Shown in pieces: positions 1 to 64,000 of a stretch of 64,000 bases of DNA; position 1 is the stretch's first letter, and every line of letters begins with the position of its first letter. Origin of the DNA: Planctomycetota bacterium (lineage in GTDB: Bacteria > Planctomycetota > Planctomycetia > Pirellulales > UBA7805). The DNA lies in NCBI GenBank assembly GCA_021413705.1, contig JAIOPX010000194.1, positions 1 through 64,000 on the forward strand. The letters run 5' to 3'. A program made the translations under genes and the position numbers. The notes below the pieces were generated by a model. That model was not told the DNA's origin, made no database searches, and worked only from the letters and a program-made list of their open reading frames with translations.

Positions 1-2
1 AC

Positions 3-89
3 CTGACGGAACTCGGCCGACGCGTGACCGTGGCGGCATTGAAGCTGCGGGAACTCGTGCTGGTTCCCTCGCTGGCGCGACCCTGTTGA
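3..89 (+). other. Tail of an unidentified reading frame
   Basis: An open frame enters from the left edge and stops with TGA at 87-89, giving about 28 residues ending in SLARPC. I do not recognise it. It is in a different frame from the truncated DUF499 gene that follows and shows no similarity to the expected DUF499 N-terminus, so it probably belongs to whatever was joined here when that gene lost its start. Confidence 0.25.
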
Positions 90-154
90 ACCGAGACAAA
101 TCATGACCAAATTGAGATCAAACAGATTCGTAAGGTACTAAGCCGATCGAGAAG

Positions 155-2812
155 GTGGCGGGCATCGTGGGCCCGGACATGGGAGCCAGCGATGGCATCG
201 ATCATGGCGATGTGTGCACACACACAATCTGGGGAGAGATTGCGTACCAGATCGGGAAAAAGGCCGGTTACGAACTGATGCGGGCCGACGACGAACAGCG
301 GACCGCGCCGGGCACCCAGGTCTGGCAGAAGCTGATCGGTGACGATCCGGCCCTGATCATGATTGATGAAATCGCGTACTACCTGCGGGTGGCACGCGGG
401 GCGAAGTACGCGGTCGGCAAGACGAGTCTGGCCGAGCAGACGGTAGCGTTTCTGATGTCGCTGATGAAGTTCGTCGGCGAGAGTAAGCGGGCCGTCCTGG
501 TTTACACGCTCGCAGATTCCTCGGACGCATTCGGCAAGGAGGCCGACGAGTTGAGGGAAGAGCTGGCTGAGGCCCGGAGTGTGTCGGCGCGTCAAGAGCA
601 CGTCCTCACTCCTACGGCGGAGAACGAAATCAGCGCCATCGTGACCCACCGGTTGTTCTCCAAGACCGACCGGAAGGCGGCCGAAGGCACGGCGGACGAG
701 TTCTTGGCCTACTACCGGCGGCAGGTTGACCAGAACACAGATCTGCCAACCCGCGCGACACGCTCGGAATACCGGGACGAAATTGCGACCGACTATCCGT
801 TTCATCCTGAACTGCTGACGACCCTGAACCGCAAGACCTCCACGATTCCGAACTTCCAGAAGACGCGAGGCATCCTGCGACTACTTGCGCTGACCGTCCG
901 GGATCTGTGGGCACAGAAACCCAAAGACTGCTACCTGATCTCCACGTTTCATCTGAATCTGGGTCTGGAGCAGGTTGCCAATGACCTGACGAGCCGGCTG
1001 GACCGGCCCGCGTTCAAACAGGTTGTCGAGGCGGACATCGTAAGCCCGCGCAAAGGATCTCTGTCCCATGCACAGGAGATCGACCGGGAGTGGCTGGAGG
1101 CCGGGAAGCCTCCCTACGCCCGGCGAGTGGCCACCACCGCTTTTCTGCACAGCATCGTGCAGACGGGCCAGAGCGGGGCCGATCCTGCCGATCTGCGACT
1201 GGCGTCCATCGAACCCAGCGATGATCCGGCCCTCGTCGATAAGGCGATGCAGAAGCTCGTCGATTCCTGCTGGTTCTTCGATTACGACGGGTTGCGGTAT
1301 CGGTTCAAGACCGAGCCCTCGCTCCGTAAGGTCGTCGATGACGAGATGGGGATGGTTGGTAAGGTCAAGGCAAAGTCCGAACTTGATGAGCGCACCCGGA
1401 AGGTTTGGAAGAAAGGGATCTTCACGCCCGTGTTCTTTCCTGTCGAAGCCGAAGACGTGGACGACGATGCCCAGGCCCCCAAACTGGCAGTCATTCACTA
1501 TGACTCCACCGCAGTCAAGGTGACCAGTGCCGCCCAGCCCCCGGAACAGGTCATCAAGCTCTTCGAGCATTCGGGGTCCATGGAGGGATATCGCACCTAC
1601 AAGAACAACGTCGTCTTCCTGGTTGCCGATGAGGACCAGGTCGACCGCATGGTTGACGTGGCCCAGCGGTATCTGGCCGTCCGGCGAATCGTGGGCGACG
1701 CCGATCGGATGCGGCAGTTCAACAACGAACAGGCAGACAAGCTCAAGAAGATGGCTGATGCGGCGGAACTGGATTTACGCATCGCCATCACGAAGGGATA
1801 CCGCCACTTCTACTACCCGTCGGCCGATGCCTCGCGGAAGGCCGCTAATCTTGCTTATCAGCTCCTCCAGCCCGATGAACAAGGCGATGTTGAGCAGGAC
1901 CAGACGGAAGTGGTCCTCCGCGTTCTTCGTACCCTGGACAAGGTGCTGACCGCCGATCAGGACAAGCCGCTCAATCCTCAATACGTGAAAGCCAAAGCGT
2001 GGCCGGCCAACACCACGACCATGACCACCGAGGACTTGCGGCGCGCATTCGCGCAGCGATTGGGCCTGAAGATGCTGCTGGATATCAACCAGCTCAAGCG
2101 GACGATCAAGGACGGCGTCACCAAGGGCATCTGGATCTATTACCCATCCGATGAGGGTATTGCATACGGGCCGCCGTCCCCGGCACCGATGATCCAAATC
2201 GGAGAGGACGCGACGCTCTACACGCCTGAGGAGGCCGTGAAGCTAGGCCTCAAGATTAAGGGGACCGAAGCGAAGGATCCGGAAGTATGTCCGGTCTGCG
2301 GCAAGAGCCCCTGCACCTGCGGCGAAGACGACGACCCCAAGCCCCAGCCGACCAGGTTCTCAGCGGAGGGTGGGCCATCACAGGTGTTCCAGGCAATCGC
2401 CGACCAATGCCAGGACCATCAGGTGAAGAAGTTGTCGCGGGTCTTCCTCCGCCTGGAAGGCATGGGCAAGGATGCAGCCCGCGATGTTCGCTCCCTGGGG
2501 CTGGCGATTCCCCAGATGGGGAAGGCGACATTCAGCCTGGAAAAGAAGATGGTGCTGGAGTTCGGCGGCGGCGAGCGGCTGAACATCGATTTCGCGGGCT
2601 CATGGGACCGCTACAAGCGACTGAAGACGGTCACCGACACCTTGAGCCAGGAAGCGGCCAATGCCAGTGTGAAGTTTGGCTTGAAGGCCGAGTTTGACCA
2701 GGGCCTCGAAGTCGGCGGCGAACAGTTCCAGACCATCAAAGATGTCCTGACGAATCTGAGCATCGGCAAGATCAGGGTTGACGTGGAAAAGAAAGAGATG
2801 GAGACAAAGTAG
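155..2812 (+). CDS. DUF499 (COG1483) AAA+ ATPase, N-terminally truncated
   Basis: Large ATPase of the DUF499 family, a partner of DUF1156 methyltransferases in defence-type clusters. The frame begins at a GTG and the in-frame stop TAA is at 131-133, yet the codons between them (TKPIEK) already look like coding sequence. The first recognisable block (HTIWGEIAYQIG) and Walker B (ALIMIDEIAYYLR, about residues 67-79) align with residues 150-205 of the second DUF499 protein at 30922-33774. About 125 residues including the FGGGKSH-type Walker A are therefore missing. A zinc-ribbon-like cluster (CPVCGKSPCTCG) lies near residue 710. The remaining 885 codons are intact, so the truncation may be recent. 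The stop overlaps the next gene. Family assignment is firm; whether the product is active is doubtful. Confidence 0.8.
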   Translation: MAGIVGPDMGASDGIDHGDVCTHTIWGEIAYQIGKKAGYELMRADDEQRTAPGTQVWQKLIGDDPALIMIDEIAYYLRVARGAKYAVGKTSLAEQTVAFLMSLMKFVGESKRAVLVYTLADSSDAFGKEADELREELAEARSVSARQEHVLTPTAENEISAIVTHRLFSKTDRKAAEGTADEFLAYYRRQVDQNTDLPTRATRSEYRDEIATDYPFHPELLTTLNRKTSTIPNFQKTRGILRLLALTVRDLWAQKPKDCYLISTFHLNLGLEQVANDLTSRLDRPAFKQVVEADIVSPRKGSLSHAQEIDREWLEAGKPPYARRVATTAFLHSIVQTGQSGADPADLRLASIEPSDDPALVDKAMQKLVDSCWFFDYDGLRYRFKTEPSLRKVVDDEMGMVGKVKAKSELDERTRKVWKKGIFTPVFFPVEAEDVDDDAQAPKLAVIHYDSTAVKVTSAAQPPEQVIKLFEHSGSMEGYRTYKNNVVFLVADEDQVDRMVDVAQRYLAVRRIVGDADRMRQFNNEQADKLKKMADAAELDLRIAITKGYRHFYYPSADASRKAANLAYQLLQPDEQGDVEQDQTEVVLRVLRTLDKVLTADQDKPLNPQYVKAKAWPANTTTMTTEDLRRAFAQRLGLKMLLDINQLKRTIKDGVTKGIWIYYPSDEGIAYGPPSPAPMIQIGEDATLYTPEEAVKLGLKIKGTEAKDPEVCPVCGKSPCTCGEDDDPKPQPTRFSAEGGPSQVFQAIADQCQDHQVKKLSRVFLRLEGMGKDAARDVRSLGLAIPQMGKATFSLEKKMVLEFGGGERLNIDFAGSWDRYKRLKTVTDTLSQEAANASVKFGLKAEFDQGLEVGGEQFQTIKDVLTNLSIGKIRVDVEKKEMETK

Positions 2813-3267
2813 TGGCAGAGCAGTCGTTTGAGCTACGGGTGGCCGCGGACCGGCCAGACGAGTACGGCCTGGCGCTGTTTCGCCGGAGGCGTCCCGGCGA
2901 GCGCGCTACCGACCCCGGTTCCGACGGGGATAAGTTGTGGCAACTGGTCGTGCGAGTTTACGGCACTCCGATGAAAGCGGTGCTCGATAAGGTGCTGGCG
3001 ACCCTGAAGCACGCGGGATACCGGCCGTCGGACTTGTCCCGCAGCCGCAAGGTGCCCTTCGTTCTGAAAGAGGCGGCCGGTGTACGCCTTGGCTTGATCT
3101 TCCTGGCCGTCAAACCTCTGCGGAAAACGACTCGCATGTCCGACGTGGCTGAGCACATCGACGGCATGAGCGACGAAGAGGCCTATTACTGGTTCAGCAA
3201 GACCGCCAACGCCGAACACGGGCGGCGGTCCCAGCGAGCGTTACGGATTCTGATGGCAAAGGAGTAG
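2812..3267 (+). CDS. Small DUF499-associated protein, unknown function
   Basis: A 151-residue protein starting at a GTG that overlaps the DUF499 stop codon, so the two are almost certainly translationally coupled. The sequence is soluble-looking, basic in the middle, with a C-terminal block EEAYYWFSKTAN followed by an Arg-rich end (RRSQRALRIL). I do not recognise catalytic motifs. Its position directly after a DUF499 gene suggests a dedicated partner or adaptor. No equivalent is present in the second cluster of this window. Confidence 0.75.
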   Translation: MAEQSFELRVAADRPDEYGLALFRRRRPGERATDPGSDGDKLWQLVVRVYGTPMKAVLDKVLATLKHAGYRPSDLSRSRKVPFVLKEAAGVRLGLIFLAVKPLRKTTRMSDVAEHIDGMSDEEAYYWFSKTANAEHGRRSQRALRILMAKE

Positions 3268-3273
3268 CATCCA

Positions 3274-5010
3274 ATGATTGAGCCCAAGTACGGCACGCTT
3301 CAAACGATGTTCGCAGATCGCGTTTTCAGGATTCCACATTATCAGCGATTCTACAGTTGGCACCGGAAGCAGAGGCAGGATCTTTTTGAAGACCTGCGGA
3401 AGCTTGCTTCCCAAGGCGGGGACAATCATCATTTCATGGCGACAATCGTATGCCATCGCACGAAAGAGATTCGCGCGGTCGGGGGAGAAGAATATCGTCT
3501 CTACGACATAGTAGACGGGCAGCAACGGCTCACGACCCTCATACTGATCTTGAAGGGCATTCAACTGGCGCTGAACGAGAATGCGGAAGAACGAAAGGAC
3601 CTTGCCCTTCTGCTGTTAAAGCGAGACGGGAACCTTATTCTGCTTCAGACCAACAACGCTAACGAGCATATATTCAACGCGTTTCTCCGTGAAGGTCGCG
3701 AGCCATCAGCATCGGAGATCAAGACACAAGCCGATGTGAACTTGCGAAACGCCATTCGAGATTGCCGGGCTTTCGTTGCTGATTGGGGGCACGACAAAGG
3801 CGAATTGCTATCGCTGCTGCGTTTGGTCAAGAACAGATTGGGTTTTGTCCTGTACGACACTGAAGACAGCCGAGCGGTGTACACGCTCTTCGAAGTTCTG
3901 AACAGTCGCGGGCTGGCGGTCGATTGGCTAGACAAATGCAAGAGCGTCCTCATGGGAAAGGCGTTCGAGTTGTCTCCCTCAACCCAAGCCGCAGAGGCGG
4001 CGATTGTGTCTCTGCAAAAGCTCTGGGGGAACATTTACCAAGAGCTCGCACAAGTCACTGTCTCTGGGGAAGAGGTCCTGCGCGTGGCAGCGACATTAAA
4101 ATACGGGCCCATGAGAGGGAAGCCTCTCCAAGCGGAGCTCGCGTTAGAACGATTTCGGGCGGACTGCAAAGAACCGGATCATCCGCGTCAGCTCACCATG
4201 ATGATTCTTGATGCAACGAAGAAACTAATTTTGTTGGAAAGCAACGTGTTTTTGGGGCCTGTAACGGATGTTTTGCACGCTCGGATACTTGCCGTTGCGC
4301 TGATGTCAACTACTTGTCTTAACGACAACGAGCGCCGTCGCGCGTTGGACCAGTGGGAAAGAGTCACGTTTCGGATCTTTGGTCTTGCCGGCAAGGACTC
4401 TCGAAACGAGGTCGGCACTTACGTCCGACTGGCGAACAAGGTCAACAATGGTGCGGAGGGCGCGAGCCGTTACAGCGAGATCACCAGTTCTCTTCGGGAA
4501 CTCGGCCAAGATTATTCCATCGATGACGTGGTAGCGCAGGGTTTAGCAGGAAAGAGTTGCTATGCCACCTCACCAGAACTGTGCAGATACGTGCTTTGGA
4601 AGTACGAGGAGCATCTGGCGGCAAAATCCGGGAAAGGTGGCACGGTGGATGAGCATGTGCGGCGGGAAATCTGGCGCATGCGAGCGGGTGATTCCGTCGA
4701 GCACATCTTTCCACAGAACCCTGAGCCTGGTGGCGCTTGGGACGGCAAAATGCGTAGAGGCACCAAGAAGCCGGAACCTATCGAAAAACACGTACACCGA
4801 ATCGGGAACCTGCTGTTGCTGCCCGAAGAGTTGAATGAGGAAGCCCGTCGGCAAGGCTTCCGTCAGAAAAAGGAAGTATATCAGCGGCATAACTTGCGGA
4901 TGGTGCAGGAGGTCCTACGAGCTAGCGACTGGAGCTTAGATGACATTGAGGCGCGCGAAGCCCGCATTGTCAAGTGGGCAAAGTCTACGTGGGCTGACTT
5001 GGCTGACTGA
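3274..5010 (+). CDS. GmrSD-like DUF262/DUF1524 nuclease
   Basis: A 578-residue protein with a DUF262 N-domain and a DUF1524 C-domain, the architecture of type IV restriction proteins such as GmrSD. The DUF262 part shows FRIPHYQRFYSW near residue 20 and the VDGQQRLTT motif near residue 80, which in this family belongs to a ParB-like nucleotide-binding fold. The C-terminal HNH/His-Me type motif is VEHIFPQNPE near residue 474, followed by HRIGNLLLL. Such proteins cleave modified DNA in known cases; here the substrate is not evident. It sits 6 bp after the small DUF499 partner and 41 bp before the methyltransferase, in the same operon, so it may act as a nuclease effector of the module. Confidence 0.85.
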   Translation: MIEPKYGTLQTMFADRVFRIPHYQRFYSWHRKQRQDLFEDLRKLASQGGDNHHFMATIVCHRTKEIRAVGGEEYRLYDIVDGQQRLTTLILILKGIQLALNENAEERKDLALLLLKRDGNLILLQTNNANEHIFNAFLREGREPSASEIKTQADVNLRNAIRDCRAFVADWGHDKGELLSLLRLVKNRLGFVLYDTEDSRAVYTLFEVLNSRGLAVDWLDKCKSVLMGKAFELSPSTQAAEAAIVSLQKLWGNIYQELAQVTVSGEEVLRVAATLKYGPMRGKPLQAELALERFRADCKEPDHPRQLTMMILDATKKLILLESNVFLGPVTDVLHARILAVALMSTTCLNDNERRRALDQWERVTFRIFGLAGKDSRNEVGTYVRLANKVNNGAEGASRYSEITSSLRELGQDYSIDDVVAQGLAGKSCYATSPELCRYVLWKYEEHLAAKSGKGGTVDEHVRREIWRMRAGDSVEHIFPQNPEPGGAWDGKMRRGTKKPEPIEKHVHRIGNLLLLPEELNEEARRQGFRQKKEVYQRHNLRMVQEVLRASDWSLDDIEAREARIVKWAKSTWADLAD

Positions 5011-5051
5011 CCGGCGAAAGCAATGCCGTGTGCGAGACTAGAGGCGAGGGA

Positions 5052-8018
5052 ATGACTAACACAAAGCCGAAGTTACTGATCGAGCAGTGGCTCCCCATCG
5101 CCGCTATTGGTGCCGAGTGCATGCGAGAGCGTGGAGCATCATCGGCGTTGCCGCCGCTGTACTTTCTGCATGTCTGGTGGGCTCGGCGGCCCCTGACGGT
5201 CAGCCGGGCAGCCATTCTTGCCAGCTTGTTGCCGGCTTACCCCGTCGATGGTGATCCCGATGTCCCGGCGTGGCCTGCGAGCTTCAGAAAGCAGTTCCCA
5301 ACTTTCGACAGCTACCAGGCTTGGTTCAAGAGGCTGTTAGGCATCGTCGGAGACCCAGTGCAGGGACGTAAGCTGATCGAGTGGGCAAAGACGAAGAGCC
5401 TTAAGTTGAAAGTGCATCCTTACGGCTATCCGAGGGCATTCACCACAAATCCAACTGAAGATCAGCTTCGAGTCCTGTACGAAATGCTGGAGTGGACTTG
5501 GGGGTCGAGAACCATCACTTTCTGCGATCCCATGTCCGGCGGCGGCAGCATTCCCTTTGAGGCTCTTCGGTACGGCCTCTCGGTAAATGCAAATGAGCTA
5601 AATCCAGTTGCGAGCGTGATTCTACGGGCGTCCCTCACTTACCCTGCAAAATTTGGCAATGAGCTGGTCGCCGAGATCAAGCGATATGGGGCCCTATGGC
5701 GTAACGCAACGCGAAAACGTCTGGAGCGTTTCTTTCCCCTACTGACTGATCGCGAGAACATCTTCGCATACGTTTGGGCACGAACCGTCGCCTGTCCCAT
5801 CACGGGTCATGCTGTCCCACTGTCCCTAAGTTGGTGGGTTCGAAAGGGCAGCGATCCCGTCGCTGTGCAGTTGGTTCCGCAAGTGGCGACGGGGCGCTGC
5901 CGATTCAAGATTGTTCGCGGTCGTGACGCTTGCGCCAAAGCGAAACCCGATGCTGGCACCATCAAGCGGGGCGTGGCGATAAGCCCTTGGACGGGCGAGG
6001 CCATCGAGGGTGATTACATTAAGCAGGAGGCGAAAGCTGGCAGGATGGGACAGCAGCTTTACGCCGTTTGCATCAAGACAGATGGGGGAGTCGACTTCCG
6101 TGCCCCCACGGAGGCAGACGAATCAGCGATGGAGGAAGCCTCAAAGGAACTCCGGCGCCACCGTATAGAATGGGAGGCTGCCGGGCTGCTGCCCACGGAA
6201 CCTTACCCCACGCCTTCAAGTGACATGCGGCCGATCAACTTCGGCATGCCCACATGGGCGGACTTCTACTCGCCGCGGCAGCTTCTATCGCACGTCGTCT
6301 ACCTCGATGAACTGAGAAAGCTGCATGAGAAGATCAAAACTGAGATCGCGCCCGACAAAGCGGAGGCGCTGATTACTTACTTGGCTATCGCTCTGGACAA
6401 AGGAGCCGATCGCAACTCCTATATGTCGCGTTGGATTCCGCAGCGGGGGATTCTCGCAAACACCTTCGACAGGCATGGTTTCCCGATCAAGTGGAGCTTC
6501 GGTGAGTTTGATGCTGCCCACAATATGTGTGGTTGGATAATCGATCAGGTCGTCGACAGCGTATCGGGCATTGCGCAGTTGCTCCAAGGCCTGCACAGTC
6601 CGCTCTTTGGGGAGTCGGGCCATTCACCCGTTGATCGGCTGAAAGTCACTAGGGGCAAGGCCCAGGATCTGCGGGAGATAAAAGACGGTGAGATTCGCCT
6701 AATCTGCGTGGATCCCCCGTATTACGACAATGTTCAGTATGCTGAGTGCAGTGACTACTTCTATGTTTGGTTACGCAGGTCGTTGGGCGAGGTGCACCCC
6801 GATCTCTTTGGCGCCTTTGAACTGACACCTAAAGATGAAGAGGCGGTGGCCAACCCTGCTAGGTTCCAGGTGGCCTCCTCAACCAAGCGAAGGGAACTCG
6901 CAGAGCAAGACTATGAGAACAAAATGGCGGCCGCGTTCCGAGAAATGAATCGTGTGCTCGCCGATGATGGCGTCTTGACGGTGATGTTCACCCACAAAAG
7001 GGTCGAGGCTTGGGACACGTTGGGCACGGCATTGATATCAGCCGGCTTCAAGATCGACTCGTCTTGGCCCGTCCACACGGAGTTCGCCAACGCTCTCCAC
7101 CAGGCGAAGAAGAACGCCGCTGCAAGTACGATTCTCCTCACGTGCCGCAAACGTCGCGAGAGTACAGAACCGGCCTGGTGGGAGGACCTAAAGTCGAAGG
7201 TTCGAGAAACCGCCAGAGAAAAGGCCACGGAGTTTCAATCGCTTGGGATTGACGGCGTGGATCTGTACATCAGCACATTCGGCCCGGTGCTATCAGTCAT
7301 CTCCGAGAATTGGCCGGTACTGACCAGTGAGAGCGACCCGAAGACTGGCGATCCGTTGCCGTTGAAGCCGGGAGACGCGTTGGACCTGGCCCGACAGGAA
7401 GTGGTCAACCTGCGAAAGCAGGGACTCTTGCTCGGACGAGCGGTGGAGTTCGACCCGATTACTGACTGGTACCTGATGGCTTGGGATGCGTTCAAGGCCC
7501 AGGAGTTTCCGGCCGACGAGGCCCGAAAACTGGCATTGGCCCTGGGGCTGGACCTGGAGCGGAACATCATCCGCGAAAAGCGGCTGGTAACGAAGAAGTC
7601 CGCCAGCGTAGTGCTAGCCCTTCCGGCCGCACGCCGGAAGAAGGACATGGTGGACGAGGACGCCGAGCGGTTCGTCCATCTGATCGATGCCCTCCACACA
7701 GCCATGATGATCTACGACGAGGAGGGATCCAAGGCCTGCAAGGTCTTCGTAGATCGCCAGGGCCTGCGGAACGATGGCCGGATCAAGGCGCTGGTGGAAG
7801 CCCTGATGAACGCCATCCCCACCACCCGCGACAAGAAGAACCAATTCCTCCGGCCCGAAATGACCACCCTGGAGGCCATGCGGCTACTGTTCTGGCCCGA
7901 CCTCCCGGCGCCCAAGGAAGAGGAACCACCGAAGATTCCGGAGATCCAAGGGTCGCTCTTCGGCGGAACCGAGGAGGTAGAGGACGCCGAAGAGGAACAA
8001 GAAGACGAGGATGAATAG
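5052..8018 (+). CDS. DUF1156 adenine-specific DNA methyltransferase (module 1)
   Basis: A 988-residue COG1743-type methylase predicted to methylate adenine N6. The N-terminal DUF1156 signature is LHVWWARRPLTVSRAA (residues 39-54). The SAM-binding motif is DPMSGGGSIP near residue 158 and the catalytic motif IV is DPPYYDNVQY near residue 554. I chose the ATG at 5052 because it has a purine-rich site (GAGGCGAGGG) just upstream and because the DUF1156 block begins ten residues later. The C-terminus is acidic (EEVEDAEEEQEDEDE). Its paralogue in this window (35037-38207) keeps the same N-terminal and motif IV blocks but differs strongly elsewhere. Confidence 0.9.
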   Translation: MTNTKPKLLIEQWLPIAAIGAECMRERGASSALPPLYFLHVWWARRPLTVSRAAILASLLPAYPVDGDPDVPAWPASFRKQFPTFDSYQAWFKRLLGIVGDPVQGRKLIEWAKTKSLKLKVHPYGYPRAFTTNPTEDQLRVLYEMLEWTWGSRTITFCDPMSGGGSIPFEALRYGLSVNANELNPVASVILRASLTYPAKFGNELVAEIKRYGALWRNATRKRLERFFPLLTDRENIFAYVWARTVACPITGHAVPLSLSWWVRKGSDPVAVQLVPQVATGRCRFKIVRGRDACAKAKPDAGTIKRGVAISPWTGEAIEGDYIKQEAKAGRMGQQLYAVCIKTDGGVDFRAPTEADESAMEEASKELRRHRIEWEAAGLLPTEPYPTPSSDMRPINFGMPTWADFYSPRQLLSHVVYLDELRKLHEKIKTEIAPDKAEALITYLAIALDKGADRNSYMSRWIPQRGILANTFDRHGFPIKWSFGEFDAAHNMCGWIIDQVVDSVSGIAQLLQGLHSPLFGESGHSPVDRLKVTRGKAQDLREIKDGEIRLICVDPPYYDNVQYAECSDYFYVWLRRSLGEVHPDLFGAFELTPKDEEAVANPARFQVASSTKRRELAEQDYENKMAAAFREMNRVLADDGVLTVMFTHKRVEAWDTLGTALISAGFKIDSSWPVHTEFANALHQAKKNAAASTILLTCRKRRESTEPAWWEDLKSKVRETAREKATEFQSLGIDGVDLYISTFGPVLSVISENWPVLTSESDPKTGDPLPLKPGDALDLARQEVVNLRKQGLLLGRAVEFDPITDWYLMAWDAFKAQEFPADEARKLALALGLDLERNIIREKRLVTKKSASVVLALPAARRKKDMVDEDAERFVHLIDALHTAMMIYDEEGSKACKVFVDRQGLRNDGRIKALVEALMNAIPTTRDKKNQFLRPEMTTLEAMRLLFWPDLPAPKEEEPPKIPEIQGSLFGGTEEVEDAEEEQEDEDE

Positions 8019-8090
8019 AAACGACCAGCCACGAACGGGCTGATTCTGGTAGAGCGGACACAATGCTGTAAGTCTTCGCGCGAGGTGCGT

Positions 8091-9173
8091 ATGTCAAAAC
8101 CCGGTCTCGATGGCGCCACGATCGGCCCTGTACTTAAGGAGAAGAGCAGCCATGTTGGCTGGTCAATGTGCATTGGTGCGGGCGTGTCAGTACCTGCGTT
8201 TCCAAGTTGGCCGGAGCTAGTGGAAAACCTTGTCAAGAAAGAACTCGGCGACGCCAGAGGCAAGACCGTTGCCGATGCGTTGCTCAAGCGATTCTCACCC
8301 GATGCGCTGATACAGGCAGCACACGATCGGTCAGGAAAGAATGACCGAAGGTTTGCGAAGGAGCTTAGTTCGATGCTTTATCGAACGCTAAAAAGCTCCC
8401 TAGGGCGTTCTGGGTGGGCGATTGCGAGGGAAGCATTGACGGCAGCGTCCCCGGGCGACCTTCAAATTAGTGATTGGACACGATTCCGCGATGGGGTCCG
8501 CCAAGCCTTTCCGGGCATGGCTTCCTTAGGCATCGCTGAGACCATTGTGGATCTACACGGCGAGAAGTTCGCCCCCCGGTCAATAATATCCTTCAATGCA
8601 GAAAGCGTCTTGTACGCTCTCGTACACGCCGAACACACGCTCCGATCGTACACGATTACTCCAAGCGGGGACGTTGCTTATCCGAAGCGTCTTTTGGATA
8701 GAGTCACGCACTCTGTGTCTTATCGTCGGCCCAATCGCATCCCCTACGTCTATTGTCATGGGCTTCTTCCTCTCGTCGGGAAAGCTGGAAAGCTAAAACC
8801 ACAGTCTGTAGATAAGCTCGTCTTTTCCGAAGCCGAGTATCTGGGGCTCGCTAACCGAAACTTCTCGTGGCATGCAAATGTGTTTGCTGAAGCGGCTCTT
8901 TTCCATTCGATGGTCTTTGTGGGGGTATCGCTATCCGATCCAAATATGCGCCGCTGGTTATCATGGATTCATGAGAACCGGAAGTCGGAGCTGAAGACAT
9001 TGCAGAAGTATAAAGGTGACTCCACGGTCCACTTCTGGGTTACCCTCCGCGCCCAAGACGACGAAACAAACTCCTGGATTGAGTCTAGTGTCTCTCACTT
9101 GGGTGTCCGGCTTGTGTGGATCAATGCGTGGGCAGAAACTTCCGCCACGCTACGGCGAATGCTTGGCCTGTAA
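8091..9173 (+). CDS. SIR2-like protein
   Basis: A 360-residue protein with SIR2-family features: the glycine-rich NAD-binding block CIGAGVSVPAFPSW near residues 26-39, YVYCHGLLPL in the middle, and GVSLSDPNMRRWL near residue 280, as in the SIR2_2 group found in defence genes such as ThsA, DSR and Sir2-Argonaute pairs. In those systems the domain hydrolyses NAD+ to stop phage growth. By inference this could be an NADase or an abortive-infection arm of the module. Start chosen at ATG 8091 with GAGG just upstream; a GTG two codons earlier is possible. It lies 72 bp after the methyltransferase and 152 bp before the helicase. Confidence 0.75.
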   Translation: MSKPGLDGATIGPVLKEKSSHVGWSMCIGAGVSVPAFPSWPELVENLVKKELGDARGKTVADALLKRFSPDALIQAAHDRSGKNDRRFAKELSSMLYRTLKSSLGRSGWAIAREALTAASPGDLQISDWTRFRDGVRQAFPGMASLGIAETIVDLHGEKFAPRSIISFNAESVLYALVHAEHTLRSYTITPSGDVAYPKRLLDRVTHSVSYRRPNRIPYVYCHGLLPLVGKAGKLKPQSVDKLVFSEAEYLGLANRNFSWHANVFAEAALFHSMVFVGVSLSDPNMRRWLSWIHENRKSELKTLQKYKGDSTVHFWVTLRAQDDETNSWIESSVSHLGVRLVWINAWAETSATLRRMLGL

Positions 9174-9325
9174 CATTGCATAATCACAACATGGCTTCCA
9201 CGACACGATTTCCAACTAATGGCTTGCTGTGGAGCGAGATGCGGGCTCGCGTGAAGTCCGGCCCGCGGATTCTCCTGGCGGTCTGGGCCCCAGCGCGCCG
9301 CGTGTCAAAAAAGAACAGGTAAATC

Positions 9326-12300
9326 GTGAGTCTCCGCGACCTCAAACTCAGAATCTCCTACGGCCCAGGTGACAACCGGCTCACTGACTTCTTCATCCCG
9401 GCGCTGTCGGAAAGTGTGAAGTACGACCGGGCGGCCGGGTACTTCTCCAGCAGCATGCTCGCGGTCGCAGCCGCCGGCGTCTCCCGAATGATCGGCAATG
9501 GCGGCAAAATGCGGCTACTCTGTGGTGCCGACCTGACCGAGGATGATGTTCAGGCAATCCGTCGCGGCGAGGACTTGGGGATGAAGCTCGCCCATGCGAT
9601 GAAAAAGCGGCTCTTCGTGCCGGAGAATGTCCTGGTTGAACGGCGGCTTGAGGCGATGGCCTGGATGGTGGCTACGGGGCAGTTGGAGATCAAGGTCGTA
9701 CTGCCGACCGACAGCAAGGGCGCCCCCCTCGCGGCCAGCAAGTCGGATGCCTACTACCACCCTAAAGAAGGCATGTTTATTGACGCGGAGGGGAACCAGC
9801 TTGGGTTCTCCGGAAGTGTCAACGAGTCGGCCACGGCCTTGGAGGACAACTACGAATCCTTCATGGTGTTCAATTCTTGGGATACCAGCCCGGCCCACCT
9901 GGGACAGATCCGCATCAAGTTTGACCGACTCTGGGAGGGCAAAGAGAAGGATTGGTTGGCGCTGCCGATTCCCGAGGCCGTAAGGCTGGAGCTGCTGAAG
10001 TTCCGTCCGGCTCAGCCTCCGTTGTTTGATCCGCTGGAACCTAAGCCCGAACCGGTGGTCGTCCCGGAAGATAAACCCCGGCTCGGGGCGGAACAGCGGG
10101 AACGCATCATCTTCCAGTTCCTTCGCGATGCTCCCTACATGATCAATGCCGGGCGGCTGGGCCTGGAAACCTCCACCGTGCGACCGTGGCCACACCAGGT
10201 TCACGTGATCGACAGTATCGTGGAGCGATTCCCTGAGCGATTCATGCTTTGTGATGAGGTGGGCCTGGGGAAGACGATCGAGGCCGGTTCGGCCATTCGC
10301 CAGCTTGTCCTGTCGGGCCGGGTCAAGCGCATGCTGATCCTCGTGCCACGGAGCGTGCTCGTGCAGTGGCAGGAGGAACTCTATGAGAAGTTCGTCCTAA
10401 ACATCCCTCGCTACGACGGGCACAGCTTCTGGGACGTGTTCGGCCGGGAGATCAAGGCCCCGGCGGGACCCAATCCGTGGGACGCCCACCCCCTGCTTCT
10501 GGCATCGAGCCATCTGGCCAAACGACGGGAACGCCAAGAACAGTTGGCTGAAGCTACCGGATGGGACCTACTGGTGGTCGATGAAGCGCATCATGCCCGC
10601 CGCAAGGACTTTCTCAACCGCGAGCAATATCGACCGAACCGGCTCTTGGAACTGCTCAACGGCGCCGATGGCCGGCCGGGGCTCAAGGACAAGACGAAGG
10701 GCATGATGCTGCTGACGGCAACACCGATGCAGATTGATCCGGTGGAAGTCTGGGACCTGTTGCGGGTGTTGGGCTTGGGCGGACGATGGGGAGCATTCGA
10801 GGACAATTTCCTACGGTATTTCAACGAGCTGAGGACCCCGCTGGAGGATATCTACTGGCCGTTCATGCTGGATATGCTGGCGGACTATTTCGACACCGGT
10901 GGACAATGGGATGAACACTTCGTCGGGGTTGCCGAGACGAAACTCGGCCCGGTGGAGTGGGACCAGCTCAAGGGGCTGCCGTGGGCGTCGAATCCGGAAT
11001 CCATTATCAAGCAACTCAGCCCGGCCGGCCAAGCCATGTTGTTGCGGATGGCTCGGCAGCACACGCCGCTCCGTCGCTATGTGTTCCGTAATACCCGCAG
11101 TCTGCTACGAAGGTACGTGCAGGCCGGACTGCTGAAAGAAAACGTCCCCGAGCGCGATCCACGGCCGGTGTGGATCCCCATGACGGATGATGAGTGGGAC
11201 CTCTACCAGAGGATCGAGCAGTACATCCGGGATCACTATCAGCGATACGAGGAGGAGCGGAAGGGTCTGGGCTTCATCATGACCGTGTACCGTCGCAGGC
11301 TGACAAGCAGCTTTGCCGCAATTCAAAAGAGCTTGGAACGTCGCAAGGCCTTCCTTCAGGACAAGGCGGGCAAGGACCAGACCGGCGGTTTGGCCGAGGA
11401 CGATACGGACGACACCGATGAGCTGGAATCTGACGTGTCGGAGTTCCTCCTTCCGGGTCTCGACTCCCTGGAGATGAAGCGGCTGTTTCTGGACGAGGTG
11501 GACTACATCGAAGATTTCCTGGCAGATCTTCGCTCGCTCGGATCGGACAGCAAGTTCGAGCAGCTCACACGCGACTTGGCTCAGTTGCTCAAGCAGCGGG
11601 ACTCCATTCTGATTTTCACGCAGTACACCGACACCATGGACTATCTGCGGGACAAGCTGCGCCAGGTGTACGGAGACCAGGTGGCCTGCTACAGCGGGCG
11701 GGGCGGCGAGCGCTGGAACGGAAAGGCCTGGATAGGCACCAGCAAAGAGACGATCAAGACGGCGTTTCGCGACAAACAGGAAATCAAGATACTCCTCTGC
11801 ACGGAGTCGGCCTCGGAAGGTTTGAACCTCCAGACTTGCGGGATGCTGATCAACTACGACATGCCGTGGAATCCCATGCGGGTCGAGCAGCGCATCGGCC
11901 GCATTGATCGCATCGGCCAGGTCTACACCAAGGTGTGGGTGCGGAACTATTTCTACGAGCGAACGGTCGAGGCAGACATCTACCAGCGACTGGACAACCG
12001 CATCGGCTCCTTCGAGAACGTCGTCGGTGAATTGCAGCCGATCCTCGCCCGTGTTGCCCGGACGATCGAGGCGGCCGCCATGGCTACCGATGAGCGGAGG
12101 GGCAAGCTGATCGCGCAGGAGGTGGCTGCGATCAACAAGATGGTCGAATCGTCGGAGGTGTCCGGTCTGGATCTGGACAAGCTCGTCGACGATACCGTTT
12201 CCGCGCCGAAGAGCCTGCCGGCCCCGGTGACGCTGACCGAACTGGAAAGAACGATCATTGGGTCGCAGGCCCTGGGCGAACGATTCACGCCGCACCCAAG

Positions 12301-13093
12301 GATCGCTGGGGCTCATCTGCTCGATTGGGCCGGGAATGCCGTGGAGGTCACATTCAACCCGGCCTTGTTCGACCAGCATCCCAACACGTTGCAGCTGCTA
12401 TCCTTTGGCTCCGACTTGATGGCCGCGGTATTAGGGGCTGTCGAGCCACCTGAGACGGCCGACGCCGTGGGTTTGCTCGCCCGTTACCGGTTGGAAGGAG
12501 CGATTGCGATCATCGGCTACTTCGGCAGCAACCGTGGTGCCCATGAACCCATCCGATTTATGAGGACGTTGGGGCAGGCCTTGGAGGAGGGGACGTTGGC
12601 ACCGCTGAGTCGGGCGGAGTCCGCAAACGCCTATGGGTTGTTCCTACAGGAAGCCCGGACGGCCCTCGCACACGTACAAAGCGTAGCTGAAGCACGAGCG
12701 TGCGGAGCCCGCGCCGCCATCACCGAGGAGTTGCGACAGATCCTTCGCCAGGCAGCCTATCTGCATTTGGTGCAACTCGGCACAGACGGCTTGTTCGAGC
12801 AGCCCTCAACCGATTTTACCGATCGCGCGATACAGCGGCTTCGAAGCCTGAAGTACCCGTTTGCCGGGGCGCTCAAGCTGGCGGGCGATCGACAGCTGCG
12901 GCTCCGGCCGGACGACCCTCTCTACCTCCGGTTCATGGGCTTCAATCATGCCACATTGGAGCGACGGTTTGAGGCGGCCCGGCAACGGCTGGCCAAGGTG
13001 ATAACGCAGCACATCGGGCTTACGATGGCCACCCCGGGGAAATCCACAACGGATGCTCCCGCGATCGCGGTGGAGTTGCTGGCGTGCCGCTGA
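9326..13093 (+). CDS. SNF2 helicase with N-terminal PLD/HKD nuclease domain (module 1)
   Basis: A 1255-residue fusion. Residues 1-200 form a phospholipase D-like nuclease domain with HPK at 145-147 and GSVNES at 163-168, the HKD signature. A superfamily 2 helicase follows, with Walker A CDEVGLGKT at 309-317 and DEAH at 419-422, then a C-terminal helicase lobe ending in MPWNPMRVEQRIGRIDRIGQ. It starts with GTG at 9326. SNF2 helicases combined with PLD nucleases are known from DISARM-like and other restriction-type clusters. Here it probably provides DNA translocation plus cleavage for the module. The module 2 helicase lacks the PLD domain and carries a DUF3883-like tail instead. Confidence 0.9.
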   Translation: MSLRDLKLRISYGPGDNRLTDFFIPALSESVKYDRAAGYFSSSMLAVAAAGVSRMIGNGGKMRLLCGADLTEDDVQAIRRGEDLGMKLAHAMKKRLFVPENVLVERRLEAMAWMVATGQLEIKVVLPTDSKGAPLAASKSDAYYHPKEGMFIDAEGNQLGFSGSVNESATALEDNYESFMVFNSWDTSPAHLGQIRIKFDRLWEGKEKDWLALPIPEAVRLELLKFRPAQPPLFDPLEPKPEPVVVPEDKPRLGAEQRERIIFQFLRDAPYMINAGRLGLETSTVRPWPHQVHVIDSIVERFPERFMLCDEVGLGKTIEAGSAIRQLVLSGRVKRMLILVPRSVLVQWQEELYEKFVLNIPRYDGHSFWDVFGREIKAPAGPNPWDAHPLLLASSHLAKRRERQEQLAEATGWDLLVVDEAHHARRKDFLNREQYRPNRLLELLNGADGRPGLKDKTKGMMLLTATPMQIDPVEVWDLLRVLGLGGRWGAFEDNFLRYFNELRTPLEDIYWPFMLDMLADYFDTGGQWDEHFVGVAETKLGPVEWDQLKGLPWASNPESIIKQLSPAGQAMLLRMARQHTPLRRYVFRNTRSLLRRYVQAGLLKENVPERDPRPVWIPMTDDEWDLYQRIEQYIRDHYQRYEEERKGLGFIMTVYRRRLTSSFAAIQKSLERRKAFLQDKAGKDQTGGLAEDDTDDTDELESDVSEFLLPGLDSLEMKRLFLDEVDYIEDFLADLRSLGSDSKFEQLTRDLAQLLKQRDSILIFTQYTDTMDYLRDKLRQVYGDQVACYSGRGGERWNGKAWIGTSKETIKTAFRDKQEIKILLCTESASEGLNLQTCGMLINYDMPWNPMRVEQRIGRIDRIGQVYTKVWVRNYFYERTVEADIYQRLDNRIGSFENVVGELQPILARVARTIEAAAMATDERRGKLIAQEVAAINKMVESSEVSGLDLDKLVDDTVSAPKSLPAPVTLTELERTIIGSQALGERFTPHPRIAGAHLLDWAGNAVEVTFNPALFDQHPNTLQLLSFGSDLMAAVLGAVEPPETADAVGLLARYRLEGAIAIIGYFGSNRGAHEPIRFMRTLGQALEEGTLAPLSRAESANAYGLFLQEARTALAHVQSVAEARACGARAAITEELRQILRQAAYLHLVQLGTDGLFEQPSTDFTDRAIQRLRSLKYPFAGALKLAGDRQLRLRPDDPLYLRFMGFNHATLERRFEAARQRLAKVITQHIGLTMATPGKSTTDAPAIAVELLACR

Positions 13094-13119
13094 GGTGAGG
13101 TGGCGCAGCGGAAGGAGAT

Positions 13120-13293
13120 ATGGTGATGAAACTCTGTCTTGCGGACGAATGCGCGGAGCATGCGGTCTTCACGTTACTCGACGGCCTCTCGGCCAAGGCC
13201 GGGGCCCTGAAGAAGCTCCGGGAATCCACCGCGGCCGAATTGGACGCCCTGCTGCCGTCGATTCTTGACCGCGCCTTTTCTGGGAGACTCTGA
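13120..13293 (+). CDS. 57-residue HsdS C-terminal-like coiled-coil peptide
   Basis: A short gene with a strong ribosome binding site (GGAAGGAGAT directly before the ATG). It encodes a peptide whose last 35 residues (LKKLRESTAAELDALL followed by PSILDRAFSGRL) match the classic C-terminal coiled coil of type I restriction specificity subunits. No target-recognition domain is present. The stop overlaps the ATG of the GHKL gene (TGATG), indicating coupling. It may be a relic of an hsdS gene, or a retained docking peptide. The good ribosome site and coupling favour expression. Confidence 0.6.
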   Translation: MVMKLCLADECAEHAVFTLLDGLSAKAGALKKLRESTAAELDALLPSILDRAFSGRL

Positions 13294-15323
13294 TGCTCAA
13301 GAAGCAAGTGAAGACAAGTCGCGAGCATATCCAAAGCCTATCGAAGGCGACGCCCCTTCAGGCCGTCGAGGAGTTGATTTGGAACGGCTTGGATGCTGGC
13401 GGACCGATGGTAGAGGTGCGGCTGGCCTTGGGGGAAATGGGGTCTCTACAAAACATTGAGATCATCGACTCTGGCGCTGGAATTCCGCAGGACCAACTTG
13501 AACAGGCGTTCGGCGAGATCGGCAACTCGCAGAAGGTTAGGCTGAAGGTCAACAAGGACGGCCGATTGTTCCACGGAAGTGAGGGCAAGGGGCGACTAAA
13601 AGCCCTCGCCCTTTGTCGTCAACCGGAGTGGATCATAACGTATCGGAAGAATGGCGAGCTTCGTCGTTATTCGATTAAGATCAATCGGGACGATCCCGAC
13701 TATTTCGAGGTTGGGGAGGAAGAGACCATCGGAACCGGGACCACGGGGACAACGGTTAGCCTTGCCTACGTTGATGAGCAATGCGCCTCGCTACTCGGCG
13801 GCAACGCGAGGGACATACTGACTCGCAGGTTTGCCCTGTATCTCAGTGAGTACCCCGGTACATCAATCACGTACCACGGCCAGGTTCTTAAGGTTGATGA
13901 GCTGATCCAGGTCAAGGCGGACTACCCGCTGCCTGTTGAGGAGGGTCAGCCGCCGGCGACGGTGACAGTGATCGAATGGCGATTCAAGCTGGACAGCCGA
14001 AAGCTCTATCTGTGCAACGAGTCCGGCTTCTCGTTTCACGACATCCCACTGCGGCTGCATGCCCTTGGGGTCGACTACACCGCATATCTGCGTACGCCAA
14101 AGGTCAAAGAATGGGCAGATTCCGGCTTGTTGACGACGACCGAAATGGACCCGTCGGTTCAGAGAGTCCTCGATCTGGCCCGCGAGCAAATTCGAGCGCA
14201 CATTCGCGAACGTTTGGCCTTGACTGCGCAGGATGTCGTCACGGAATGGAAGCAGCAGGAGGTATATCCGTATCGAGATGAAGAGGCGAAGAATCCACTT
14301 GTCGCGGCGGAACAACAGGTCTTTGATATCGTTGCCGTTCATGTGCATGAACTACATCCCACCTTCAAGGTGTCCGACCTCGATAACAAGCGACTGATCC
14401 TGACACTGATTCGGAAGGCGTTGGAAAGTGACCCCTCCGCTCTTACGTCACTGCTAAAGAGCTATGTGGATCTGCCGGAGGAAGAGCAGAAGGAGCTCGC
14501 CGACCTCTTGGAGCGGACGACTCTCAGCTCGTTGATCCGGGCTGGGAAAGTCGTGACCGAGAGGCTCGACACTCTCCAGGCGTTCGAGCACATTCTATTC
14601 AATGACGATTGGAAGGAGCGGCTTCTGGAGCGAACGCAGCTCCACCGGCTCCTGGCGCACGAGTTATGGGTGTTGGACGAGGAGTACTTGGTTGCCACCG
14701 ATGATGAAGGACTTCACGCGGTCTTGAAGAAGCACCTGCACATCCTCGGCCGGCCTGAACTTGCTCCAGATGCGGACGTGAAGATGATTGACGGCAAGGA
14801 TGGCATACCTGATCTCATGCTATGGCATCGGAGGAAGGTGGATCGTTCGCTTTTTGAGCATCTCGTGGTTGAGTTGAAGCGCCCTCGTGACTTCCTCGGT
14901 CAGGACGAAGTGGCGCAGATCGAGAAGTACGCATTCACCGTGATTGAGGATGAGCGATTCATGACTGACAAGGTGCAATGGAAATTCGTGTTGCTTGGGA
15001 ACGACCTTGACAGCTACGCCAGGCAGAGGGCCAGCAGCGATAGCCATCCCGAAGGCTGCATTTATCGCAAAGGCAACGTGTCGATCTGGGTCCGACGTTG
15101 GGCAGATGTTCTCGCAGATGCCAGGGCCCGATATGAATTCTTCAGGGACAAGCTCAACATCGAGGCGTCTTCGGACGTAGGCCTGAAGACGCTGAAGACC
15201 AAGTATGCGCATCTGCTTGCGGGCCGGGGAGTTCGGAAGAAGAAGGATCTCGAAATCATGGCAGCCAAGTCGGCTTCGGCCGAGGATGGGGCAGACCCGG
15301 TCAACAACGATGCTCCTGAATGA
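13293..15323 (+). CDS. GHKL (MORC/Hsp90-like) ATPase with PD-(D/E)xK-like C-terminal domain
   Basis: A 676-residue protein. The N-terminal GHKL ATPase has the N box VEELIWNGLDA (25-35), G1 DSGAGIP (59-65) and the second glycine motif HGSEGKGRLKAL (94-105). The C-terminal third shows IPDLMLWHRR then LVVELKRPRDF, matching the D...ExK pattern of restriction-type nucleases. GHKL-nuclease combinations are known among prokaryotic MORC-like defence proteins. It is coupled to the HsdS-like peptide gene upstream and appears to be the last gene of the module. It may serve as an ATP-gated nuclease. Its counterpart is absent from module 2. Confidence 0.8.
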   Translation: MLKKQVKTSREHIQSLSKATPLQAVEELIWNGLDAGGPMVEVRLALGEMGSLQNIEIIDSGAGIPQDQLEQAFGEIGNSQKVRLKVNKDGRLFHGSEGKGRLKALALCRQPEWIITYRKNGELRRYSIKINRDDPDYFEVGEEETIGTGTTGTTVSLAYVDEQCASLLGGNARDILTRRFALYLSEYPGTSITYHGQVLKVDELIQVKADYPLPVEEGQPPATVTVIEWRFKLDSRKLYLCNESGFSFHDIPLRLHALGVDYTAYLRTPKVKEWADSGLLTTTEMDPSVQRVLDLAREQIRAHIRERLALTAQDVVTEWKQQEVYPYRDEEAKNPLVAAEQQVFDIVAVHVHELHPTFKVSDLDNKRLILTLIRKALESDPSALTSLLKSYVDLPEEEQKELADLLERTTLSSLIRAGKVVTERLDTLQAFEHILFNDDWKERLLERTQLHRLLAHELWVLDEEYLVATDDEGLHAVLKKHLHILGRPELAPDADVKMIDGKDGIPDLMLWHRRKVDRSLFEHLVVELKRPRDFLGQDEVAQIEKYAFTVIEDERFMTDKVQWKFVLLGNDLDSYARQRASSDSHPEGCIYRKGNVSIWVRRWADVLADARARYEFFRDKLNIEASSDVGLKTLKTKYAHLLAGRGVRKKKDLEIMAAKSASAEDGADPVNNDAPE

Positions 15324-15443
15324 CCAAATTGATAGGTTCACCTCACGGGCCACGTCGTGATAAGACGGGGCGATCGCGGCTGGAAATGCTGCCATAGAGC
15401 CTTCTACAGACCCAGGGGTACATACTCGCGAGGAGGTCATCAC

Positions 15444-17018
15444 ATGACCAAGACGCGAACAACCCGCGCAAAGAACAGGAAAGCAGCAGCATCACACGGT
15501 AGCCGCGAAACAATCGCCACGGAGATCCAGTCGATCCCGCTGGCTGAGATCGAACGGGATGCCGCCAACCATCGGCTCGATCAACCCACGGCCAGCCAGA
15601 AGATTCAGGAACTGGCCGAATCCCTTCGCAACGATGGCCAGCAGCAGCCGGTGCAGTTATTCACCTACCCGGATGACCAGCCGCCAGCGCACGGCCGTCG
15701 GTATCTACTGGTCTTCGGATTCCGTCGCTGCGCTGCGGCCGAGTTGAACGGCTGGACCGAGATCGCGGCCGTGGTCAAGCCGATGCCGCTGTTGCCCGAT
15801 GGTTCCATCGATCGGCTGACCATCGAGCGGCTGCGGAGCATCGAAAACCTCCAGCGGGAGAATCTCAACCCCATCGAGGAATGCGTCCTCGTGGAGCAAT
15901 TTGTCAACAACCTTCCGGCCGACCTGGGCGGAACCCCGCCTCGGCAGGATGATGGCCGGCTGACGGAGGAGGCGGTGCGATTCTTGGCCCGAAGCATCGG
16001 CCGCACCGAGGCGTGGGTCCGGGACCGGCTGTATCTGAGCCGGCTATCGCCGGAGCTGAAGCAGAAGGTCATGGAGGGCAAGCTGTTTCTGGTCTACGCA
16101 CGAGAGATCGCCAAGCTGGCCGACCACGCCGAGCAGGAACGCCTGGCCGGAATGTGCGAGGCGAATCCCCTTGACGGGCATTGTTCCACGACGATCCACC
16201 AAGTGCGACGGTATGTGGCCGAGCGACAGAACTCCCTGCGGGCCGTGCCGTGGCAACTCGACAAGGAATTCCCGAAACACAAGGCCGTGTGCGGGCCGTG
16301 CTCCACCTGCTCATTCAATTCCAGCAACGACAAGCAGCTCTTCGAGCATGATGGGAGCCCGGCCCCCGAGACCTATTGCCTTCGCACATCCTGCTTTGAA
16401 GCCAAACAGACGATCACCCAGAAGGCCCTGGAAGCGGCCGTGGCGAAGATCGTGCAGCAGAAGAAACTGCCCACCGAGGGCACGGCCGCGGAAGTGGCTG
16501 CGGAGTTCGTCAAGCCATCCCGTGTCGCCCGTCAGGCCAGGAAGAAGATCGACGGGGCCGAGCCGAAGAAGCCCGCGGTCAAGCCTCAGTATTGGGAAAC
16601 CCCGGAGTACAAGGCCCGGGCCGCCCTCTCCGATGCCGAGCGGACCTGGCGAGAGCAGGTGGCCAAGAGCCTGACGGAGCAGATGCGGAAGCATCCCGGC
16701 CGGCTGACGTCGCTGCTGCTCATCGGCATCACGGGCGCCATCCGCAGCGGCATGAGCGAGAAAGAGGTCGCGAAGCTGAGCGGCCTGTTGAAGTTGACCG
16801 TCAAGCCGACCTGGCAAAACCTCCTGAAGGTCGAGCGGGCGGTGCTGATGCGAAAGCACTTTGACATCGGGGACGTGATCAGCCTGCACGACAGCGAATT
16901 GCTGGTGAACGCCGTGGCCAAGCTCTATTCGGTCGAGGTGCCGTCCTGCCCGAAGCTGGAGGACTATCTCCCTGCCCAGAGCGAGGGACCGGCAGAAGCA
17001 CAGACCGTGGCGGCGTAG
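15444..17018 (+). CDS. ParB/RepB-like nuclease-domain protein with Cys-rich segment
   Basis: A 524-residue protein starting at an ATG with a perfect AGGAGG seven bases upstream. Residues 25-120 resemble the ParB N-terminal domain (IPLAEIERD and YLLVFGFRRCAAA). The block RLRSIENLQRENLNPIEE is the ParB 'ENLQR' signature, followed by a helix-turn-helix region. A central Cys cluster (CGPCSTC, then CLRTSCFEAK) resembles ParB-like proteins of mobile elements rather than chromosomal ParB. No ParA gene is adjacent. It could regulate or partition an element, or belong to the module 1 cluster; a 120-bp gap separates it from the GHKL gene. Confidence 0.8.
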   Translation: MTKTRTTRAKNRKAAASHGSRETIATEIQSIPLAEIERDAANHRLDQPTASQKIQELAESLRNDGQQQPVQLFTYPDDQPPAHGRRYLLVFGFRRCAAAELNGWTEIAAVVKPMPLLPDGSIDRLTIERLRSIENLQRENLNPIEECVLVEQFVNNLPADLGGTPPRQDDGRLTEEAVRFLARSIGRTEAWVRDRLYLSRLSPELKQKVMEGKLFLVYAREIAKLADHAEQERLAGMCEANPLDGHCSTTIHQVRRYVAERQNSLRAVPWQLDKEFPKHKAVCGPCSTCSFNSSNDKQLFEHDGSPAPETYCLRTSCFEAKQTITQKALEAAVAKIVQQKKLPTEGTAAEVAAEFVKPSRVARQARKKIDGAEPKKPAVKPQYWETPEYKARAALSDAERTWREQVAKSLTEQMRKHPGRLTSLLLIGITGAIRSGMSEKEVAKLSGLLKLTVKPTWQNLLKVERAVLMRKHFDIGDVISLHDSELLVNAVAKLYSVEVPSCPKLEDYLPAQSEGPAEAQTVAA

Positions 17019-17103
17019 CGTTGAAAACCCCGGGCCGAACGAAGCCGAATCACGTCGCGTAGCCAACCCACCGTGTCGTCTATGCGGCCAGAACATCAGG
17101 ACA

Positions 17104-17565
17104 TTATATGCACGGAGGTCTAACTCTCTTGGCCAGATGGCAGTATGTCTTCCCGCTCTGGATAGTCTGGCAACACGTTCGATGCCAAGCGGTCGGCTGG
17201 CCGCCTGGTGACAACTCACACCCAAGAAGTATGTAGCATCCGTGCTTGCTAGGATTCAGCACACCGAGCGAATCGGGCTTCCATGGTTCTCGGATTCTTC
17301 CTACGCAGTCGCGATCGGTCGCGTGTCGAAAATGCCAAGGTTTCTTGCTCCTCTGCCCGGGAGGCGGATTCCGCCGGGTGGGAAGCAGGTCGTCCCTACA
17401 GTAAACACAGAATGCGGGCCGCCCCGTCATCCCTCTCCTCACGTGGACGATGGCGCGCGCCCTCACATATTTGGAGATGACCTTGCTATTTCCTTGAAGA
17501 ATCGCATCCGCGATTTCCCGGCGCGCAGTATCGTTCAGATTCCTATCAAGCAGCCCGTAGATCAT
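17104..17565 (-). CDS. Small Cys/His-rich protein, unknown
   Basis: A 153-residue frame on the minus strand, 42 bp downstream of the kinase-SUMF gene and in the same direction. It contains CVYCRDD, KKPWHFRHA, and further Cys residues spaced through the second half, suggesting a metal-binding fold. The CxxC plus HFRH pattern recalls the start of CoiA-like nucleases, but this is a weak resemblance. No other frame in this interval looks more coding-like. Function unknown. Confidence 0.5.
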   Translation of the reverse strand: MIYGLLDRNLNDTARREIADAILQGNSKVISKYVRARAIVHVRRGMTGRPAFCVYCRDDLLPTRRNPPPGQRSKKPWHFRHATDRDCVGRIREPWKPDSLGVLNPSKHGCYILLGCELSPGGQPTAWHRTCCQTIQSGKTYCHLAKRVRPPCI

Positions 17566-17607
17566 AGAATGCCCGTGCTCGTTTCATGTATGGACAAGGA
17601 ACAATAG

Positions 17608-19743
17608 CTACTCCAACTCCAGGCACACCCGAAAACCCGTTGCGCCGGTCGTGAGGACAGGAAACAGCCTCGTGCGGGCGGCTGAACGGCAGTGCCTCGG
17701 CTCGACGACGGAAGAACCGCCTCGCATCACGCGGAGGCTGCCGTTCGCTGGTCCCGTGGGATCGATAGCGGCTCCAGCGGGGTAAGTGTCGTACCAGTCG
17801 GCGCACCACTCCTGCATGTTCCCGTGCATGTCATACAGCCCCCACACATTTGGCCGTTTCTGCCCTATGGGATGGAGCTTGCTGTCGCTGTTTCCCTTGT
17901 GCCACCCCATTTCATCCAAATTTCCTGTGCCACCATACGGGGTTTGCGTACCGGATCGGCACGCGTACTCCCACTCGGCCTCCGTGGGCAGGCGGTATTT
18001 CTTCCCCTCCTTCCGACTCAGTTTGCGGCAGAACTCCATCGCCCCATCCCATGATATCGTATCAATTGGCAAGTCATCCCCCTTCGTGTTGTGGCTGGGG
18101 TTGGAGCCCGTCACCAATTCCCACTGCTTCTGTGTTACCTCGTACGCTCCCATCATAAACGCCTTGGTGATCATCACCTTGTGCTGCGTTTCATCGTCAC
18201 GGCGGTTTTCCTCGTCCGCCGGCGAGCCCATCAGGAATTCGCCCGGCTTGATCTCGATCAGCTTCATGCCGATGGAATTGGTGAGGGTGCGCGGTGGGTA
18301 GTAGTTCGCGATCTTCACCTTGAGTCTAGTCGCCTCTGCGTGCCCTGGCTCGATCGCCAGCAGCTCATCCAGCTTCGCTATCGCCGTCTTGCCGTTTTCC
18401 TTGCTGTCGTTTGCCTTGGCCTGGGCCAGCAGTTCGGCGACTTTCCGTAGGCGTTCCTGCTCGGGCTTGGCAACCAGAGTGCTGGCGCGCCGCAGATGGG
18501 CCTGTTCGATGCTATTGCACTGTTCTAGCAGGCGGTTATACGCGCTGCGAGCTTCGCCGAACGATCCGCGAGCCCAAGACGCTTCGGCCAGCGCTTGCTC
18601 CCGGGCGGCGCCGTCAAGCATAGCGGCGAAGCCCTGACTACGGTCAATGCCTTTAATGCGCTGCCATGCAACGTCGGCCCGATTCTTAAGCGGTAGCACA
18701 TCGCCCAGAACGACGGATCCCTTTGCCGGTACGACGACCTGTTGCGTTTGGTCTGCCGACAGCGAATCGGGTGGGCGCGACATCCAGAGATCACGAGCAA
18801 TCCATGCAGCCCCGAACACAACGGCGGATATGACTGCCGCGTAACCCGCGATTACAACGGGCCTTCGCAATCGCCTCGTGGGCATCGGAGCTTGACGCGG
18901 CATCGCTGTTGGACGCGCTAAGTCAGCCGGCTCCCAATTGTGAGCGTCATCGGCAACGACATCTGCTAGGGCTTGCCGCATTGCCGCCGCATTGCAGAAA
19001 CGATCCGCCCGCTCTGACTCCAGTGCCCGTTCCAGCCAGTCGGCGAAACGCTTCTCCGCTCCCGCTCGTTCAAGCATCTTCGCTACCCCGGCCGGCGTCG
19101 GCCGGGATCCCGTGAACATTTCGCAAGCGATCATCCCCAAAGCGTAGAGATCGTCCCGCTGATCCGGCGCTTCTCCCGCCTGCTGCTGCGGCGACATGTA
19201 CTGCACCGTGCCTGACAGGTTTCGCCCTTGGTCGCTCACCAAACTCCCGGAGAGCACGATGGACTGGGCCACCGCCGCCTGAATCATGCCCAAGCCGAAA
19301 TCAGTTACCATCACTTGGCCGTCGGCCTGGATCAGAAGGTTCTCGGGCTTGAGGTCGCGGTGCATGACGCCCTTGCCGTGTGCGTAGGCCAGCGCATTCA
19401 GCACCTGCACCAAGATACTGACCGTCTCGGCCGTGGCCAGCTTCCCCGTCGCCCGCAGCTTCTGCCGAAGAGTGACCCCCTGGATGTACTGCATCACGTA
19501 GTACGGTGGATCGTGCGTCGTATCCAGGTCAATCGTGCGCACGATGTTTTCGTGTCGCAGCTTGAACTGGATTTGTCCTTCTTGGCGAAGCTGACGCAGG
19601 TACTGGTTATCGGTGGGGATTTTCACCGCGCACTCGACGTGCAACTCCGCGTGCCGTGCCAGCCACACCTCGCCGAAAGTGCCTTGACCCAAAGGCCGCA
19701 CCAGTATCCATGGGCCGATGCTTTGGTTTGGTTCTAATACCAT
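17608..19743 (-). CDS. Membrane Ser/Thr kinase fused to a formylglycine-generating (SUMF) domain
   Basis: A 711-residue protein starting at ATG 19743. The Hanks-type kinase domain spans about residues 12-275: glycine loop GQGTFGEVW, catalytic HRDLKPEN and DFG (VTDFGLG). A single membrane helix lies near 292-318 (VIAGYAAVISAVVFGAAW). A coiled region follows, and residues 489-710 form a SUMF/FGE-sulfatase domain (GEFLMGSP, LPTEAEWEYACRSG, MHGNMQEWCADW, GFRVC). This domain order is common in planctomycetes. The SUMF part is probably outside the membrane. The gene lies between module 1 and the mobile element and reads away from the element. Confidence 0.92.
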   Translation of the reverse strand: MVLEPNQSIGPWILVRPLGQGTFGEVWLARHAELHVECAVKIPTDNQYLRQLRQEGQIQFKLRHENIVRTIDLDTTHDPPYYVMQYIQGVTLRQKLRATGKLATAETVSILVQVLNALAYAHGKGVMHRDLKPENLLIQADGQVMVTDFGLGMIQAAVAQSIVLSGSLVSDQGRNLSGTVQYMSPQQQAGEAPDQRDDLYALGMIACEMFTGSRPTPAGVAKMLERAGAEKRFADWLERALESERADRFCNAAAMRQALADVVADDAHNWEPADLARPTAMPRQAPMPTRRLRRPVVIAGYAAVISAVVFGAAWIARDLWMSRPPDSLSADQTQQVVVPAKGSVVLGDVLPLKNRADVAWQRIKGIDRSQGFAAMLDGAAREQALAEASWARGSFGEARSAYNRLLEQCNSIEQAHLRRASTLVAKPEQERLRKVAELLAQAKANDSKENGKTAIAKLDELLAIEPGHAEATRLKVKIANYYPPRTLTNSIGMKLIEIKPGEFLMGSPADEENRRDDETQHKVMITKAFMMGAYEVTQKQWELVTGSNPSHNTKGDDLPIDTISWDGAMEFCRKLSRKEGKKYRLPTEAEWEYACRSGTQTPYGGTGNLDEMGWHKGNSDSKLHPIGQKRPNVWGLYDMHGNMQEWCADWYDTYPAGAAIDPTGPANGSLRVMRGGSSVVEPRHCRSAARTRLFPVLTTGATGFRVCLELE

Positions 19744-19927
19744 GTGGCATCCCAGATCTTGGGTGCATATCGCCGCCGGACTGACAGGTCCGATTTTCCC
19801 ACGCAGGTGCTGAACTCGCAAGCGGATACTGTTTGATTCGAGGGTTAGGGGCGCGGAGCAGGTGCTAGCCGTCGCACTCGTTTTGATGGATGCCCGCCTC
19901 GCGCCCTCTACAGTGACAACCGGCAGA

Positions 19928-19959
19928 CGAAAGGCCTCCTGCGCTAAGGAGGCCTTTCG
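19928..19959. terminator. 12-bp perfect inverted repeat, terminator-like hairpin
   Basis: Arms CGAAAGGCCTCC and GGAGGCCTTTCG are perfect complements around an 8-base loop. The run of T in the right arm is short, so a Rho-independent terminator is likely but not certain. It lies between the kinase gene start and the left attachment repeat. The rest of the 19744-20141 stretch holds no gene; a TATAAT box is visible at 20085-20090. Confidence 0.55.
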
Positions 19960-20141
19960 GATCTCGCCGGCGCGATCGCTGTGTTCACCTACCGTTTTCT
20001 ACCGTTTTGGCATTGGCGACTACCGACTTTTCCTAGGAAACCGTGAGATTCGGTGAAAGGTCTTGAGACGATTTGGGGCCGAGGTATAATGCTCGCAAGC
20101 ACAATGTCCTCAAGGCTTTAGACGCCTTGCGGTAGGGCTGG

Positions 20142-20183
20142 CTACGGAGCCGAAGGTTGCAGGTTCGACTCCTGCAAGCTGCA
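20142..20183 (+). repeat. Left attachment site (attL), 3' half of a tRNA gene
   Basis: The 42 bp can be read as anticodon loop CTACGGA (anticodon ACG, as in tRNA-Arg), the 3' strand of the anticodon stem, variable loop, T arm (GCAGG TTCGACT CCTGC) and acceptor 3' strand AAGCTGC plus discriminator A. The sequence upstream does not supply a pairing acceptor 5' strand (GCAGCTT expected) or a matching anticodon stem, so this is not a complete tRNA gene. The perfect copy is at 48418-48459. Confidence 0.8.
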
Positions 20184-20199
20184 TTATCCCAAACCCTTA

Positions 20200-21483
20200 T
20201 CACTCAGGCGGTTGCGCAACAGGGGGAAACACCTTGCGCTTGGGAAAATCGCGCTTTTGGGCCGTTTGGGTCAGTTTTGGGTCAGTCGCCTCCGGCAACT
20301 GCCCGACGAGCTGCGCCTGCACGCTCTTGGCCTTGACCACGTCTTCGTCCTGCACGGACAGGTAGTACATCTGCGTCGTGTGGATGTCGCCGTGCCCGGC
20401 CAGCTTCTGCGTGACATGGATGGGAAGCTGTCTCGCCCAGTTCGTGATGCACGACCTTCGCAGATCGTGGATCGTGAACCGGCGGACGCCGGCCTTGCGG
20501 CACAGCGTCTTGAAGCGCCGAAGCCAGTTGTTCATCAGGTCCGGCTTCCCCTTCTTCCACGTCCCGTCGAGCACGCGCTGGCGGTAGTAATCCCACCGCC
20601 CCTGCTCCATGAAGACGTAGGGGCATTTCTCCGGCGCAACCGCCTGCAACCTGGTGAGCAGGTCGATGGCCTGATCCGGCACCGGGATTGTCCGGCATTC
20701 GTGGTCCTTCGGGGACCACGCCTGCACGAACCCGGCGGCGTCCCTGCGGGTGACATGCAATTCGCCCCTGGCGAAATCGATGTCAGCCCAGGTCAGATTC
20801 ATCGCCTCCCGCAGGCGGAGGCCGGCCGTGTACAGCACCACGACCAGGGTCTGCCAGAGGATTCCCGGCGCCCTGGCCAGGATCTCATGGAACTCCTTGG
20901 GCGAGCAGTACGGAATGCGTTTGCGCCCGACCTTCATCATCGGCAGGCCCACGCACGGGTTGCCGCCCTGCGGCAGGTAACCCCGGCCGATCGCCAGCTC
21001 GAACACGCGACGCAGCGATCGGATCTCCTTGTTGATCGTGGCCGGCGCGTTGCCGGTCTCCGCCGCCCGCTGCGCCCGGAAGGTCTCGATGTCCCTCCGC
21101 GCGATGCGCTTGATCTCACGGTCCCAGCCCACCGCCTGCGCCAGCAGCGACAGCGTCGTCATTTGCATGTGCAGCGTCGAATGAGCCAAGATCGGTTTCA
21201 TCAGCTTCCGGTGCTCGTTGTAGAACTCTCTGAGCGTGATCCGCTTCGGCGGATCGGCGTTTCCCTTTCGGACATCCTGCTGCTTCGTCTCGGCGAAGCG
21301 CTCGGCCTCCTTTCTGGTATCGAAACTCCTGCTGTATCGCCTGCCCTCGGCGCCGAACCACCGCACCGACCAGGCACAGGGCCGCTTGTCGATCCACTGG
21401 CTCCTGGGCAGCGGCCGGCCCGAGCCATCCACCGGAACTGGCCCGTGCCACTTCCGGTACACACCAACTCTTTCAGTCGCCAT
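20200..21483 (-). CDS. Tyrosine site-specific integrase
   Basis: A 427-residue integrase, presumably of the adjacent tRNA-type attachment site 17 bp from its stop codon. Catalytic residues are visible: R223 (GLRLREAMNL), K259, H339 and R342 (HDLRRS), H364 (GHGDIHTT) and the nucleophile Y373. A SAM-like core-binding domain occupies about residues 80-175. I chose ATG 21483 because the upstream extension in the same frame is low-complexity and the N-terminal MATERVGVYRKW block looks like a normal arm-binding start. The C-terminal tail ATDPKLT is also found in a relic at 48.28 kb. Confidence 0.93.
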   Translation of the reverse strand: MATERVGVYRKWHGPVPVDGSGRPLPRSQWIDKRPCAWSVRWFGAEGRRYSRSFDTRKEAERFAETKQQDVRKGNADPPKRITLREFYNEHRKLMKPILAHSTLHMQMTTLSLLAQAVGWDREIKRIARRDIETFRAQRAAETGNAPATINKEIRSLRRVFELAIGRGYLPQGGNPCVGLPMMKVGRKRIPYCSPKEFHEILARAPGILWQTLVVVLYTAGLRLREAMNLTWADIDFARGELHVTRRDAAGFVQAWSPKDHECRTIPVPDQAIDLLTRLQAVAPEKCPYVFMEQGRWDYYRQRVLDGTWKKGKPDLMNNWLRRFKTLCRKAGVRRFTIHDLRRSCITNWARQLPIHVTQKLAGHGDIHTTQMYYLSVQDEDVVKAKSVQAQLVGQLPEATDPKLTQTAQKRDFPKRKVFPPVAQPPE

Positions 21484-21575
21484 GATTGCTCCTTGGCCCG
21501 CACAGGGGCCGAGGCCATCACGGACGACTGACCCAATGGAGGAAGGGTATGTCCGCGACGGTGACGGCGCCAAGC

Positions 21576-21986
21576 TCAAGATTCCGTCTTGGCGGCCAGG
21601 AACCGATCCAACTCCGACTTCCGATACCAGACGTGGCGGGCATACTTGGTCGCCTTGAGGACACCTTTGTCGCGCCAGTAGTTGAGGGTGCGGTTGGCCG
21701 AATCGGGGCCGTGAATCCCCGTCTCGTGGAGACGGAGATACTGGGCCGCCTCGACGGGCGTCATCAGGTCGGGGAAGACCGACGGACGCCCCGGCCACCG
21801 GCTGAGAAGCCGAAGGAGCGGATGCTCGGGCTGTTGAGTGCGTTGAACGACAGTGGTCGTCAGCCCAGATCGGTCGTCGTCCAAATCGATCTGAGGCTCA
21901 TACAGAATGGTGGCGGTCACTAAAACAGCTCCCGGCGCAGCATCTAAAATCCGCGCCGGTACTCTATATATACATGGAAAATTCAC
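21576..21986 (-). CDS. Excisionase/MerR-like helix-turn-helix protein
   Basis: The C-terminal half (PVEAAQYLRLHETG, TLNYWRDKGVLKATK, VWYRKSELDRFLA) matches the helix-turn-helix domain typical of phage excisionases and MerR-like regulators. The gene lies 92 bp upstream of the integrase in the same direction. The start is uncertain: the longest form starts at a GTG at 21986, a shorter form could begin at an internal GTG, and the domain itself starts at MTPVEAAQ. By inference it directs excision or controls integrase expression. Confidence 0.75.
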   Translation of the reverse strand: MNFPCIYRVPARILDAAPGAVLVTATILYEPQIDLDDDRSGLTTTVVQRTQQPEHPLLRLLSRWPGRPSVFPDLMTPVEAAQYLRLHETGIHGPDSANRTLNYWRDKGVLKATKYARHVWYRKSELDRFLAAKTES

Positions 21987-22064
21987 TCTGCTAGTCCAAG
22001 GCGTAGAAAAATCGCCACCGAGAAAGATTTTTCTGAAATCGAATTGCGTGAATGAAAATTCACG

Positions 22065-22289
22065 CTATTTCCCCTTTACACTTCTTGGCTTCGCGGGGGC
22101 TGCTTTTCGTTCACCAACCCACTCGGAGTACCGCTTGGCCGTTCGCTGCCGTTCATCTTGCGAAGCGTCGAGAAATCTCAGCAGCCAGGCCTCGACGACC
22201 GAGCGTTCATCGTAAAGGTTTTCTCGACACGCCGCTTCGAAGCGAGCCCGCAGTTCCTCGTTCATCCTGAAACCTTTGATGGCTGCCAT
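22065..22289 (-). CDS. Small ribbon-helix-helix-like protein
   Basis: A 74-residue basic protein from ATG 22289. The opening MAAIKGFRMNEELRARFEAAC followed by ERSVVEAWLLRFL has the spacing of Arc/MetJ-type or plasmid RHH regulators. It is divergent from the gene at 22396 with a palindromic operator between them, which fits a role as the element's autorepressor. The family is inferred from pattern only. Confidence 0.6.
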   Translation of the reverse strand: MAAIKGFRMNEELRARFEAACRENLYDERSVVEAWLLRFLDASQDERQRTAKRYSEWVGERKAAPAKPRSVKGK

Positions 22290-22357
22290 GCCCGTCAGTA
22301 TCCACCCGATTTCAGCACTGTCAAAGTAGAGGCCAAGGGAAAAATCTGTTTTGTGGC

Positions 22358-22376
22358 TTGACAACAGCGTTGTCAA
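22358..22376. promoter_or_regulatory. Palindromic operator in the divergent promoter
   Basis: TTGACAAC and GTTGTCAA are perfect inverted arms around AGC, and a further AACATTGTT palindrome starts at 22381. TTGACA can also serve as a -35 box for the rightward gene. The site lies between the RHH-like gene (start 22289, leftward) and the gene at 22396 (rightward), so it probably switches the recombination genes of the element. Confidence 0.55.
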
Positions 22377-22395
22377 TGATAACATTGTTGCCATT

Positions 22396-22797
22396 ATGCG
22401 GAGAGAACCCGTGGCCGACTACACACGACTGATCTGCGAAATCACCGTCTGCGACACCGAAAATAACTGCGGCGCCGTCTGTCGGATGTTGCGGTCTCGC
22501 ATCCGTCTGGAGGGCTCCAACATCGGACGTGATGTCGTCTGCACATTCTTCGGCACGGTCGGCGAGCGGATGGGGATGGGATTGCTGGACCAGGACGAGA
22601 TCGGCCTTGGGCTATACCAAGCCGATGCCGTGCGTGCCTTGTACGCGGCCGCGATGGCGGAGGATGAGGATGTACTGAGGCCGTTCCGGGTCGCGATCTG
22701 CGCGTTTGCCCCGGACGACGGGCTGTGGGTGATCCACGCCATCAAAGCCCTGCGAAACGAGATTACCTCTGAGAAAGGAGAGACCAATGAGCGATGA
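22396..22797 (+). CDS. Hypothetical element protein
   Basis: A 133-residue protein, first gene of the rightward recombination operon. A GTG five codons later is an alternative start. No family recognised. The product is acidic with a central YQADAVRALYAAAMAEDEDV helix-like stretch, and its stop overlaps the start of the Gam gene by 11 bases, indicating coupling. Confidence 0.65.
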   Translation: MRREPVADYTRLICEITVCDTENNCGAVCRMLRSRIRLEGSNIGRDVVCTFFGTVGERMGMGLLDQDEIGLGLYQADAVRALYAAAMAEDEDVLRPFRVAICAFAPDDGLWVIHAIKALRNEITSEKGETNER

Positions 22798-23314
22798 GAC
22801 ACCAACCGACGTGGAAATCGTCGAGACGGCGATCGAGCAGGGCCAGGACGCCGAGGAAGAGCCGACCGTGCCGGCAGGGTTTTCGATCAGCGATGAATCC
22901 TCGGCCAACTGGATGATTCGCAAGATCGTCGAAGCCCGCACCTATGGGCGACGTGTGGCCGAATGGGCGGAAAAGGAACAGGCGAGAGCCTGTCGGGAGG
23001 AGCAGCGGTTCCTCTACCTGTTCGGCGGGCAACTGATCGATTGGCTGCGCCGGAAGATCGCGGAGCAAGGCGGCCGGCGTAAGTCGGTCAATCTGCCGGC
23101 CGGGATATTGGGGTTCCGCAAGGAGAATGCCAAGCTCGTGATCGACGACGAAGGGCTTGTGGTGGCCTGGGCGAAGGAGCACCACCCGGAATTGGTCTGC
23201 ATCATCGAACGGATCAGCAAATCCAAGCTCAATGACCACTTCGATCGAACGGGCGAGATTCCCGAGCAGGGGCTGCATATCGAACCACAAAAGGAGAAGT
23301 TTTATGTCAAATGA
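22787..23314 (+). CDS. gam: Mu Gam-like host-nuclease inhibitor
   Basis: A 175-residue protein resembling the phage Mu Gam family (Ku-like, binds DNA ends and blocks exonuclease). The diagnostic stretch is RRKSVNLPAGILGFR (residues 98-112), then VVAWAKEHHPELV, ISKSKLNDHF and the C-terminal end KEKFYVK. It starts with a ribosome site GAAAGGAGA. It overlaps genes on both sides. In this element it probably protects linear DNA intermediates during transfer or recombination. Confidence 0.8.
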   Translation: MSDETPTDVEIVETAIEQGQDAEEEPTVPAGFSISDESSANWMIRKIVEARTYGRRVAEWAEKEQARACREEQRFLYLFGGQLIDWLRRKIAEQGGRRKSVNLPAGILGFRKENAKLVIDDEGLVVAWAKEHHPELVCIIERISKSKLNDHFDRTGEIPEQGLHIEPQKEKFYVK

Positions 23315-23684
23315 ACGATGGCGAATTGACGTGACCGACGAGGATGTGAGCGACCACGATGGCCGCATTGGCTTCGTGAGCATGACGCCCTGCCGGTGCA
23401 GTGTGCGGCTGGCGGGCTGGGTCGCCCAGGACGACCTCGGGCGGGCCAAGGTCATAGAGATCTATCGCAATGAACTCCTGATCCCGGAGGAACTCGCCCG
23501 CCGCCTGCTGTTGCAGGTGCATCGGGTGTATTGGCCCGAGGCGGGAGCACACGGTTACGGCGGGATCATCACCAGCATCGACTTGGGGCAATTCCTTCGT
23601 CAGCACTTCGGCGAGGAGGCTACGGCGATCTTCGCGATGGTGCAGAGAACGATCGACACCTTCCAACCACTGAGGACATCATGA
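23304..23684 (+). CDS. Hypothetical protein between Gam and RadA-like genes
   Basis: A 126-residue protein with ATG inside the Gam C-terminus and a ribosome site AAGGAGAAG just before it. The frame runs to 23684, overlapping the RadA-like start (ATGA). It contains WRIDVTDEDVSDHDGRIGF and a C-terminal helix-rich part. No family recognised; coupling suggests a shared recombination role. Confidence 0.6.
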   Translation: MSNERWRIDVTDEDVSDHDGRIGFVSMTPCRCSVRLAGWVAQDDLGRAKVIEIYRNELLIPEELARRLLLQVHRVYWPEAGAHGYGGIITSIDLGQFLRQHFGEEATAIFAMVQRTIDTFQPLRTS

Positions 23685-24997
23685 ACGGCAACGGATCACA
23701 CAACGGACGCCGGCTTCGGATTCTGGAGAACCCGGCGCCAATCCACAACAGCCTCTTTGCCACTCCGGATGAACGCCGGGCAGAACTGCTATTGCCCAAG
23801 GACATGCAGTTCTTCGCCAGCGCGCTCGGCGGACGGTTTCGGGCCGGGGCGCTGGTCTTATGTGGGGGCAGTCCCGGAAGCGGCAAATCGATCCTGACCA
23901 CGCAGATCGCGCTGCGGCTGGCAACGATGGGCGCGAAGTCGCTGTTTCTGTTGAACGAGCAAAGCGCGACCGCGATGAAAGAGCGGGCGGACCGCATGAC
24001 CAGCGACATGAGCCGGGCGGAGGCAGAGCGGGCGATGGCTGGTATCGCGGTCGAGGCGCCCCTGTATGACGTATCGGCATTGCCCGCCCTGGCCATGCGG
24101 GACGTGCTGAATCCCGCCGGCCGTTACCACGGTGTGCAACTGGTCGTACTGGATTCAATCCAAGGTGAGGGCCTGCCGTCTGCGGCGACAAAAGAGTACG
24201 CCAAGGTTTTAGAGTTCGGTCGGCTCCTGGCCGGCAACGGCATCTCAACAATCCTGATCTCGCATGTCACCAAGCGTGGCGAATTGGCTGGCCCCAAGAT
24301 GCTGGAGCACGGCGTGGATGTCACTCTGGTTCTGCGCCGTGCCATGCTCTATTCGCTCTTGGGAGTGCGGAAGAACCGGTTCGGCCCGCCACTTCTGCGG
24401 CCGTTGCCTCTGATGATTGATCCCGTCACCACACGCATGGCTGTGGCGCCCCATGCCCAGGCCCGGCCGGGGGCGGCGATGACCTATGGGGGGCCGATGA
24501 GCGGCCCGATGCAGATTCAGGCTTCCGTTGCCGTTCCAGCCGACGGCCGCCGTGGTCGGACGACAGCACCTGGTCTGCCGCGTAAGGAAATCGAACAACT
24601 CATTGATTGCATCGGGCAGATCGATGGCTTGGACCTCTCGGAATTGGACTACCGCATCCAGTGCCGTTTGCCCCGCAACGGCCAATACCTGACCTATTTT
24701 GGATTGCCGCTGTGCATGGCGCTAATCGCGTCTTACACAAGAAAGCCCTTGCCTGAATCCAACATGTATCTGGGAGAGATTGACCTCTTTCGCAACGTCC
24801 TCGATGTGCCGCCGGTGGTCTTGCAGAACCTCCGTGCGGCCATCGATAACGGAGAAATCCCGACCCCCGTCACGCTGTATGTGCCGCCGTCGGCGGTGGC
24901 TCCCCTTCCTCAAAGCACGGGCCGAGTGCGGGTTGAGGCATGTCCAACGCTTGAGGCTGCGATCCTCAAGACATGGCCCGACCTCCGTGTAAATTGA
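23681..24997 (+). CDS. RadA-like recombination ATPase without zinc finger
   Basis: A 438-residue RecA-fold ATPase. Walker A GGSPGSGKS lies at residues 62-70 and Walker B is LVVLDSIQGE. The RadA hallmarks follow: ISHVTKRGELAGPKMLEHG and the KNRFG motif. The C-terminal 130 residues (ELDYRIQCRLP, CMALIASYTRKPLP, YLGEIDLFRNV) look like the degenerate Lon-like domain of RadA. The N-terminal four-Cys zinc finger of chromosomal RadA is absent. RadA drives branch migration in recombination. Its coupling to Gam suggests a DNA repair or exchange cassette on the element. Confidence 0.8.
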   Translation: MNGNGSHNGRRLRILENPAPIHNSLFATPDERRAELLLPKDMQFFASALGGRFRAGALVLCGGSPGSGKSILTTQIALRLATMGAKSLFLLNEQSATAMKERADRMTSDMSRAEAERAMAGIAVEAPLYDVSALPALAMRDVLNPAGRYHGVQLVVLDSIQGEGLPSAATKEYAKVLEFGRLLAGNGISTILISHVTKRGELAGPKMLEHGVDVTLVLRRAMLYSLLGVRKNRFGPPLLRPLPLMIDPVTTRMAVAPHAQARPGAAMTYGGPMSGPMQIQASVAVPADGRRGRTTAPGLPRKEIEQLIDCIGQIDGLDLSELDYRIQCRLPRNGQYLTYFGLPLCMALIASYTRKPLPESNMYLGEIDLFRNVLDVPPVVLQNLRAAIDNGEIPTPVTLYVPPSAVAPLPQSTGRVRVEACPTLEAAILKTWPDLRVN

Positions 24998-25037
24998 TTA
25001 TCAGATGCTCGTGAAAAAAGAAAAAGGAGTCTGCCCC

Positions 25038-25235
25038 ATGAAGTCGGAAAAGCAGAACAGGCCAATCCGCTGCCGTTTCAGCACGCGCCCCGCCAGCGAT
25101 GGCGAGGCCCTTCGGATTGAAGCGGCCGTGCAGGCACTGATCAACCGGCTCGTGCGGACCGAGCTTGATCGCCAGCGGGAGAGGGCCGGAACTGACATCT
25201 TACTTAATAGTGGAGGCAAACATGGGGAAGAGTGA
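25038..25235 (+). CDS. Small basic hypothetical protein
   Basis: A 65-residue protein starting at ATG 25038 with ribosome site AAAAAGGAGT. It contains IRCRFSTRPASDGEALRIEA and an Arg-rich helix. Its stop overlaps the start of the serine recombinase gene. It may be a small accessory factor for the recombinase. No family recognised. Confidence 0.5.
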   Translation: MKSEKQNRPIRCRFSTRPASDGEALRIEAAVQALINRLVRTELDRQRERAGTDILLNSGGKHGEE

Positions 25236-27357
25236 CACGCAAAATCGACCACAGCAACAGGCCAACGGGCAGACGATTCCGTGGGGATCGCCACGACCGA
25301 ACCTTCTTGGACTGCGGTACGTCAACCTGCTGCGATGCAGTAACTTGACTCAGGCTGACACAAGCCCCGACGGGCAGAAACGCATTAACGACGCCTTCTG
25401 CTCCTTGAGCCAGATGAAATGGGTGGATGATGTCTACGCCGAAGGAGTCAGCGGCAGCCAGACGTTCAACCGTGACGACATCAAAGAACTGCTGGACCTG
25501 CATGACAAGAAGCCGTTCGACGCGGTCGTTGTCCACGACCTGAGCCGTCTGACCCGCGGGGGCATCCGCCACGGCAACGCTGTGGAGGAAAAGCTGCTAA
25601 ATGCTGGGATCAAACTGGTCAGCAGCACCGATTTCATCCCGGACGGGCCTGAAGCGGAACTCATCACCAGCGTCAAGCATTACGCGAACCAGTTACAGGC
25701 GCGGAGCATCTCACTGGCGGTGGCCAGGGGACTGGCCCAATCCTTGGCCAAGGGGACTCGCCCCGCTGCTGGCCACAACCCCTACGCGCTGGACCGCGAG
25801 TACCTCGGCGGCGATGGCAAACCCCGCATGCTGATCCGCTGGCAGGGAATGGTGCAGTTGTGGCTTAAGCCGGACACGCTGGAGGAGGTGGGCCGGGCGG
25901 TTCGACCGCCGCGCCGTCCCCAGCAGGTCAACCTGAGCAAAGAACAGCGACGGCGCGAGCGGCGGGAGCGCAAACGGCAGCAGTTCAAGGGGTATAAGAA
26001 GCAGGACGATGAGACCAGCCGGCTGGTCTCCGGTCCCACGGAAAAGATGGATGCTCTGGTCTGGATGTTCAGCGCGCACTACGTGTGGGGATGGGGCTAT
26101 CATCGCATCGCAAAGGACCTGAACAAACGGAACGTTCCGGCCTCCGATGGTGGGCGCTGGTCTCTGACCTCGGTCAGGGATGTCCTTTACAACCCGATCT
26201 ACTTGGGGATTGAGGTACGGCATCGCTGGACCAGAGCCCTGTACAACAAGCTGAGCGAGCATGGGCCGGTCCCGGTCTTCGTTAATCAACATCAATTGGA
26301 AAAGGACGGTCGCACCACCGTACCACACGTAGAGCGACCTCGGGACGAATGGCGGCTGGTGGATATTCCCAAGCTCAAGGACATCCTGCCCAGCCCGCTG
26401 AGGGAGATAGCGGCCGCGCGGATCATGGAGAAGTTTGATCCGGATGCGCCTCCGCATCCCAAGAAAGGCAAACCGTTGCGCTCGGGAGAGGCCAAGCATA
26501 AACATCTGGATTCGCCCTTCCTGCTGACCAACATCCTGCACAGCAAGCAGACCGGCCACCGGATGCGGGGCGAAGTCGTGAACAAGAAGCTGGTCCATGG
26601 ACGCAAGTCGTATCGATACTATTTTGACTGCGGAGCCGCCGTGCATGCCGAGCGTGGTCTGAACGTTCGGCGGATTCCGGCCGAGCCGTTGGAGCAGGCG
26701 GTTTTGGGAGTAATCCGACAAATCTTGGGCGATGATCGCGCGATCGCGGAGCGGATGAAGACTGCGGCCACAACACTGACCCATGAGCAGCCCAACGCCG
26801 GCCGTCAACGTGAAACGCTGTTGGCTGAAAAGGAGTCGTTATCGCGTCGTTTGCGTCAGGCGTACAAGCTGCTCGGCCAGAGCGGCATGGAATCCGTGGC
26901 CGAACAGATGACCGAAGATCAGAAGAGGCTGGAGGAACTGAAGGCCGAACTGAAACGGATCGATCAGATGCACGGCGAGCCCGAGTTGGACCCAGAGCAG
27001 GCTGCGCAAAGCGCGATCAAGCATCTGACCCAGATCGGCCGGCAGATGGACAACCTGCCCAATGCCGAGATGAAGCAGCTACTGGCCGCGCTGCTGGAGG
27101 GCTTGCAGATCGATCTGGCCACCGGCGATCTGGAGTTCACCGTCGTGCTGCCGACCTGGCTGATGAGGCAGACCGTGACACCGCAGGCGGGTCAGGAGGA
27201 TATCGGCGGGGTTCGTCTCGGCTACAAGCTACCTTGGCCGTTCACAGGGGAAGCGAACTCGGATGGCGGTCGGGAAAGCATCCTCTTGAGCCGATGGCTG
27301 TGCCAAAAGGCTGAGCAAAAGTGCTATACATGCTCACGCCGACGACCGGCGGCGTAG
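25222..27357 (+). CDS. Large serine recombinase with zinc-ribbon and coiled coil
   Basis: A 711-residue serine recombinase. The N-terminal resolvase domain includes YVNLLRCSN (candidate nucleophile Ser40), VVVHDLSRLTRGG and the helix QARSISLAVARGLAQSL. A recombinase domain follows (HRIAKDLNKRNVPASDGGRWS, VRDVLYNPIYLG). A zinc-ribbon-like segment and a long coiled coil (residues about 530-620) complete it. The start at ATG 25222 overlaps the small gene before it. A serine and a tyrosine recombinase in one element suggest it is composite. The serine recombinase may integrate its own segment or resolve forms. Confidence 0.9.
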   Translation: MGKSDTQNRPQQQANGQTIPWGSPRPNLLGLRYVNLLRCSNLTQADTSPDGQKRINDAFCSLSQMKWVDDVYAEGVSGSQTFNRDDIKELLDLHDKKPFDAVVVHDLSRLTRGGIRHGNAVEEKLLNAGIKLVSSTDFIPDGPEAELITSVKHYANQLQARSISLAVARGLAQSLAKGTRPAAGHNPYALDREYLGGDGKPRMLIRWQGMVQLWLKPDTLEEVGRAVRPPRRPQQVNLSKEQRRRERRERKRQQFKGYKKQDDETSRLVSGPTEKMDALVWMFSAHYVWGWGYHRIAKDLNKRNVPASDGGRWSLTSVRDVLYNPIYLGIEVRHRWTRALYNKLSEHGPVPVFVNQHQLEKDGRTTVPHVERPRDEWRLVDIPKLKDILPSPLREIAAARIMEKFDPDAPPHPKKGKPLRSGEAKHKHLDSPFLLTNILHSKQTGHRMRGEVVNKKLVHGRKSYRYYFDCGAAVHAERGLNVRRIPAEPLEQAVLGVIRQILGDDRAIAERMKTAATTLTHEQPNAGRQRETLLAEKESLSRRLRQAYKLLGQSGMESVAEQMTEDQKRLEELKAELKRIDQMHGEPELDPEQAAQSAIKHLTQIGRQMDNLPNAEMKQLLAALLEGLQIDLATGDLEFTVVLPTWLMRQTVTPQAGQEDIGGVRLGYKLPWPFTGEANSDGGRESILLSRWLCQKAEQKCYTCSRRRPAA

Positions 27358-27648
27358 GGCTGACTTCGTGGTCACAAGCTGGTGGCTGGACCAAGTGCCG
27401 ATGACCATGGCGCGACTCGAATTCCATTGGATACGCGGGTCATACACCGTCCCGCCATGTTACACCTGCCGACGACAGGCGGCATGAACAGGAGGGGAGG
27501 CGGCATGATTTTTTTGGAGGAATGCGCGCCTGGGATTCTGAACAAGAGTCCATGGCGTCTTTTCTTGACGCCAGCATCCCGGAGGAGCACGGCGGCCATC
27601 GCCGCTCCGGGTGCTTCACAAATTGGTCTTGGACCAAGGAGTTTTCAA
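27358..27648. other. Gene-poor spacer after the serine recombinase
   Basis: No convincing gene. The strand contains short purine-rich runs (AGGAGGGGAGG near 27490, GGAGGA near 27516) before short frames that I could not support, and a GC-rich hairpin around 27580-27612. An attachment core for the serine recombinase might lie here, but I see no clear crossover palindrome. Confidence 0.4.
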
Positions 27649-27942
27649 ATGCTCAACGAACAAGAAGTGTTCTACATGGACTGCGGCGGTTGCGACGAAG
27701 GCGACAGTGACGACACTCTGCGGAAGCTCAGCGCACTGGTGGGCAAGAAGGTCGTTCTCAGCATCGACGATGTCTTCACGCTGCGCAAGGACATCCCCAA
27801 CCCCGGCCTCTTTGAGATCGTCGGCTGTGGCAGCTATGTCGATCCCCGAAACGGCACTATGCCCTTCGGGACAGAAGTGGCATTGCGGCGTATCGGCCCG
27901 CCGACCGATGGTGACCCAGCGCTCAGGGATCTCGTGGTCTGA
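27649..27942 (+). CDS. Small acidic hypothetical protein
   Basis: A 97-residue protein from ATG 27649 with ribosome site CAAGGAG. The N-terminus MLNEQEVFYMDCGGCDEGDSDD is acidic and Cys-containing; the rest (GKKVVLSIDDVFTLRKD, GTEVALRRIG) resembles a small beta-barrel. No family recognised. Last plus-strand gene of the mobility part; it converges on the broken helicase gene. Confidence 0.6.
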   Translation: MLNEQEVFYMDCGGCDEGDSDDTLRKLSALVGKKVVLSIDDVFTLRKDIPNPGLFEIVGCGSYVDPRNGTMPFGTEVALRRIGPPTDGDPALRDLVV

Positions 27943-27975
27943 TCTCCAATTCGCGCAGATTCGTGGATTGACCGA

Positions 27976-28013
27976 AAAAGGGCGGCGCGGGCCCGAGTCC
28001 GTGCTGCCCTTTT
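27976..28013. terminator. Bidirectional terminator hairpin
   Basis: A 15-bp stem (AAAAGGGCGGCGCGG against CCGTGCTGCCCTTTT with G-T wobbles) and an 8-base loop. It has A and T tracts on the outer ends and lies between converging genes, as expected for a terminator acting in both directions. Confidence 0.7.
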
Positions 28014-28067
28014 GAACGGTGCCGCTCGGACTCTATGGTTTGGGCTGAATCGCGTCGCCAATGACAC

Positions 28068-28691
28068 CTAAAGCTGTGCCAATTCACACAGCTTTGTGGC
28101 CATAAGCGTGCGGATTATTTCAGTGCGCGGTGCAATAATGGAAAGGGCTTGCTTTGCGCGGCTGGCCGCAACATACAGCCGGTTGCGCAGCACGCTGGCC
28201 GCCTTTCCATCCGCACCCATCCAACGGCCGGTGGAATCCACAAGTACCACGCCATCAAATTCCAATCCCTTGGTCTGCAATACGGAGACGATTTTCGCAC
28301 AATCGAATTGATTAATCTGACCTACGCCATCGTTGCGAGGGACCAGGCGGACTGGCACCAGGTCGCCTTGCAGACGATCCTCAAGATTCTCCCGCAATTG
28401 CTCCAGCGCCGCCGCTGTAAGTGTTGTATCGCCGTCGTCATAGACGATGCCGACAGTTGCACGGGGGATGTTCTCGCGAACGCGGCGAACTTCTGCCGCC
28501 ACAACGGAAGCAATGTCATCACCCTCATTAACGATGTGAACACGTGGTTGCGGGCCAGGTCGCGAACCAGGCTCCCATAACGGGGATTCACCAAAAAGAA
28601 CTTCGTGCAGCTTCTTTATAAAGGCCCCCAACGGCCTAGATTGGCGGAAGTTCACCTTGAACGCGGCATGGCGCATCGACTCAACAACCAC
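28068..28691 (-). pseudogene. HelD/UvrD-like helicase, C-terminal fragment
   Basis: Encodes the last part of a superfamily 1 helicase: FRQSRPLGAFIK, the UvrD-type VLQTKGLEFDGVVLVD and the motif VI region RNRLYVAASRAKQALSII. It is in the same direction as the N-terminal fragment at 28883-30838. The segment between them is non-coding and hairpin-rich. Residues expected after HILI (the DEAQ motif II and motif III) are missing from both pieces, so part of the gene was lost as well as interrupted. Confidence 0.8.
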
Positions 28692-28882
28692 CTGCTAAAG
28701 CAGGTGGGTTGGAGCAGCAACTGAAAGTTGCCACGAGGCTAAAGCCACCTGAAGCAGAAGAGGATCGGTCGCGTCGGGCGGCTGGGTAGGAAACGTGTTT
28801 CCTACCACCGCCCTTAGCGACCGTCCAGAAGACGAAGGAAGAATGCTGAAGCTATTCCGCCTGAAGGCGAAGGTTTGTACCG
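28692..28882. repeat. About 190-bp hairpin-rich insertion in the helicase gene
   Basis: Several strong hairpins are packed here: CCACCTGC/GCAGGTGG with loop TAAA, GCAACT/AGTTGC, GGCT/AGCC with loop AA, and a larger one with GTAGGAAA/TTTCCTAC inside GGGCGG/CCGCCC and flanking GGTCGC/GCGACC arms. No frame codes for a transposase. The structure resembles non-autonomous palindromic ends of IS200/IS605-type elements, but this is by appearance only. It falls between the two halves of a helicase gene. Confidence 0.55.
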
Positions 28883-30838
28883 TTAAGAGTGACTAATCAA
28901 AATGTGCGTCAGCTTCTCCTTTTCGTGTCCCACGATCCGACGGGGGCTACCGATTGGCAGCATGGCCAGATGGGAGCCTAACCACGCACCGAGCACAGCG
29001 TCCTGTTCCGAGTACGTGGATTGCGTCTGTTCCAACTGCGTCCGCCACGCCTGGTGAGCTTCGGATAACTCTGAGAATGAAAGACCGAGCGCGCTGCCTT
29101 GCTTGAGCAGCGACCCGAATTCCGACAGGGCAGGAATGTGTTTCAGTCGCGTGACACTGGGTACAAGCTTATTGAACAGATCCCGAATGCAGTCTTCAAT
29201 CGCGCGCACGATCAATAGTGGTCCGCGAGCTGCGTTCGACTGCACATCCTGTAGAGAATCGCGACGCGAACTGCACCACTTCGCGATCGCGACCGCAAGA
29301 TTCACGCCGGCCGGAAGCTCGTACTTCGAGTTCGTTCGCGCCGCCTGAACCGATCTGTACCAGTCTCCAACGGTCATCCAGAGCGAATCCGCCAGTTCGG
29401 AAATCTGTCCTCGAAACTGCTGCCAACGACTCGATGGCCGATCCGGCGGTGCAGCGACGAGATTTCTTGCCGCTTCCTGCAAGATGATCAGGGGTAGATG
29501 CGGCGCGTCTTGCGCCTGGTCGCTCGGGCTGGCCACTTCATGATTCTGCGCCGCAAGAGCGGTGGCGACCTCCACAATCTCGAACGGCAGATCCACCACC
29601 CTTTCTGGATAACAAAGCCGAACCGCCGCCGCGGCGATGTCCGCTGGCACATTCTGTCGGAGCGTGTTGGCTTGCTGCTCCCACAGCTCACGAAGATATT
29701 CCCTATAGCCGGCCCAGACGGCATGCAGCACCGCTGGTTCTCCCTTAAGCCGGCTGAGTGATGCACCCTCATCGGCCTCCCGGCCTGCGAGCGTGCGACA
29801 GTCTCTCGCCACTTGCCGGAAGAACTCACGGAATGTACTCACTTTCACGCCTTGCGCATCGACATCCAATAGCGAGGTGATCAGGTCACGCAAGTACGGA
29901 ACCATCTCGGGGTTCAGCACCAGCACACGTGTCCATTCTGCGCGGTATCGATGCTCATCTTTCCCGCGTTGGAGACCGAGGTCATCCCATTGCTGGTCAA
30001 TCAGGCATGGGATGCGCATGATGCCAATACTGGTCTTGCCACTTCCTGGCGGCCCCTCGATCATGACATGTTCGCCAAATGGCAGATGCATCGCCGCCCG
30101 TTGATCCACGGAGGTGAGGGCGATGATCTCACTCAGGCCGAAGTGGTCGGCTGCCTTGTACTGCTCGGGCGGCTTGGCCTCCGCCACAACGCTCGGCACC
30201 GCGGCCGGCTGTGGCGGCTTCTCCGCTTCGACCGGTGTTTTCCGTTCAGGCGCCGCCGGCTTGACCGGTTGCACGAATCGTTGCAGGAATTCCTCGGAAT
30301 CCGCAACGCGCTCCTCACCGGTTGGCAGCAGATACTCGGCGTTACGGAGCCGCGGAAAGACCGCGCCGTATTTGGCCGAGGCGCCGACTCGGTAAATTGT
30401 CTCTTTGACCAACGGTTTAGCGAACGCGTTGCCCTTTGTTATCTTGACAACGATGCGTTCTTCATGACCCAGCGGCTGATCCAACAGCCGGCTCGGGGCG
30501 GGCGATGTCCAGCTACAGATGATCCAATCGGCACCGCTCATGTCAGCCGAGATATTGCGCGCCTTGCTGATATAAAACGTATTCTTCCCGCCGCCGGCGA
30601 TCGAGGTCTCCACCTTTGCGAAGAACGGGTCGTTCTCGACTTGGCGAAGACCCCTATCGCGATCGCGCGCGGCTTCGGCGAGTGTGGCAATGAGTTGAGG
30701 AGACGGATTCATCCCTTGGCCATCGACCGGCAGCAACGCTGGGCTCCGCCGCACCTGATTGGCTTTGGAGATCAGTTCCGATGCCCGAGCGCTATCTCGC
30801 TCAACATGACCGCGCAGTTCAGCCAAATCGACCGCCAT
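28883..30838 (-). pseudogene. HelD/UvrD-like helicase, N-terminal fragment
   Basis: A 651-codon fragment starting at ATG 30838. The first 190 residues (FFAKVETSIAGGGKNTFYIS, DWIICSWTSPAPSRLL) resemble the N-terminal region of HelD-like superfamily 1 helicases. Walker A is IEGPPGSGKTSIG near residue 262. The frame ends at THILISHS, exactly where motif II (DEAQ) should begin. Distal gene of module 2. A fragment matching VVDLPFEIVEVATALAAQNH of this protein recurs as a relic at 47.99-48.09 kb. Confidence 0.85.
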
Positions 30839-30921
30839 AGCCAGCCTCCCGTGCAAAATGACACTTCAGCATGCGCGAACTATCGGCTTGCGTCATGCGC
30901 CATGCCGACGCCCAAACCTGA

Positions 30922-33774
30922 TCACTCTATCTCCATCCCATCGATGCTCGCCTCATCCAATGGTTCCTGCACAGCATTCCGCAGCCAATTCGCGTCGTAA
31001 CCATCGACGGCCTGACCCTCGACGACGATCTTGATCTTGCCGCCGTCCGACTTGTCGGCCAGGTTCGCAATCGCGGGGAACGACTTGAAGACTTGGTCGC
31101 GGGTAGCGGGGAACCGAATCCGCACCGCCGTACGGGCGACCGGCTTCGGGCTCGGCGGAGTTGGGCCGGGCGGAGTGGGACCGGGCGGCGTCGGGCCAGG
31201 CGGAATTACTTCCGGCCCCGGCGGGATCGGTCCTGGCACCGGCGCGGCAATCGGCACGGCGGCCGGGGCGATCAGAAAGCCCGAGTCGAGATCAATTTCA
31301 TCCTCGCTGATGCCCGGCCCAAACGACACTTTCGTCACGCTGACCTGATACTTGCCATCCGGCCCGAGCGCCGGCGTGCCCGTCGTATACGCGAAGATCC
31401 GCTCGGACACCCCCTCGACAATTGCTCTTTGCAGCACTTCGGCCGAACTGATTCGCGGGGGCTCCAGGAACTCAAAGAACGCATCTTGAACGTCGCTCGC
31501 GGCTATGCCCATCCTCGGCGGCTCGCCCTTCCCGGCCGCCTCGCCCAGTTTCGTCCTCTCTACGATCTTCCGGGGTTTCAGCGTGACGTGCACCTTCTTT
31601 GTACCCACCGCGGTCAACAGTTCCATCACCCGTTCGTGCACGCCCGTGGCCTGGAGCGGCCGGCCGCCGACCTCCACCTTCTCAATCTCGATGGCCCCGC
31701 CACTCGCGATACGCGGCAGCCAGACAGCCGGGTACAGTGTACGGAACGCCGCCTCGGCCGCATTCTCTTCCGTTCGCCGCCGCTCCTTCAGTTGATCGAG
31801 TTGATCGGGGGTGAGCCGGTGTTGCTTCTTCTTCGCATCTACCCGCTCAACGGCCATCAGATACCGCACCGCGCGCCGCAGGGGCTCCACCGGCTTCTTA
31901 TCCGGGATGGCCAGCCCTATGCCGTTTCGGTATCGACGCGGGCCGTCACCACACTTGGATAGGATCGTCTTGGCGGCCTCCTCTTGTTGCGAAGGTGTCG
32001 TCGTGGCGAACTCCAGCGGGAGATACCCGACCAGGAATTGCGGCTCCTTGTCCGGCATCGCCTGCGAGCTATCCGGCCAGATCACCGCATCATTTTTTCC
32101 GGCCAACCGCTGCCCCAGCATCTCCTTGATCCGCTCCCGCAGCCCCTCTTGATCGCGCGCAACCTCCTGTTCGGCATCCTCCACCAGCTTCGTGACGTTC
32201 GGGTCTTTCTTGAAGCAATAACGCACGCCATCGTGATGCAGATACAAACAAGAATTGCGCAGTTCCCCGAGTACCGCCGACGCCGTGATGCTGTCCAGGT
32301 CCGGTCCCACGCAGGCGGCCAGCAACTCGCTCTCCGTGACGCCCGGCGGCAGGGGCTCGCCTCCCTGCTCCCTCTTCAGGCCGCCGAATGAATACGCCAA
32401 GATGGCCGTAGCCAGCCGCATCGCCGGCCGAACGTTGGCCAGCGCGGGCGTTTCCTTCGCCAATCGCTCGTCGATTCTTTTCGCGCGGGCGTTGGGGCCG
32501 GCCAGGTCATGCGTGATAACGGGCGCATAATCCTGTTTGGGATCGAGATCCTTGAGCATCGCGCGGGCGACTTCCGCATCGCTCAGCGGGATCTCGGCCG
32601 GGCCGAGAATTGCCCTCGCCCCTCCTCGGGTCTTCAGTGCGTGAAGGCACATCGCCAGAAATCGCAGTGCACCCCGCGTACGCTGGAAGCCATCCACGCT
32701 CGTCCACCGGCTGTTCATCACGTCGATCAGCGCCGGGTGGAACGGGTATGCCGCCTGCATGCGGGAGCGAAGATGCAAAGACTGCTCCTGTGCATCCTGC
32801 CGGGCGCTGGGGGTCTCCGCCCGGCTGCGCAGCATCCCGCCCACGACATCCGCGTATTCCTTCGCGACCTGCTGCGCGGCCGCGGCCGGCGGCTCTGCCG
32901 ACAGAAGCCGGCGCTTGACGACGGCCAACACCTCATCCCCCGTCACCGGCTCGCGCACCTGGTCTTTGCGGCTGGTCAGCTTGTCCAGTTCCTCCAGCAG
33001 AGCCACGTTGCCCAGGGCCTCCCGCGCGCTCCATTGGAGTGAATACACCATGACGGCGTTCGGCAACGACGACACCTCCACCGTCAGGTCTTGCAGGAAT
33101 TTCTTCACCTGCCGTTGCAGCGTCGATTCCTGGACCGCCACCGCGCCCGTCCCCTCGACGTACTTCAGCACCTCGTCCAGCAGCAGCAGCACGGGCTTCC
33201 CATTGGCAGAAAGCATCGCCTTGATCTCATCCCCGGCCGGCGCAACCCGCTTCTGGTCATGCTCGGAAACCTTGGCGAATGCCTTAGGCCCGATCTGCCA
33301 TGCAAGCCATCCCCAAAGGGTGTTGACGACTTGCCCCTTGCCTACGTCCTTGCCGCCCAGCGCCGTGAACTTCTCGCCGTCAAAGACGGCCACATCGACA
33401 ACGCCGGGATCGGCAAAGTTGCGGCATTCTGCGATTTGGTTCAATGACTTCCGGGTTCGGGCCGCATGGAGCAGTGATGCCAGGGTGTGCGACTTGCCTC
33501 CTCCGAATGGGCTACGCAACTTGAGGACGCGGTTGTGGTTTCCCTGGCCTGCCAGGCTCGCCAGAACCTCTTCCAGCAACCGCCGAAGGTCGATTGTGGG
33601 GTAAGTCGCGGCAAAGAAGGCGTCGGGTTCGCGATAGACCTTGGGCGTACTGCTGTCATTCGTCGCGATCGCGCCCAGGTCGATGGCGAAGATGGCCTCG
33701 GCCAACGAGCCGCCCTCCACGTCCGGGTGCAGCTTGACCAGTTCGGTCCAGGGTTTGAGGTTATGGATGCTCAT
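30922..33774 (-). CDS. DUF499 (COG1483) AAA+ ATPase, intact (module 2)
   Basis: A 950-residue ATPase with Walker A SPFGGGKSH (88-96) and Walker B VLLLLDEVLKYV (195-206). The N-terminal block MSIHNLKPWTELVKLH is typical of the family start. Near the C-terminus is a proline-rich linker with four PPGPT-like repeats before a final domain (KPVARTAVRIRFPA). The start codon overlaps the stop of the DUF1016 gene by four bases. This is the complete version of the ATPase that is truncated at 155-2812; the two are homologous but clearly diverged. Confidence 0.9.
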   Translation of the reverse strand: MSIHNLKPWTELVKLHPDVEGGSLAEAIFAIDLGAIATNDSSTPKVYREPDAFFAATYPTIDLRRLLEEVLASLAGQGNHNRVLKLRSPFGGGKSHTLASLLHAARTRKSLNQIAECRNFADPGVVDVAVFDGEKFTALGGKDVGKGQVVNTLWGWLAWQIGPKAFAKVSEHDQKRVAPAGDEIKAMLSANGKPVLLLLDEVLKYVEGTGAVAVQESTLQRQVKKFLQDLTVEVSSLPNAVMVYSLQWSAREALGNVALLEELDKLTSRKDQVREPVTGDEVLAVVKRRLLSAEPPAAAAQQVAKEYADVVGGMLRSRAETPSARQDAQEQSLHLRSRMQAAYPFHPALIDVMNSRWTSVDGFQRTRGALRFLAMCLHALKTRGGARAILGPAEIPLSDAEVARAMLKDLDPKQDYAPVITHDLAGPNARAKRIDERLAKETPALANVRPAMRLATAILAYSFGGLKREQGGEPLPPGVTESELLAACVGPDLDSITASAVLGELRNSCLYLHHDGVRYCFKKDPNVTKLVEDAEQEVARDQEGLRERIKEMLGQRLAGKNDAVIWPDSSQAMPDKEPQFLVGYLPLEFATTTPSQQEEAAKTILSKCGDGPRRYRNGIGLAIPDKKPVEPLRRAVRYLMAVERVDAKKKQHRLTPDQLDQLKERRRTEENAAEAAFRTLYPAVWLPRIASGGAIEIEKVEVGGRPLQATGVHERVMELLTAVGTKKVHVTLKPRKIVERTKLGEAAGKGEPPRMGIAASDVQDAFFEFLEPPRISSAEVLQRAIVEGVSERIFAYTTGTPALGPDGKYQVSVTKVSFGPGISEDEIDLDSGFLIAPAAVPIAAPVPGPIPPGPEVIPPGPTPPGPTPPGPTPPSPKPVARTAVRIRFPATRDQVFKSFPAIANLADKSDGGKIKIVVEGQAVDGYDANWLRNAVQEPLDEASIDGMEIE

Positions 33775-35003
33775 GGCTTGGTTCTTCCCTTCTTCGGGTT
33801 GCTTTTCCCGGCCGCCGGCGTATGCGACAACTCCCGTTCGATCTGCTGCACCGTCGGCAGCTTGTCGGCCAATTCGCCCGGCAATCGCTCAATCAGCTTC
33901 GTGACGTACCGTGCCACGCCGACCGGCCGTTGCAGATGCCGAAGTGCGTACTCGGCAATCACCCGGCTTCGTGTCTTGCACAGGATCAGCCCGATGGTCG
34001 GCACATCGCCGGGTTTGCGCATCTGATCATCCACGGCCGACAGGTAAAAGTTCATCTTCCCCGCGTACTCTGGCTTGAACCGACCCGTTTTGAGGTCGAT
34101 CACTACGAAGCAGCGCAAGTGCAAATGATAAAACAGCAGGTCGATGTAGAAGTCCTCTCCATCGACCTCCAGATGCACCTGCCGGCCGACGAAGGCGAAT
34201 CCCTCGCCCAACTCCAGCAGGAATCGTGTGATGTGGTCAAGCAGGCCCTCTTCCAACTCGCGTTCCATCGCCTCGGCGTGCAGCGTCAGAAAATCAAAGC
34301 TGTACGGGTCTTTGACGATTTGCTGCGCCAGGTCCGACTGCGCCGGCGGCATCGTCGCGCTGAAATTGGTGACGGCTTTGCCCTGCCGCGCGTATAGGTC
34401 CGATTCGATCCAGTGTTCCAGCATGTATCGCGACCACCCGTGGGCGACCGCCTGCTGGGCGTACCAGGAGCGGGCCGCCGGCTCCTTGATGTTCTCAAGC
34501 AATACCACGTTGTGGAACCAGGGAAGCGACGCGATGAGTTCCGGCGGAGCATCCGTGTTCAATTGTCTCGCAGGCTGCGAGACGATTAAGGAGTTGTCCG
34601 GTTGCCCCACAGGCGGTGGGACTGTCTTGCCAGCGATTTGTCGCGCAGGCTGCGCGACAATTGGCTTCGGGGAACGATAGGCCAAGTAAAACGCCCGCAT
34701 CCGATAGATGTTGGCCCGCGAGAATCCCGCGATGCCGGGGAACTCTCGCTGAAGGTCGCTCGCCAGCCGTTCGATCACCTTCGTGCCCCAGCTTTCGGCC
34801 TCCTGCTTGACTGTGATAGCCCGGCCGATGTCCCAGTACAACTGGATCAGTTCACGGTTGACCGACAGGGCGGCGCGAACCTGGGCGGAACGAATGCGGA
34901 CCTTGAGGTTGTCCAGCAGAGCGCGATAGTCGGCTGGGATGGCACCGGATCGGACGACCCCCGTCGAATCGCTGTCTGGAGATTGTTTCCCTTTGGATTT
35001 CAT
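33771..35003 (-). CDS. DUF1016 (YhcG-type) PD-(D/E)xK nuclease
   Basis: A 410-residue protein. The DUF1016 N-domain is seen in LIQLYWDIGRAI and GFSRANIYRMRAFYLAY; the C-terminal nuclease core is EDFYIDLLFYH (near 280) followed by VVIDLKTGRFKPEYAGKMNFY (near 300), giving the D...DxK pattern and helix. Between the domains is an insert with repeated QPARQ blocks encoded by palindromic DNA repeats. The family is often found with restriction systems. It lies 33 bp from the methyltransferase stop and overlaps the DUF499 gene, so it is probably the module 2 nuclease. Confidence 0.88.
   Translation of the reverse strand: MKSKGKQSPDSDSTGVVRSGAIPADYRALLDNLKVRIRSAQVRAALSVNRELIQLYWDIGRAITVKQEAESWGTKVIERLASDLQREFPGIAGFSRANIYRMRAFYLAYRSPKPIVAQPARQIAGKTVPPPVGQPDNSLIVSQPARQLNTDAPPELIASLPWFHNVVLLENIKEPAARSWYAQQAVAHGWSRYMLEHWIESDLYARQGKAVTNFSATMPPAQSDLAQQIVKDPYSFDFLTLHAEAMERELEEGLLDHITRFLLELGEGFAFVGRQVHLEVDGEDFYIDLLFYHLHLRCFVVIDLKTGRFKPEYAGKMNFYLSAVDDQMRKPGDVPTIGLILCKTRSRVIAEYALRHLQRPVGVARYVTKLIERLPGELADKLPTVQQIERELSHTPAAGKSNPKKGRTKP
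34565..34660. repeat. Three palindromic units embedded in the DUF1016 gene
   Basis: Palindromes at 34565-34583 (9-bp arms), 34606-34620 (5-bp arms) and 34638-34660 (11-bp arms, TTGTCGCGCAG) each carry a central CAGGC and recur about every 36-40 bp. They stay in frame, adding residues such as IVAQPARQ and IVSQPARQ to the protein linker. They look like short palindromic elements tolerated inside a coding sequence. Confidence 0.65.
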
Positions 35004-35036
35004 CGGTCTTCATCCGTGTGCATCGGTGGTTCCATT

Positions 35037-38000
35037 CTACCGCTTCCCGAATAGTCCGCCCTCTTCCGCGGCCATCCGGCTTTCGATCAAACTCCGCCAG
35101 TTCGCCAGCAACTTGCCCAACGCCGCCTGTTCCGCGGCCGTGGTACTGACAAGTTTCGCAGCCTCTTCTTCGCTCTTGCCGCTCAGGGCGGCGCCGGCCA
35201 ACGCCTGGGCCAGCACGCGCAGGCGCTCCCGGTCCGGGCGGGCTTCGTCCAGGAACTCGGCCAGCTTCCGGGGGCTGTTGTCCATCAGCCAGAGGATGCG
35301 GTGCAGGGCGTCGATCAGGGGCGCGGGCTGGCCGTTCTCGGCCGGCAGGCCCAGCTTGGCGTCGCTGCCGCGCTCGGTGAAATCGCGGGCGCGATATTTG
35401 GCCTTCTTCTTCTCCACCAGGGCATCTTTGCCGGCCGACAGACCGTGCGGGCCATCCAGCTCGATGTGCGTGCCATTGGCGAAGATGATGGCCTCGCCGG
35501 CGTCCAGCTCGGCCGCCTTGTACACGAACCGCCAGAGCACGTAGAACCGGCTGGCGTTGTCCACGGCCGACACGTTCCCGCCCACCACGCCCGACAGCTT
35601 GCCCAACATCGTGTCGAGCACCACGCCCTCGACTTCGGCCAGGAACTTCTCGGCCGGCACCTCTTCGCCGTTGGCGTACTCGACCTTCTCATACTTGGTG
35701 AACGCCCGCAGCCCGGCCCCCACGCACGCGATCACTAGGTCAGCCCCGGCGATCCCCATGTCCCACAGCGTCTCAACACGCTCGCCGACAATCTGCTGGA
35801 GCTCAGGCTGAACGTCGTCTTCGTAGTTACCAACTCCAGTGTGAGAGTTACGTTTGCGCGCAATGAGAAAAATACTGGAGGCGAGAGAGGCAGAATCGCG
35901 GGCACGCAGGCGCCCCGACGTTTCCGTGTCCAGCGGCCATGCTTCGGTCACCTCAAAGCCGCCTGCTCGAAAGGCATTGACGAGCGTAGCCCACCCCACG
36001 GTCGTTTTGTGTGCATACACCACGGCGATTTGGCCATGTTGCTTAAGGACTCGCCTAGCCTCTCGAAGTGCTTCAGATATCATTTCTTCGTACGCGCATT
36101 TCGCCTGAGCCATGTCACCGCCGTGACGACCAGCATCAGCGATGGCTTCGCCTTTTTTGGGTGTAAGCTGCGACGTGAAATGTTCTCGAAAGAGGTTACC
36201 GATGCTGCGCTTGAGCCAGACATAGAAGAAATCGGAAATGTCTGCATAGGGGACATTGTCGTAATATGGCGGATCGGTGATGACAGCATCCAGTGACTCC
36301 GACGCCCACGGCAGGTTGAGCGCCGAGCCCCTCTGCACAATGGCCTCACCTTGTATGGTCAAGGTTTGTATATTGCCAACGACCTCTGCGAGATTTCCCA
36401 GCCAACAGGCAATGGTGCTGTTGAAGGGATTTGCCTCGGCAAAGTCCCAGACCATTGTGATGACTTGGCGCCCGAAACTGTTGACGATCCCTCGTCCGCC
36501 ATCCGATTTCAGACGCGATAGACAGGAATTCAAGTCCGCCTGCTTGTCAACCACGCACGCGAGAAGTGCAAGGGTAGCACGGATGTGAGCGTCCTTGATC
36601 CCGACCAGTTCCATTTCATGCCCACTAATGCGTACCGCCTCGCAGAAACTGAGGAGGCAGATAAGCTGACGCGTTGTGAAGAGGTCACCAATCATCCGAA
36701 TCCCGTACGGGCGCACGGTGATCCCTAAGGAATTGTCACCGCAATCTGCGGGAAGGTTGGCGATCGGTTCGTCGGGAACGTCCAGGCCGGACTGCTCTGA
36801 GAGTCTGGCGAGCTGCCGACGAAGTGCATCTTCTTCGGGGTTGCTGACCGGGTGCTCATCCACGGCAAGGTAGCGCTTCCCTTGGTGGCCCGGCTGAACC
36901 GCCACGACTGCCATCATTTGGCGGGACATCCGACCATGCCACCCCTCCGTTTTGACGTACTCAACGTCGGCCACTGTTCCGCAGAACGGGCAGGTTGCAT
37001 TCCCCCCCTTCGAGAAAGCGGCCGGATCGAAGCCAAGATCCGCCTCTGAATGGCCCTCGATAACCTCGAACCGTGTTCTCTTTGTGTCCGCGGGCGCGAT
37101 CATTTTCAGAGCAACATAGTAATTCTCCTTCTTACACAGCCAAGTCTGCTTGACCAATGGGACGATCGCTGCGCACTTTGGATTTTTGCATCGCACCGTC
37201 CTCGTCCACAAGTACGCCACCGGCATCAGATAGCCTTCGGGCACATCAGCGGTGCCGTCGTCTTCCTCTTGATCACCTCCGAGTGGAAGTTGCTTCCCGG
37301 CTGCTCCTTTTTTCGCGGCTTCCTTCGCCTCTTTTTTGGATGGCTTCCTGTGTTTGGGGTCGGGAATGAGCGGATAGAGATCGCCGATCTCTTTCCGCTC
37401 GCGCTCCAGCACCCAGTTGCCCCAGTAGCGAACCTCGGCGGCCAGGCCGCCCCAGGTGGCTTCGCCCTTCGCGTTCTTTGGGCCGGTCATGCCGCGCGCT
37501 GTTGGATCGGGCTTGCCATACTTCTGCGGATAGACCAGCGTGCAGAGCTCGATGATATGGGCGACCGGGTTGAGATCTAGAGCGTAGGCCTCGCAGCCGA
37601 GACGCAGGGCTTCGAGGGGGATCGCGCCGCCGCCCGCGAACATGTCCAGCACGCGCGGCCGCGGAGCCCGGCCGGCGACGATGTCGTCGTAGGTGACCTT
37701 ATTGCCGTCGAAGGTAAACTCCTTCACCCAGGCCGGCGGCGTTCCTGTCTTCTTCGCTTCGGCCAACTCGGCCGTCAGCCGATCGGCATGGGCTTCGAGG
37801 ATGTGCCTCTGGGCCTCGACGATCGCGGCCTCGGTATCGCGTTTGATCTTGATGTCGGCCTGGCCGGTCGGGTCGGTCTTGGGATAGCGGCAGAGTTTGG
37901 TGACGAATTCCTTGGCGGCCTTGCGATTGAGGCCCTTCTTCTTGCCGTTTTTCGCGGCCACCGCCTTGGCTGAATCGGCCGGCGGATTCTTGACCTCCAG

Positions 38001-38207
38001 ATCCTTGACCCATCGATCCGCCGGCACAAGCGCGCCATACACGGCCGCCCGGCAAGCCACGAGCGGCCGCCGCGCCCACCACAGATGCAACGTCGAAATA
38101 TGCCCCTTGCGGACGGACTTCTCGCGCGCGGCCTCCTTGGAGATGGCCTCGATGGGGAGGTAGTCTTCGATCAGGCGAAGATCGTCATGCGAGTTCGGCT
38201 CAGACAT
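35037..38207 (-). CDS. DUF1156 adenine-specific DNA methyltransferase (module 2)
   Basis: A 1056-residue COG1743-type methylase. DUF1156 signature LHLWWARRPLVACRAA near residue 35, SAM motif MFAGGGAIPLEALRLG near residue 189, catalytic motif DPPYYDNVPYADIS near residue 648. Zinc-ribbon Cys pairs (CKNPKCA; CPFCG) lie between them. The chosen ATG at 38207 overlaps the stop of the preceding gene and is preceded by a purine-rich stretch; a longer form starting at 38282 would run through the neighbour. Long KK-rich and KEAKEAAKKG insertions distinguish it from the module 1 methylase. Presumably it marks self DNA for the module. Confidence 0.9.
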   Translation of the reverse strand: MSEPNSHDDLRLIEDYLPIEAISKEAAREKSVRKGHISTLHLWWARRPLVACRAAVYGALVPADRWVKDLEVKNPPADSAKAVAAKNGKKKGLNRKAAKEFVTKLCRYPKTDPTGQADIKIKRDTEAAIVEAQRHILEAHADRLTAELAEAKKTGTPPAWVKEFTFDGNKVTYDDIVAGRAPRPRVLDMFAGGGAIPLEALRLGCEAYALDLNPVAHIIELCTLVYPQKYGKPDPTARGMTGPKNAKGEATWGGLAAEVRYWGNWVLERERKEIGDLYPLIPDPKHRKPSKKEAKEAAKKGAAGKQLPLGGDQEEDDGTADVPEGYLMPVAYLWTRTVRCKNPKCAAIVPLVKQTWLCKKENYYVALKMIAPADTKRTRFEVIEGHSEADLGFDPAAFSKGGNATCPFCGTVADVEYVKTEGWHGRMSRQMMAVVAVQPGHQGKRYLAVDEHPVSNPEEDALRRQLARLSEQSGLDVPDEPIANLPADCGDNSLGITVRPYGIRMIGDLFTTRQLICLLSFCEAVRISGHEMELVGIKDAHIRATLALLACVVDKQADLNSCLSRLKSDGGRGIVNSFGRQVITMVWDFAEANPFNSTIACWLGNLAEVVGNIQTLTIQGEAIVQRGSALNLPWASESLDAVITDPPYYDNVPYADISDFFYVWLKRSIGNLFREHFTSQLTPKKGEAIADAGRHGGDMAQAKCAYEEMISEALREARRVLKQHGQIAVVYAHKTTVGWATLVNAFRAGGFEVTEAWPLDTETSGRLRARDSASLASSIFLIARKRNSHTGVGNYEDDVQPELQQIVGERVETLWDMGIAGADLVIACVGAGLRAFTKYEKVEYANGEEVPAEKFLAEVEGVVLDTMLGKLSGVVGGNVSAVDNASRFYVLWRFVYKAAELDAGEAIIFANGTHIELDGPHGLSAGKDALVEKKKAKYRARDFTERGSDAKLGLPAENGQPAPLIDALHRILWLMDNSPRKLAEFLDEARPDRERLRVLAQALAGAALSGKSEEEAAKLVSTTAAEQAALGKLLANWRSLIESRMAAEEGGLFGKR

Positions 38208-38760
38208 GAGAGGGCAATCCCTTCTCTTGGGCCTTCTGTATGACGGCTTCAGCCTCACCAACCGCCTCTTTAGCCTGATCAATGGAGATATGTGGCTTGA
38301 TCTCGCTCAGGCGCTGGGCGCGCTCGCGATTGTCGGCATCCGGAAGATCGCGCCGCACGACATAGACTGCGGTCGCCAGCCGCTCCAGTTCAGCCACTCC
38401 GCGATCGGCGATGGCATCGGCGATGAAGTCAATCGCCTTCTTGTTCCGTGCGATGGTATTGGGGAATTTCGCTTCGATCTTGTCGGCATTTTGAGCCGGT
38501 GCAAGCTTGGGGCCGTACGGCTGAGGCTGAACGAGCAGTTCGAGGAGATCGTCGGCCCGCATTGAGGTCAATTGATCTCGCAACTCAAACGAGAAAGGCC
38601 CGTGCTTGTAGAGCACGAAGTCAAAGGCGCTATCCGCTCCCGCAACGTCCTGGAGCAGGTAAACCGCCTTTTGAACGTGGGTCTCGCCGCACCAACTTCC
38701 GTGCGCCCGCATATCTCGGACGAGCCGAAGAAGAATCGCGCTGCGCTTAAGCGTGGTCAT
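38200..38760 (-). CDS. YwgA/SocA-like protein
   Basis: A 186-residue protein starting at ATG 38760. The stretch HVQKAVYLLQDVAG, then FVLYKHGPFSFELRDQL, matches the pattern of YwgA-like proteins (KxxYLL...YGPYS.EL), a fold related to SocA/Panacea antitoxin domains. The C-terminal part is helical. It overlaps the HD gene upstream by 14 bases and the methyltransferase downstream by eight. It may be an adaptor or antitoxin-like control of the operon; that is inference. Confidence 0.65.
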   Translation of the reverse strand: MTTLKRSAILLRLVRDMRAHGSWCGETHVQKAVYLLQDVAGADSAFDFVLYKHGPFSFELRDQLTSMRADDLLELLVQPQPYGPKLAPAQNADKIEAKFPNTIARNKKAIDFIADAIADRGVAELERLATAVYVVRRDLPDADNRERAQRLSEIKPHISIDQAKEAVGEAEAVIQKAQEKGLPSHV

Positions 38761-40078
38761 CCTGTTCCTCCGTGATTTCAAGAATCCGATCGCGTTGATC
38801 GGTGATAAGTTGCCGTGCCTTGCCGGCCATCTTCTGGTCCGCGTAAACGAAATCAACAACCGGCGAGGGCAATTTTGCCAACGTCTCGGACAAAGCAAGG
38901 GACGAGTATACCTTGTTGTCGTGCATCCGCACCGGGAAGTCGGCCGCCCCACCCTTTGACGGCTGGTATTCGTGCCGCACGTGCTCCGCGCCCATTTCTT
39001 TGGAAAGAAACGCGAAGACCGCGGCACCGGCGTTTGGGTTCTTCTTGATGTCGTCGGGGTTGCGCTCGTAGACCAGGCGGAAATGGTCGCGATGGGCTAT
39101 GCGCCGCGCCGGATCGTGGGCGGGATCGGCTGGGCTTCTGGCGGCCCGCGCGATTGCCGCGCTAACCTCATTGTCGGTCATCGCCAGGTGGGCCTCCGCC
39201 GACGTGTCAAACTTGCCGCCGTGCAGCCACAGGCGCAGAAAATCGATCAGATGCACGTTATAGATTCGCCGAATTGCGTGAAAATAGAGTTGAGAGTACA
39301 TGAAGTACCTGGCGAGCATCATGGCTTCCGCCGAGCGGATGCCACCAAGCTCCACGCCCAGTTCGGGCGCCATCGCATTGGCCTTCTCGTCACGCGGCGG
39401 CGGTGGAAGGATTCGAAGCGTATCGATCAGCCGATAGTGATCGAAATGACCGTAGGGGACCCCAGCATGGTATGAATCACGAAGGAGGTAATCCATTCGA
39501 TCGGCACCGAATGAGTCCCCGACGATCATCTCTGCGACGAGTGTTTCCCAAGTGGTGAACTTCAAGTCTTTGGCTTCTTTAGGGCCAATCGCGATCTTCA
39601 CCACATCCTCGGTGCGCAGCGGCGGAGTCAGGTCATTCCACATCGACTGCATCATAGGTGATCGAATGATCGCAGCGGAAATGGCTTCATGGTTCGTACC
39701 GGCCGGCAGCAGTTCTTCCGCGGCGTGAGAAAACGGAAGATGTCCCATGTCATGGCAAAGAGCCGCCATGCGCAAGACGCGCCTCCAATAGGCACGTTTT
39801 TCGGGAGAACCCAGTTCAGCGAGAGTGTTCTTTATGTCGTCGGTGAGATTTTCGGGATTGGCGACAACGTCGTAAATGCGTGTCGCGAGTTCCATCACAC
39901 CCAGAGAATGTTCGAATCGTTTGTGCGTGGCGCCCGGGTAGATGAGGTAAGTGAGGGCAAGTTGATGTACGTGCCGCAGGCGCTGAAACGGCGCGGAGTC
40001 CAAGACCTTGCGTTCGTCACTGTCAAGCTTGACGAAGACGTGAATCGGATCACGAACCTCATGAAAGTTCTTTGGCAT
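38747..40078 (-). CDS. HD-domain phosphohydrolase (dGTPase/SAMHD1-like)
   Basis: A 443-residue COG1078-type protein. The metal site is visible as KRFEHSLGV near residue 59 and LCHDMGHLPFSH near residue 105, with QRLRHVHQLAL upstream, as in SAMHD1-like dNTP triphosphohydrolases. Such enzymes can deplete dNTPs during infection. The gene lies six bases after the SNF2 helicase stop and overlaps the YwgA-like gene, so it belongs to the module. A dNTPase beside a DUF499/DUF1156 system is a distinctive combination. Confidence 0.88.
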   Translation of the reverse strand: MPKNFHEVRDPIHVFVKLDSDERKVLDSAPFQRLRHVHQLALTYLIYPGATHKRFEHSLGVMELATRIYDVVANPENLTDDIKNTLAELGSPEKRAYWRRVLRMAALCHDMGHLPFSHAAEELLPAGTNHEAISAAIIRSPMMQSMWNDLTPPLRTEDVVKIAIGPKEAKDLKFTTWETLVAEMIVGDSFGADRMDYLLRDSYHAGVPYGHFDHYRLIDTLRILPPPPRDEKANAMAPELGVELGGIRSAEAMMLARYFMYSQLYFHAIRRIYNVHLIDFLRLWLHGGKFDTSAEAHLAMTDNEVSAAIARAARSPADPAHDPARRIAHRDHFRLVYERNPDDIKKNPNAGAAVFAFLSKEMGAEHVRHEYQPSKGGAADFPVRMHDNKVYSSLALSETLAKLPSPVVDFVYADQKMAGKARQLITDQRDRILEITEEQDDHA

Positions 40079-40084
40079 GTTTCC

Positions 40085-43000
40085 TTACAGTTTGCACGCC
40101 GTGATTGTGGCCATCGGGATCACGAACATTCTGGCCACGACGACTTCCTTCTTGGCGTGGTCGAGTTTCTCCGCCGGGTTGTGGACGCGGACTAGTTCGT
40201 GCGCATCGTCCAGCGGGTCCCACACCACGTACAGCCAGTACGTCGGCCCAAGCTGTTGGGCTTTATACCATTCATTGACCGTCAATTGGATATCGTTGCC
40301 ACGCGAATAGCCCTTGACTTCGATCCGGCGGACCTCGGTGACGCCGGTGGCCGGGTCGATCTCACGCTGGGCGCGGATGTCGAAACCGATCTTTTGCGAG
40401 CCCACCCGCTCGATGCGGTCGCGTGGGAAGCCCTCGGCGACGAGATGTTCGATGACGATGTCCTCGGCCCGCCGCTCTTTCAGCATTCGCAGTTCCGTGT
40501 CCGGCTCGCGACAGAGCACTCCAAGCTGCCGCTCGACGTTTGCATCCGGCGTGAGGACCAGTGCCGTCGCCAGGTGCCGAACCGGGCCGGTACGGGCGAT
40601 GGCCAGGCGATCCAGCCCGGCCAGGCGATCTCGCTTGGTCCGCTCCAGTTCTTCCACGTGCTTTCGAGCGTCGTCGGCCGCGAGCTTGTATTCGGATTTC
40701 TGCCCCAGCTCGCCCATCAGCACCATGAACCGTTCCTGGGCCTTGCGAATTCTGGCCGTGAACGACCGTTCCAGGTAATCGCGCACCACTTCGGCGAACC
40801 GCTGTCGCTCCTGCTGGCAGCGCAGCCGGCACTCAAGCTGGTAAGTGCTCTTCAGGTAGTCCATCGCCGGCTGGGGGCCGGCCGGCTCGATCTTGTTCCA
40901 TTTGTCCGGGTGCGCGGGAAGGTCCAGGAGCACGTCGGCCGGCACGATCTCGAACTGCCCACTTTCGTCACGGACGGCGACTATCTCCGCATAGAGCGGG
41001 ATGTCCGTGCCCCGGCTGTCCTTGCCCTTGATCGTGATCTCGAAAAAGTGCAGGCGATATGGAGCGGTGGCCCGAGCATCCAGGAAGAGCGCCGTGCACC
41101 CGGCGGCGTGGGCGAGCTGCTCATTCAGCTTCTCATCGACGGCCGCGTAAAGGGGATGGCCCGGCCCGACCAGCACTGCGTCCACGTGGACATCCTGTTC
41201 AAGCACGTCCTTATGGAACGTGACCTTGCGGTATTCGCTTTCGGCCTTGCCCAATTTGTGGACGCTGGCCAGCCGTTCGTTGCGCAGGTCCGCCAGGACA
41301 TGCTCGATACGCCACAGCCCATCGGCGCGGGGTTCGACGCGCAAGCCAACCCGTTTCGCGGCCGCGATGAAGTGCTCCTCGACGTAACGCGGCATCAGCC
41401 GTTTTTCTTCGATTTCGAGGTTGCGGGACTGGAAGCCCGAGAAATCGACATGCCCGCGAGCGAGCGCGATCCCCGTCGCCTGTTCGTATTGCTTCAGCCG
41501 GTCGGGATCGATGCGGTCGATCTGTTCGAGGTAGTCGTCCAGCCGGCGAGGATCGACGGCCGCCTCCCGCAGCATATCCGGTAGATTGATGTCGTTGAGG
41601 GACAGAACTTCGCCGATCACGTCGAACACGCGCCCGGCGAGGGATGCCTTCATGACCTCCAGCTTTTGCAGGAGCCGGTCGAGAATGCGGCCCTCGACGA
41701 TGTCGCTGCCGTCTTCCGCCTCCGTGGCGACGAAGTTGTAGGCGTAGCAGTCATCCCGCTGCCCGATACGGTGAATGCGGCCGAGGCGCTGTTCCAGCCG
41801 GGTCGGATTCCACGGCATATCGTAGTTGATCATCAGGTGGCAGAACTGGAGATTGATGCCTTCGCCGGCCGCCTCCGTCGCCACGCAGACCTGGGCCTGT
41901 GTGCGGAATGCCTCCTGTGCGCGCTTGCGTTCGTGGGGGTTCATCCCGCCATGGATCTCGCAGGTCGTGTAGCCCCACCGGCCGAGATGTTCGAGGATGT
42001 AGTTCAGGGTGTCGCGATGCTCGGTGAACAGCAGGAGCTTGCCCCGGCCGTCCTTGAGTTCGGCGAAGGTCGCGCGGGCCAGGCATTCCTTCAAAGCTTT
42101 GAGTTTTGAGTCACTGGCCGCCTCGCGCACACGGCCGGCCTGCTCCGCCAGATCCTTCAGGGCCGCGATCTCTGCACGAAGCTGGTCGAGTTCCACCGCA
42201 ACCGTGAATTCGTCGATCAGGCCATCGCGTTCGGCATCGTCCAGATCGTCCTCGTCCTGCTCGCTATCCACCAAGCGGCCCTGAAGCTGCGCGAGCTTTC
42301 GGACGCGCTGGGCGGGCGGGAGGGCCTCAAGTTCGGTGAGAAGGTCGTGTTGCTTCTGCAATCGCCGCTTCAGTGATTCGTGGATGGCGCAGGCGGAGGA
42401 AGCCAGACGCCGCTGCAAAACCGTGCGTGCCAGCGCGGCCGAGGTTTTGCGCTGTCCCTGCTGCTGCGGAATGAACTGGTTGATATAGCCGGTGACAGCC
42501 TTGTAGAGCGCAAATTCCTCAGCATTGAGCGCGAACGGGACCGTGACTGCATGGCGATCGGGGAATAGCCGCTGGCCGTCCATATCCTTCAGGTCTTCTT
42601 TCAGGCGGCGGAGCATCCACGGGCAGTCGCCGCCCAGGCGGAACACGTCGCCGCGAAGCTCGGAAACGCTGCGTTTCTCAAGCCGATGAGGCTCGGGGAA
42701 AATGTCCGGGTCGATGAGGCGCAGGAAATAGGCGAACTTTTCATCGTCTCCGTGGTGCGGTGTGGCCGTCATTAGCAGGACGTGCTCGGACTGGGCCGTC
42801 AGCTTGGCGGCAAGTTCATAACGTTTTGTGGGATCGATCTGCGGCCCGCGCCCAGCACCGCCGCTCTTGGTGCGAGCGGAGCATTTATGGGCTTCATCGA
42901 TGATCGTCAGATCCCAGTGCTGCTGCCAGATTCGCTCGCGCACATCATCCTGTTTGGCGTAGTCGATGGAGGCGATGACCTGCGATTCCTTTGCCCACGG

Positions 43001-43582
43001 ATTGGACAGAGTTTGCTTGTCGCGAGCGGAGTCGATCGGCTCAAAACTCTCCCCGAACCAGCGCTGCATCTCGTCCTGCCACTGGATCGTCAGCGGTGCC
43101 GGGCAGAGGATCAGGACACGGTCGATGGCCTCGCGCAGCTTGAGTTCCTTGATGAGCAGGCCGGCCATAATCGTCTTGCCGGCGCCCGGATCGTCGGCAA
43201 GGAGGAACCGCAGGCACGGCTGCGGCAGCATTTTTTGATAGACAGCCTCGATCTGGTGCGGGAGCGTGCGGATGCCGGAAACGCTGACGGCGAATTGCCG
43301 GTCGTGGGCGTACGCGAGTCGGATGCGGGCTGATTCCACGAGAAGCTGAAGATCGGCGGGATCGACCAGCCGGATCGTCTGCGGAGTTCCATCATGCGCT
43401 GCCAGTGCGGCCGCTTCCTCGGCCGAGATGACCACTTCATCCAGATTGCCATTCGGCAACCGAACGCGGCATTCATAGCCCGTCCCCAAACGCCGCGCCT
43501 CCTCGATAACGACAGGCGTGTCGAAGTGTCCGGGCAAGCCCACGGGCTGACCCAATGGAAGATTGATCCCAGTCTCTGGCAT
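40085..43582 (-). CDS. SNF2 helicase with DUF3883-like C-terminal domain (module 2)
   Basis: A 1165-residue superfamily 2 helicase. Walker A is ADDPGAGKT at 129-137, the DEAH box is IIDEAHKCSAR, and the second lobe ends in MPWNPTRLEQRLGRIHRIGQ. The last 150 residues (GFPRDRIERVGSQKIGFDIRA, RRIEVKGYSRG) resemble DUF3883, a PD-(D/E)xK-related domain with the D...ExK core. There is no PLD domain. First gene of the leftward module 2 operon; next gene starts after six bases. It probably supplies translocation along DNA. Confidence 0.92.
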   Translation of the reverse strand: MPETGINLPLGQPVGLPGHFDTPVVIEEARRLGTGYECRVRLPNGNLDEVVISAEEAAALAAHDGTPQTIRLVDPADLQLLVESARIRLAYAHDRQFAVSVSGIRTLPHQIEAVYQKMLPQPCLRFLLADDPGAGKTIMAGLLIKELKLREAIDRVLILCPAPLTIQWQDEMQRWFGESFEPIDSARDKQTLSNPWAKESQVIASIDYAKQDDVRERIWQQHWDLTIIDEAHKCSARTKSGGAGRGPQIDPTKRYELAAKLTAQSEHVLLMTATPHHGDDEKFAYFLRLIDPDIFPEPHRLEKRSVSELRGDVFRLGGDCPWMLRRLKEDLKDMDGQRLFPDRHAVTVPFALNAEEFALYKAVTGYINQFIPQQQGQRKTSAALARTVLQRRLASSACAIHESLKRRLQKQHDLLTELEALPPAQRVRKLAQLQGRLVDSEQDEDDLDDAERDGLIDEFTVAVELDQLRAEIAALKDLAEQAGRVREAASDSKLKALKECLARATFAELKDGRGKLLLFTEHRDTLNYILEHLGRWGYTTCEIHGGMNPHERKRAQEAFRTQAQVCVATEAAGEGINLQFCHLMINYDMPWNPTRLEQRLGRIHRIGQRDDCYAYNFVATEAEDGSDIVEGRILDRLLQKLEVMKASLAGRVFDVIGEVLSLNDINLPDMLREAAVDPRRLDDYLEQIDRIDPDRLKQYEQATGIALARGHVDFSGFQSRNLEIEEKRLMPRYVEEHFIAAAKRVGLRVEPRADGLWRIEHVLADLRNERLASVHKLGKAESEYRKVTFHKDVLEQDVHVDAVLVGPGHPLYAAVDEKLNEQLAHAAGCTALFLDARATAPYRLHFFEITIKGKDSRGTDIPLYAEIVAVRDESGQFEIVPADVLLDLPAHPDKWNKIEPAGPQPAMDYLKSTYQLECRLRCQQERQRFAEVVRDYLERSFTARIRKAQERFMVLMGELGQKSEYKLAADDARKHVEELERTKRDRLAGLDRLAIARTGPVRHLATALVLTPDANVERQLGVLCREPDTELRMLKERRAEDIVIEHLVAEGFPRDRIERVGSQKIGFDIRAQREIDPATGVTEVRRIEVKGYSRGNDIQLTVNEWYKAQQLGPTYWLYVVWDPLDDAHELVRVHNPAEKLDHAKKEVVVARMFVIPMATITACKL

Positions 43583-43930
43583 CCGAAAGCTTCTGCGGAA
43601 CCCCCCTCGGCATGAAACTCACGTCGTGGAGCGGTTCCTAACCCAACAGCACATCGACCGGCCCCGCGACAGGAAGCTGAGCATCTCAGCAATACGGTCT
43701 GCCGGGGATTGATCCGTTAACGCCTGCCGACGGCGATATCAGTCTACATCTCTACCAGCACGGATGCCACAGAAGAACCAAGCCGCGCCAGTAGGATTTC
43801 GGCCCTGAAGAAGCACGCATCGTACCCACTCTCCAGGTTGAGGCCGGTGCAGATTCTGATAAGATGCGAATCGGCAGAATGCGGGGAAGGGTTCCCTGCG
43901 TGGCATATCTTCTTCTCGGCAGGACAAGCT
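43583..43930. promoter_or_regulatory. Divergent promoter region between module 2 and the large kinase
   Basis: 348 bp between two divergent genes, so it must hold the promoter of the whole module 2 operon and that of the kinase gene. I see no convincing -35/-10 pair or operator palindrome. A weak ribosome site AGGACAAG precedes the kinase ATG. Confidence 0.4.
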
Positions 43931-46900
43931 ATGGCGAGCGCGAACCAACGTATTGGGGAGTACCTTTTGGACGAACGGATCGGCGGCGGCACGTTTGGCG
44001 AAGTTTGGCGCGCGCATCATCATGTTTGGCCGGACCAACTCGTAGCGGTCAAACTGCCGACAGATACCCGTTATGTGAGAAACCTCCAGAAACAAGGCGT
44101 GGCCGTCCACAACATCGTTCATCCGAATGTGGTCCGGGCCATCGGATGCGACCCGTATGCCGATCCACCGTATCTGACGATGGAGTACGTCCCAGGCACC
44201 AGCCTTCGCCCACTCATCACCGACAAGAAGCTCACCATCCCGGAAGCCATCAGGGTCATGGGGCATGTCCTGCATGGCCTGAAGTGTGCTCACGAGCAGG
44301 GCCTTCTTCATCTGGACATTAAGCCTGAGAACATCCTGATCCATGAGCGGGCGTTGCACGATGGTTTTGGCCTGCAAGGGGTCGTCAAGATCACCGACTT
44401 CGGGGTTGGCGCAGCCGCTGCTACCACCGCCGCCGAGTCCATCGTGCTTTCCGATTCACTCAAGAGCAGCGATGGAAAGAACCTGGTCGGTACATTGGCT
44501 TATATCGCGCCCGAACAGCGCGATGGCGGCGCGCCCGACGCGCGCGCGGATTTGTACGCCTGCGGTGTGGTTCTCTTCGAGATGCTGACGGGTGAGCGAC
44601 CAGCGGGAACGGACCTTCCAAGCGACCTGAATCCCGCAGTTCCCAAGTACCTGGATGACGTGTTCCGGCGCGCCTATACCCGGAAGGACAAGCGGTTCGC
44701 GGCCGCAGAGGAGTTTCTGAACGCTCTGGCGAAGGCTGACCGCGCTGCGTGTCCACAAACAACCACATCATCCGCAGAGGTGGCGCCAAATGCCTCGTAT
44801 CCATCGTTGCCGCCAGAGTCAAAGATCGTCCATCTTGGGAACGCCCCTTCCTCACCTGACCACGAGCCGAGCCCCTACCCATCATTGCCGCCGGAATCGA
44901 AAGTAGTCCCCATTGCGGTAACTGATCCAAGTTCGCACGACGCCGCGGAGATTCCTGCGGACCCAGAATTGATTGCGTTTGATGAACTGAACAAGAAGCG
45001 AATCGCCAGCGCCGACGAACTGAAGGCGGCGTTACGCCATCTCTACCATCATCGCCAGCTTTCGGGCGAGGAAATCGACCGAATTCGGAAGCGGCTGACG
45101 ATGTGGGCCGACACGATCCCTCATCACAAGATCACGGACTTCGGGCAGCGCATCAAGATCAACCAAGCAGTTGTCGCGCCGTACTACTGGTTTACGTTGC
45201 GCACTCAATATGAATCGCGAGAGGTCGAACGCAAGGAGGAACCTTACCGGGGCACTCGCCTGCCGGCGCTGGTCACGAACGAGGGTAACATTCGGATTTG
45301 GGCTTACCCGTTCGCGCGGACCGAGGACTTCGCTCCCGCCAGCTATCACTATCGCGTCGAGGATTCGCAGGAAGTCCGTGACTGTCAGCCGTGTAAGACG
45401 ACCGGCAAGGTGACGTGCGCGAATTGTACCGGTCGGGGCCAGGTGGGTTGCCCGACCTGCGGTGCAACAGGCAACGTCCACTGTCCTGCATGCAGAGGCA
45501 GTGGACAAATTCGAAAGGTCAGACAAGAGGTCCGATTCCGCGACAAGACGCAGTATCGGACAGTTACGAAGTATAGCACTCGATGGGACGCGAGCAATCC
45601 ATCTAGAGGGACTTGGCAAGAACCATACACGGTGCAGGAACCATATACAGTCCAAGAACAGTACACCGAGAACGTATACTTTCAGGAGCCTTGCCCCGGT
45701 TGCGCGGGCAGCGGCATTGTTACCTGCCAGAACTGCAATGGCACCCGAGAAGTCTGCTGCGACCCCTGTGTCGGTACTGGCCAAGTGACATGCAAGAACT
45801 GCGACGGGCAGTGCAAAGTAGTGAGCTTTCTGCTGGTGCATGACAAGTTCGAACCCGCAGAAGACACGCGACTTCACCCCAACCCAGCCCTGCAATATGA
45901 TTGCTCGAACCTGCTGGATAGAAAAACAGACTACCGCGCTGTGCTTTGGCTGTCCCGCCCCGCGTTCTCGCCGTCCGTTGCGGAGGTCCTCGAAAACCCA
46001 TCTCTGAAGCCCATCGTCACCGAGGCGATTGAAGCCTCCAAAGCCCCATGCTGCCCAAGCAAGCGAATCATCAAGCAGTCCATCAACATCTGGCGAGCCA
46101 ACGTGGTGTACATTAAGTATACCTACGACAAGACGGAGTACGATCTGTGCTTGTGCGGGAACCAGCTTCAAGTCCTTACTCCAAGCAGCCCGATCAGCCA
46201 GATCACAGAGGGAATTTACGAGCGTGCCGTGAAGCTGATGGATACGGAGGATATCGTCGCTGGATTGAACGAACTGTGGAAGACGCTCGACATGCACCAG
46301 CGGGATGAGCAGGCCCAGGGCACATTGGAGGCTGTTCGGGCGAAACTGTCAGCCGCCTACATGGCCGAGGCAGCGACACTTTCTGCGGAAGGCCTTTGGC
46401 CGGACAGCCTATACTACTCGGATCGTGCCAGGTTGCTGGTGCCGCTCAATCCAGCGGTGGGGAAGCACGAACGGAAGATTAGCAATCGCACTCGCCTTCT
46501 GCACTTGGGCCCACCTATCGGGATTGGCGTCACTGTTGCCCTGATGGCAATGGCTATCCACCAGCCCCTCCTCTTTGTGGCTGCGGGAGCAGCTATGGGC
46601 GCCGGAATTGTCTGCCAGCTTGCACTCGGGATAAGGATTCGTGGAACGGGGCACGCACTGGTGCATTCCTCCGTCCTTTCGAGCCTCTTGGCACTCGGCA
46701 TCGGCCTAGCCATCTGCTCCAGTACCCCAGCAATGGCGCTTATACCTGCCGTCGCGATCGCGATTGCAGACCTAATCCTATTCAAGAGCCTTAAGAGGCA
46801 ATTATTGCGCGCAAGTCCGCCGAAGGCGATCCGCAAAGAGCCACAGGACGCCATTCGGCAAATCTGCAAGTTGCTCGGACAAGACTGGAACAATATCGGG

Positions 46901-47890
46901 CTGAACTATCTGGCATTGCCGTCGCTTTCCTCGTACTCCGGCAAGATACAGGAACTCGTGGGCAGCGCTGACAGGCGTCGCGAGCAGGCCATTGCGACCG
47001 CTCAAGCATACGACGCGAAGATAGACAAAGTGGCGAAGGATCTGGTTGGCAAAATTGTTGCATTGATTCAGGCAATATGCAGCTATCTCGAAGCAATTGG
47101 CGCCGGGCAAGAACCTCCATCCACCGCGCAACAGATCCATGCACTCGCGCAATCGTGCCAGCAGCTAATTGCCTACTTCGAGAAGGTATGTGATTGCATC
47201 CCGAGCACAATTGATGTTGGGGGTGAAAACGGCAGCACAGAACGCATTGCGGTCAACATTGCCCGACCACAAAGTTTGCTCGACTGTATTGACACGGTTA
47301 AGCCTGTTGTGGAAAGCGCGAACAACATCGTGAAGAATCCCATGGGTTTCCATTCGCACATTCGAGAGCGGCTGGCGAAGGCTGGCGCAGCGTTTGAGCA
47401 ATTGGGATTGGCAAAGCAGCGAAAAAAACTGGGCGAGATCCTGATCGACTGGGGAATCATCAAGGCGGCCGAACTTACCAAGGGGCTCGAACACGCCAAG
47501 GTCAATAACCTCCGCATCGGCGAATCCCTCGTCGATCTCCAGCTATGCAGCGAGGCGAACGTCTACAAGGCCCTGGCCGCCCAGCACAACATTGAGTACG
47601 TGGATCTCGACAAGAACTCCATTGCGCCTGCGGCCGTCAATCTCATCCCCGATGACCTGATGCGCAAGCATCTCATCCTGCCCTTGGGCATGGAAAACGG
47701 CCGGCTGCGCGTCTGCATTCACGACCCATACGACTTGGAGACGCTGGAAATTCTCTATCGCCGCGTGAACAAGGAAATCCGTCCGGTACTGGCTTCGAAG
47801 AGCCGGATCAAGAACGTGCTCGATGAACTGTTCAACAGCACGGCCAGCAACACCATCGGCAAGACGATGGACAAGCCATCGACAATCTGA
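43931..47890 (+). CDS. Ser/Thr kinase with DnaJ-type zinc fingers, membrane helices and MshEN domain
   Basis: A 1319-residue protein. Kinase domain 8-270: GGGTFGEVW, catalytic HLDIKPEN and DFG in KITDFGVG. Residues about 484-628 hold repeated CxxCxGxG-like motifs (CPTCGATGNVHCPACRGSG; CPGCAGSGIVTCQNCNG), the DnaJ zinc-finger pattern, split by a Tyr/Gln-rich stretch. About four hydrophobic helices span 855-953. The end (1166-1306: KKLGEILIDWGIIKAAEL, SLVDLQLCSEANVYKALAAQ) is an MshEN domain, which in some ATPases binds c-di-GMP. I know of no standard protein with this order. It may sense infection at the membrane and signal by phosphorylation. Confidence 0.9.
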   Translation: MASANQRIGEYLLDERIGGGTFGEVWRAHHHVWPDQLVAVKLPTDTRYVRNLQKQGVAVHNIVHPNVVRAIGCDPYADPPYLTMEYVPGTSLRPLITDKKLTIPEAIRVMGHVLHGLKCAHEQGLLHLDIKPENILIHERALHDGFGLQGVVKITDFGVGAAAATTAAESIVLSDSLKSSDGKNLVGTLAYIAPEQRDGGAPDARADLYACGVVLFEMLTGERPAGTDLPSDLNPAVPKYLDDVFRRAYTRKDKRFAAAEEFLNALAKADRAACPQTTTSSAEVAPNASYPSLPPESKIVHLGNAPSSPDHEPSPYPSLPPESKVVPIAVTDPSSHDAAEIPADPELIAFDELNKKRIASADELKAALRHLYHHRQLSGEEIDRIRKRLTMWADTIPHHKITDFGQRIKINQAVVAPYYWFTLRTQYESREVERKEEPYRGTRLPALVTNEGNIRIWAYPFARTEDFAPASYHYRVEDSQEVRDCQPCKTTGKVTCANCTGRGQVGCPTCGATGNVHCPACRGSGQIRKVRQEVRFRDKTQYRTVTKYSTRWDASNPSRGTWQEPYTVQEPYTVQEQYTENVYFQEPCPGCAGSGIVTCQNCNGTREVCCDPCVGTGQVTCKNCDGQCKVVSFLLVHDKFEPAEDTRLHPNPALQYDCSNLLDRKTDYRAVLWLSRPAFSPSVAEVLENPSLKPIVTEAIEASKAPCCPSKRIIKQSINIWRANVVYIKYTYDKTEYDLCLCGNQLQVLTPSSPISQITEGIYERAVKLMDTEDIVAGLNELWKTLDMHQRDEQAQGTLEAVRAKLSAAYMAEAATLSAEGLWPDSLYYSDRARLLVPLNPAVGKHERKISNRTRLLHLGPPIGIGVTVALMAMAIHQPLLFVAAGAAMGAGIVCQLALGIRIRGTGHALVHSSVLSSLLALGIGLAICSSTPAMALIPAVAIAIADLILFKSLKRQLLRASPPKAIRKEPQDAIRQICKLLGQDWNNIGLNYLALPSLSSYSGKIQELVGSADRRREQAIATAQAYDAKIDKVAKDLVGKIVALIQAICSYLEAIGAGQEPPSTAQQIHALAQSCQQLIAYFEKVCDCIPSTIDVGGENGSTERIAVNIARPQSLLDCIDTVKPVVESANNIVKNPMGFHSHIRERLAKAGAAFEQLGLAKQRKKLGEILIDWGIIKAAELTKGLEHAKVNNLRIGESLVDLQLCSEANVYKALAAQHNIEYVDLDKNSIAPAAVNLIPDDLMRKHLILPLGMENGRLRVCIHDPYDLETLEILYRRVNKEIRPVLASKSRIKNVLDELFNSTASNTIGKTMDKPSTI

Positions 47891-47988
47891 TGGCCTCGCT
47901 CGATGCCACCGACAAGGCTCCGTGCTGCCTCCTATAAAACGATCAACGGCAGTTGGGGCACCGGCCCCCGGTCATTAGAGTTAGCAGG

Positions 47989-48095
47989 GTCATGGTTCTG
48001 GGCTGCGAGAGCCGTGGCAACCTCCACGATCTCGAATGGCAGATCCACTATATTGTCGGGGTAGAAAAGCCTTACCGCCGCGGCCGCAATACCTG
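47989..48095 (-). pseudogene. Relic of a second HelD/UvrD-like helicase gene
   Basis: About 100 bp aligns without gaps to 29540-29640 of the broken helicase, at roughly three quarters identity by eye. The minus strand reads YPDNIVDLPFEIVEVATALAA against YPERVVDLPFEIVEVATALAA. The similarity stops abruptly at both sides. It therefore derives from a related but distinct copy. The neighbourhood (47891-48417) contains no intact gene. Confidence 0.75.
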
Positions 48096-48256
48096 TATAT
48101 CGACGCTGGGTTCTCGCGGGGGATTCTGGTGCCGACGCCGTCGGCTGGCGCCCAATTTGCGGTCAACGACTGGAACATCGGGAGGCTTTCGGCCGGGCGG
48201 CACACATTGAGACTATCCGCTGACCGCCGCGGCTAATCCGAACAACACACATGTCT

Positions 48257-48301
48257 GGGGGCCCGAAATTTGTGGGTCAGTTTTGGGTCAGTCGCCACGT
48301 G
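48257..48301 (-). pseudogene. Relic of an integrase C-terminus
   Basis: The minus strand encodes ATDPKLT, as in the tail of the integrase at 20200-21483; 23 bases are identical to 20268-20290. It lies about 120 bp inside the right attachment repeat. It is too short to be functional and marks an earlier integrase gene or a rearranged element end. Confidence 0.5.
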
Positions 48302-48417
48302 ACAGCCGGTTGAAAACCACTTGTCTACGACTTGCTGTCCACTTGTCATCCTCGAAATGACCCACAAAAACGCTTGTAAGTGTCATAATGACATATAGTT
48401 ACAAGCGGCCGAGGGGC

Positions 48418-48459
48418 CTACGGAGCCGAAGGTTGCAGGTTCGACTCCTGCAAGCTGCA
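48418..48459 (+). repeat. Right attachment site (attR), 3' half of a tRNA gene
   Basis: Perfect 42-bp copy of the sequence at 20142-20183: anticodon loop CTACGGA to the acceptor end AAGCTGCA. The preceding bases allow only three of five anticodon-stem pairs and no acceptor 5' strand is found, so this copy is not an intact tRNA gene either. It probably marks the right junction of the element. Confidence 0.8.
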
Positions 48460-48618
48460 GTTAGGCGCAATAAGGACTTAGAGAAATTCGCGCCGACCTG
48501 CCGTACCAAATTCCGTACCAAATAAACTCTCCGCCGACCGACAAGGGCGGTGAGGGCAAGCAGCCGACCTTGTGGTCAAGCCCTGGTTCTTTCCAAGGTT
48601 CTTGACTGGAGGTGCGTC

Positions 48619-48945
48619 ATGTCACGCCCCAGCAAGGTTTGGTTTCGCAGGGACACGGGTTGGTGGATGGTCACGTTGGACGGGAAGAAGATCCGTCTGG
48701 CCGAAGGCCGGCCAAACCGGAAACTGGCCGAGCAGAAGTTCCACGAGCTGAAGGCGGTGCAGGCCCGGCCAAGGCCTGGACTTGCCACCTGCGCCGCCCG
48801 CTCGCTCCTCATCGGCAGGCGATACGGCACCCAGTTGGACGCGGAGCCATGCCACGAACCGGAATGCGGCCAATCCAGCCCAGAGATCCGGGGAGTCGTT
48901 GCCCTCTCAAGGCGATTGGCGAGCGCAGTACATGCAGAATCTTAG
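48619..48945 (+). pseudogene. N-terminal remnant of another tyrosine integrase
   Basis: The ATG at 48619 follows CTTGACTGGAGGTGCGTC. The first 50 residues (MSRPSKVWFRRDTGWWMVTL, then KLAEQKFHELKAV) resemble the arm-binding start of phage-type integrases. After that the frame loses any integrase character and ends early. This is a different integrase family member from the intact one. It lies 160 bp outside the right repeat, reading away from it, as if it belonged to a second element integrated at the same site. Confidence 0.55.
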
Positions 48946-49016
48946 CGATCGTGCCCAGTTGCCCGCACACGATCGCCACGACTGCAGATGCTGGCTGCCT
49001 TGCTCGTCCGCGATCG

Positions 49017-49177
49017 CAGTACGATACGGCGTAGCGGAAATCGGCACGGCGACGGGCTGCATCGAGCAGTTCTACGCGATCAGCGCCGAAAGCAAGATCA
49101 AGCACCCAGCCATCGCAGCCATCACACAGGCGGCTCAGAAATGGTTCGCGACGTCGCCGTCTTCCAGGACGAAGTAA
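49017..49177 (+). pseudogene. C-terminal remnant of a LysR/NhaR-type regulator
   Basis: The frame reads VAEIGTATGCIEQFYAISAE then KIKHPAIAAITQAAQKWF, which matches the C-terminal end of NhaR-type LysR regulators. There is no N-terminal DNA-binding part in this frame upstream; the sequence before it is unrelated. The start of the fragment is approximate. It is probably chromosomal debris at the edge of the island. Confidence 0.55.
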
Positions 49178-49270
49178 ACTTGGAGGATCGCACCCTTCCG
49201 ACCTGGCACCTGACCTTCAGCGCACGGCTTGTACAGCCTGAACGTGGAGAGTTTCAGATACTCCGCGAGG

Positions 49271-50197
49271 TCATTGATGCTCATCACCGGGTCGTGCAGG
49301 CCCAAGCTCTCTCTGGCGGATGCGGTTCTGAGCCCGCAGTTGTCGTGGCGACTTCCCGTATACCTGCCGAAATACGCGGTTGAACTGTGATAGCGACTGA
49401 AAGCCCGAATCGAGGGCTATTTCGGTGATCCTTCTGTTCGTCCCGTGAAGCAAGTTCCTGGCGTGTTCAATGCGGAAGCGAGCCATGTATTCGCGGAAGG
49501 TCAGGCCAGTCGCGTGATGGAAAATGCGAGACAGGTGGCTGGGGCTGACCCCACACTCGCGAGCCACACTGGATAGGTTGAGATTCTGCAGCAAGGCCCG
49601 CTTTCGTATGGCCCTGACCGCGTGTGCCACGAATTCAGGAAGTGCGGAGGACAGTTGTGCCAACTGCGCCGTCACCTCCAGGGCCAGATGCTTTTCCCAG
49701 AGCGCCACGATGCGAAGGTAGGCCTGAAGCGACGAGATGGAAACCAATTTGGCGCTCGCGAGACACTTGGCAAGCGTCACCTGGTCCAGTGAGACATTGG
49801 CCTTGCGGAGAAGATGCTCAGCACGGCGCACGTCACGATCGGTGGTTTCGTGCGTCTTAAACCCCGCGAACCTGAGGAAGCCCACGTTGATGCCACTGAC
49901 CCGAACGGGTACCACCGCTTCGTGCAGTCCGGCGTCGCATGTGACAAACTCAGGCAGTCCTTTGGCGTGTGCCGACAATCGATGAATCGCAGACGCACAC
50001 AAACTCCTCCCCGCATCACATTTGTGAATCATCTGGCACATGTGCGTCGTCGGAACCGATGCAACTGCGTCCTGGCCGACCTCATCCATGAAGTCCAACT
50101 GCAACCCGGTGATCAGCGCAAAATCTGCCTTGAACTGTCGCAGCGCGTCTGAAGTCGCGACCTTCCGGGAAAGCGCATGTCGTATGATGGTCGGCAT
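49271..50197 (-). CDS. PocR-domain AraC-family transcriptional regulator
   Basis: A 308-residue regulator. Residues 20-150 resemble the PocR ligand-binding domain (CQMIHKCDAGRSLCASA, FVTCDAGLHEAVVPV, GINVGFLRFAGF) with conserved Cys residues. The AraC-type double helix-turn-helix occupies about 205-300 (SVARECGVSPSHLSRIFHH, ITEIALDSGFQSLSQFNRVF). It is divergent from the DUF4914 gene with a 150-bp shared promoter region. That suggests it controls the DUF4914-purKE-sbtAB run; the ligand is unknown. Confidence 0.88.
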   Translation of the reverse strand: MPTIIRHALSRKVATSDALRQFKADFALITGLQLDFMDEVGQDAVASVPTTHMCQMIHKCDAGRSLCASAIHRLSAHAKGLPEFVTCDAGLHEAVVPVRVSGINVGFLRFAGFKTHETTDRDVRRAEHLLRKANVSLDQVTLAKCLASAKLVSISSLQAYLRIVALWEKHLALEVTAQLAQLSSALPEFVAHAVRAIRKRALLQNLNLSSVARECGVSPSHLSRIFHHATGLTFREYMARFRIEHARNLLHGTNRRITEIALDSGFQSLSQFNRVFRQVYGKSPRQLRAQNRIRQRELGPARPGDEHQ

Positions 50198-50347
50198 TTA
50201 CGACCACGATACAGGATGCGTCGTTTCGTGACCACATAAAATGCGCACTCCTAAGCATGGCCTGCGGAGTATTGAACCGCGACGCCTGCTACAAGCAGGT
50301 CGTGAGGCACCTGCCCTCGATTCGCGTGAAAGAACAAAGGAACCGCC

Positions 50348-52267
50348 ATGCCCAGCGAACGCCGCATCGAAACTAGAAGATCCGTCCATCTACCCTTCCC
50401 CATTCCGGTGGAGGCGGCCGATTTGCTGGATGCCGCACCGGCAGTCACGGTCGCGCAGTCGGCTGCTGAGTTGACCGAACTCGCAACGCGGGACGCCGTC
50501 AACGGGGTCTATGAGGTCGCCTATGACGTTCCCGGAAAGGGGCGAGTCGTCGAGGCGACGGTCTGTCGCGTCAAAAACGGCATCAGCGCCAACTACATCG
50601 AGCCCTACATGCGGCGACGCGACCCGGACTGCCTGGTGATCGGCGACACACGGCCCACCGACAAGCCGACGTATGCGCAGCGCTTTGGCCAGCAGTTTGA
50701 GCCGGTTCGGCAAGAGACCATCGCGTGGCTGGCGAGCCAACGGTTGGCGGTCTTCCCGTTCTTCGCCGGTTCGCCCGGCAAGGGCACTCACGCACTGGTT
50801 ATCGCACCGGACAACGCCGGCTTCTTCGCCCTCGGCCTGGCCTTGCTGCAGGGAATCCTCAGTCGGGAACAGATACCGCAGGACTTCCTCCCCAGAGCGA
50901 TCATCTACGTCGCGCCCCCGTTCCGCCACACCCACTTCGCCGGCAAGCAGGTCGTGGTGCATAACCGAATCGATGGCATGCACGAACTGTTCAGCTACAA
51001 CCTATATCCCGGCCCCAGCGCCAAGAAAGGCATCTACGGGGTTCTGCTCAACATCGGCGAGACGGAAAAGTGGGTGACCATGCATTGCTCGACAGTGCGG
51101 GTGGTGACACCTTACGACAACCGGATTGTCATCGTCCACGAGGGCGCAAGCGGCAGCGGCAAGAGCGAGATGCTCGAGCACATCCACCGCCAAAGCGATG
51201 GTTCCCTGCTGATTGGCCGCAACACCGTTACGGGTGACGAGCGTTCCCTGGTGCTGGCGCGAGGCTGTGATTTGCGTCCGGTGACCGACGACATGGCGCT
51301 ATGCCACCCCTCGTTGGAAAAGGGCCACGGGAAGCTCACGCTGGTCGATGCCGAGCAAGCCTGGTTTGTGCGCGTCAACCATATCACACACTACGGCATA
51401 GATCCCGACCTCGAGGCATTGACGGTCCACCCGCCCCGACCGCTACTGTTTCTCAATATCCATGCCACCCCTGGCAGCACAGCTCTGATCTGGGAGCACA
51501 TCCAGGATACGCCGGGCAAGCCGTGCCCCAATCCCCGCGTCATCGTCCCCCGCGAGATCGTGCCCGGCGTGGTCTCAGGTCCCGTGGACGTGGACATCCG
51601 CAGTTTCGGTGTGCGAACCCCCCCTTGTACGACGGAGCTTCCGACTTATGGCATTGTTGGCCTTCTCCACATGCTGCCGCCGGCGCTCGCCTGGCTCTGG
51701 CGACTGGTGGCTCCCCGCGGGCACGACAATCCCAGCATCGTCCAGACCGAAGGCATGTCTTCGGAGGGCGTGGGCTCCTACTGGCCCTTTGCCACGGGAC
51801 GGCGCGTGGATCACGCCAATCTGTTGCTCAACCAGATCATTGAGACCCCGCAAGTGCGGTACATCCTGGTGCCGAATCAGCACATCGGCGCGTGGAAAGT
51901 GGGCTTCATGCCGCAATGGATCGCCCGCGAGTACCTGGCCCGCCGTGGTGGGGCGCGCTTCAGCAGTCGGATCATGAAGCCCTCCCGCTGCCCGCTGCTG
52001 GGGTATACGCCAAACAAACTGATCGTCGAAGGCAGCACCATCCCCCCCTGGTTCTTCGAGGTCGATCTGCAGCCAGAGGTGGGACCGGCCGCCTACGACC
52101 GGGGCGCGGAGATTCTGGAAACCTTCTTCCACGGTGAACTCAAGCAATTTCTCGTGCCCGATCTGCTGCCGACCGGCCGCAAAATTATCGAGTGCTGCCT
52201 GTCGGGCGGCACACTGGCCGATTACGAGGCGCTGCTCGATCTAGCCACGCTGGAACCGGAGGCGTGA
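50348..52267 (+). CDS. DUF4914 family P-loop protein (PEP carboxykinase-like)
   Basis: A 639-residue protein I assign to DUF4914. The P-loop HEGASGSGKSEML near residues 266-278 and the overall layout recall PEP carboxykinase and HPr-kinase-like folds, which share a related nucleotide site. No membrane segments. Ribosome site AAAGGAACC precedes the ATG. First gene of the rightward operon-like run; eight bases separate it from the next gene. Reaction unknown. A PEPCK-like role in carbon or bicarbonate metabolism would fit its neighbours, but that is inference. Confidence 0.7.
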   Translation: MPSERRIETRRSVHLPFPIPVEAADLLDAAPAVTVAQSAAELTELATRDAVNGVYEVAYDVPGKGRVVEATVCRVKNGISANYIEPYMRRRDPDCLVIGDTRPTDKPTYAQRFGQQFEPVRQETIAWLASQRLAVFPFFAGSPGKGTHALVIAPDNAGFFALGLALLQGILSREQIPQDFLPRAIIYVAPPFRHTHFAGKQVVVHNRIDGMHELFSYNLYPGPSAKKGIYGVLLNIGETEKWVTMHCSTVRVVTPYDNRIVIVHEGASGSGKSEMLEHIHRQSDGSLLIGRNTVTGDERSLVLARGCDLRPVTDDMALCHPSLEKGHGKLTLVDAEQAWFVRVNHITHYGIDPDLEALTVHPPRPLLFLNIHATPGSTALIWEHIQDTPGKPCPNPRVIVPREIVPGVVSGPVDVDIRSFGVRTPPCTTELPTYGIVGLLHMLPPALAWLWRLVAPRGHDNPSIVQTEGMSSEGVGSYWPFATGRRVDHANLLLNQIIETPQVRYILVPNQHIGAWKVGFMPQWIAREYLARRGGARFSSRIMKPSRCPLLGYTPNKLIVEGSTIPPWFFEVDLQPEVGPAAYDRGAEILETFFHGELKQFLVPDLLPTGRKIIECCLSGGTLADYEALLDLATLEPEA

Positions 52268-52274
52268 GGAGACG

Positions 52275-53147
52275 ATGGAAGGTTTCGATGTCACGTTCCA
52301 GCGCGGGCGCAAACGAGCGTTCGATGATGTACCGCCGCAACATCGTCACTGCCTTCTCGGGGTTGACTACGTGCATGTCCGCGGCCTGCAGGGCGGCGAC
52401 TTGTATGTGACCCGTTTGGGCTGGCCTATCGCAGAGTACCTTCTTCCCGACCAGTGGTTTATCGGCCAGAAGTTTTCCAAGGTTGGTCGGGCGTTGGCGG
52501 GCGCGACGGGCGCAGTGTATCGCGTGCCCGTCGCGCATCCGGTGGCGCGGCGGCTGGCACTTGTGGTCAAGTTCAGCCGCTTCGGTCAAGACACGAATGT
52601 GACGGTCGCTGACCCGAAATTGCGCGCAGACACCCAATTCGTCCGCCAACTGGCAAATGCTCAGTTTCTGCCCCCCTTTGAGGAATTCGCCAATTTGGTC
52701 CGACTGCGAGCATCACCCGGCCCCACGATTCGTACCAAACAGCCCTTGGCCATCTACTCGCCGCCAACACGCTACTTGGACTGGGAACTCGGACGTTCGG
52801 CCCATCTCCTCAACCTGTACACCCATCAGTTGCTGGACGGTCAGACAACCCACCCAGGGTCCGAGCATGTCCGGTACAACCCGGAACGAATGTACATTCA
52901 CCTGTACCGCTGGATCGAAGGCCTTGATGCGGTCCAGGCCTGTGAGGCCGGCCTCTTGTCAAACGATGATATGGAGAAGCTAACGGATGTGGCGCGTGAA
53001 TGTTTGTCGCGGAAGGGATGGATCGTGCTCGACCACAAGCCACGGCATGTAATCGTGCGGCCATCGGCTGGCCGCAAGGGTCTCGTGCGGCGGAACGGCC
53101 AGATCGTGTGGGCGTTAGTCGATTACGAACTGCTGCTTCCGCTGTGA
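52275..53147 (+). CDS. Kinase-fold-like hypothetical protein
   Basis: A 290-residue protein with no family I can name. Near the C-terminus the order VLDHKPRHVIVRP then ALVDYELL mimics the catalytic-loop and DFG positions of kinase-like folds (DxKPxHVxV and VDY). The N-terminal lobe motifs are not clear. It may be an aminoglycoside-phosphotransferase-like or pseudo-kinase protein. It is spaced seven bases after the DUF4914 gene and 24 before purK, so it probably belongs to the same transcript. Confidence 0.6.
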   Translation: MEGFDVTFQRGRKRAFDDVPPQHRHCLLGVDYVHVRGLQGGDLYVTRLGWPIAEYLLPDQWFIGQKFSKVGRALAGATGAVYRVPVAHPVARRLALVVKFSRFGQDTNVTVADPKLRADTQFVRQLANAQFLPPFEEFANLVRLRASPGPTIRTKQPLAIYSPPTRYLDWELGRSAHLLNLYTHQLLDGQTTHPGSEHVRYNPERMYIHLYRWIEGLDAVQACEAGLLSNDDMEKLTDVARECLSRKGWIVLDHKPRHVIVRPSAGRKGLVRRNGQIVWALVDYELLLPL

Positions 53148-53171
53148 CCGATCGTCTTACGGAGGAACGAG

Positions 53172-54347
53172 ATGCTTTCCAGGAACGACTCGCATGATCT
53201 CACCAAGCCTGAGCGGCATGCCGTGCCGCGACTGGGAGTGCTGGGAGGTGGCCAACTGGCCAAGATGACGGCTCTGGCCGCCGCTCAGATGGGCTGTGAA
53301 GTGTTCGTGCTGGAGCGGCAACCGGAATTCCCTGCCGACAGCCTCGACACGCACTCGATTATCGCGGACTGGGACGACCCTCAGCAGTTGCTCCAGCTGG
53401 GAAGCATGGTTGATGTGGTCACACTGGAAAATGAGTTCGTCAGCATCGAGGCATTGGAGGCCCTGTCCTCGGCCGGGCACATCGTGAGACCCACCGCGGC
53501 CACGATGAAACTCGTTCGGGACAAGTACCTGCAAAAGTTGACACTCGCCGACTTTGGGCTGCCGGTGCCGCGATTTTCCGCAGTCCCGGATCGTGCTGCC
53601 GCGCGCCGCTTCGGGTTTCCAGCGGTGCTCAAGAAACGCTGCCACAGTTACGACGGCAAGGGCAATGCCACCGTTCGAACTGCGGGCGAACTGGACGCCG
53701 CGTGGGCTCGGCTCGACGGCGACCACAACCCGCTTTACGTTGAGGAGTTGTGCGCGTTGCGCATGGAACTGGCTGTCATTGTGACGCGGGCGGTGGACGG
53801 CGATATGGTTTGTTATCCCGTCGTTGAGACGGTCAACCGGGACCACATCTGTCACGTGGTCAAGGTTCCATCCGGCGTACCCGAACCCGTGGCGACGCTG
53901 GTCGCGGACATGGCCCGCCGGGCCACGGCGGCTCTGTGCGCCGTGGGCGGTTTTGGCATCGAGTTCTTCCTCTGTGAAGATGGCCGCGTACTGGTCAATG
54001 AGATCGCGCCGCGTGTGCACAACACAGGCCACTACACTATCGAAGCGTGCGTCTGCTCTCAGTTTGAGAACCATCTTCGGGCGGTCATGGGTTGGCCGCT
54101 GGGATTGCCCGAGATGCGGGCACCTGCGGCGGCGATGGTGAATCTGCTGGGCAGCGGCGACGGACCTGGTACGCCGTTCGGACTGTTTCAGGCCCTGTCC
54201 GTACCTGGAGCCCATGTGCATGTCTATGGCAAAGCCCGCAGCGCTCGGGGGCGGAAAATGGGCCACGTCACGGCGCTGGGGCCGACGGCCGACGCGGCTC
54301 TGGCGACGGCCAGCAAGGCGGCCAATTACATCCGTTTCGGAGAATGA
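53172..54347 (+). CDS. purK: 5-(carboxyamino)imidazole ribonucleotide synthase
   Basis: A 391-residue ATP-grasp enzyme that makes N5-CAIR from AIR, ATP and bicarbonate in purine synthesis. The start [11 protein letters not shown], the [17 protein letters not shown] grasp loop, and [19 protein letters not shown] (seen as [15 protein letters not shown]) identify PurK. The ribosome site GGAGGAACGAG precedes the ATG. It is followed four bases later by purE. Normal length for the family. Confidence 0.95.
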
Positions 54348-54351
54348 CCCT

Positions 54352-54843
54352 ATGCGGAAACAGTCCAAACCCGTCGTCGGAGTCATTATGGGCAGCGACT
54401 CGGATTTGCCGGTGATGCGGGGGGCCGCCGATGTGCTGAAGGAATTCGACGTGGCACACGAGGTCCGTGTGGTATCGGCCCATCGCACCCCGGACGACAT
54501 GGCCCGCTACGCCCGCACTGCCCGGAAGCGCGGACTGAAAGTGATCGTGGCGGGCGCTGGCGGAGCCGCCCACCTGCCGGGTATGGTTGCCAGCCACACG
54601 ACGCTGCCTGTGATCGGGGTACCCATAGAGAGCAAGGCCCTGCATGGACTTGACTCGCTCTTGTCCATCGTGCAGATGCCGTTCGGCGTGCCTGTGGCGA
54701 CGGTGGCAATTGGCAACGCCCGCAACGCCGGACTGTTGGCGGTGAGCATCCTGGCCTGTGGCGACACGCGGCTTCAAGAAGCCCTTGCGGCCTTTCGGCG
54801 CAACATGGCCCGACAGTCGCGGGAGAAGAACAGCACCCTATGA
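54352..54843 (+). CDS. purE: N5-CAIR mutase (class I PurE)
   Basis: A 163-residue protein that moves the carboxyl group of N5-CAIR to give CAIR. Motifs: [34 protein letters not shown] and [15 protein letters not shown]. Length fits class I PurE, which needs PurK, in agreement with the preceding gene. It overlaps the transporter gene by four bases (ATGA), so purine synthesis and bicarbonate import are transcriptionally linked. Confidence 0.95.
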
Positions 54844-55850
54844 ACTTCGATGTGCTCCATGCTCTCCAGGCCAATCTCCTGTCCCCGCCGGTGTTGTTCT
54901 TCGCATTGGGACTCGTGGCTGCCGCGGTTCGCAGCGATTTGAAGTTCCCCGAGCCGCTTTATGTTGCCCTGACCATCTACCTCCTGTGCGCGATCGGTTT
55001 CAAGGGCGGCGTTGCGGTCGCCGACGCCGGCGTGGCGCGGGTCTGGTTCCCAACCCTGGCCGCGGTGGTACTGGGTACGGCCATTCCACTCTGGACGTTT
55101 CCGACGCTCCGCTACATCGGTCGCCTGCCTGCCGTGGATGCCGCCGCCATCGCCGGTCATTATGGTTCGGTCAGTGCGGTCACGTTCATCGCGGGCACAA
55201 ACTTCCTGAAGGAGGTCAACCAGCCGTATGAACAATACGCGGTTGCCTTTCTGGCGATGATGGAAACTCCAGCCATCATCGTCGCCATACTGCTTGGCAG
55301 GTTGGCGATAAGACATCGGAAGACTTCCGCAGGAACCGCGGTGCCAGACGGCGGGCTGGGCAGCGTGCTGCATGAAGCCCTCCTGGGCCGCAGCGTGTTC
55401 CTGCTCGCCGGCACATTGTTGGTCGGTTTCCTTTGTGGGCGACGCGGTTTGGATACGGTCAGCGGGTTGCTAGTGACGCCGTTCCAAGGCATCTTGGCGT
55501 TGTTTCTCCTGGAACTGGGCGTGGTCGCCGGGCGACGACTGGGAGACCTGCGAAAAGTTGGCCCGTTCCTATTGGCGTTCGGTATCCTGTTTCCAATAGC
55601 GCATGGCATGATCGGTGTCCTGGTGGGTCACGCCGTAGGGTTGAGCATGGGCGGTGCGACATTGTTGGCGGTGCTGGCGGCAAGCGCATCCTACATTGCC
55701 GCCCCAGCGGCAATGCGTCTGTCGCTGCCCGACGCCAATCCCACGCTCTATCTGACCTCCGCATTGGTAGTCACATTCCCTTTTAATGTTACCTTCGGCA
55801 TTCCGATGTATTACGCCATCGCGAGATGGTGGTTTGGAGCGACGTCATGA
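54840..55850 (+). CDS. sbtA: SbtA-type sodium-dependent bicarbonate transporter
   Basis: A 336-residue membrane protein of the SbtA family (DUF897), with about ten hydrophobic helices, for example [15 protein letters not shown] and [18 protein letters not shown] near the start and the matching half in the second part ([17 protein letters not shown]). SbtA proteins import bicarbonate with sodium. It is fused by overlap to purE upstream and the PII-like gene downstream. Supply of bicarbonate to PurK is the obvious inference. Confidence 0.88.
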
Positions 55851-56149
55851 CGACACACCCGATGAAACTGGTCACCATCATCACGGAGGCCATGGCCCGC
55901 AGTCCGGTCGAGGAGCTTCTGCATCAGGTGGGGGCCCACGGCTTCACGCTGTCTAGTGTTGAGGGGAAGGGTGCCACAGGCGAACGCGCGGCGGACATCA
56001 GAGAATATGCGAATATCCAGATTCAGGCAGTCGTGCCTCCGGCGATCTCCGAGCGGTTGCTGGAACGACTGACGGTCGACTTCTTCCCGCGCTACGCGAT
56101 GATTGCCTTCGAAAGCGACGTGCGAGTGTGTCGCCCCGAGAAGTTCTGA
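55847..56149 (+). CDS. sbtB: SbtB-type PII-like regulator
   Basis: A 100-residue protein starting inside the sbtA stop codon. Its pattern MKLVTIITEAMARSPVEELL, HGFTLSSVEGKG and FFPRYAMIAFESDV is that of PII-like SbtB proteins, trimers that bind adenine nucleotides and gate SbtA. The C-terminal CGPEGC redox loop of cyanobacterial SbtB is absent; the end is VCRPEKF. It probably controls the transporter in response to ATP/AMP. Confidence 0.85.
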   Translation: MTTHPMKLVTIITEAMARSPVEELLHQVGAHGFTLSSVEGKGATGERAADIREYANIQIQAVVPPAISERLLERLTVDFFPRYAMIAFESDVRVCRPEKF

Positions 56150-56471
56150 CGCGCTCCGAACGGTTCATCAAGTCCATCTCATGCCAACTTCATGCGGGAA
56201 CCGCTGGTTCTGGCATGACACGGTCCTGACGGCCCGGCGGGCGAAGAAGCATCATGCCTCCGGCCCGGATGACGTACTCATCCACCATCGAGTTGACGCA
56301 CAAGCGCCAGCCGGAGGCGGCGTAGCCGACAAGGTCGAGCGCTCGCACCAGCGGCTCGATGGCGGCCTGCTCAGAGTGACCGACCGCACGCGCCACAATT
56401 CCTGGGCCACACCCTTGTCCCTCAGGACGCCCCCCCTTTTGTCCTCACCCCCAACCTGCTACGCTTTGGGG
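56150..56471. other. Spacer after sbtB
   Basis: About 320 bp without a gene I can support. Overlapping short frames on both strands exist but show no start signal or recognisable motif. A CCCCCCC-rich stretch lies at 56428-56436. Confidence 0.4.
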
Positions 56472-56633
56472 ATGCAGAAGCCGACCAAACCGCGGGGAAT
56501 GTTCGAGATCATGGCGGCGGCCAGCCCGCAGCCGGCCGGCAAGCACCCGCGTCGCACCCAGGCCAAGCCCGCCAAGCCCGGGCAGCGTAAGCCCAATTTC
56601 ATCGAACCGCTGGAACGCCGAACGATTCTGTGA
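56472..56633 (+). CDS. Short basic peptide ending in a LEPR-like motif
   Basis: A 53-residue frame from MQKPTKPRGMFEIM to FIEPLERRTIL. The end resembles the 'IExLEPRxLL' signal at the start of many secreted planctomycete proteins, but here a stop follows at once. It may be the N-terminal remnant of a secreted protein, or a real small basic protein. No convincing ribosome site. Confidence 0.3.
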   Translation: MQKPTKPRGMFEIMAAASPQPAGKHPRRTQAKPAKPGQRKPNFIEPLERRTIL

Positions 56634-56856
56634 GCCGTACAAACACCCCCGCTTCCGCTCTTGACGCCGCACTGGCTGCGGTGGGGATTCTTGATGGCAC
56701 GAAACGACCCAGGCCCTTGAGATCGATATCGGTCAGTTTCATCGGTCGGGGAAGGATAATGGCAAAGCGAGACAAGGCCAAAACGGTCGGCAGGCGGGTG
56801 GGAAAACCGGAGGACTCAGAGGTGCCGCGGAGGCCGGAATCCCGAGAGGGCTTGGG

Positions 56857-57438
56857 TCATTCCCCCAGGATGGCGTTCCGAATGCGTTCTTCTTCCGTTG
56901 TCGATTGAGGGACACGGAGGGCGGCGGTCGCCGGGAGTTGGCGCTCTGCCGTCGGTGGGCTTGGGTCCTCAGTCCGAGTTGGCGCAAGCGCTGCCGACTC
57001 GCACGCCGCGGGCCGCGTCGAAGCGGCCGGCGAAGTCCTCTCGGCGGCGGAGAGGAAGCGGGAACCAGTGTGGTAGACACCCCTAACAACTTCCCGACAA
57101 AAGATCACCGCGCACATGCGCTGCTGCTCGAGACCATTGTCATCCGCAATCATGACCAGAAACCGCTGCCCAATTCGCCAGCGTTCACGGGAGATGAGCC
57201 CCAATCCTGACCGCGAGAGGTCGCGGCACCAGACAGCGTGCGCTTTTCCTTTCGTCCCATCAGCAAAGGACGGTATCACAGAAATCTGCAATCGAAATGG
57301 TACCCGGTGAGAGCCGCGGTGGCATCCACTGACGCCTGCCCCGCCATCGGCGGCAGACTCCACCAAATCCAATATGGAGCTGGGAATGGACCCTGCCGAC
57401 GGCGGTGGAGGGGTAACGGATCGAACTTTGTCCGGCAT
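56857..57438 (-). CDS. PilZ-domain c-di-GMP binding protein
   Basis: From ATG 57438, 193 residues. The PilZ signature is visible: SHRVPFRL (RxxxR), then DLSRSGLGLISRERW (DxSxxG). The rest is a proline- and alanine-rich tail. The start is uncertain, with alternatives upstream at 57486. It is divergent from the sensor kinase and the GGDEF-EAL gene, so it is a likely effector of the c-di-GMP made or broken by the neighbour. Confidence 0.75.
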   Translation of the reverse strand: MPDKVRSVTPPPPSAGSIPSSILDLVESAADGGAGVSGCHRGSHRVPFRLQISVIPSFADGTKGKAHAVWCRDLSRSGLGLISRERWRIGQRFLVMIADDNGLEQQRMCAVIFCREVVRGVYHTGSRFLSAAERTSPAASTRPAACESAALAPTRTEDPSPPTAERQLPATAALRVPQSTTEEERIRNAILGE

Positions 57439-57677
57439 GATGTCAGTTAATTCCTGTCTTTTTGTCGGAATCTGCTTCCGTAGCATTAAGTTGCGCTTGG
57501 ATTGTACCGACAAAAGGAACGCAGGCAATCCCATGTTCAGGAATTGCTGCTCATCGCATATCCCATGGCTGGGGTGGTCTCGGCCGCGGGGAACAGATGA
57601 TCGCTCAGCATCCTCGTCCGGCGAGAAGCCCAATCTGGCAGATTCCGGCGGACGAGATACGGCAACGGAGTCCGACC

Positions 57678-59585
57678 ATGAAACTGCGTCCGAAAATCAT
57701 CCTGGTGCTGGCCGTGGTGCTGGGGGCGGCGATGCTGGCGATCTTCGCCATCCAGCAGTTCATCATGTATCCCAGTTTCGTGGCGCTGGAGCGGGAGGAG
57801 GCCCTCGAGGACTGGGACCGCAGCCGGGGCGCGATTGATCGGGAGATCGACCACCTGTCGTTGCTTTGCCTCGACTGGTCGTCGTGGGATGACACCTATA
57901 AGTTCGCGCTGGGCACGTTCCCAGGCTACTACGACGCCAACATCGGGAAGAGGCAGTGGTTCGCCGACCAGAAGCTGGACGCTTTCTACGTCTGCCGGCC
58001 GGATGGCACGGTGGCGTGGGGCCAGGTGCTGAACCTGAAGACGCTCGAGCCGGCGACGCTGGCTTGGCTGCCGCCGGATCGCCTGCCGGCCGACCACCCC
58101 CTGCTGGCGGTCAAGGACGAGAAGGAAAGTGTGGTGGGCGGCCTGGTGATGACCGAGCGCGGGTTGATGATGTTTTCGTCCCGTCCGATCCTCACAAGCC
58201 AGAACGAGGGCCCCAGGGCCGGTGTGCTGATCTTCGGCCGGCTGTTGTCGGCGGACTACCTCCAATCGCTCAAGGAACAGACGCGGGTGGATTTCACCAT
58301 CGTCCCGGCGAACAGCTCCGATATACCGGAGAAGGACCGCGCGGGCGTGGCCGAGGCGCTGCGTGTCGATCGGCCGCTGGTGGATACCTGGTCACAGCAA
58401 CACCTGTCGGTTCGCGGCGTCTTGAAGGATATCGCCGGCCAACCCGTCGCCGTCATCCAGGCGGACATCGAACGGGAGATCGTGGCCAAGGGCCGGCAGA
58501 CGATGCGGTTTGCCTCGGCCTCCCTGCTGGCGGCCGGCGCATTGACTCTGCTGACGCTGATCGCGGGCATGCGGATCATCATCCTGACGCCGTTGGCGAA
58601 GCTCACCCGGCACGCGACGCAAATAGCCACCAGCGGAAATATGCGCAGCCGGATCGAGATGGATCGCAAGGACGAATTGGGCGTCCTGATCGGGGAATTC
58701 AACGGGATGCTCGCGAAGCTGGAGACCTACCGCGCTCAATCCATGGCGATGTCGCGCAACGCGGGCATGGCGGAGATGACGACGGGAGTGCTGCACAACA
58801 TCGGCAACGCCATCACCAGCGCCAACGTGCTGGCCGAGACGCTGTCGGAGAAGGCGGCGCAATCCAAGGTGGCCGGTCTGTCCAAGGCCGTCGCCATGAT
58901 GGACGCGCACCGGGACAATCTGGCGAGATTCATGACCGAGGACCCGAAGGGCCGGCAGCTTCCGGCGTTCCTGAGCCAACTGGCACAACACCTCCATCTG
59001 GAGATGACGGGGACGCAAAGCGACCTGGGTGCCCTGCGGGATGGATTGCAGCACGTCAAGCAAATCGTGGCCGCCCAGCAGGATTTCGCCAAGTGCTCGA
59101 ACGTCGCCGAGCCGCACGACCTGCACACCCTGGCAGAGCGGGCCGTGTCGCTGGTGGCGGGGTCGATGACCAAGCACAAGATTACCGTGGTGTTCCAAGC
59201 CGAATCGAAGCCGACCGTCTTCTGCGATGGATCGAAACTCCAGCAGGTCCTGGTCAATCTGCTGACCAACGCGAAGGACGCGATCCGCGACTCGAGGTTG
59301 GCGGCGCGGGAAATCCGGGTGCGGATGGGGCAGCGGGACGCGGCAAAGGTGTTCCTGGAGGTCCGGGACAGCGGCCTCGGGATCAAGCCCGAGGACATTG
59401 ACAAAATCTTCAACAGCGGATTCACGACCAAGGCCGATGGGCACGGCTTCGGGCTGCACTACAGCTCGCTGGCGATCCATGAGATGGGCGGCACGATCAG
59501 CGCGGGCAGCGACGGTCCCGGCCGCGGCGCGGTGTTCCAGATTGTCTTGCCCGCCCACACCGAAGCGATACAGGAGGCCGCGTGA
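57678..59585 (+). CDS. Membrane sensor histidine kinase with CHASE4-type domain
   Basis: A 635-residue kinase. Signal/membrane helix IILVLAVVLGAAMLAIFAIQ near the start, an extracytoplasmic CHASE4-like domain (DWDRSRGAIDREIDHLSLLC, WDDTYKFALG), a second helix near residues 275-295, a HAMP-like segment, and a kinase core. The His box is the atypical VLHNIGNAITS. N box VLVNLLTNAKDAI, G1 DSGLGI and G2 HGFGLHYS complete the ATPase. Start chosen at ATG 57678 because the membrane helix begins at once; the extension upstream is not signal-like. Partner of the next gene. Confidence 0.88.
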   Translation: MKLRPKIILVLAVVLGAAMLAIFAIQQFIMYPSFVALEREEALEDWDRSRGAIDREIDHLSLLCLDWSSWDDTYKFALGTFPGYYDANIGKRQWFADQKLDAFYVCRPDGTVAWGQVLNLKTLEPATLAWLPPDRLPADHPLLAVKDEKESVVGGLVMTERGLMMFSSRPILTSQNEGPRAGVLIFGRLLSADYLQSLKEQTRVDFTIVPANSSDIPEKDRAGVAEALRVDRPLVDTWSQQHLSVRGVLKDIAGQPVAVIQADIEREIVAKGRQTMRFASASLLAAGALTLLTLIAGMRIIILTPLAKLTRHATQIATSGNMRSRIEMDRKDELGVLIGEFNGMLAKLETYRAQSMAMSRNAGMAEMTTGVLHNIGNAITSANVLAETLSEKAAQSKVAGLSKAVAMMDAHRDNLARFMTEDPKGRQLPAFLSQLAQHLHLEMTGTQSDLGALRDGLQHVKQIVAAQQDFAKCSNVAEPHDLHTLAERAVSLVAGSMTKHKITVVFQAESKPTVFCDGSKLQQVLVNLLTNAKDAIRDSRLAAREIRVRMGQRDAAKVFLEVRDSGLGIKPEDIDKIFNSGFTTKADGHGFGLHYSSLAIHEMGGTISAGSDGPGRGAVFQIVLPAHTEAIQEAA

Positions 59586-61567
59586 TGGCAACACAAGAAT
59601 CACCTCTTCAACGTGTCCTGGTCATCGACGATGACAAGTCGCTCCAGGAGACGTTCCGCGGGATTCTGACGCCGCCGAAGGTTGACACGGCGTCGCTGGA
59701 TGCGATCACGGCCGCGTTGTTCGACGAGCCCGACGCGACCAAGGCCGCGGCCCCGGCGGCGGGGACCTTTGAACTCGATGTGGCCTCGCAGGGCCAGGAA
59801 GGCCTGGCGCTGGTCCAGAAAGCAGTCGCCGAAGGCCGGCGCTACGGCATGGCGTTCGTGGACATGCGCATGCCCCCCGGCTGGGACGGCGTGACGACCA
59901 TCGAGCACCTCTGGAAGGCGGACCCGGAGCTGGAGGTGGTGATCTGCACGGCGTTCTCGGACTCGTCCTGGAGCGACATCGTCAAACGGCTGGGGCAAAC
60001 CCACCGCCTTCTGCTGCTGCGCAAGCCGTTCGACAAGGCCGAGGTCTGGCAGCTCGCCAGCGCTTTGTCGCACAAGCGTCAGGCCGAGGACGCCGTGCGG
60101 GCCCGCCAGCTTGAGCTGAAGGCGGCCAACGCGCGGCTGGAGGAGGAGATCGTGGCCCGCGGCCGGGCCGAGGACAGGCTGAAGCACGATGCCCTGCACG
60201 ACGGGCTGACGGACCTGCCGAACCGGCTCCTGCTGTCCGAGCGTCTCCAGCGCTGCATGGAGCGCTCCCGGCGCTGCCCGGAGTACCGCTACGCGGTGAT
60301 CTTCCTTGACCTGGATGACTTCAAGTTGATCAACGACACGCTCGGGCACACGGTGGGCGACCAGGTGCTTGTGGAGGTGGCACGGCGGCTGCAAGGCTGT
60401 CTGCGCTGCCTGGACACCGCATCGCGACAGGACGACCAGACGCCCGCGCGTCTGGGCGGTGACGAGTTCGTGGTGCTGCTGGACGGGCTCAAGTTGCCCG
60501 AGGACGCGCGGATCGTCGGCGACCGCATCGGCAAGGCGGTGAGCGAGCCGCTGAGCGTCGGCGGCCATGAGATTGTCATCACCACCAGCCTGGGGATCGC
60601 CCACGGCACGCCCGAGTACGGCATCACCGACGACATCCTCCGCGACGCCGACGCGGCGCTCTATGCCAGCAAGGCGGCGGGCAAGGGGCGGGTCGGGGTG
60701 TTCGACGACGCAATCCGCAAGCAGGTGATGGACCGCCTGCGGCTCGGCATCGATCTTCGCAAGGCCATCAAGGAGCATCAGTTCCGGCTTCTGTTCCAGC
60801 CGATCGTCTCGCTGGAGTCGGGCCGGATCGAATGCTTCGAGACGCTTCTGCGATGGGACCATCCGGAGCTGGGCTGCATCAGCCCGCTCCTGTTCATTCC
60901 CATCGCTGAGGAGACCGGCGCGATCCACGAGGTGGGCCGCTGGGTCCTGCGCGAGAGCTGCCAGCAGTTGCGGATCTGGCACGAGCAGTTCGCCGACCGC
61001 GGGGACGTGTCGATCAGCGTGAACGTGTCGGCCCGGCAACTGGCCTGGGGAGATTTCGCGGCCGTCGTGGAGCAGGCCCTCAAGGAGAGCGGCCTGGCCG
61101 GCCGGCACCTGAACATCGAATTGACCGAGAGCGCCTTGATGGAGCACTCCAAGGTCGTGGCCGGCCTGCTCGACCGCTTGCGCGCCCTAGGCGTCAAGCT
61201 CCACCTCGACGACTTCGGCACGGGCTACTCGTCGCTGAGCTATCTTCACCAGTTGCCTTTTGACGCCATCAAGATCGACCGCGCCTTCGTCAAGGACATG
61301 AAGCTGGACGGCAAACACGCGAACACGATCCAGGCCATCCAGCACATGGCCCACAATCGCGGGATGCAGGTCATCGCCGAGGGAATCGAAACAATCGAGC
61401 AGCTCGTGGTCCTCCAGACCCTCAACTGCGACAGCGGGCAGGGATTCTTCATGTCGCACCCCGTGGGTGCCACCGCCGTGCGGAGCATGCTTGGCCGCAG
61501 CGACGGCATTCGCTGGGCGGAGGAGGCCCAGCGCGCCAAGGCCGAGGCGCAAGCGGCGGTCGCCTGA
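59585..61567 (+). CDS. Receiver-GGDEF-EAL response regulator
   Basis: A 660-residue protein, ATG at 59585 with AGGAGG eight bases upstream, overlapping the kinase stop. The receiver domain (VLVIDDDKSLQET, FVDMRMPPGWDG, LLRKPFDK) has an insert of about 40 residues. The GGDEF domain has ARLGGDEFVVLL. The EAL domain has FETLLRWDHPE (ETL instead of EAL), NIELTESALM and LDDFGTGYSSLSYLHQL. Both domains keep most catalytic residues, so synthesis or breakdown of c-di-GMP is possible. Confidence 0.92.
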   Translation: MATQESPLQRVLVIDDDKSLQETFRGILTPPKVDTASLDAITAALFDEPDATKAAAPAAGTFELDVASQGQEGLALVQKAVAEGRRYGMAFVDMRMPPGWDGVTTIEHLWKADPELEVVICTAFSDSSWSDIVKRLGQTHRLLLLRKPFDKAEVWQLASALSHKRQAEDAVRARQLELKAANARLEEEIVARGRAEDRLKHDALHDGLTDLPNRLLLSERLQRCMERSRRCPEYRYAVIFLDLDDFKLINDTLGHTVGDQVLVEVARRLQGCLRCLDTASRQDDQTPARLGGDEFVVLLDGLKLPEDARIVGDRIGKAVSEPLSVGGHEIVITTSLGIAHGTPEYGITDDILRDADAALYASKAAGKGRVGVFDDAIRKQVMDRLRLGIDLRKAIKEHQFRLLFQPIVSLESGRIECFETLLRWDHPELGCISPLLFIPIAEETGAIHEVGRWVLRESCQQLRIWHEQFADRGDVSISVNVSARQLAWGDFAAVVEQALKESGLAGRHLNIELTESALMEHSKVVAGLLDRLRALGVKLHLDDFGTGYSSLSYLHQLPFDAIKIDRAFVKDMKLDGKHANTIQAIQHMAHNRGMQVIAEGIETIEQLVVLQTLNCDSGQGFFMSHPVGATAVRSMLGRSDGIRWAEEAQRAKAEAQAAVA

Positions 61568-61757
61568 TTCGCCCCGAACTCGCCGCCCGACATCACACCC
61601 CCCCCCGCCGCCGGTGAACTGGAAGCGGAATCAGACCACGCTTCGACTGTCCCTCTGGAAGACCGGACGAGGCAGAAATGGCAATCTGAGCAAGATGCGC
61701 CGCCCGTTTTGTATCCCGCCTGCCAGACGGTATCTTGGTCGGCGGCACGGAGGCCAC

Positions 61758-62768
61758 ATGATTGTCGCTGGCATCGGGCGCGGACTGGCCCTGTTTTTCG
61801 GGGTGTTTTCCATCCTCAATCTCGCCGGCTCACTCGCCCGACGGCACTTTGACATGACCCTATGGTGGGTGGACCCGCGGATGCTCCCCCTTCCGGCCGC
61901 CCAGTTCCTGCTGACGGCCGGCGCGGTGCTGCTCGTCTGGCATGGCCTGGTTGGCCAGCGCGTCCCGTGGCGCCGGGGGGCGACCATCGCCGTCACCGCC
62001 CTGCTGGGCCTGGCCGCACTTGGCAACGGGGCCTGGTTCTACGTGCTCTGGACCCGCGGCGAGATCCGGCCGGCCGTGCCGGTGCCGCTGTCGCTATTCG
62101 TCCTGCTGGCCCTGGGAATGATCGGGTGGTCGCTGCGGAAAGGCGGGCAAGAACACAAAACGACTGCCAAGCGTCGCGGTCGGTTGTTCACTGTGTCACC
62201 TTGTCATCTTGTCACCTTGTCATCCTTTCTCTTCTGCATCCTCGCCTTCCCGCTCGGGCAGATCTTCTGCTTCGGCAAGACCAGCTACGAGCGCCCGGCC
62301 GATGTGGCCGTCGTCCTGGGCGCGCGGGCGTATCGGGACGGTTCCCTCTCCGACGCCCTCGCCGACCGTGTCCGAACCGGCATCGATCTGTACAAACGCG
62401 GCGTCGTCGGCACGCTGGTCTTCTCCGGCGGCCCGGGCGATGGGACGATCCACGAGACCGAAGCCATGCGACGGTTTGCCATCGCCAACGGCGTGCGGGA
62501 TCAGGACATCATCCTCGATCCCAACGGGACCAACACATCGGCCACGGCCGTCCACGTCACCCGCCTGGCCGACGAACACGGCTGGACCCGCATCCTGGCC
62601 GTCAGCCATTATTTTCACCTGCCGCGTACAAAAATGGCCTTCCAGCGGGAGGGGCTGCATGTTTACACGGTCCCGGCCCGCGAGAGCTATGTCCTCACGC
62701 AGACCCCGTATCTGCTGGCCCGCGAGGTGGTGGCCCTGTGGGCGTATTACCTGATGATTCCGACGTGA
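61758..62768 (+). CDS. DUF218 (ElyC/SanA/YdcF-like) membrane protein
   Basis: A 336-residue protein from ATG 61758 (GGAGG upstream). Four hydrophobic helices in the first 170 residues, then the DUF218 domain: ADVAVVLGARAYRDGSLSDA, VFSGGPGDGTIHETEAM, NTSATAVHVTRLA and AVSHYFHLPRTKMAF. Such proteins act in envelope carbohydrate metabolism. Residues about 147-156 (VSPCHLVTLS) are encoded by a copy of a repeat that also lies downstream at 62780-62873. The first helices and the repeat insertion make the N-terminal half odd. Confidence 0.8.
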   Translation: MIVAGIGRGLALFFGVFSILNLAGSLARRHFDMTLWWVDPRMLPLPAAQFLLTAGAVLLVWHGLVGQRVPWRRGATIAVTALLGLAALGNGAWFYVLWTRGEIRPAVPVPLSLFVLLALGMIGWSLRKGGQEHKTTAKRRGRLFTVSPCHLVTLSSFLFCILAFPLGQIFCFGKTSYERPADVAVVLGARAYRDGSLSDALADRVRTGIDLYKRGVVGTLVFSGGPGDGTIHETEAMRRFAIANGVRDQDIILDPNGTNTSATAVHVTRLADEHGWTRILAVSHYFHLPRTKMAFQREGLHVYTVPARESYVLTQTPYLLAREVVALWAYYLMIPT

Positions 62769-62779
62769 GCGGATGGAAA

Positions 62780-62873
62780 GATGACAAGGTGACAAGATGA
62801 CTTGGTGACAAGGTGAATCGCCGTTCGCGCGCTCTCTCACCTTGTCACCCCCTCATCTTGTCACCTTGTCATC
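62780..62873. repeat. 37-bp near-perfect inverted repeat of the ACCTTGTCATC family
   Basis: Arm 62780-62816 and arm 62837-62873 are complementary over 37 bases with about four mismatches, around a 20-base loop. Each arm contains tandem copies of TCACCTTGTCATC or its complement. A further 29-base copy of the right arm occurs inside the DUF218 gene at 62196-62224. It could act as a strong hairpin terminator or belong to a dispersed repeat family. Confidence 0.8.
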
Positions 62874-62945
62874 CTCTTTCCCCGTTCCGTCAGCGACGCT
62901 CCGCAACATAGAATCCGCCCAACGGGGGAACGAAAGGAGACTCCC

Positions 62946-63389
62946 ATGGCGTTACAAGTGACCAAACACGAGGTGTGGGCCGGCGATCTTCGCGATCAGC
63001 CCGGCGATCTGGCCCGCGTGCTGACGGCGATCGGCACGGCCGGCGGCGATCTGGAATGCGTGATCGCCCGGCGGCAGCCGGATGCCCCCGGCATGGGCGT
63101 GGTGTTCGTCACGCCCGTGAAGGGCAAGAAGGTTCAACAGGCGGCCGTCTTGGTCGGCCTCTGCCGCGCGGAGAACATCGCGACGCTTCGGGTGGAAGGT
63201 CCGGACAAACCCGGCCTGGGCGGCCAGATGATGAGCGCGATCGGCGATGCGGGCATCAACGTCCGCGGCGTCACCTCGGCCGTCCTGGGCAATAAGTTCG
63301 TCGCCTACATCGGCTTCGACAGCGATGCCGAGGCTGCCACCGCCGCCAAGGCCCTTAAGGGCGTGGGCGGAGCGGCGAAGAAGCGGTAG
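62946..63389 (+). CDS. Tandem ACT-domain protein
   Basis: A 147-residue protein with ribosome site GAAAGGAGAC. Two ACT-like halves are visible: WAGDLRDQPGDLARVLTAIG and LRVEGPDKPGLGGQMMSAIG, followed by INVRGVTSAVLGNKFVAYI. ACT domains bind amino acids and act as allosteric sensors; no enzyme domain is attached. Partner enzyme unknown. Confidence 0.85.
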   Translation: MALQVTKHEVWAGDLRDQPGDLARVLTAIGTAGGDLECVIARRQPDAPGMGVVFVTPVKGKKVQQAAVLVGLCRAENIATLRVEGPDKPGLGGQMMSAIGDAGINVRGVTSAVLGNKFVAYIGFDSDAEAATAAKALKGVGGAAKKR

Positions 63390-63399
63390 CCGAGGAGTC

Positions 63400-64000
<601 letters not shown>

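Follow-up and report, generated by a model that had tools for sequence, protein, structure and literature searches.

A mobile-element gene joining a Ser/Thr kinase, a CxxC zinc-finger module, four predicted membrane helices and an MshEN domain in a Planctomycetota bacterium

What does a Ser/Thr kinase do when it shares a chain with zinc-binding-type CxxC repeats, membrane helices and an MshEN domain, and when its gene starts beside a defence operon? We addressed this question for one gene in a 64,000-nucleotide stretch of DNA from a Planctomycetota bacterium (the whole analysed stretch is referred to below as the window). A sequence-only reading of the window had regarded the domain combination as unfamiliar, placed the gene inside a mobile element, and proposed that it is cargo with a role linked to defence. 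We find good support for the first two proposals and for the status as cargo; a role linked to defence is not supported. The coordinates of all features are collected in Table 1.

Domain order and genomic setting

The open reading frame starts with an ATG at 43931, and its stop codon ends at 47890. AGGA is found a few bases 5′ of the start, and the codon-position GC content (0.61/0.44/0.68) is coding-like. The N-terminal region matches Pfam Pkinase at residues 13–226 (120 bits versus a cut-off of 31.7) and contains the lysine, catalytic aspartate, asparagine and DFG aspartate of Hanks-type Ser/Thr kinases (K41, D129, N134 and D156, respectively). The position of the alpha-C glutamate, occupied by E in 47 out of 50 aligned kinases, is Q55; kinase activity could therefore be low or absent. 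The HRD motif reads HLD. A low-complexity linker (residues ~281–360) follows, in which a SYPSLPPESK-like sequence can be read off twice in the protein sequence.

The next module carries eight CxxC pairs arranged in two runs of four with an exact 11-residue spacing. In shuffled versions of the protein, the number of CxxC pairs averaged 1 and reached 5 at most, and chains at 11-residue spacing were never longer than 1. The earlier description of these repeats as DnaJ-like CxxCxGxG fingers stands for the repeat pattern but not for membership of the DnaJ family: the Pfam DnaJ_CXXCXGXG model (PF00684) scores 12.7 bits versus a cut-off of 32.7, and "DnaJ-like" hence describes a pattern only. Downstream of the module lie the four predicted transmembrane helices. 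Positive charge is concentrated on both outer flanks of this membrane block and in the loop joining helices 2 and 3. By the positive-inside rule the block is predicted to be N-in/C-in, and with this charge distribution both the kinase and the MshEN domain should be cytosolic.

The C-terminal domain was correctly recognized as MshEN. PF05157 matches residues 1219–1305 (74 bits versus a cut-off of 23.1), NCBIfam NF053729, a model of the 53-residue c-di-GMP motif, matches residues 1166–1218 (44.6 bits versus a cut-off of 38), and the tail aligns to the c-di-GMP-bound MshE crystal chain 5htl (E = 2.6e–14). AlphaFold models computed without alignments were unusable (mean pLDDT of 36 for the zinc-finger module and 46 for MshEN). 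The order of kinase, CxxC fingers, membrane helices and MshEN within one chain is thus borne out by Pfam, NCBIfam, hydrophobicity and the CxxC count.

Is the combination as unfamiliar as it had seemed? Using the non-kinase part as a query, we found no relative of the whole architecture, and no second chain with the same domain order, in samples of several hundred class and phylum genomes. Short-peptide scans (for P0001 and for a zinc-finger relative) of an 84,980-species contig collection, which pick up close relatives only, yielded no confirmed homologues, and a scan of viral contigs with the kinase alignment yielded 0 confirmed hits. In phage and plasmid records, the matches listed were all kinase-domain-sized. 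We consider the combination of kinase, zinc-finger module, four transmembrane helices and MshEN in one chain to be real and apparently new.

The location of the gene inside a mobile element is also confirmed. Perfect 42-bp direct repeats (0 expected by chance) bracket it together with a tyrosine integrase gene, and its status as cargo of a tyrosine-integrase element is therefore well supported. The 42-bp match sits within a 55-bp repeat at 89%, and the distance from repeat to repeat is 28,276 bp. Enclosed are the integrase, a serine recombinase, an Hma-type (DUF499/DUF1156) operon and the kinase-MshEN gene, which is the final cargo gene of the 28.3-kb element. As had been claimed, it is divergent from the defence operon, being encoded on the plus strand with HmaA on the opposite strand 348 bp away. 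The 42-bp repeat contains a T-arm-like sequence; ARAGORN found no tRNA at the repeat, the Rfam tRNA score was below the cut-off, and a search of the source genome revealed no further copy of the repeat.

Several other features of the region were recorded. An additional 24-bp repeat (20267 and 48273) lies just inside both element ends. Just outside the right repeat, an ORF at 48550–48945 (+) resembles an integrase N-terminus and is possibly a remnant of an older element (0 Pfam matches). A C-terminal piece of UvrD (28068–28691, –) and, apart from it, a 657-aa ORF that contains a P-loop-like GPPGSGKT motif (28883–30856, –) are probably the two parts of a single UvrD-like helicase gene that a frameshift or stop has interrupted. 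A second DUF499/DUF1156 module (155–17018, +; module 1 below) contains GmrSD, SIR2-like, SNF2 helicase, HATPase and ParB-like genes, all in one direction. Next to it, just beyond the left repeat of the element, is a gene for a kinase-FGE fusion (17608–19821, –).

Table 1. Positions of the gene, its parts and the ends of the element in the window
Feature	Position	Strand	Remark
Whole gene: Ser/Thr kinase, CxxC zinc-finger module, 4 TM, unassigned region, MshEN; 1319 aa	43931..47890	+	
Kinase domain, residues 1–280 (Pfam Pkinase 13–226)	43931..44770	+	
Zinc-finger module, residues ~370–800	45038..46330	+	Homologous to kinase-free proteins in other phylum genomes
First CxxC cluster, residues 485–521, four pairs, 11-residue spacing	45383..45493	+	Pairs at 485/496/507/518
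Second CxxC cluster, residues 588–624, four pairs, 11-residue spacing	45692..45802	+	Pairs at 588/599/610/621
Four predicted transmembrane helices, residues ~858–953	46502..46789	+	Hydrophobic stretches
Membrane-to-MshEN region, residues ~954–1165	46790..47425	+	Relatives: none found
MshEN_N, residues 1166–1218, 24+5+24-residue c-di-GMP motif	47426..47584	+	NF053729
MshEN_C, PF05157, residues 1219–1305	47585..47845	+	D1265 = MshE Asp108
Intergenic stretch between the divergent HmaA gene and the kinase gene (348 bp)	43583..43930	.	
Element left end, perfect 42-bp direct repeat, adjoins integrase gene	20142..20183	.	
Element right end, identical 42-bp repeat, ~0.5 kb past the kinase gene	48418..48459	.	
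Tyrosine integrase of the element	20200..21798	–	

Relatives of the kinase and of the zinc-finger module

We compared the kinase with the best candidates of each of 398 same-class genomes. At E ≤ 1e–42, the sole match was the kinase-FGE gene inside the window, which is 43–45% identical and belongs to the same subfamily. This subfamily, rare in the class, is common elsewhere in the phylum: a two-sequence kinase profile found matches at E ≤ 1e–45 in 50 out of 382 phylum genomes, and, the source genome aside, all but one of these matches came from other classes. Given this distribution, both window kinases, and with them the kinase domain studied here, look foreign to the class of the source genome. 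The two are not supported as sister genes, their common ancestor in the tree taking in 22 sequences with a support of 0.56. The nearest relatives of the kinase domain, Ser/Thr kinases from other classes of the phylum such as L113, are ~50% identical and resemble it in two loops, the one following VAVK being shortened and the activation loop similarly S-rich. However, the zinc-finger module and MshEN, both present in the window protein, were found in none of them. The 40 loci fetched around related-kinase matches contain FGE fusions, tandem kinases and ordinary genes, and a zinc-finger module or MshEN within the kinase chain was seen in 0 of 40.

The zinc-finger module has relatives of its own. 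Residues ~370–800 align over the full length to proteins L010, L011 and L012 and, more distantly, to L013, L014 and others, and these proteins contain neither a kinase nor MshEN in the same chain. Their common core is 23–30% identical to that of the window protein, with the CxxC pairs aligned; also conserved are an E-x-R segment preceding the cysteines and a tail that follows them. In contrast to the shared core, the N-termini vary among the kinase-free proteins, several of which have a C-terminal hydrophobic segment. At one locus (L157, genome G441) a kinase-free zinc-finger gene is immediately preceded by a kinase ORF of the same orientation; this adjacency may be due to chance, since that genome contains very many kinases. 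Among solved structures, the zinc-finger alignment best matches BSD2, DnaJ and anti-TRAP, all marginally. The module presumably also resembles animal SSUH2 proteins.

The c-di-GMP site and the mode of action

The motif spacing in the MshEN tail is exactly 24+5+24. Compared to the published consensus (PMC5013675), motif 1 departs at K1166 (R expected) and A1189 (Q expected), and motif 2 at I1196, Q1204 (Gly expected), C1206 and V1211, while G1168, R1195, G1197, L1215, Q1218 and D1265 are kept. In MshE numbering, R38, Q61, D108 and both RLG glycines are retained, and R9 and Q32 are replaced by K1166 and A1189. Because of K1166, A1189 and Q1204, binding of c-di-GMP could be weak or lost. XpsE, in which binding has been lost, is changed at positions matching G1168, R1195, G1197, L1215 and Q1218, among others, and substitutions of Arg9, Asp12 or Gln32 in MshE shift affinity no more than ~fivefold (PMC5013675). 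Judging from the contacts kept and changed, the comparison with XpsE and the small published affinity shifts, the tail likely binds c-di-GMP, though perhaps weakly. The source genome has 7 GGDEF matches above the cut-off, which suggests that the organism probably makes the ligand. The c-di-GMP sensing proposed earlier is thus plausible as an input.

The explanation that we favor, and to which we would give about an even chance of being right, is that of a kinase anchored in the membrane and carried as accessory cargo, with its activity or its location controlled by c-di-GMP on the tail. The domains, key residues, predicted topology, mobile context and lack of a defence link in relatives are observations, to which ligand binding, kinase activity, domain coupling and a substrate are added as inferences. 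The four predicted helices would anchor the kinase, with the kinase and MshEN ends both in the cytosol. On binding of c-di-GMP to MshEN, the protein would change its conformation or assemble differently, which would switch the kinase on or off, and the zinc-finger module might recruit a protein partner or substrate, or hold a dimer together.

We liken the proposed switch to E. coli NfrB, whose N-terminal glycosyltransferase is turned on when c-di-GMP occupies the C-terminal MshEN. The chain of NfrB, too, begins with the catalytic domain, continues with transmembrane helices and ends with MshEN, and c-di-GMP activates the enzyme allosterically (PMC8669469). Residues 1149–1306 of the window protein align to the NfrB model. 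The window protein differs in that its catalytic domain is a kinase, in its zinc-finger module and in two deviating MshEN contacts. Fusions of MshEN with Ser/Thr kinases were reported by Wang et al. 2016 (PMC5013675) and, like the window protein, contain a kinase and MshEN in one protein, the two parts by which we compared them; in the window protein, the two are separated by a zinc-finger module and a 4-TM block. This class of fusions having been noted in 2016, the novelty here apparently lies in the domain order, as judged from the class and phylum samples and the close-relative scans.

The changed MshEN contacts could also be read differently. With K1166 and A1189, the c-di-GMP site is weakened, as would be expected if the protein were a receptor kinase for stress or envelope state, in which the zinc-finger module senses folding or redox and MshEN, its c-di-GMP binding gone, serves for docking or pole-targeting. 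The recurrence of the zinc-finger module in membrane proteins without MshEN points the same way, as do BSD2 and DnaJ, which are the nearest solved CxxC-repeat proteins, if by marginal sequence matches, and which act in protein folding. However, NF053729 scores above its cut-off, and several residues whose loss accompanies the loss of binding in XpsE are kept. We regard this second explanation as possible but unlikely.

It is less probable still that the gene is a decaying or non-functional mosaic, i.e. a pseudokinase built by recombination at the element end and without a selected function. Q55 and HLD would fit such an origin, as would the single occurrence of the gene, its position at the element end and the remnant-like ORFs just past it. 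However, the frame is open over 1319 codons with a coding-type GC pattern, and the main catalytic residues are intact, as is each of the eight CxxC pairs.

Association with the defence operon

The direct neighbor of the kinase gene in the element is an Hma/Type-1 BR system (DUF499 ATPase, DUF1156 methylase and SNF2 helicase; PMC12839542). The kinase might be an accessory regulator of this operon that responds at the membrane to envelope damage or to c-di-GMP and, by phosphorylating HmaA/B/C or a regulator, sets the level of defence. Its start, divergent from HmaA and no more than 348 bp away in the same 28-kb element, is consistent with such a role. Kinases are thought to tune other methylation-based defences (PglW, MAD6). 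Moreover, a kinase of this foreign subfamily stands next to each of the two DUF499/DUF1156 modules in the window, module 1 being followed by the kinase-FGE gene; as both are in one genome, this is an anecdote.

We therefore looked for association of such kinases with DUF1156, which is present in 74 of 398 same-class genomes. In 60 DUF1156 neighborhoods of the class (1.09 Mb in total; both window kinases as queries, E ≤ 1e–5), a detectable kinase was found in two (L058 and L063), both weak, distant and at the edges of the stretches. The kinase density of the source genome is already ~5 matches per Mb, so that ~5 would be expected versus the 2 observed, and kinases are not in excess near DUF1156. 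Conversely, homologues of the window DUF499, DUF1156 methylase or helicase (both modules) were found at 0 of the 40 loci of kinase relatives. The co-occurrence on which a linked defence role would depend is thus absent from these loci, where kinase relatives are scattered without DUF499/DUF1156. In a close relative of the Hma-type operon (L041, with HmaA and an HD protein), a small MerR/excisionase-like HTH ORF (2536–2760 of L041, +) is located upstream of HmaA, where the window has the kinase; the available 2.8 kb contain no kinase.

Models of known defence kinases gave a similar picture. The window kinase falls far below the NCBIfam cut-offs for MAD6 of MADS (128.4 versus 460) and PglW of BREX type 2 (44.9 versus 990). 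PADLOC labels it PD-T4-6 (7e–51); however, the PD-T4-6 models match four other, ordinary kinases encoded in this genome better (1e–66 to 1e–96). The label therefore carries no information, and we reject this identity.

On these counts we also reject the kinase as a recurrent component of Hma/DUF499-DUF1156 systems, and a role in regulating the operon appears improbable. The kinase travels with the Hma-type operon as a foreign acquisition, not as an operon component. Very improbable, in our view, is the broader idea that the element ties its defence cargo to a second messenger of the host. At the membrane, the kinase would then read c-di-GMP and, perhaps by way of the zinc-finger module, also the state of the envelope or of folding, and would phosphorylate the neighboring Hma-type proteins or a host target; if this were true, defence would vary with the sessile versus motile state and the kinase beside module 1 would provide a second such case.

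For kinase-rich genomes the lesson is that a PD-T4-6 label from PADLOC, or mere adjacency, is insufficient to assign a defence role. To our knowledge, the class of single proteins leading from c-di-GMP to phosphorylation, predicted from sequence in 2016, has not been studied since. Overall, if the membrane-anchored, c-di-GMP-controlled kinase that we favor is real, it would represent a direct switch from c-di-GMP to protein phosphorylation within one membrane protein.
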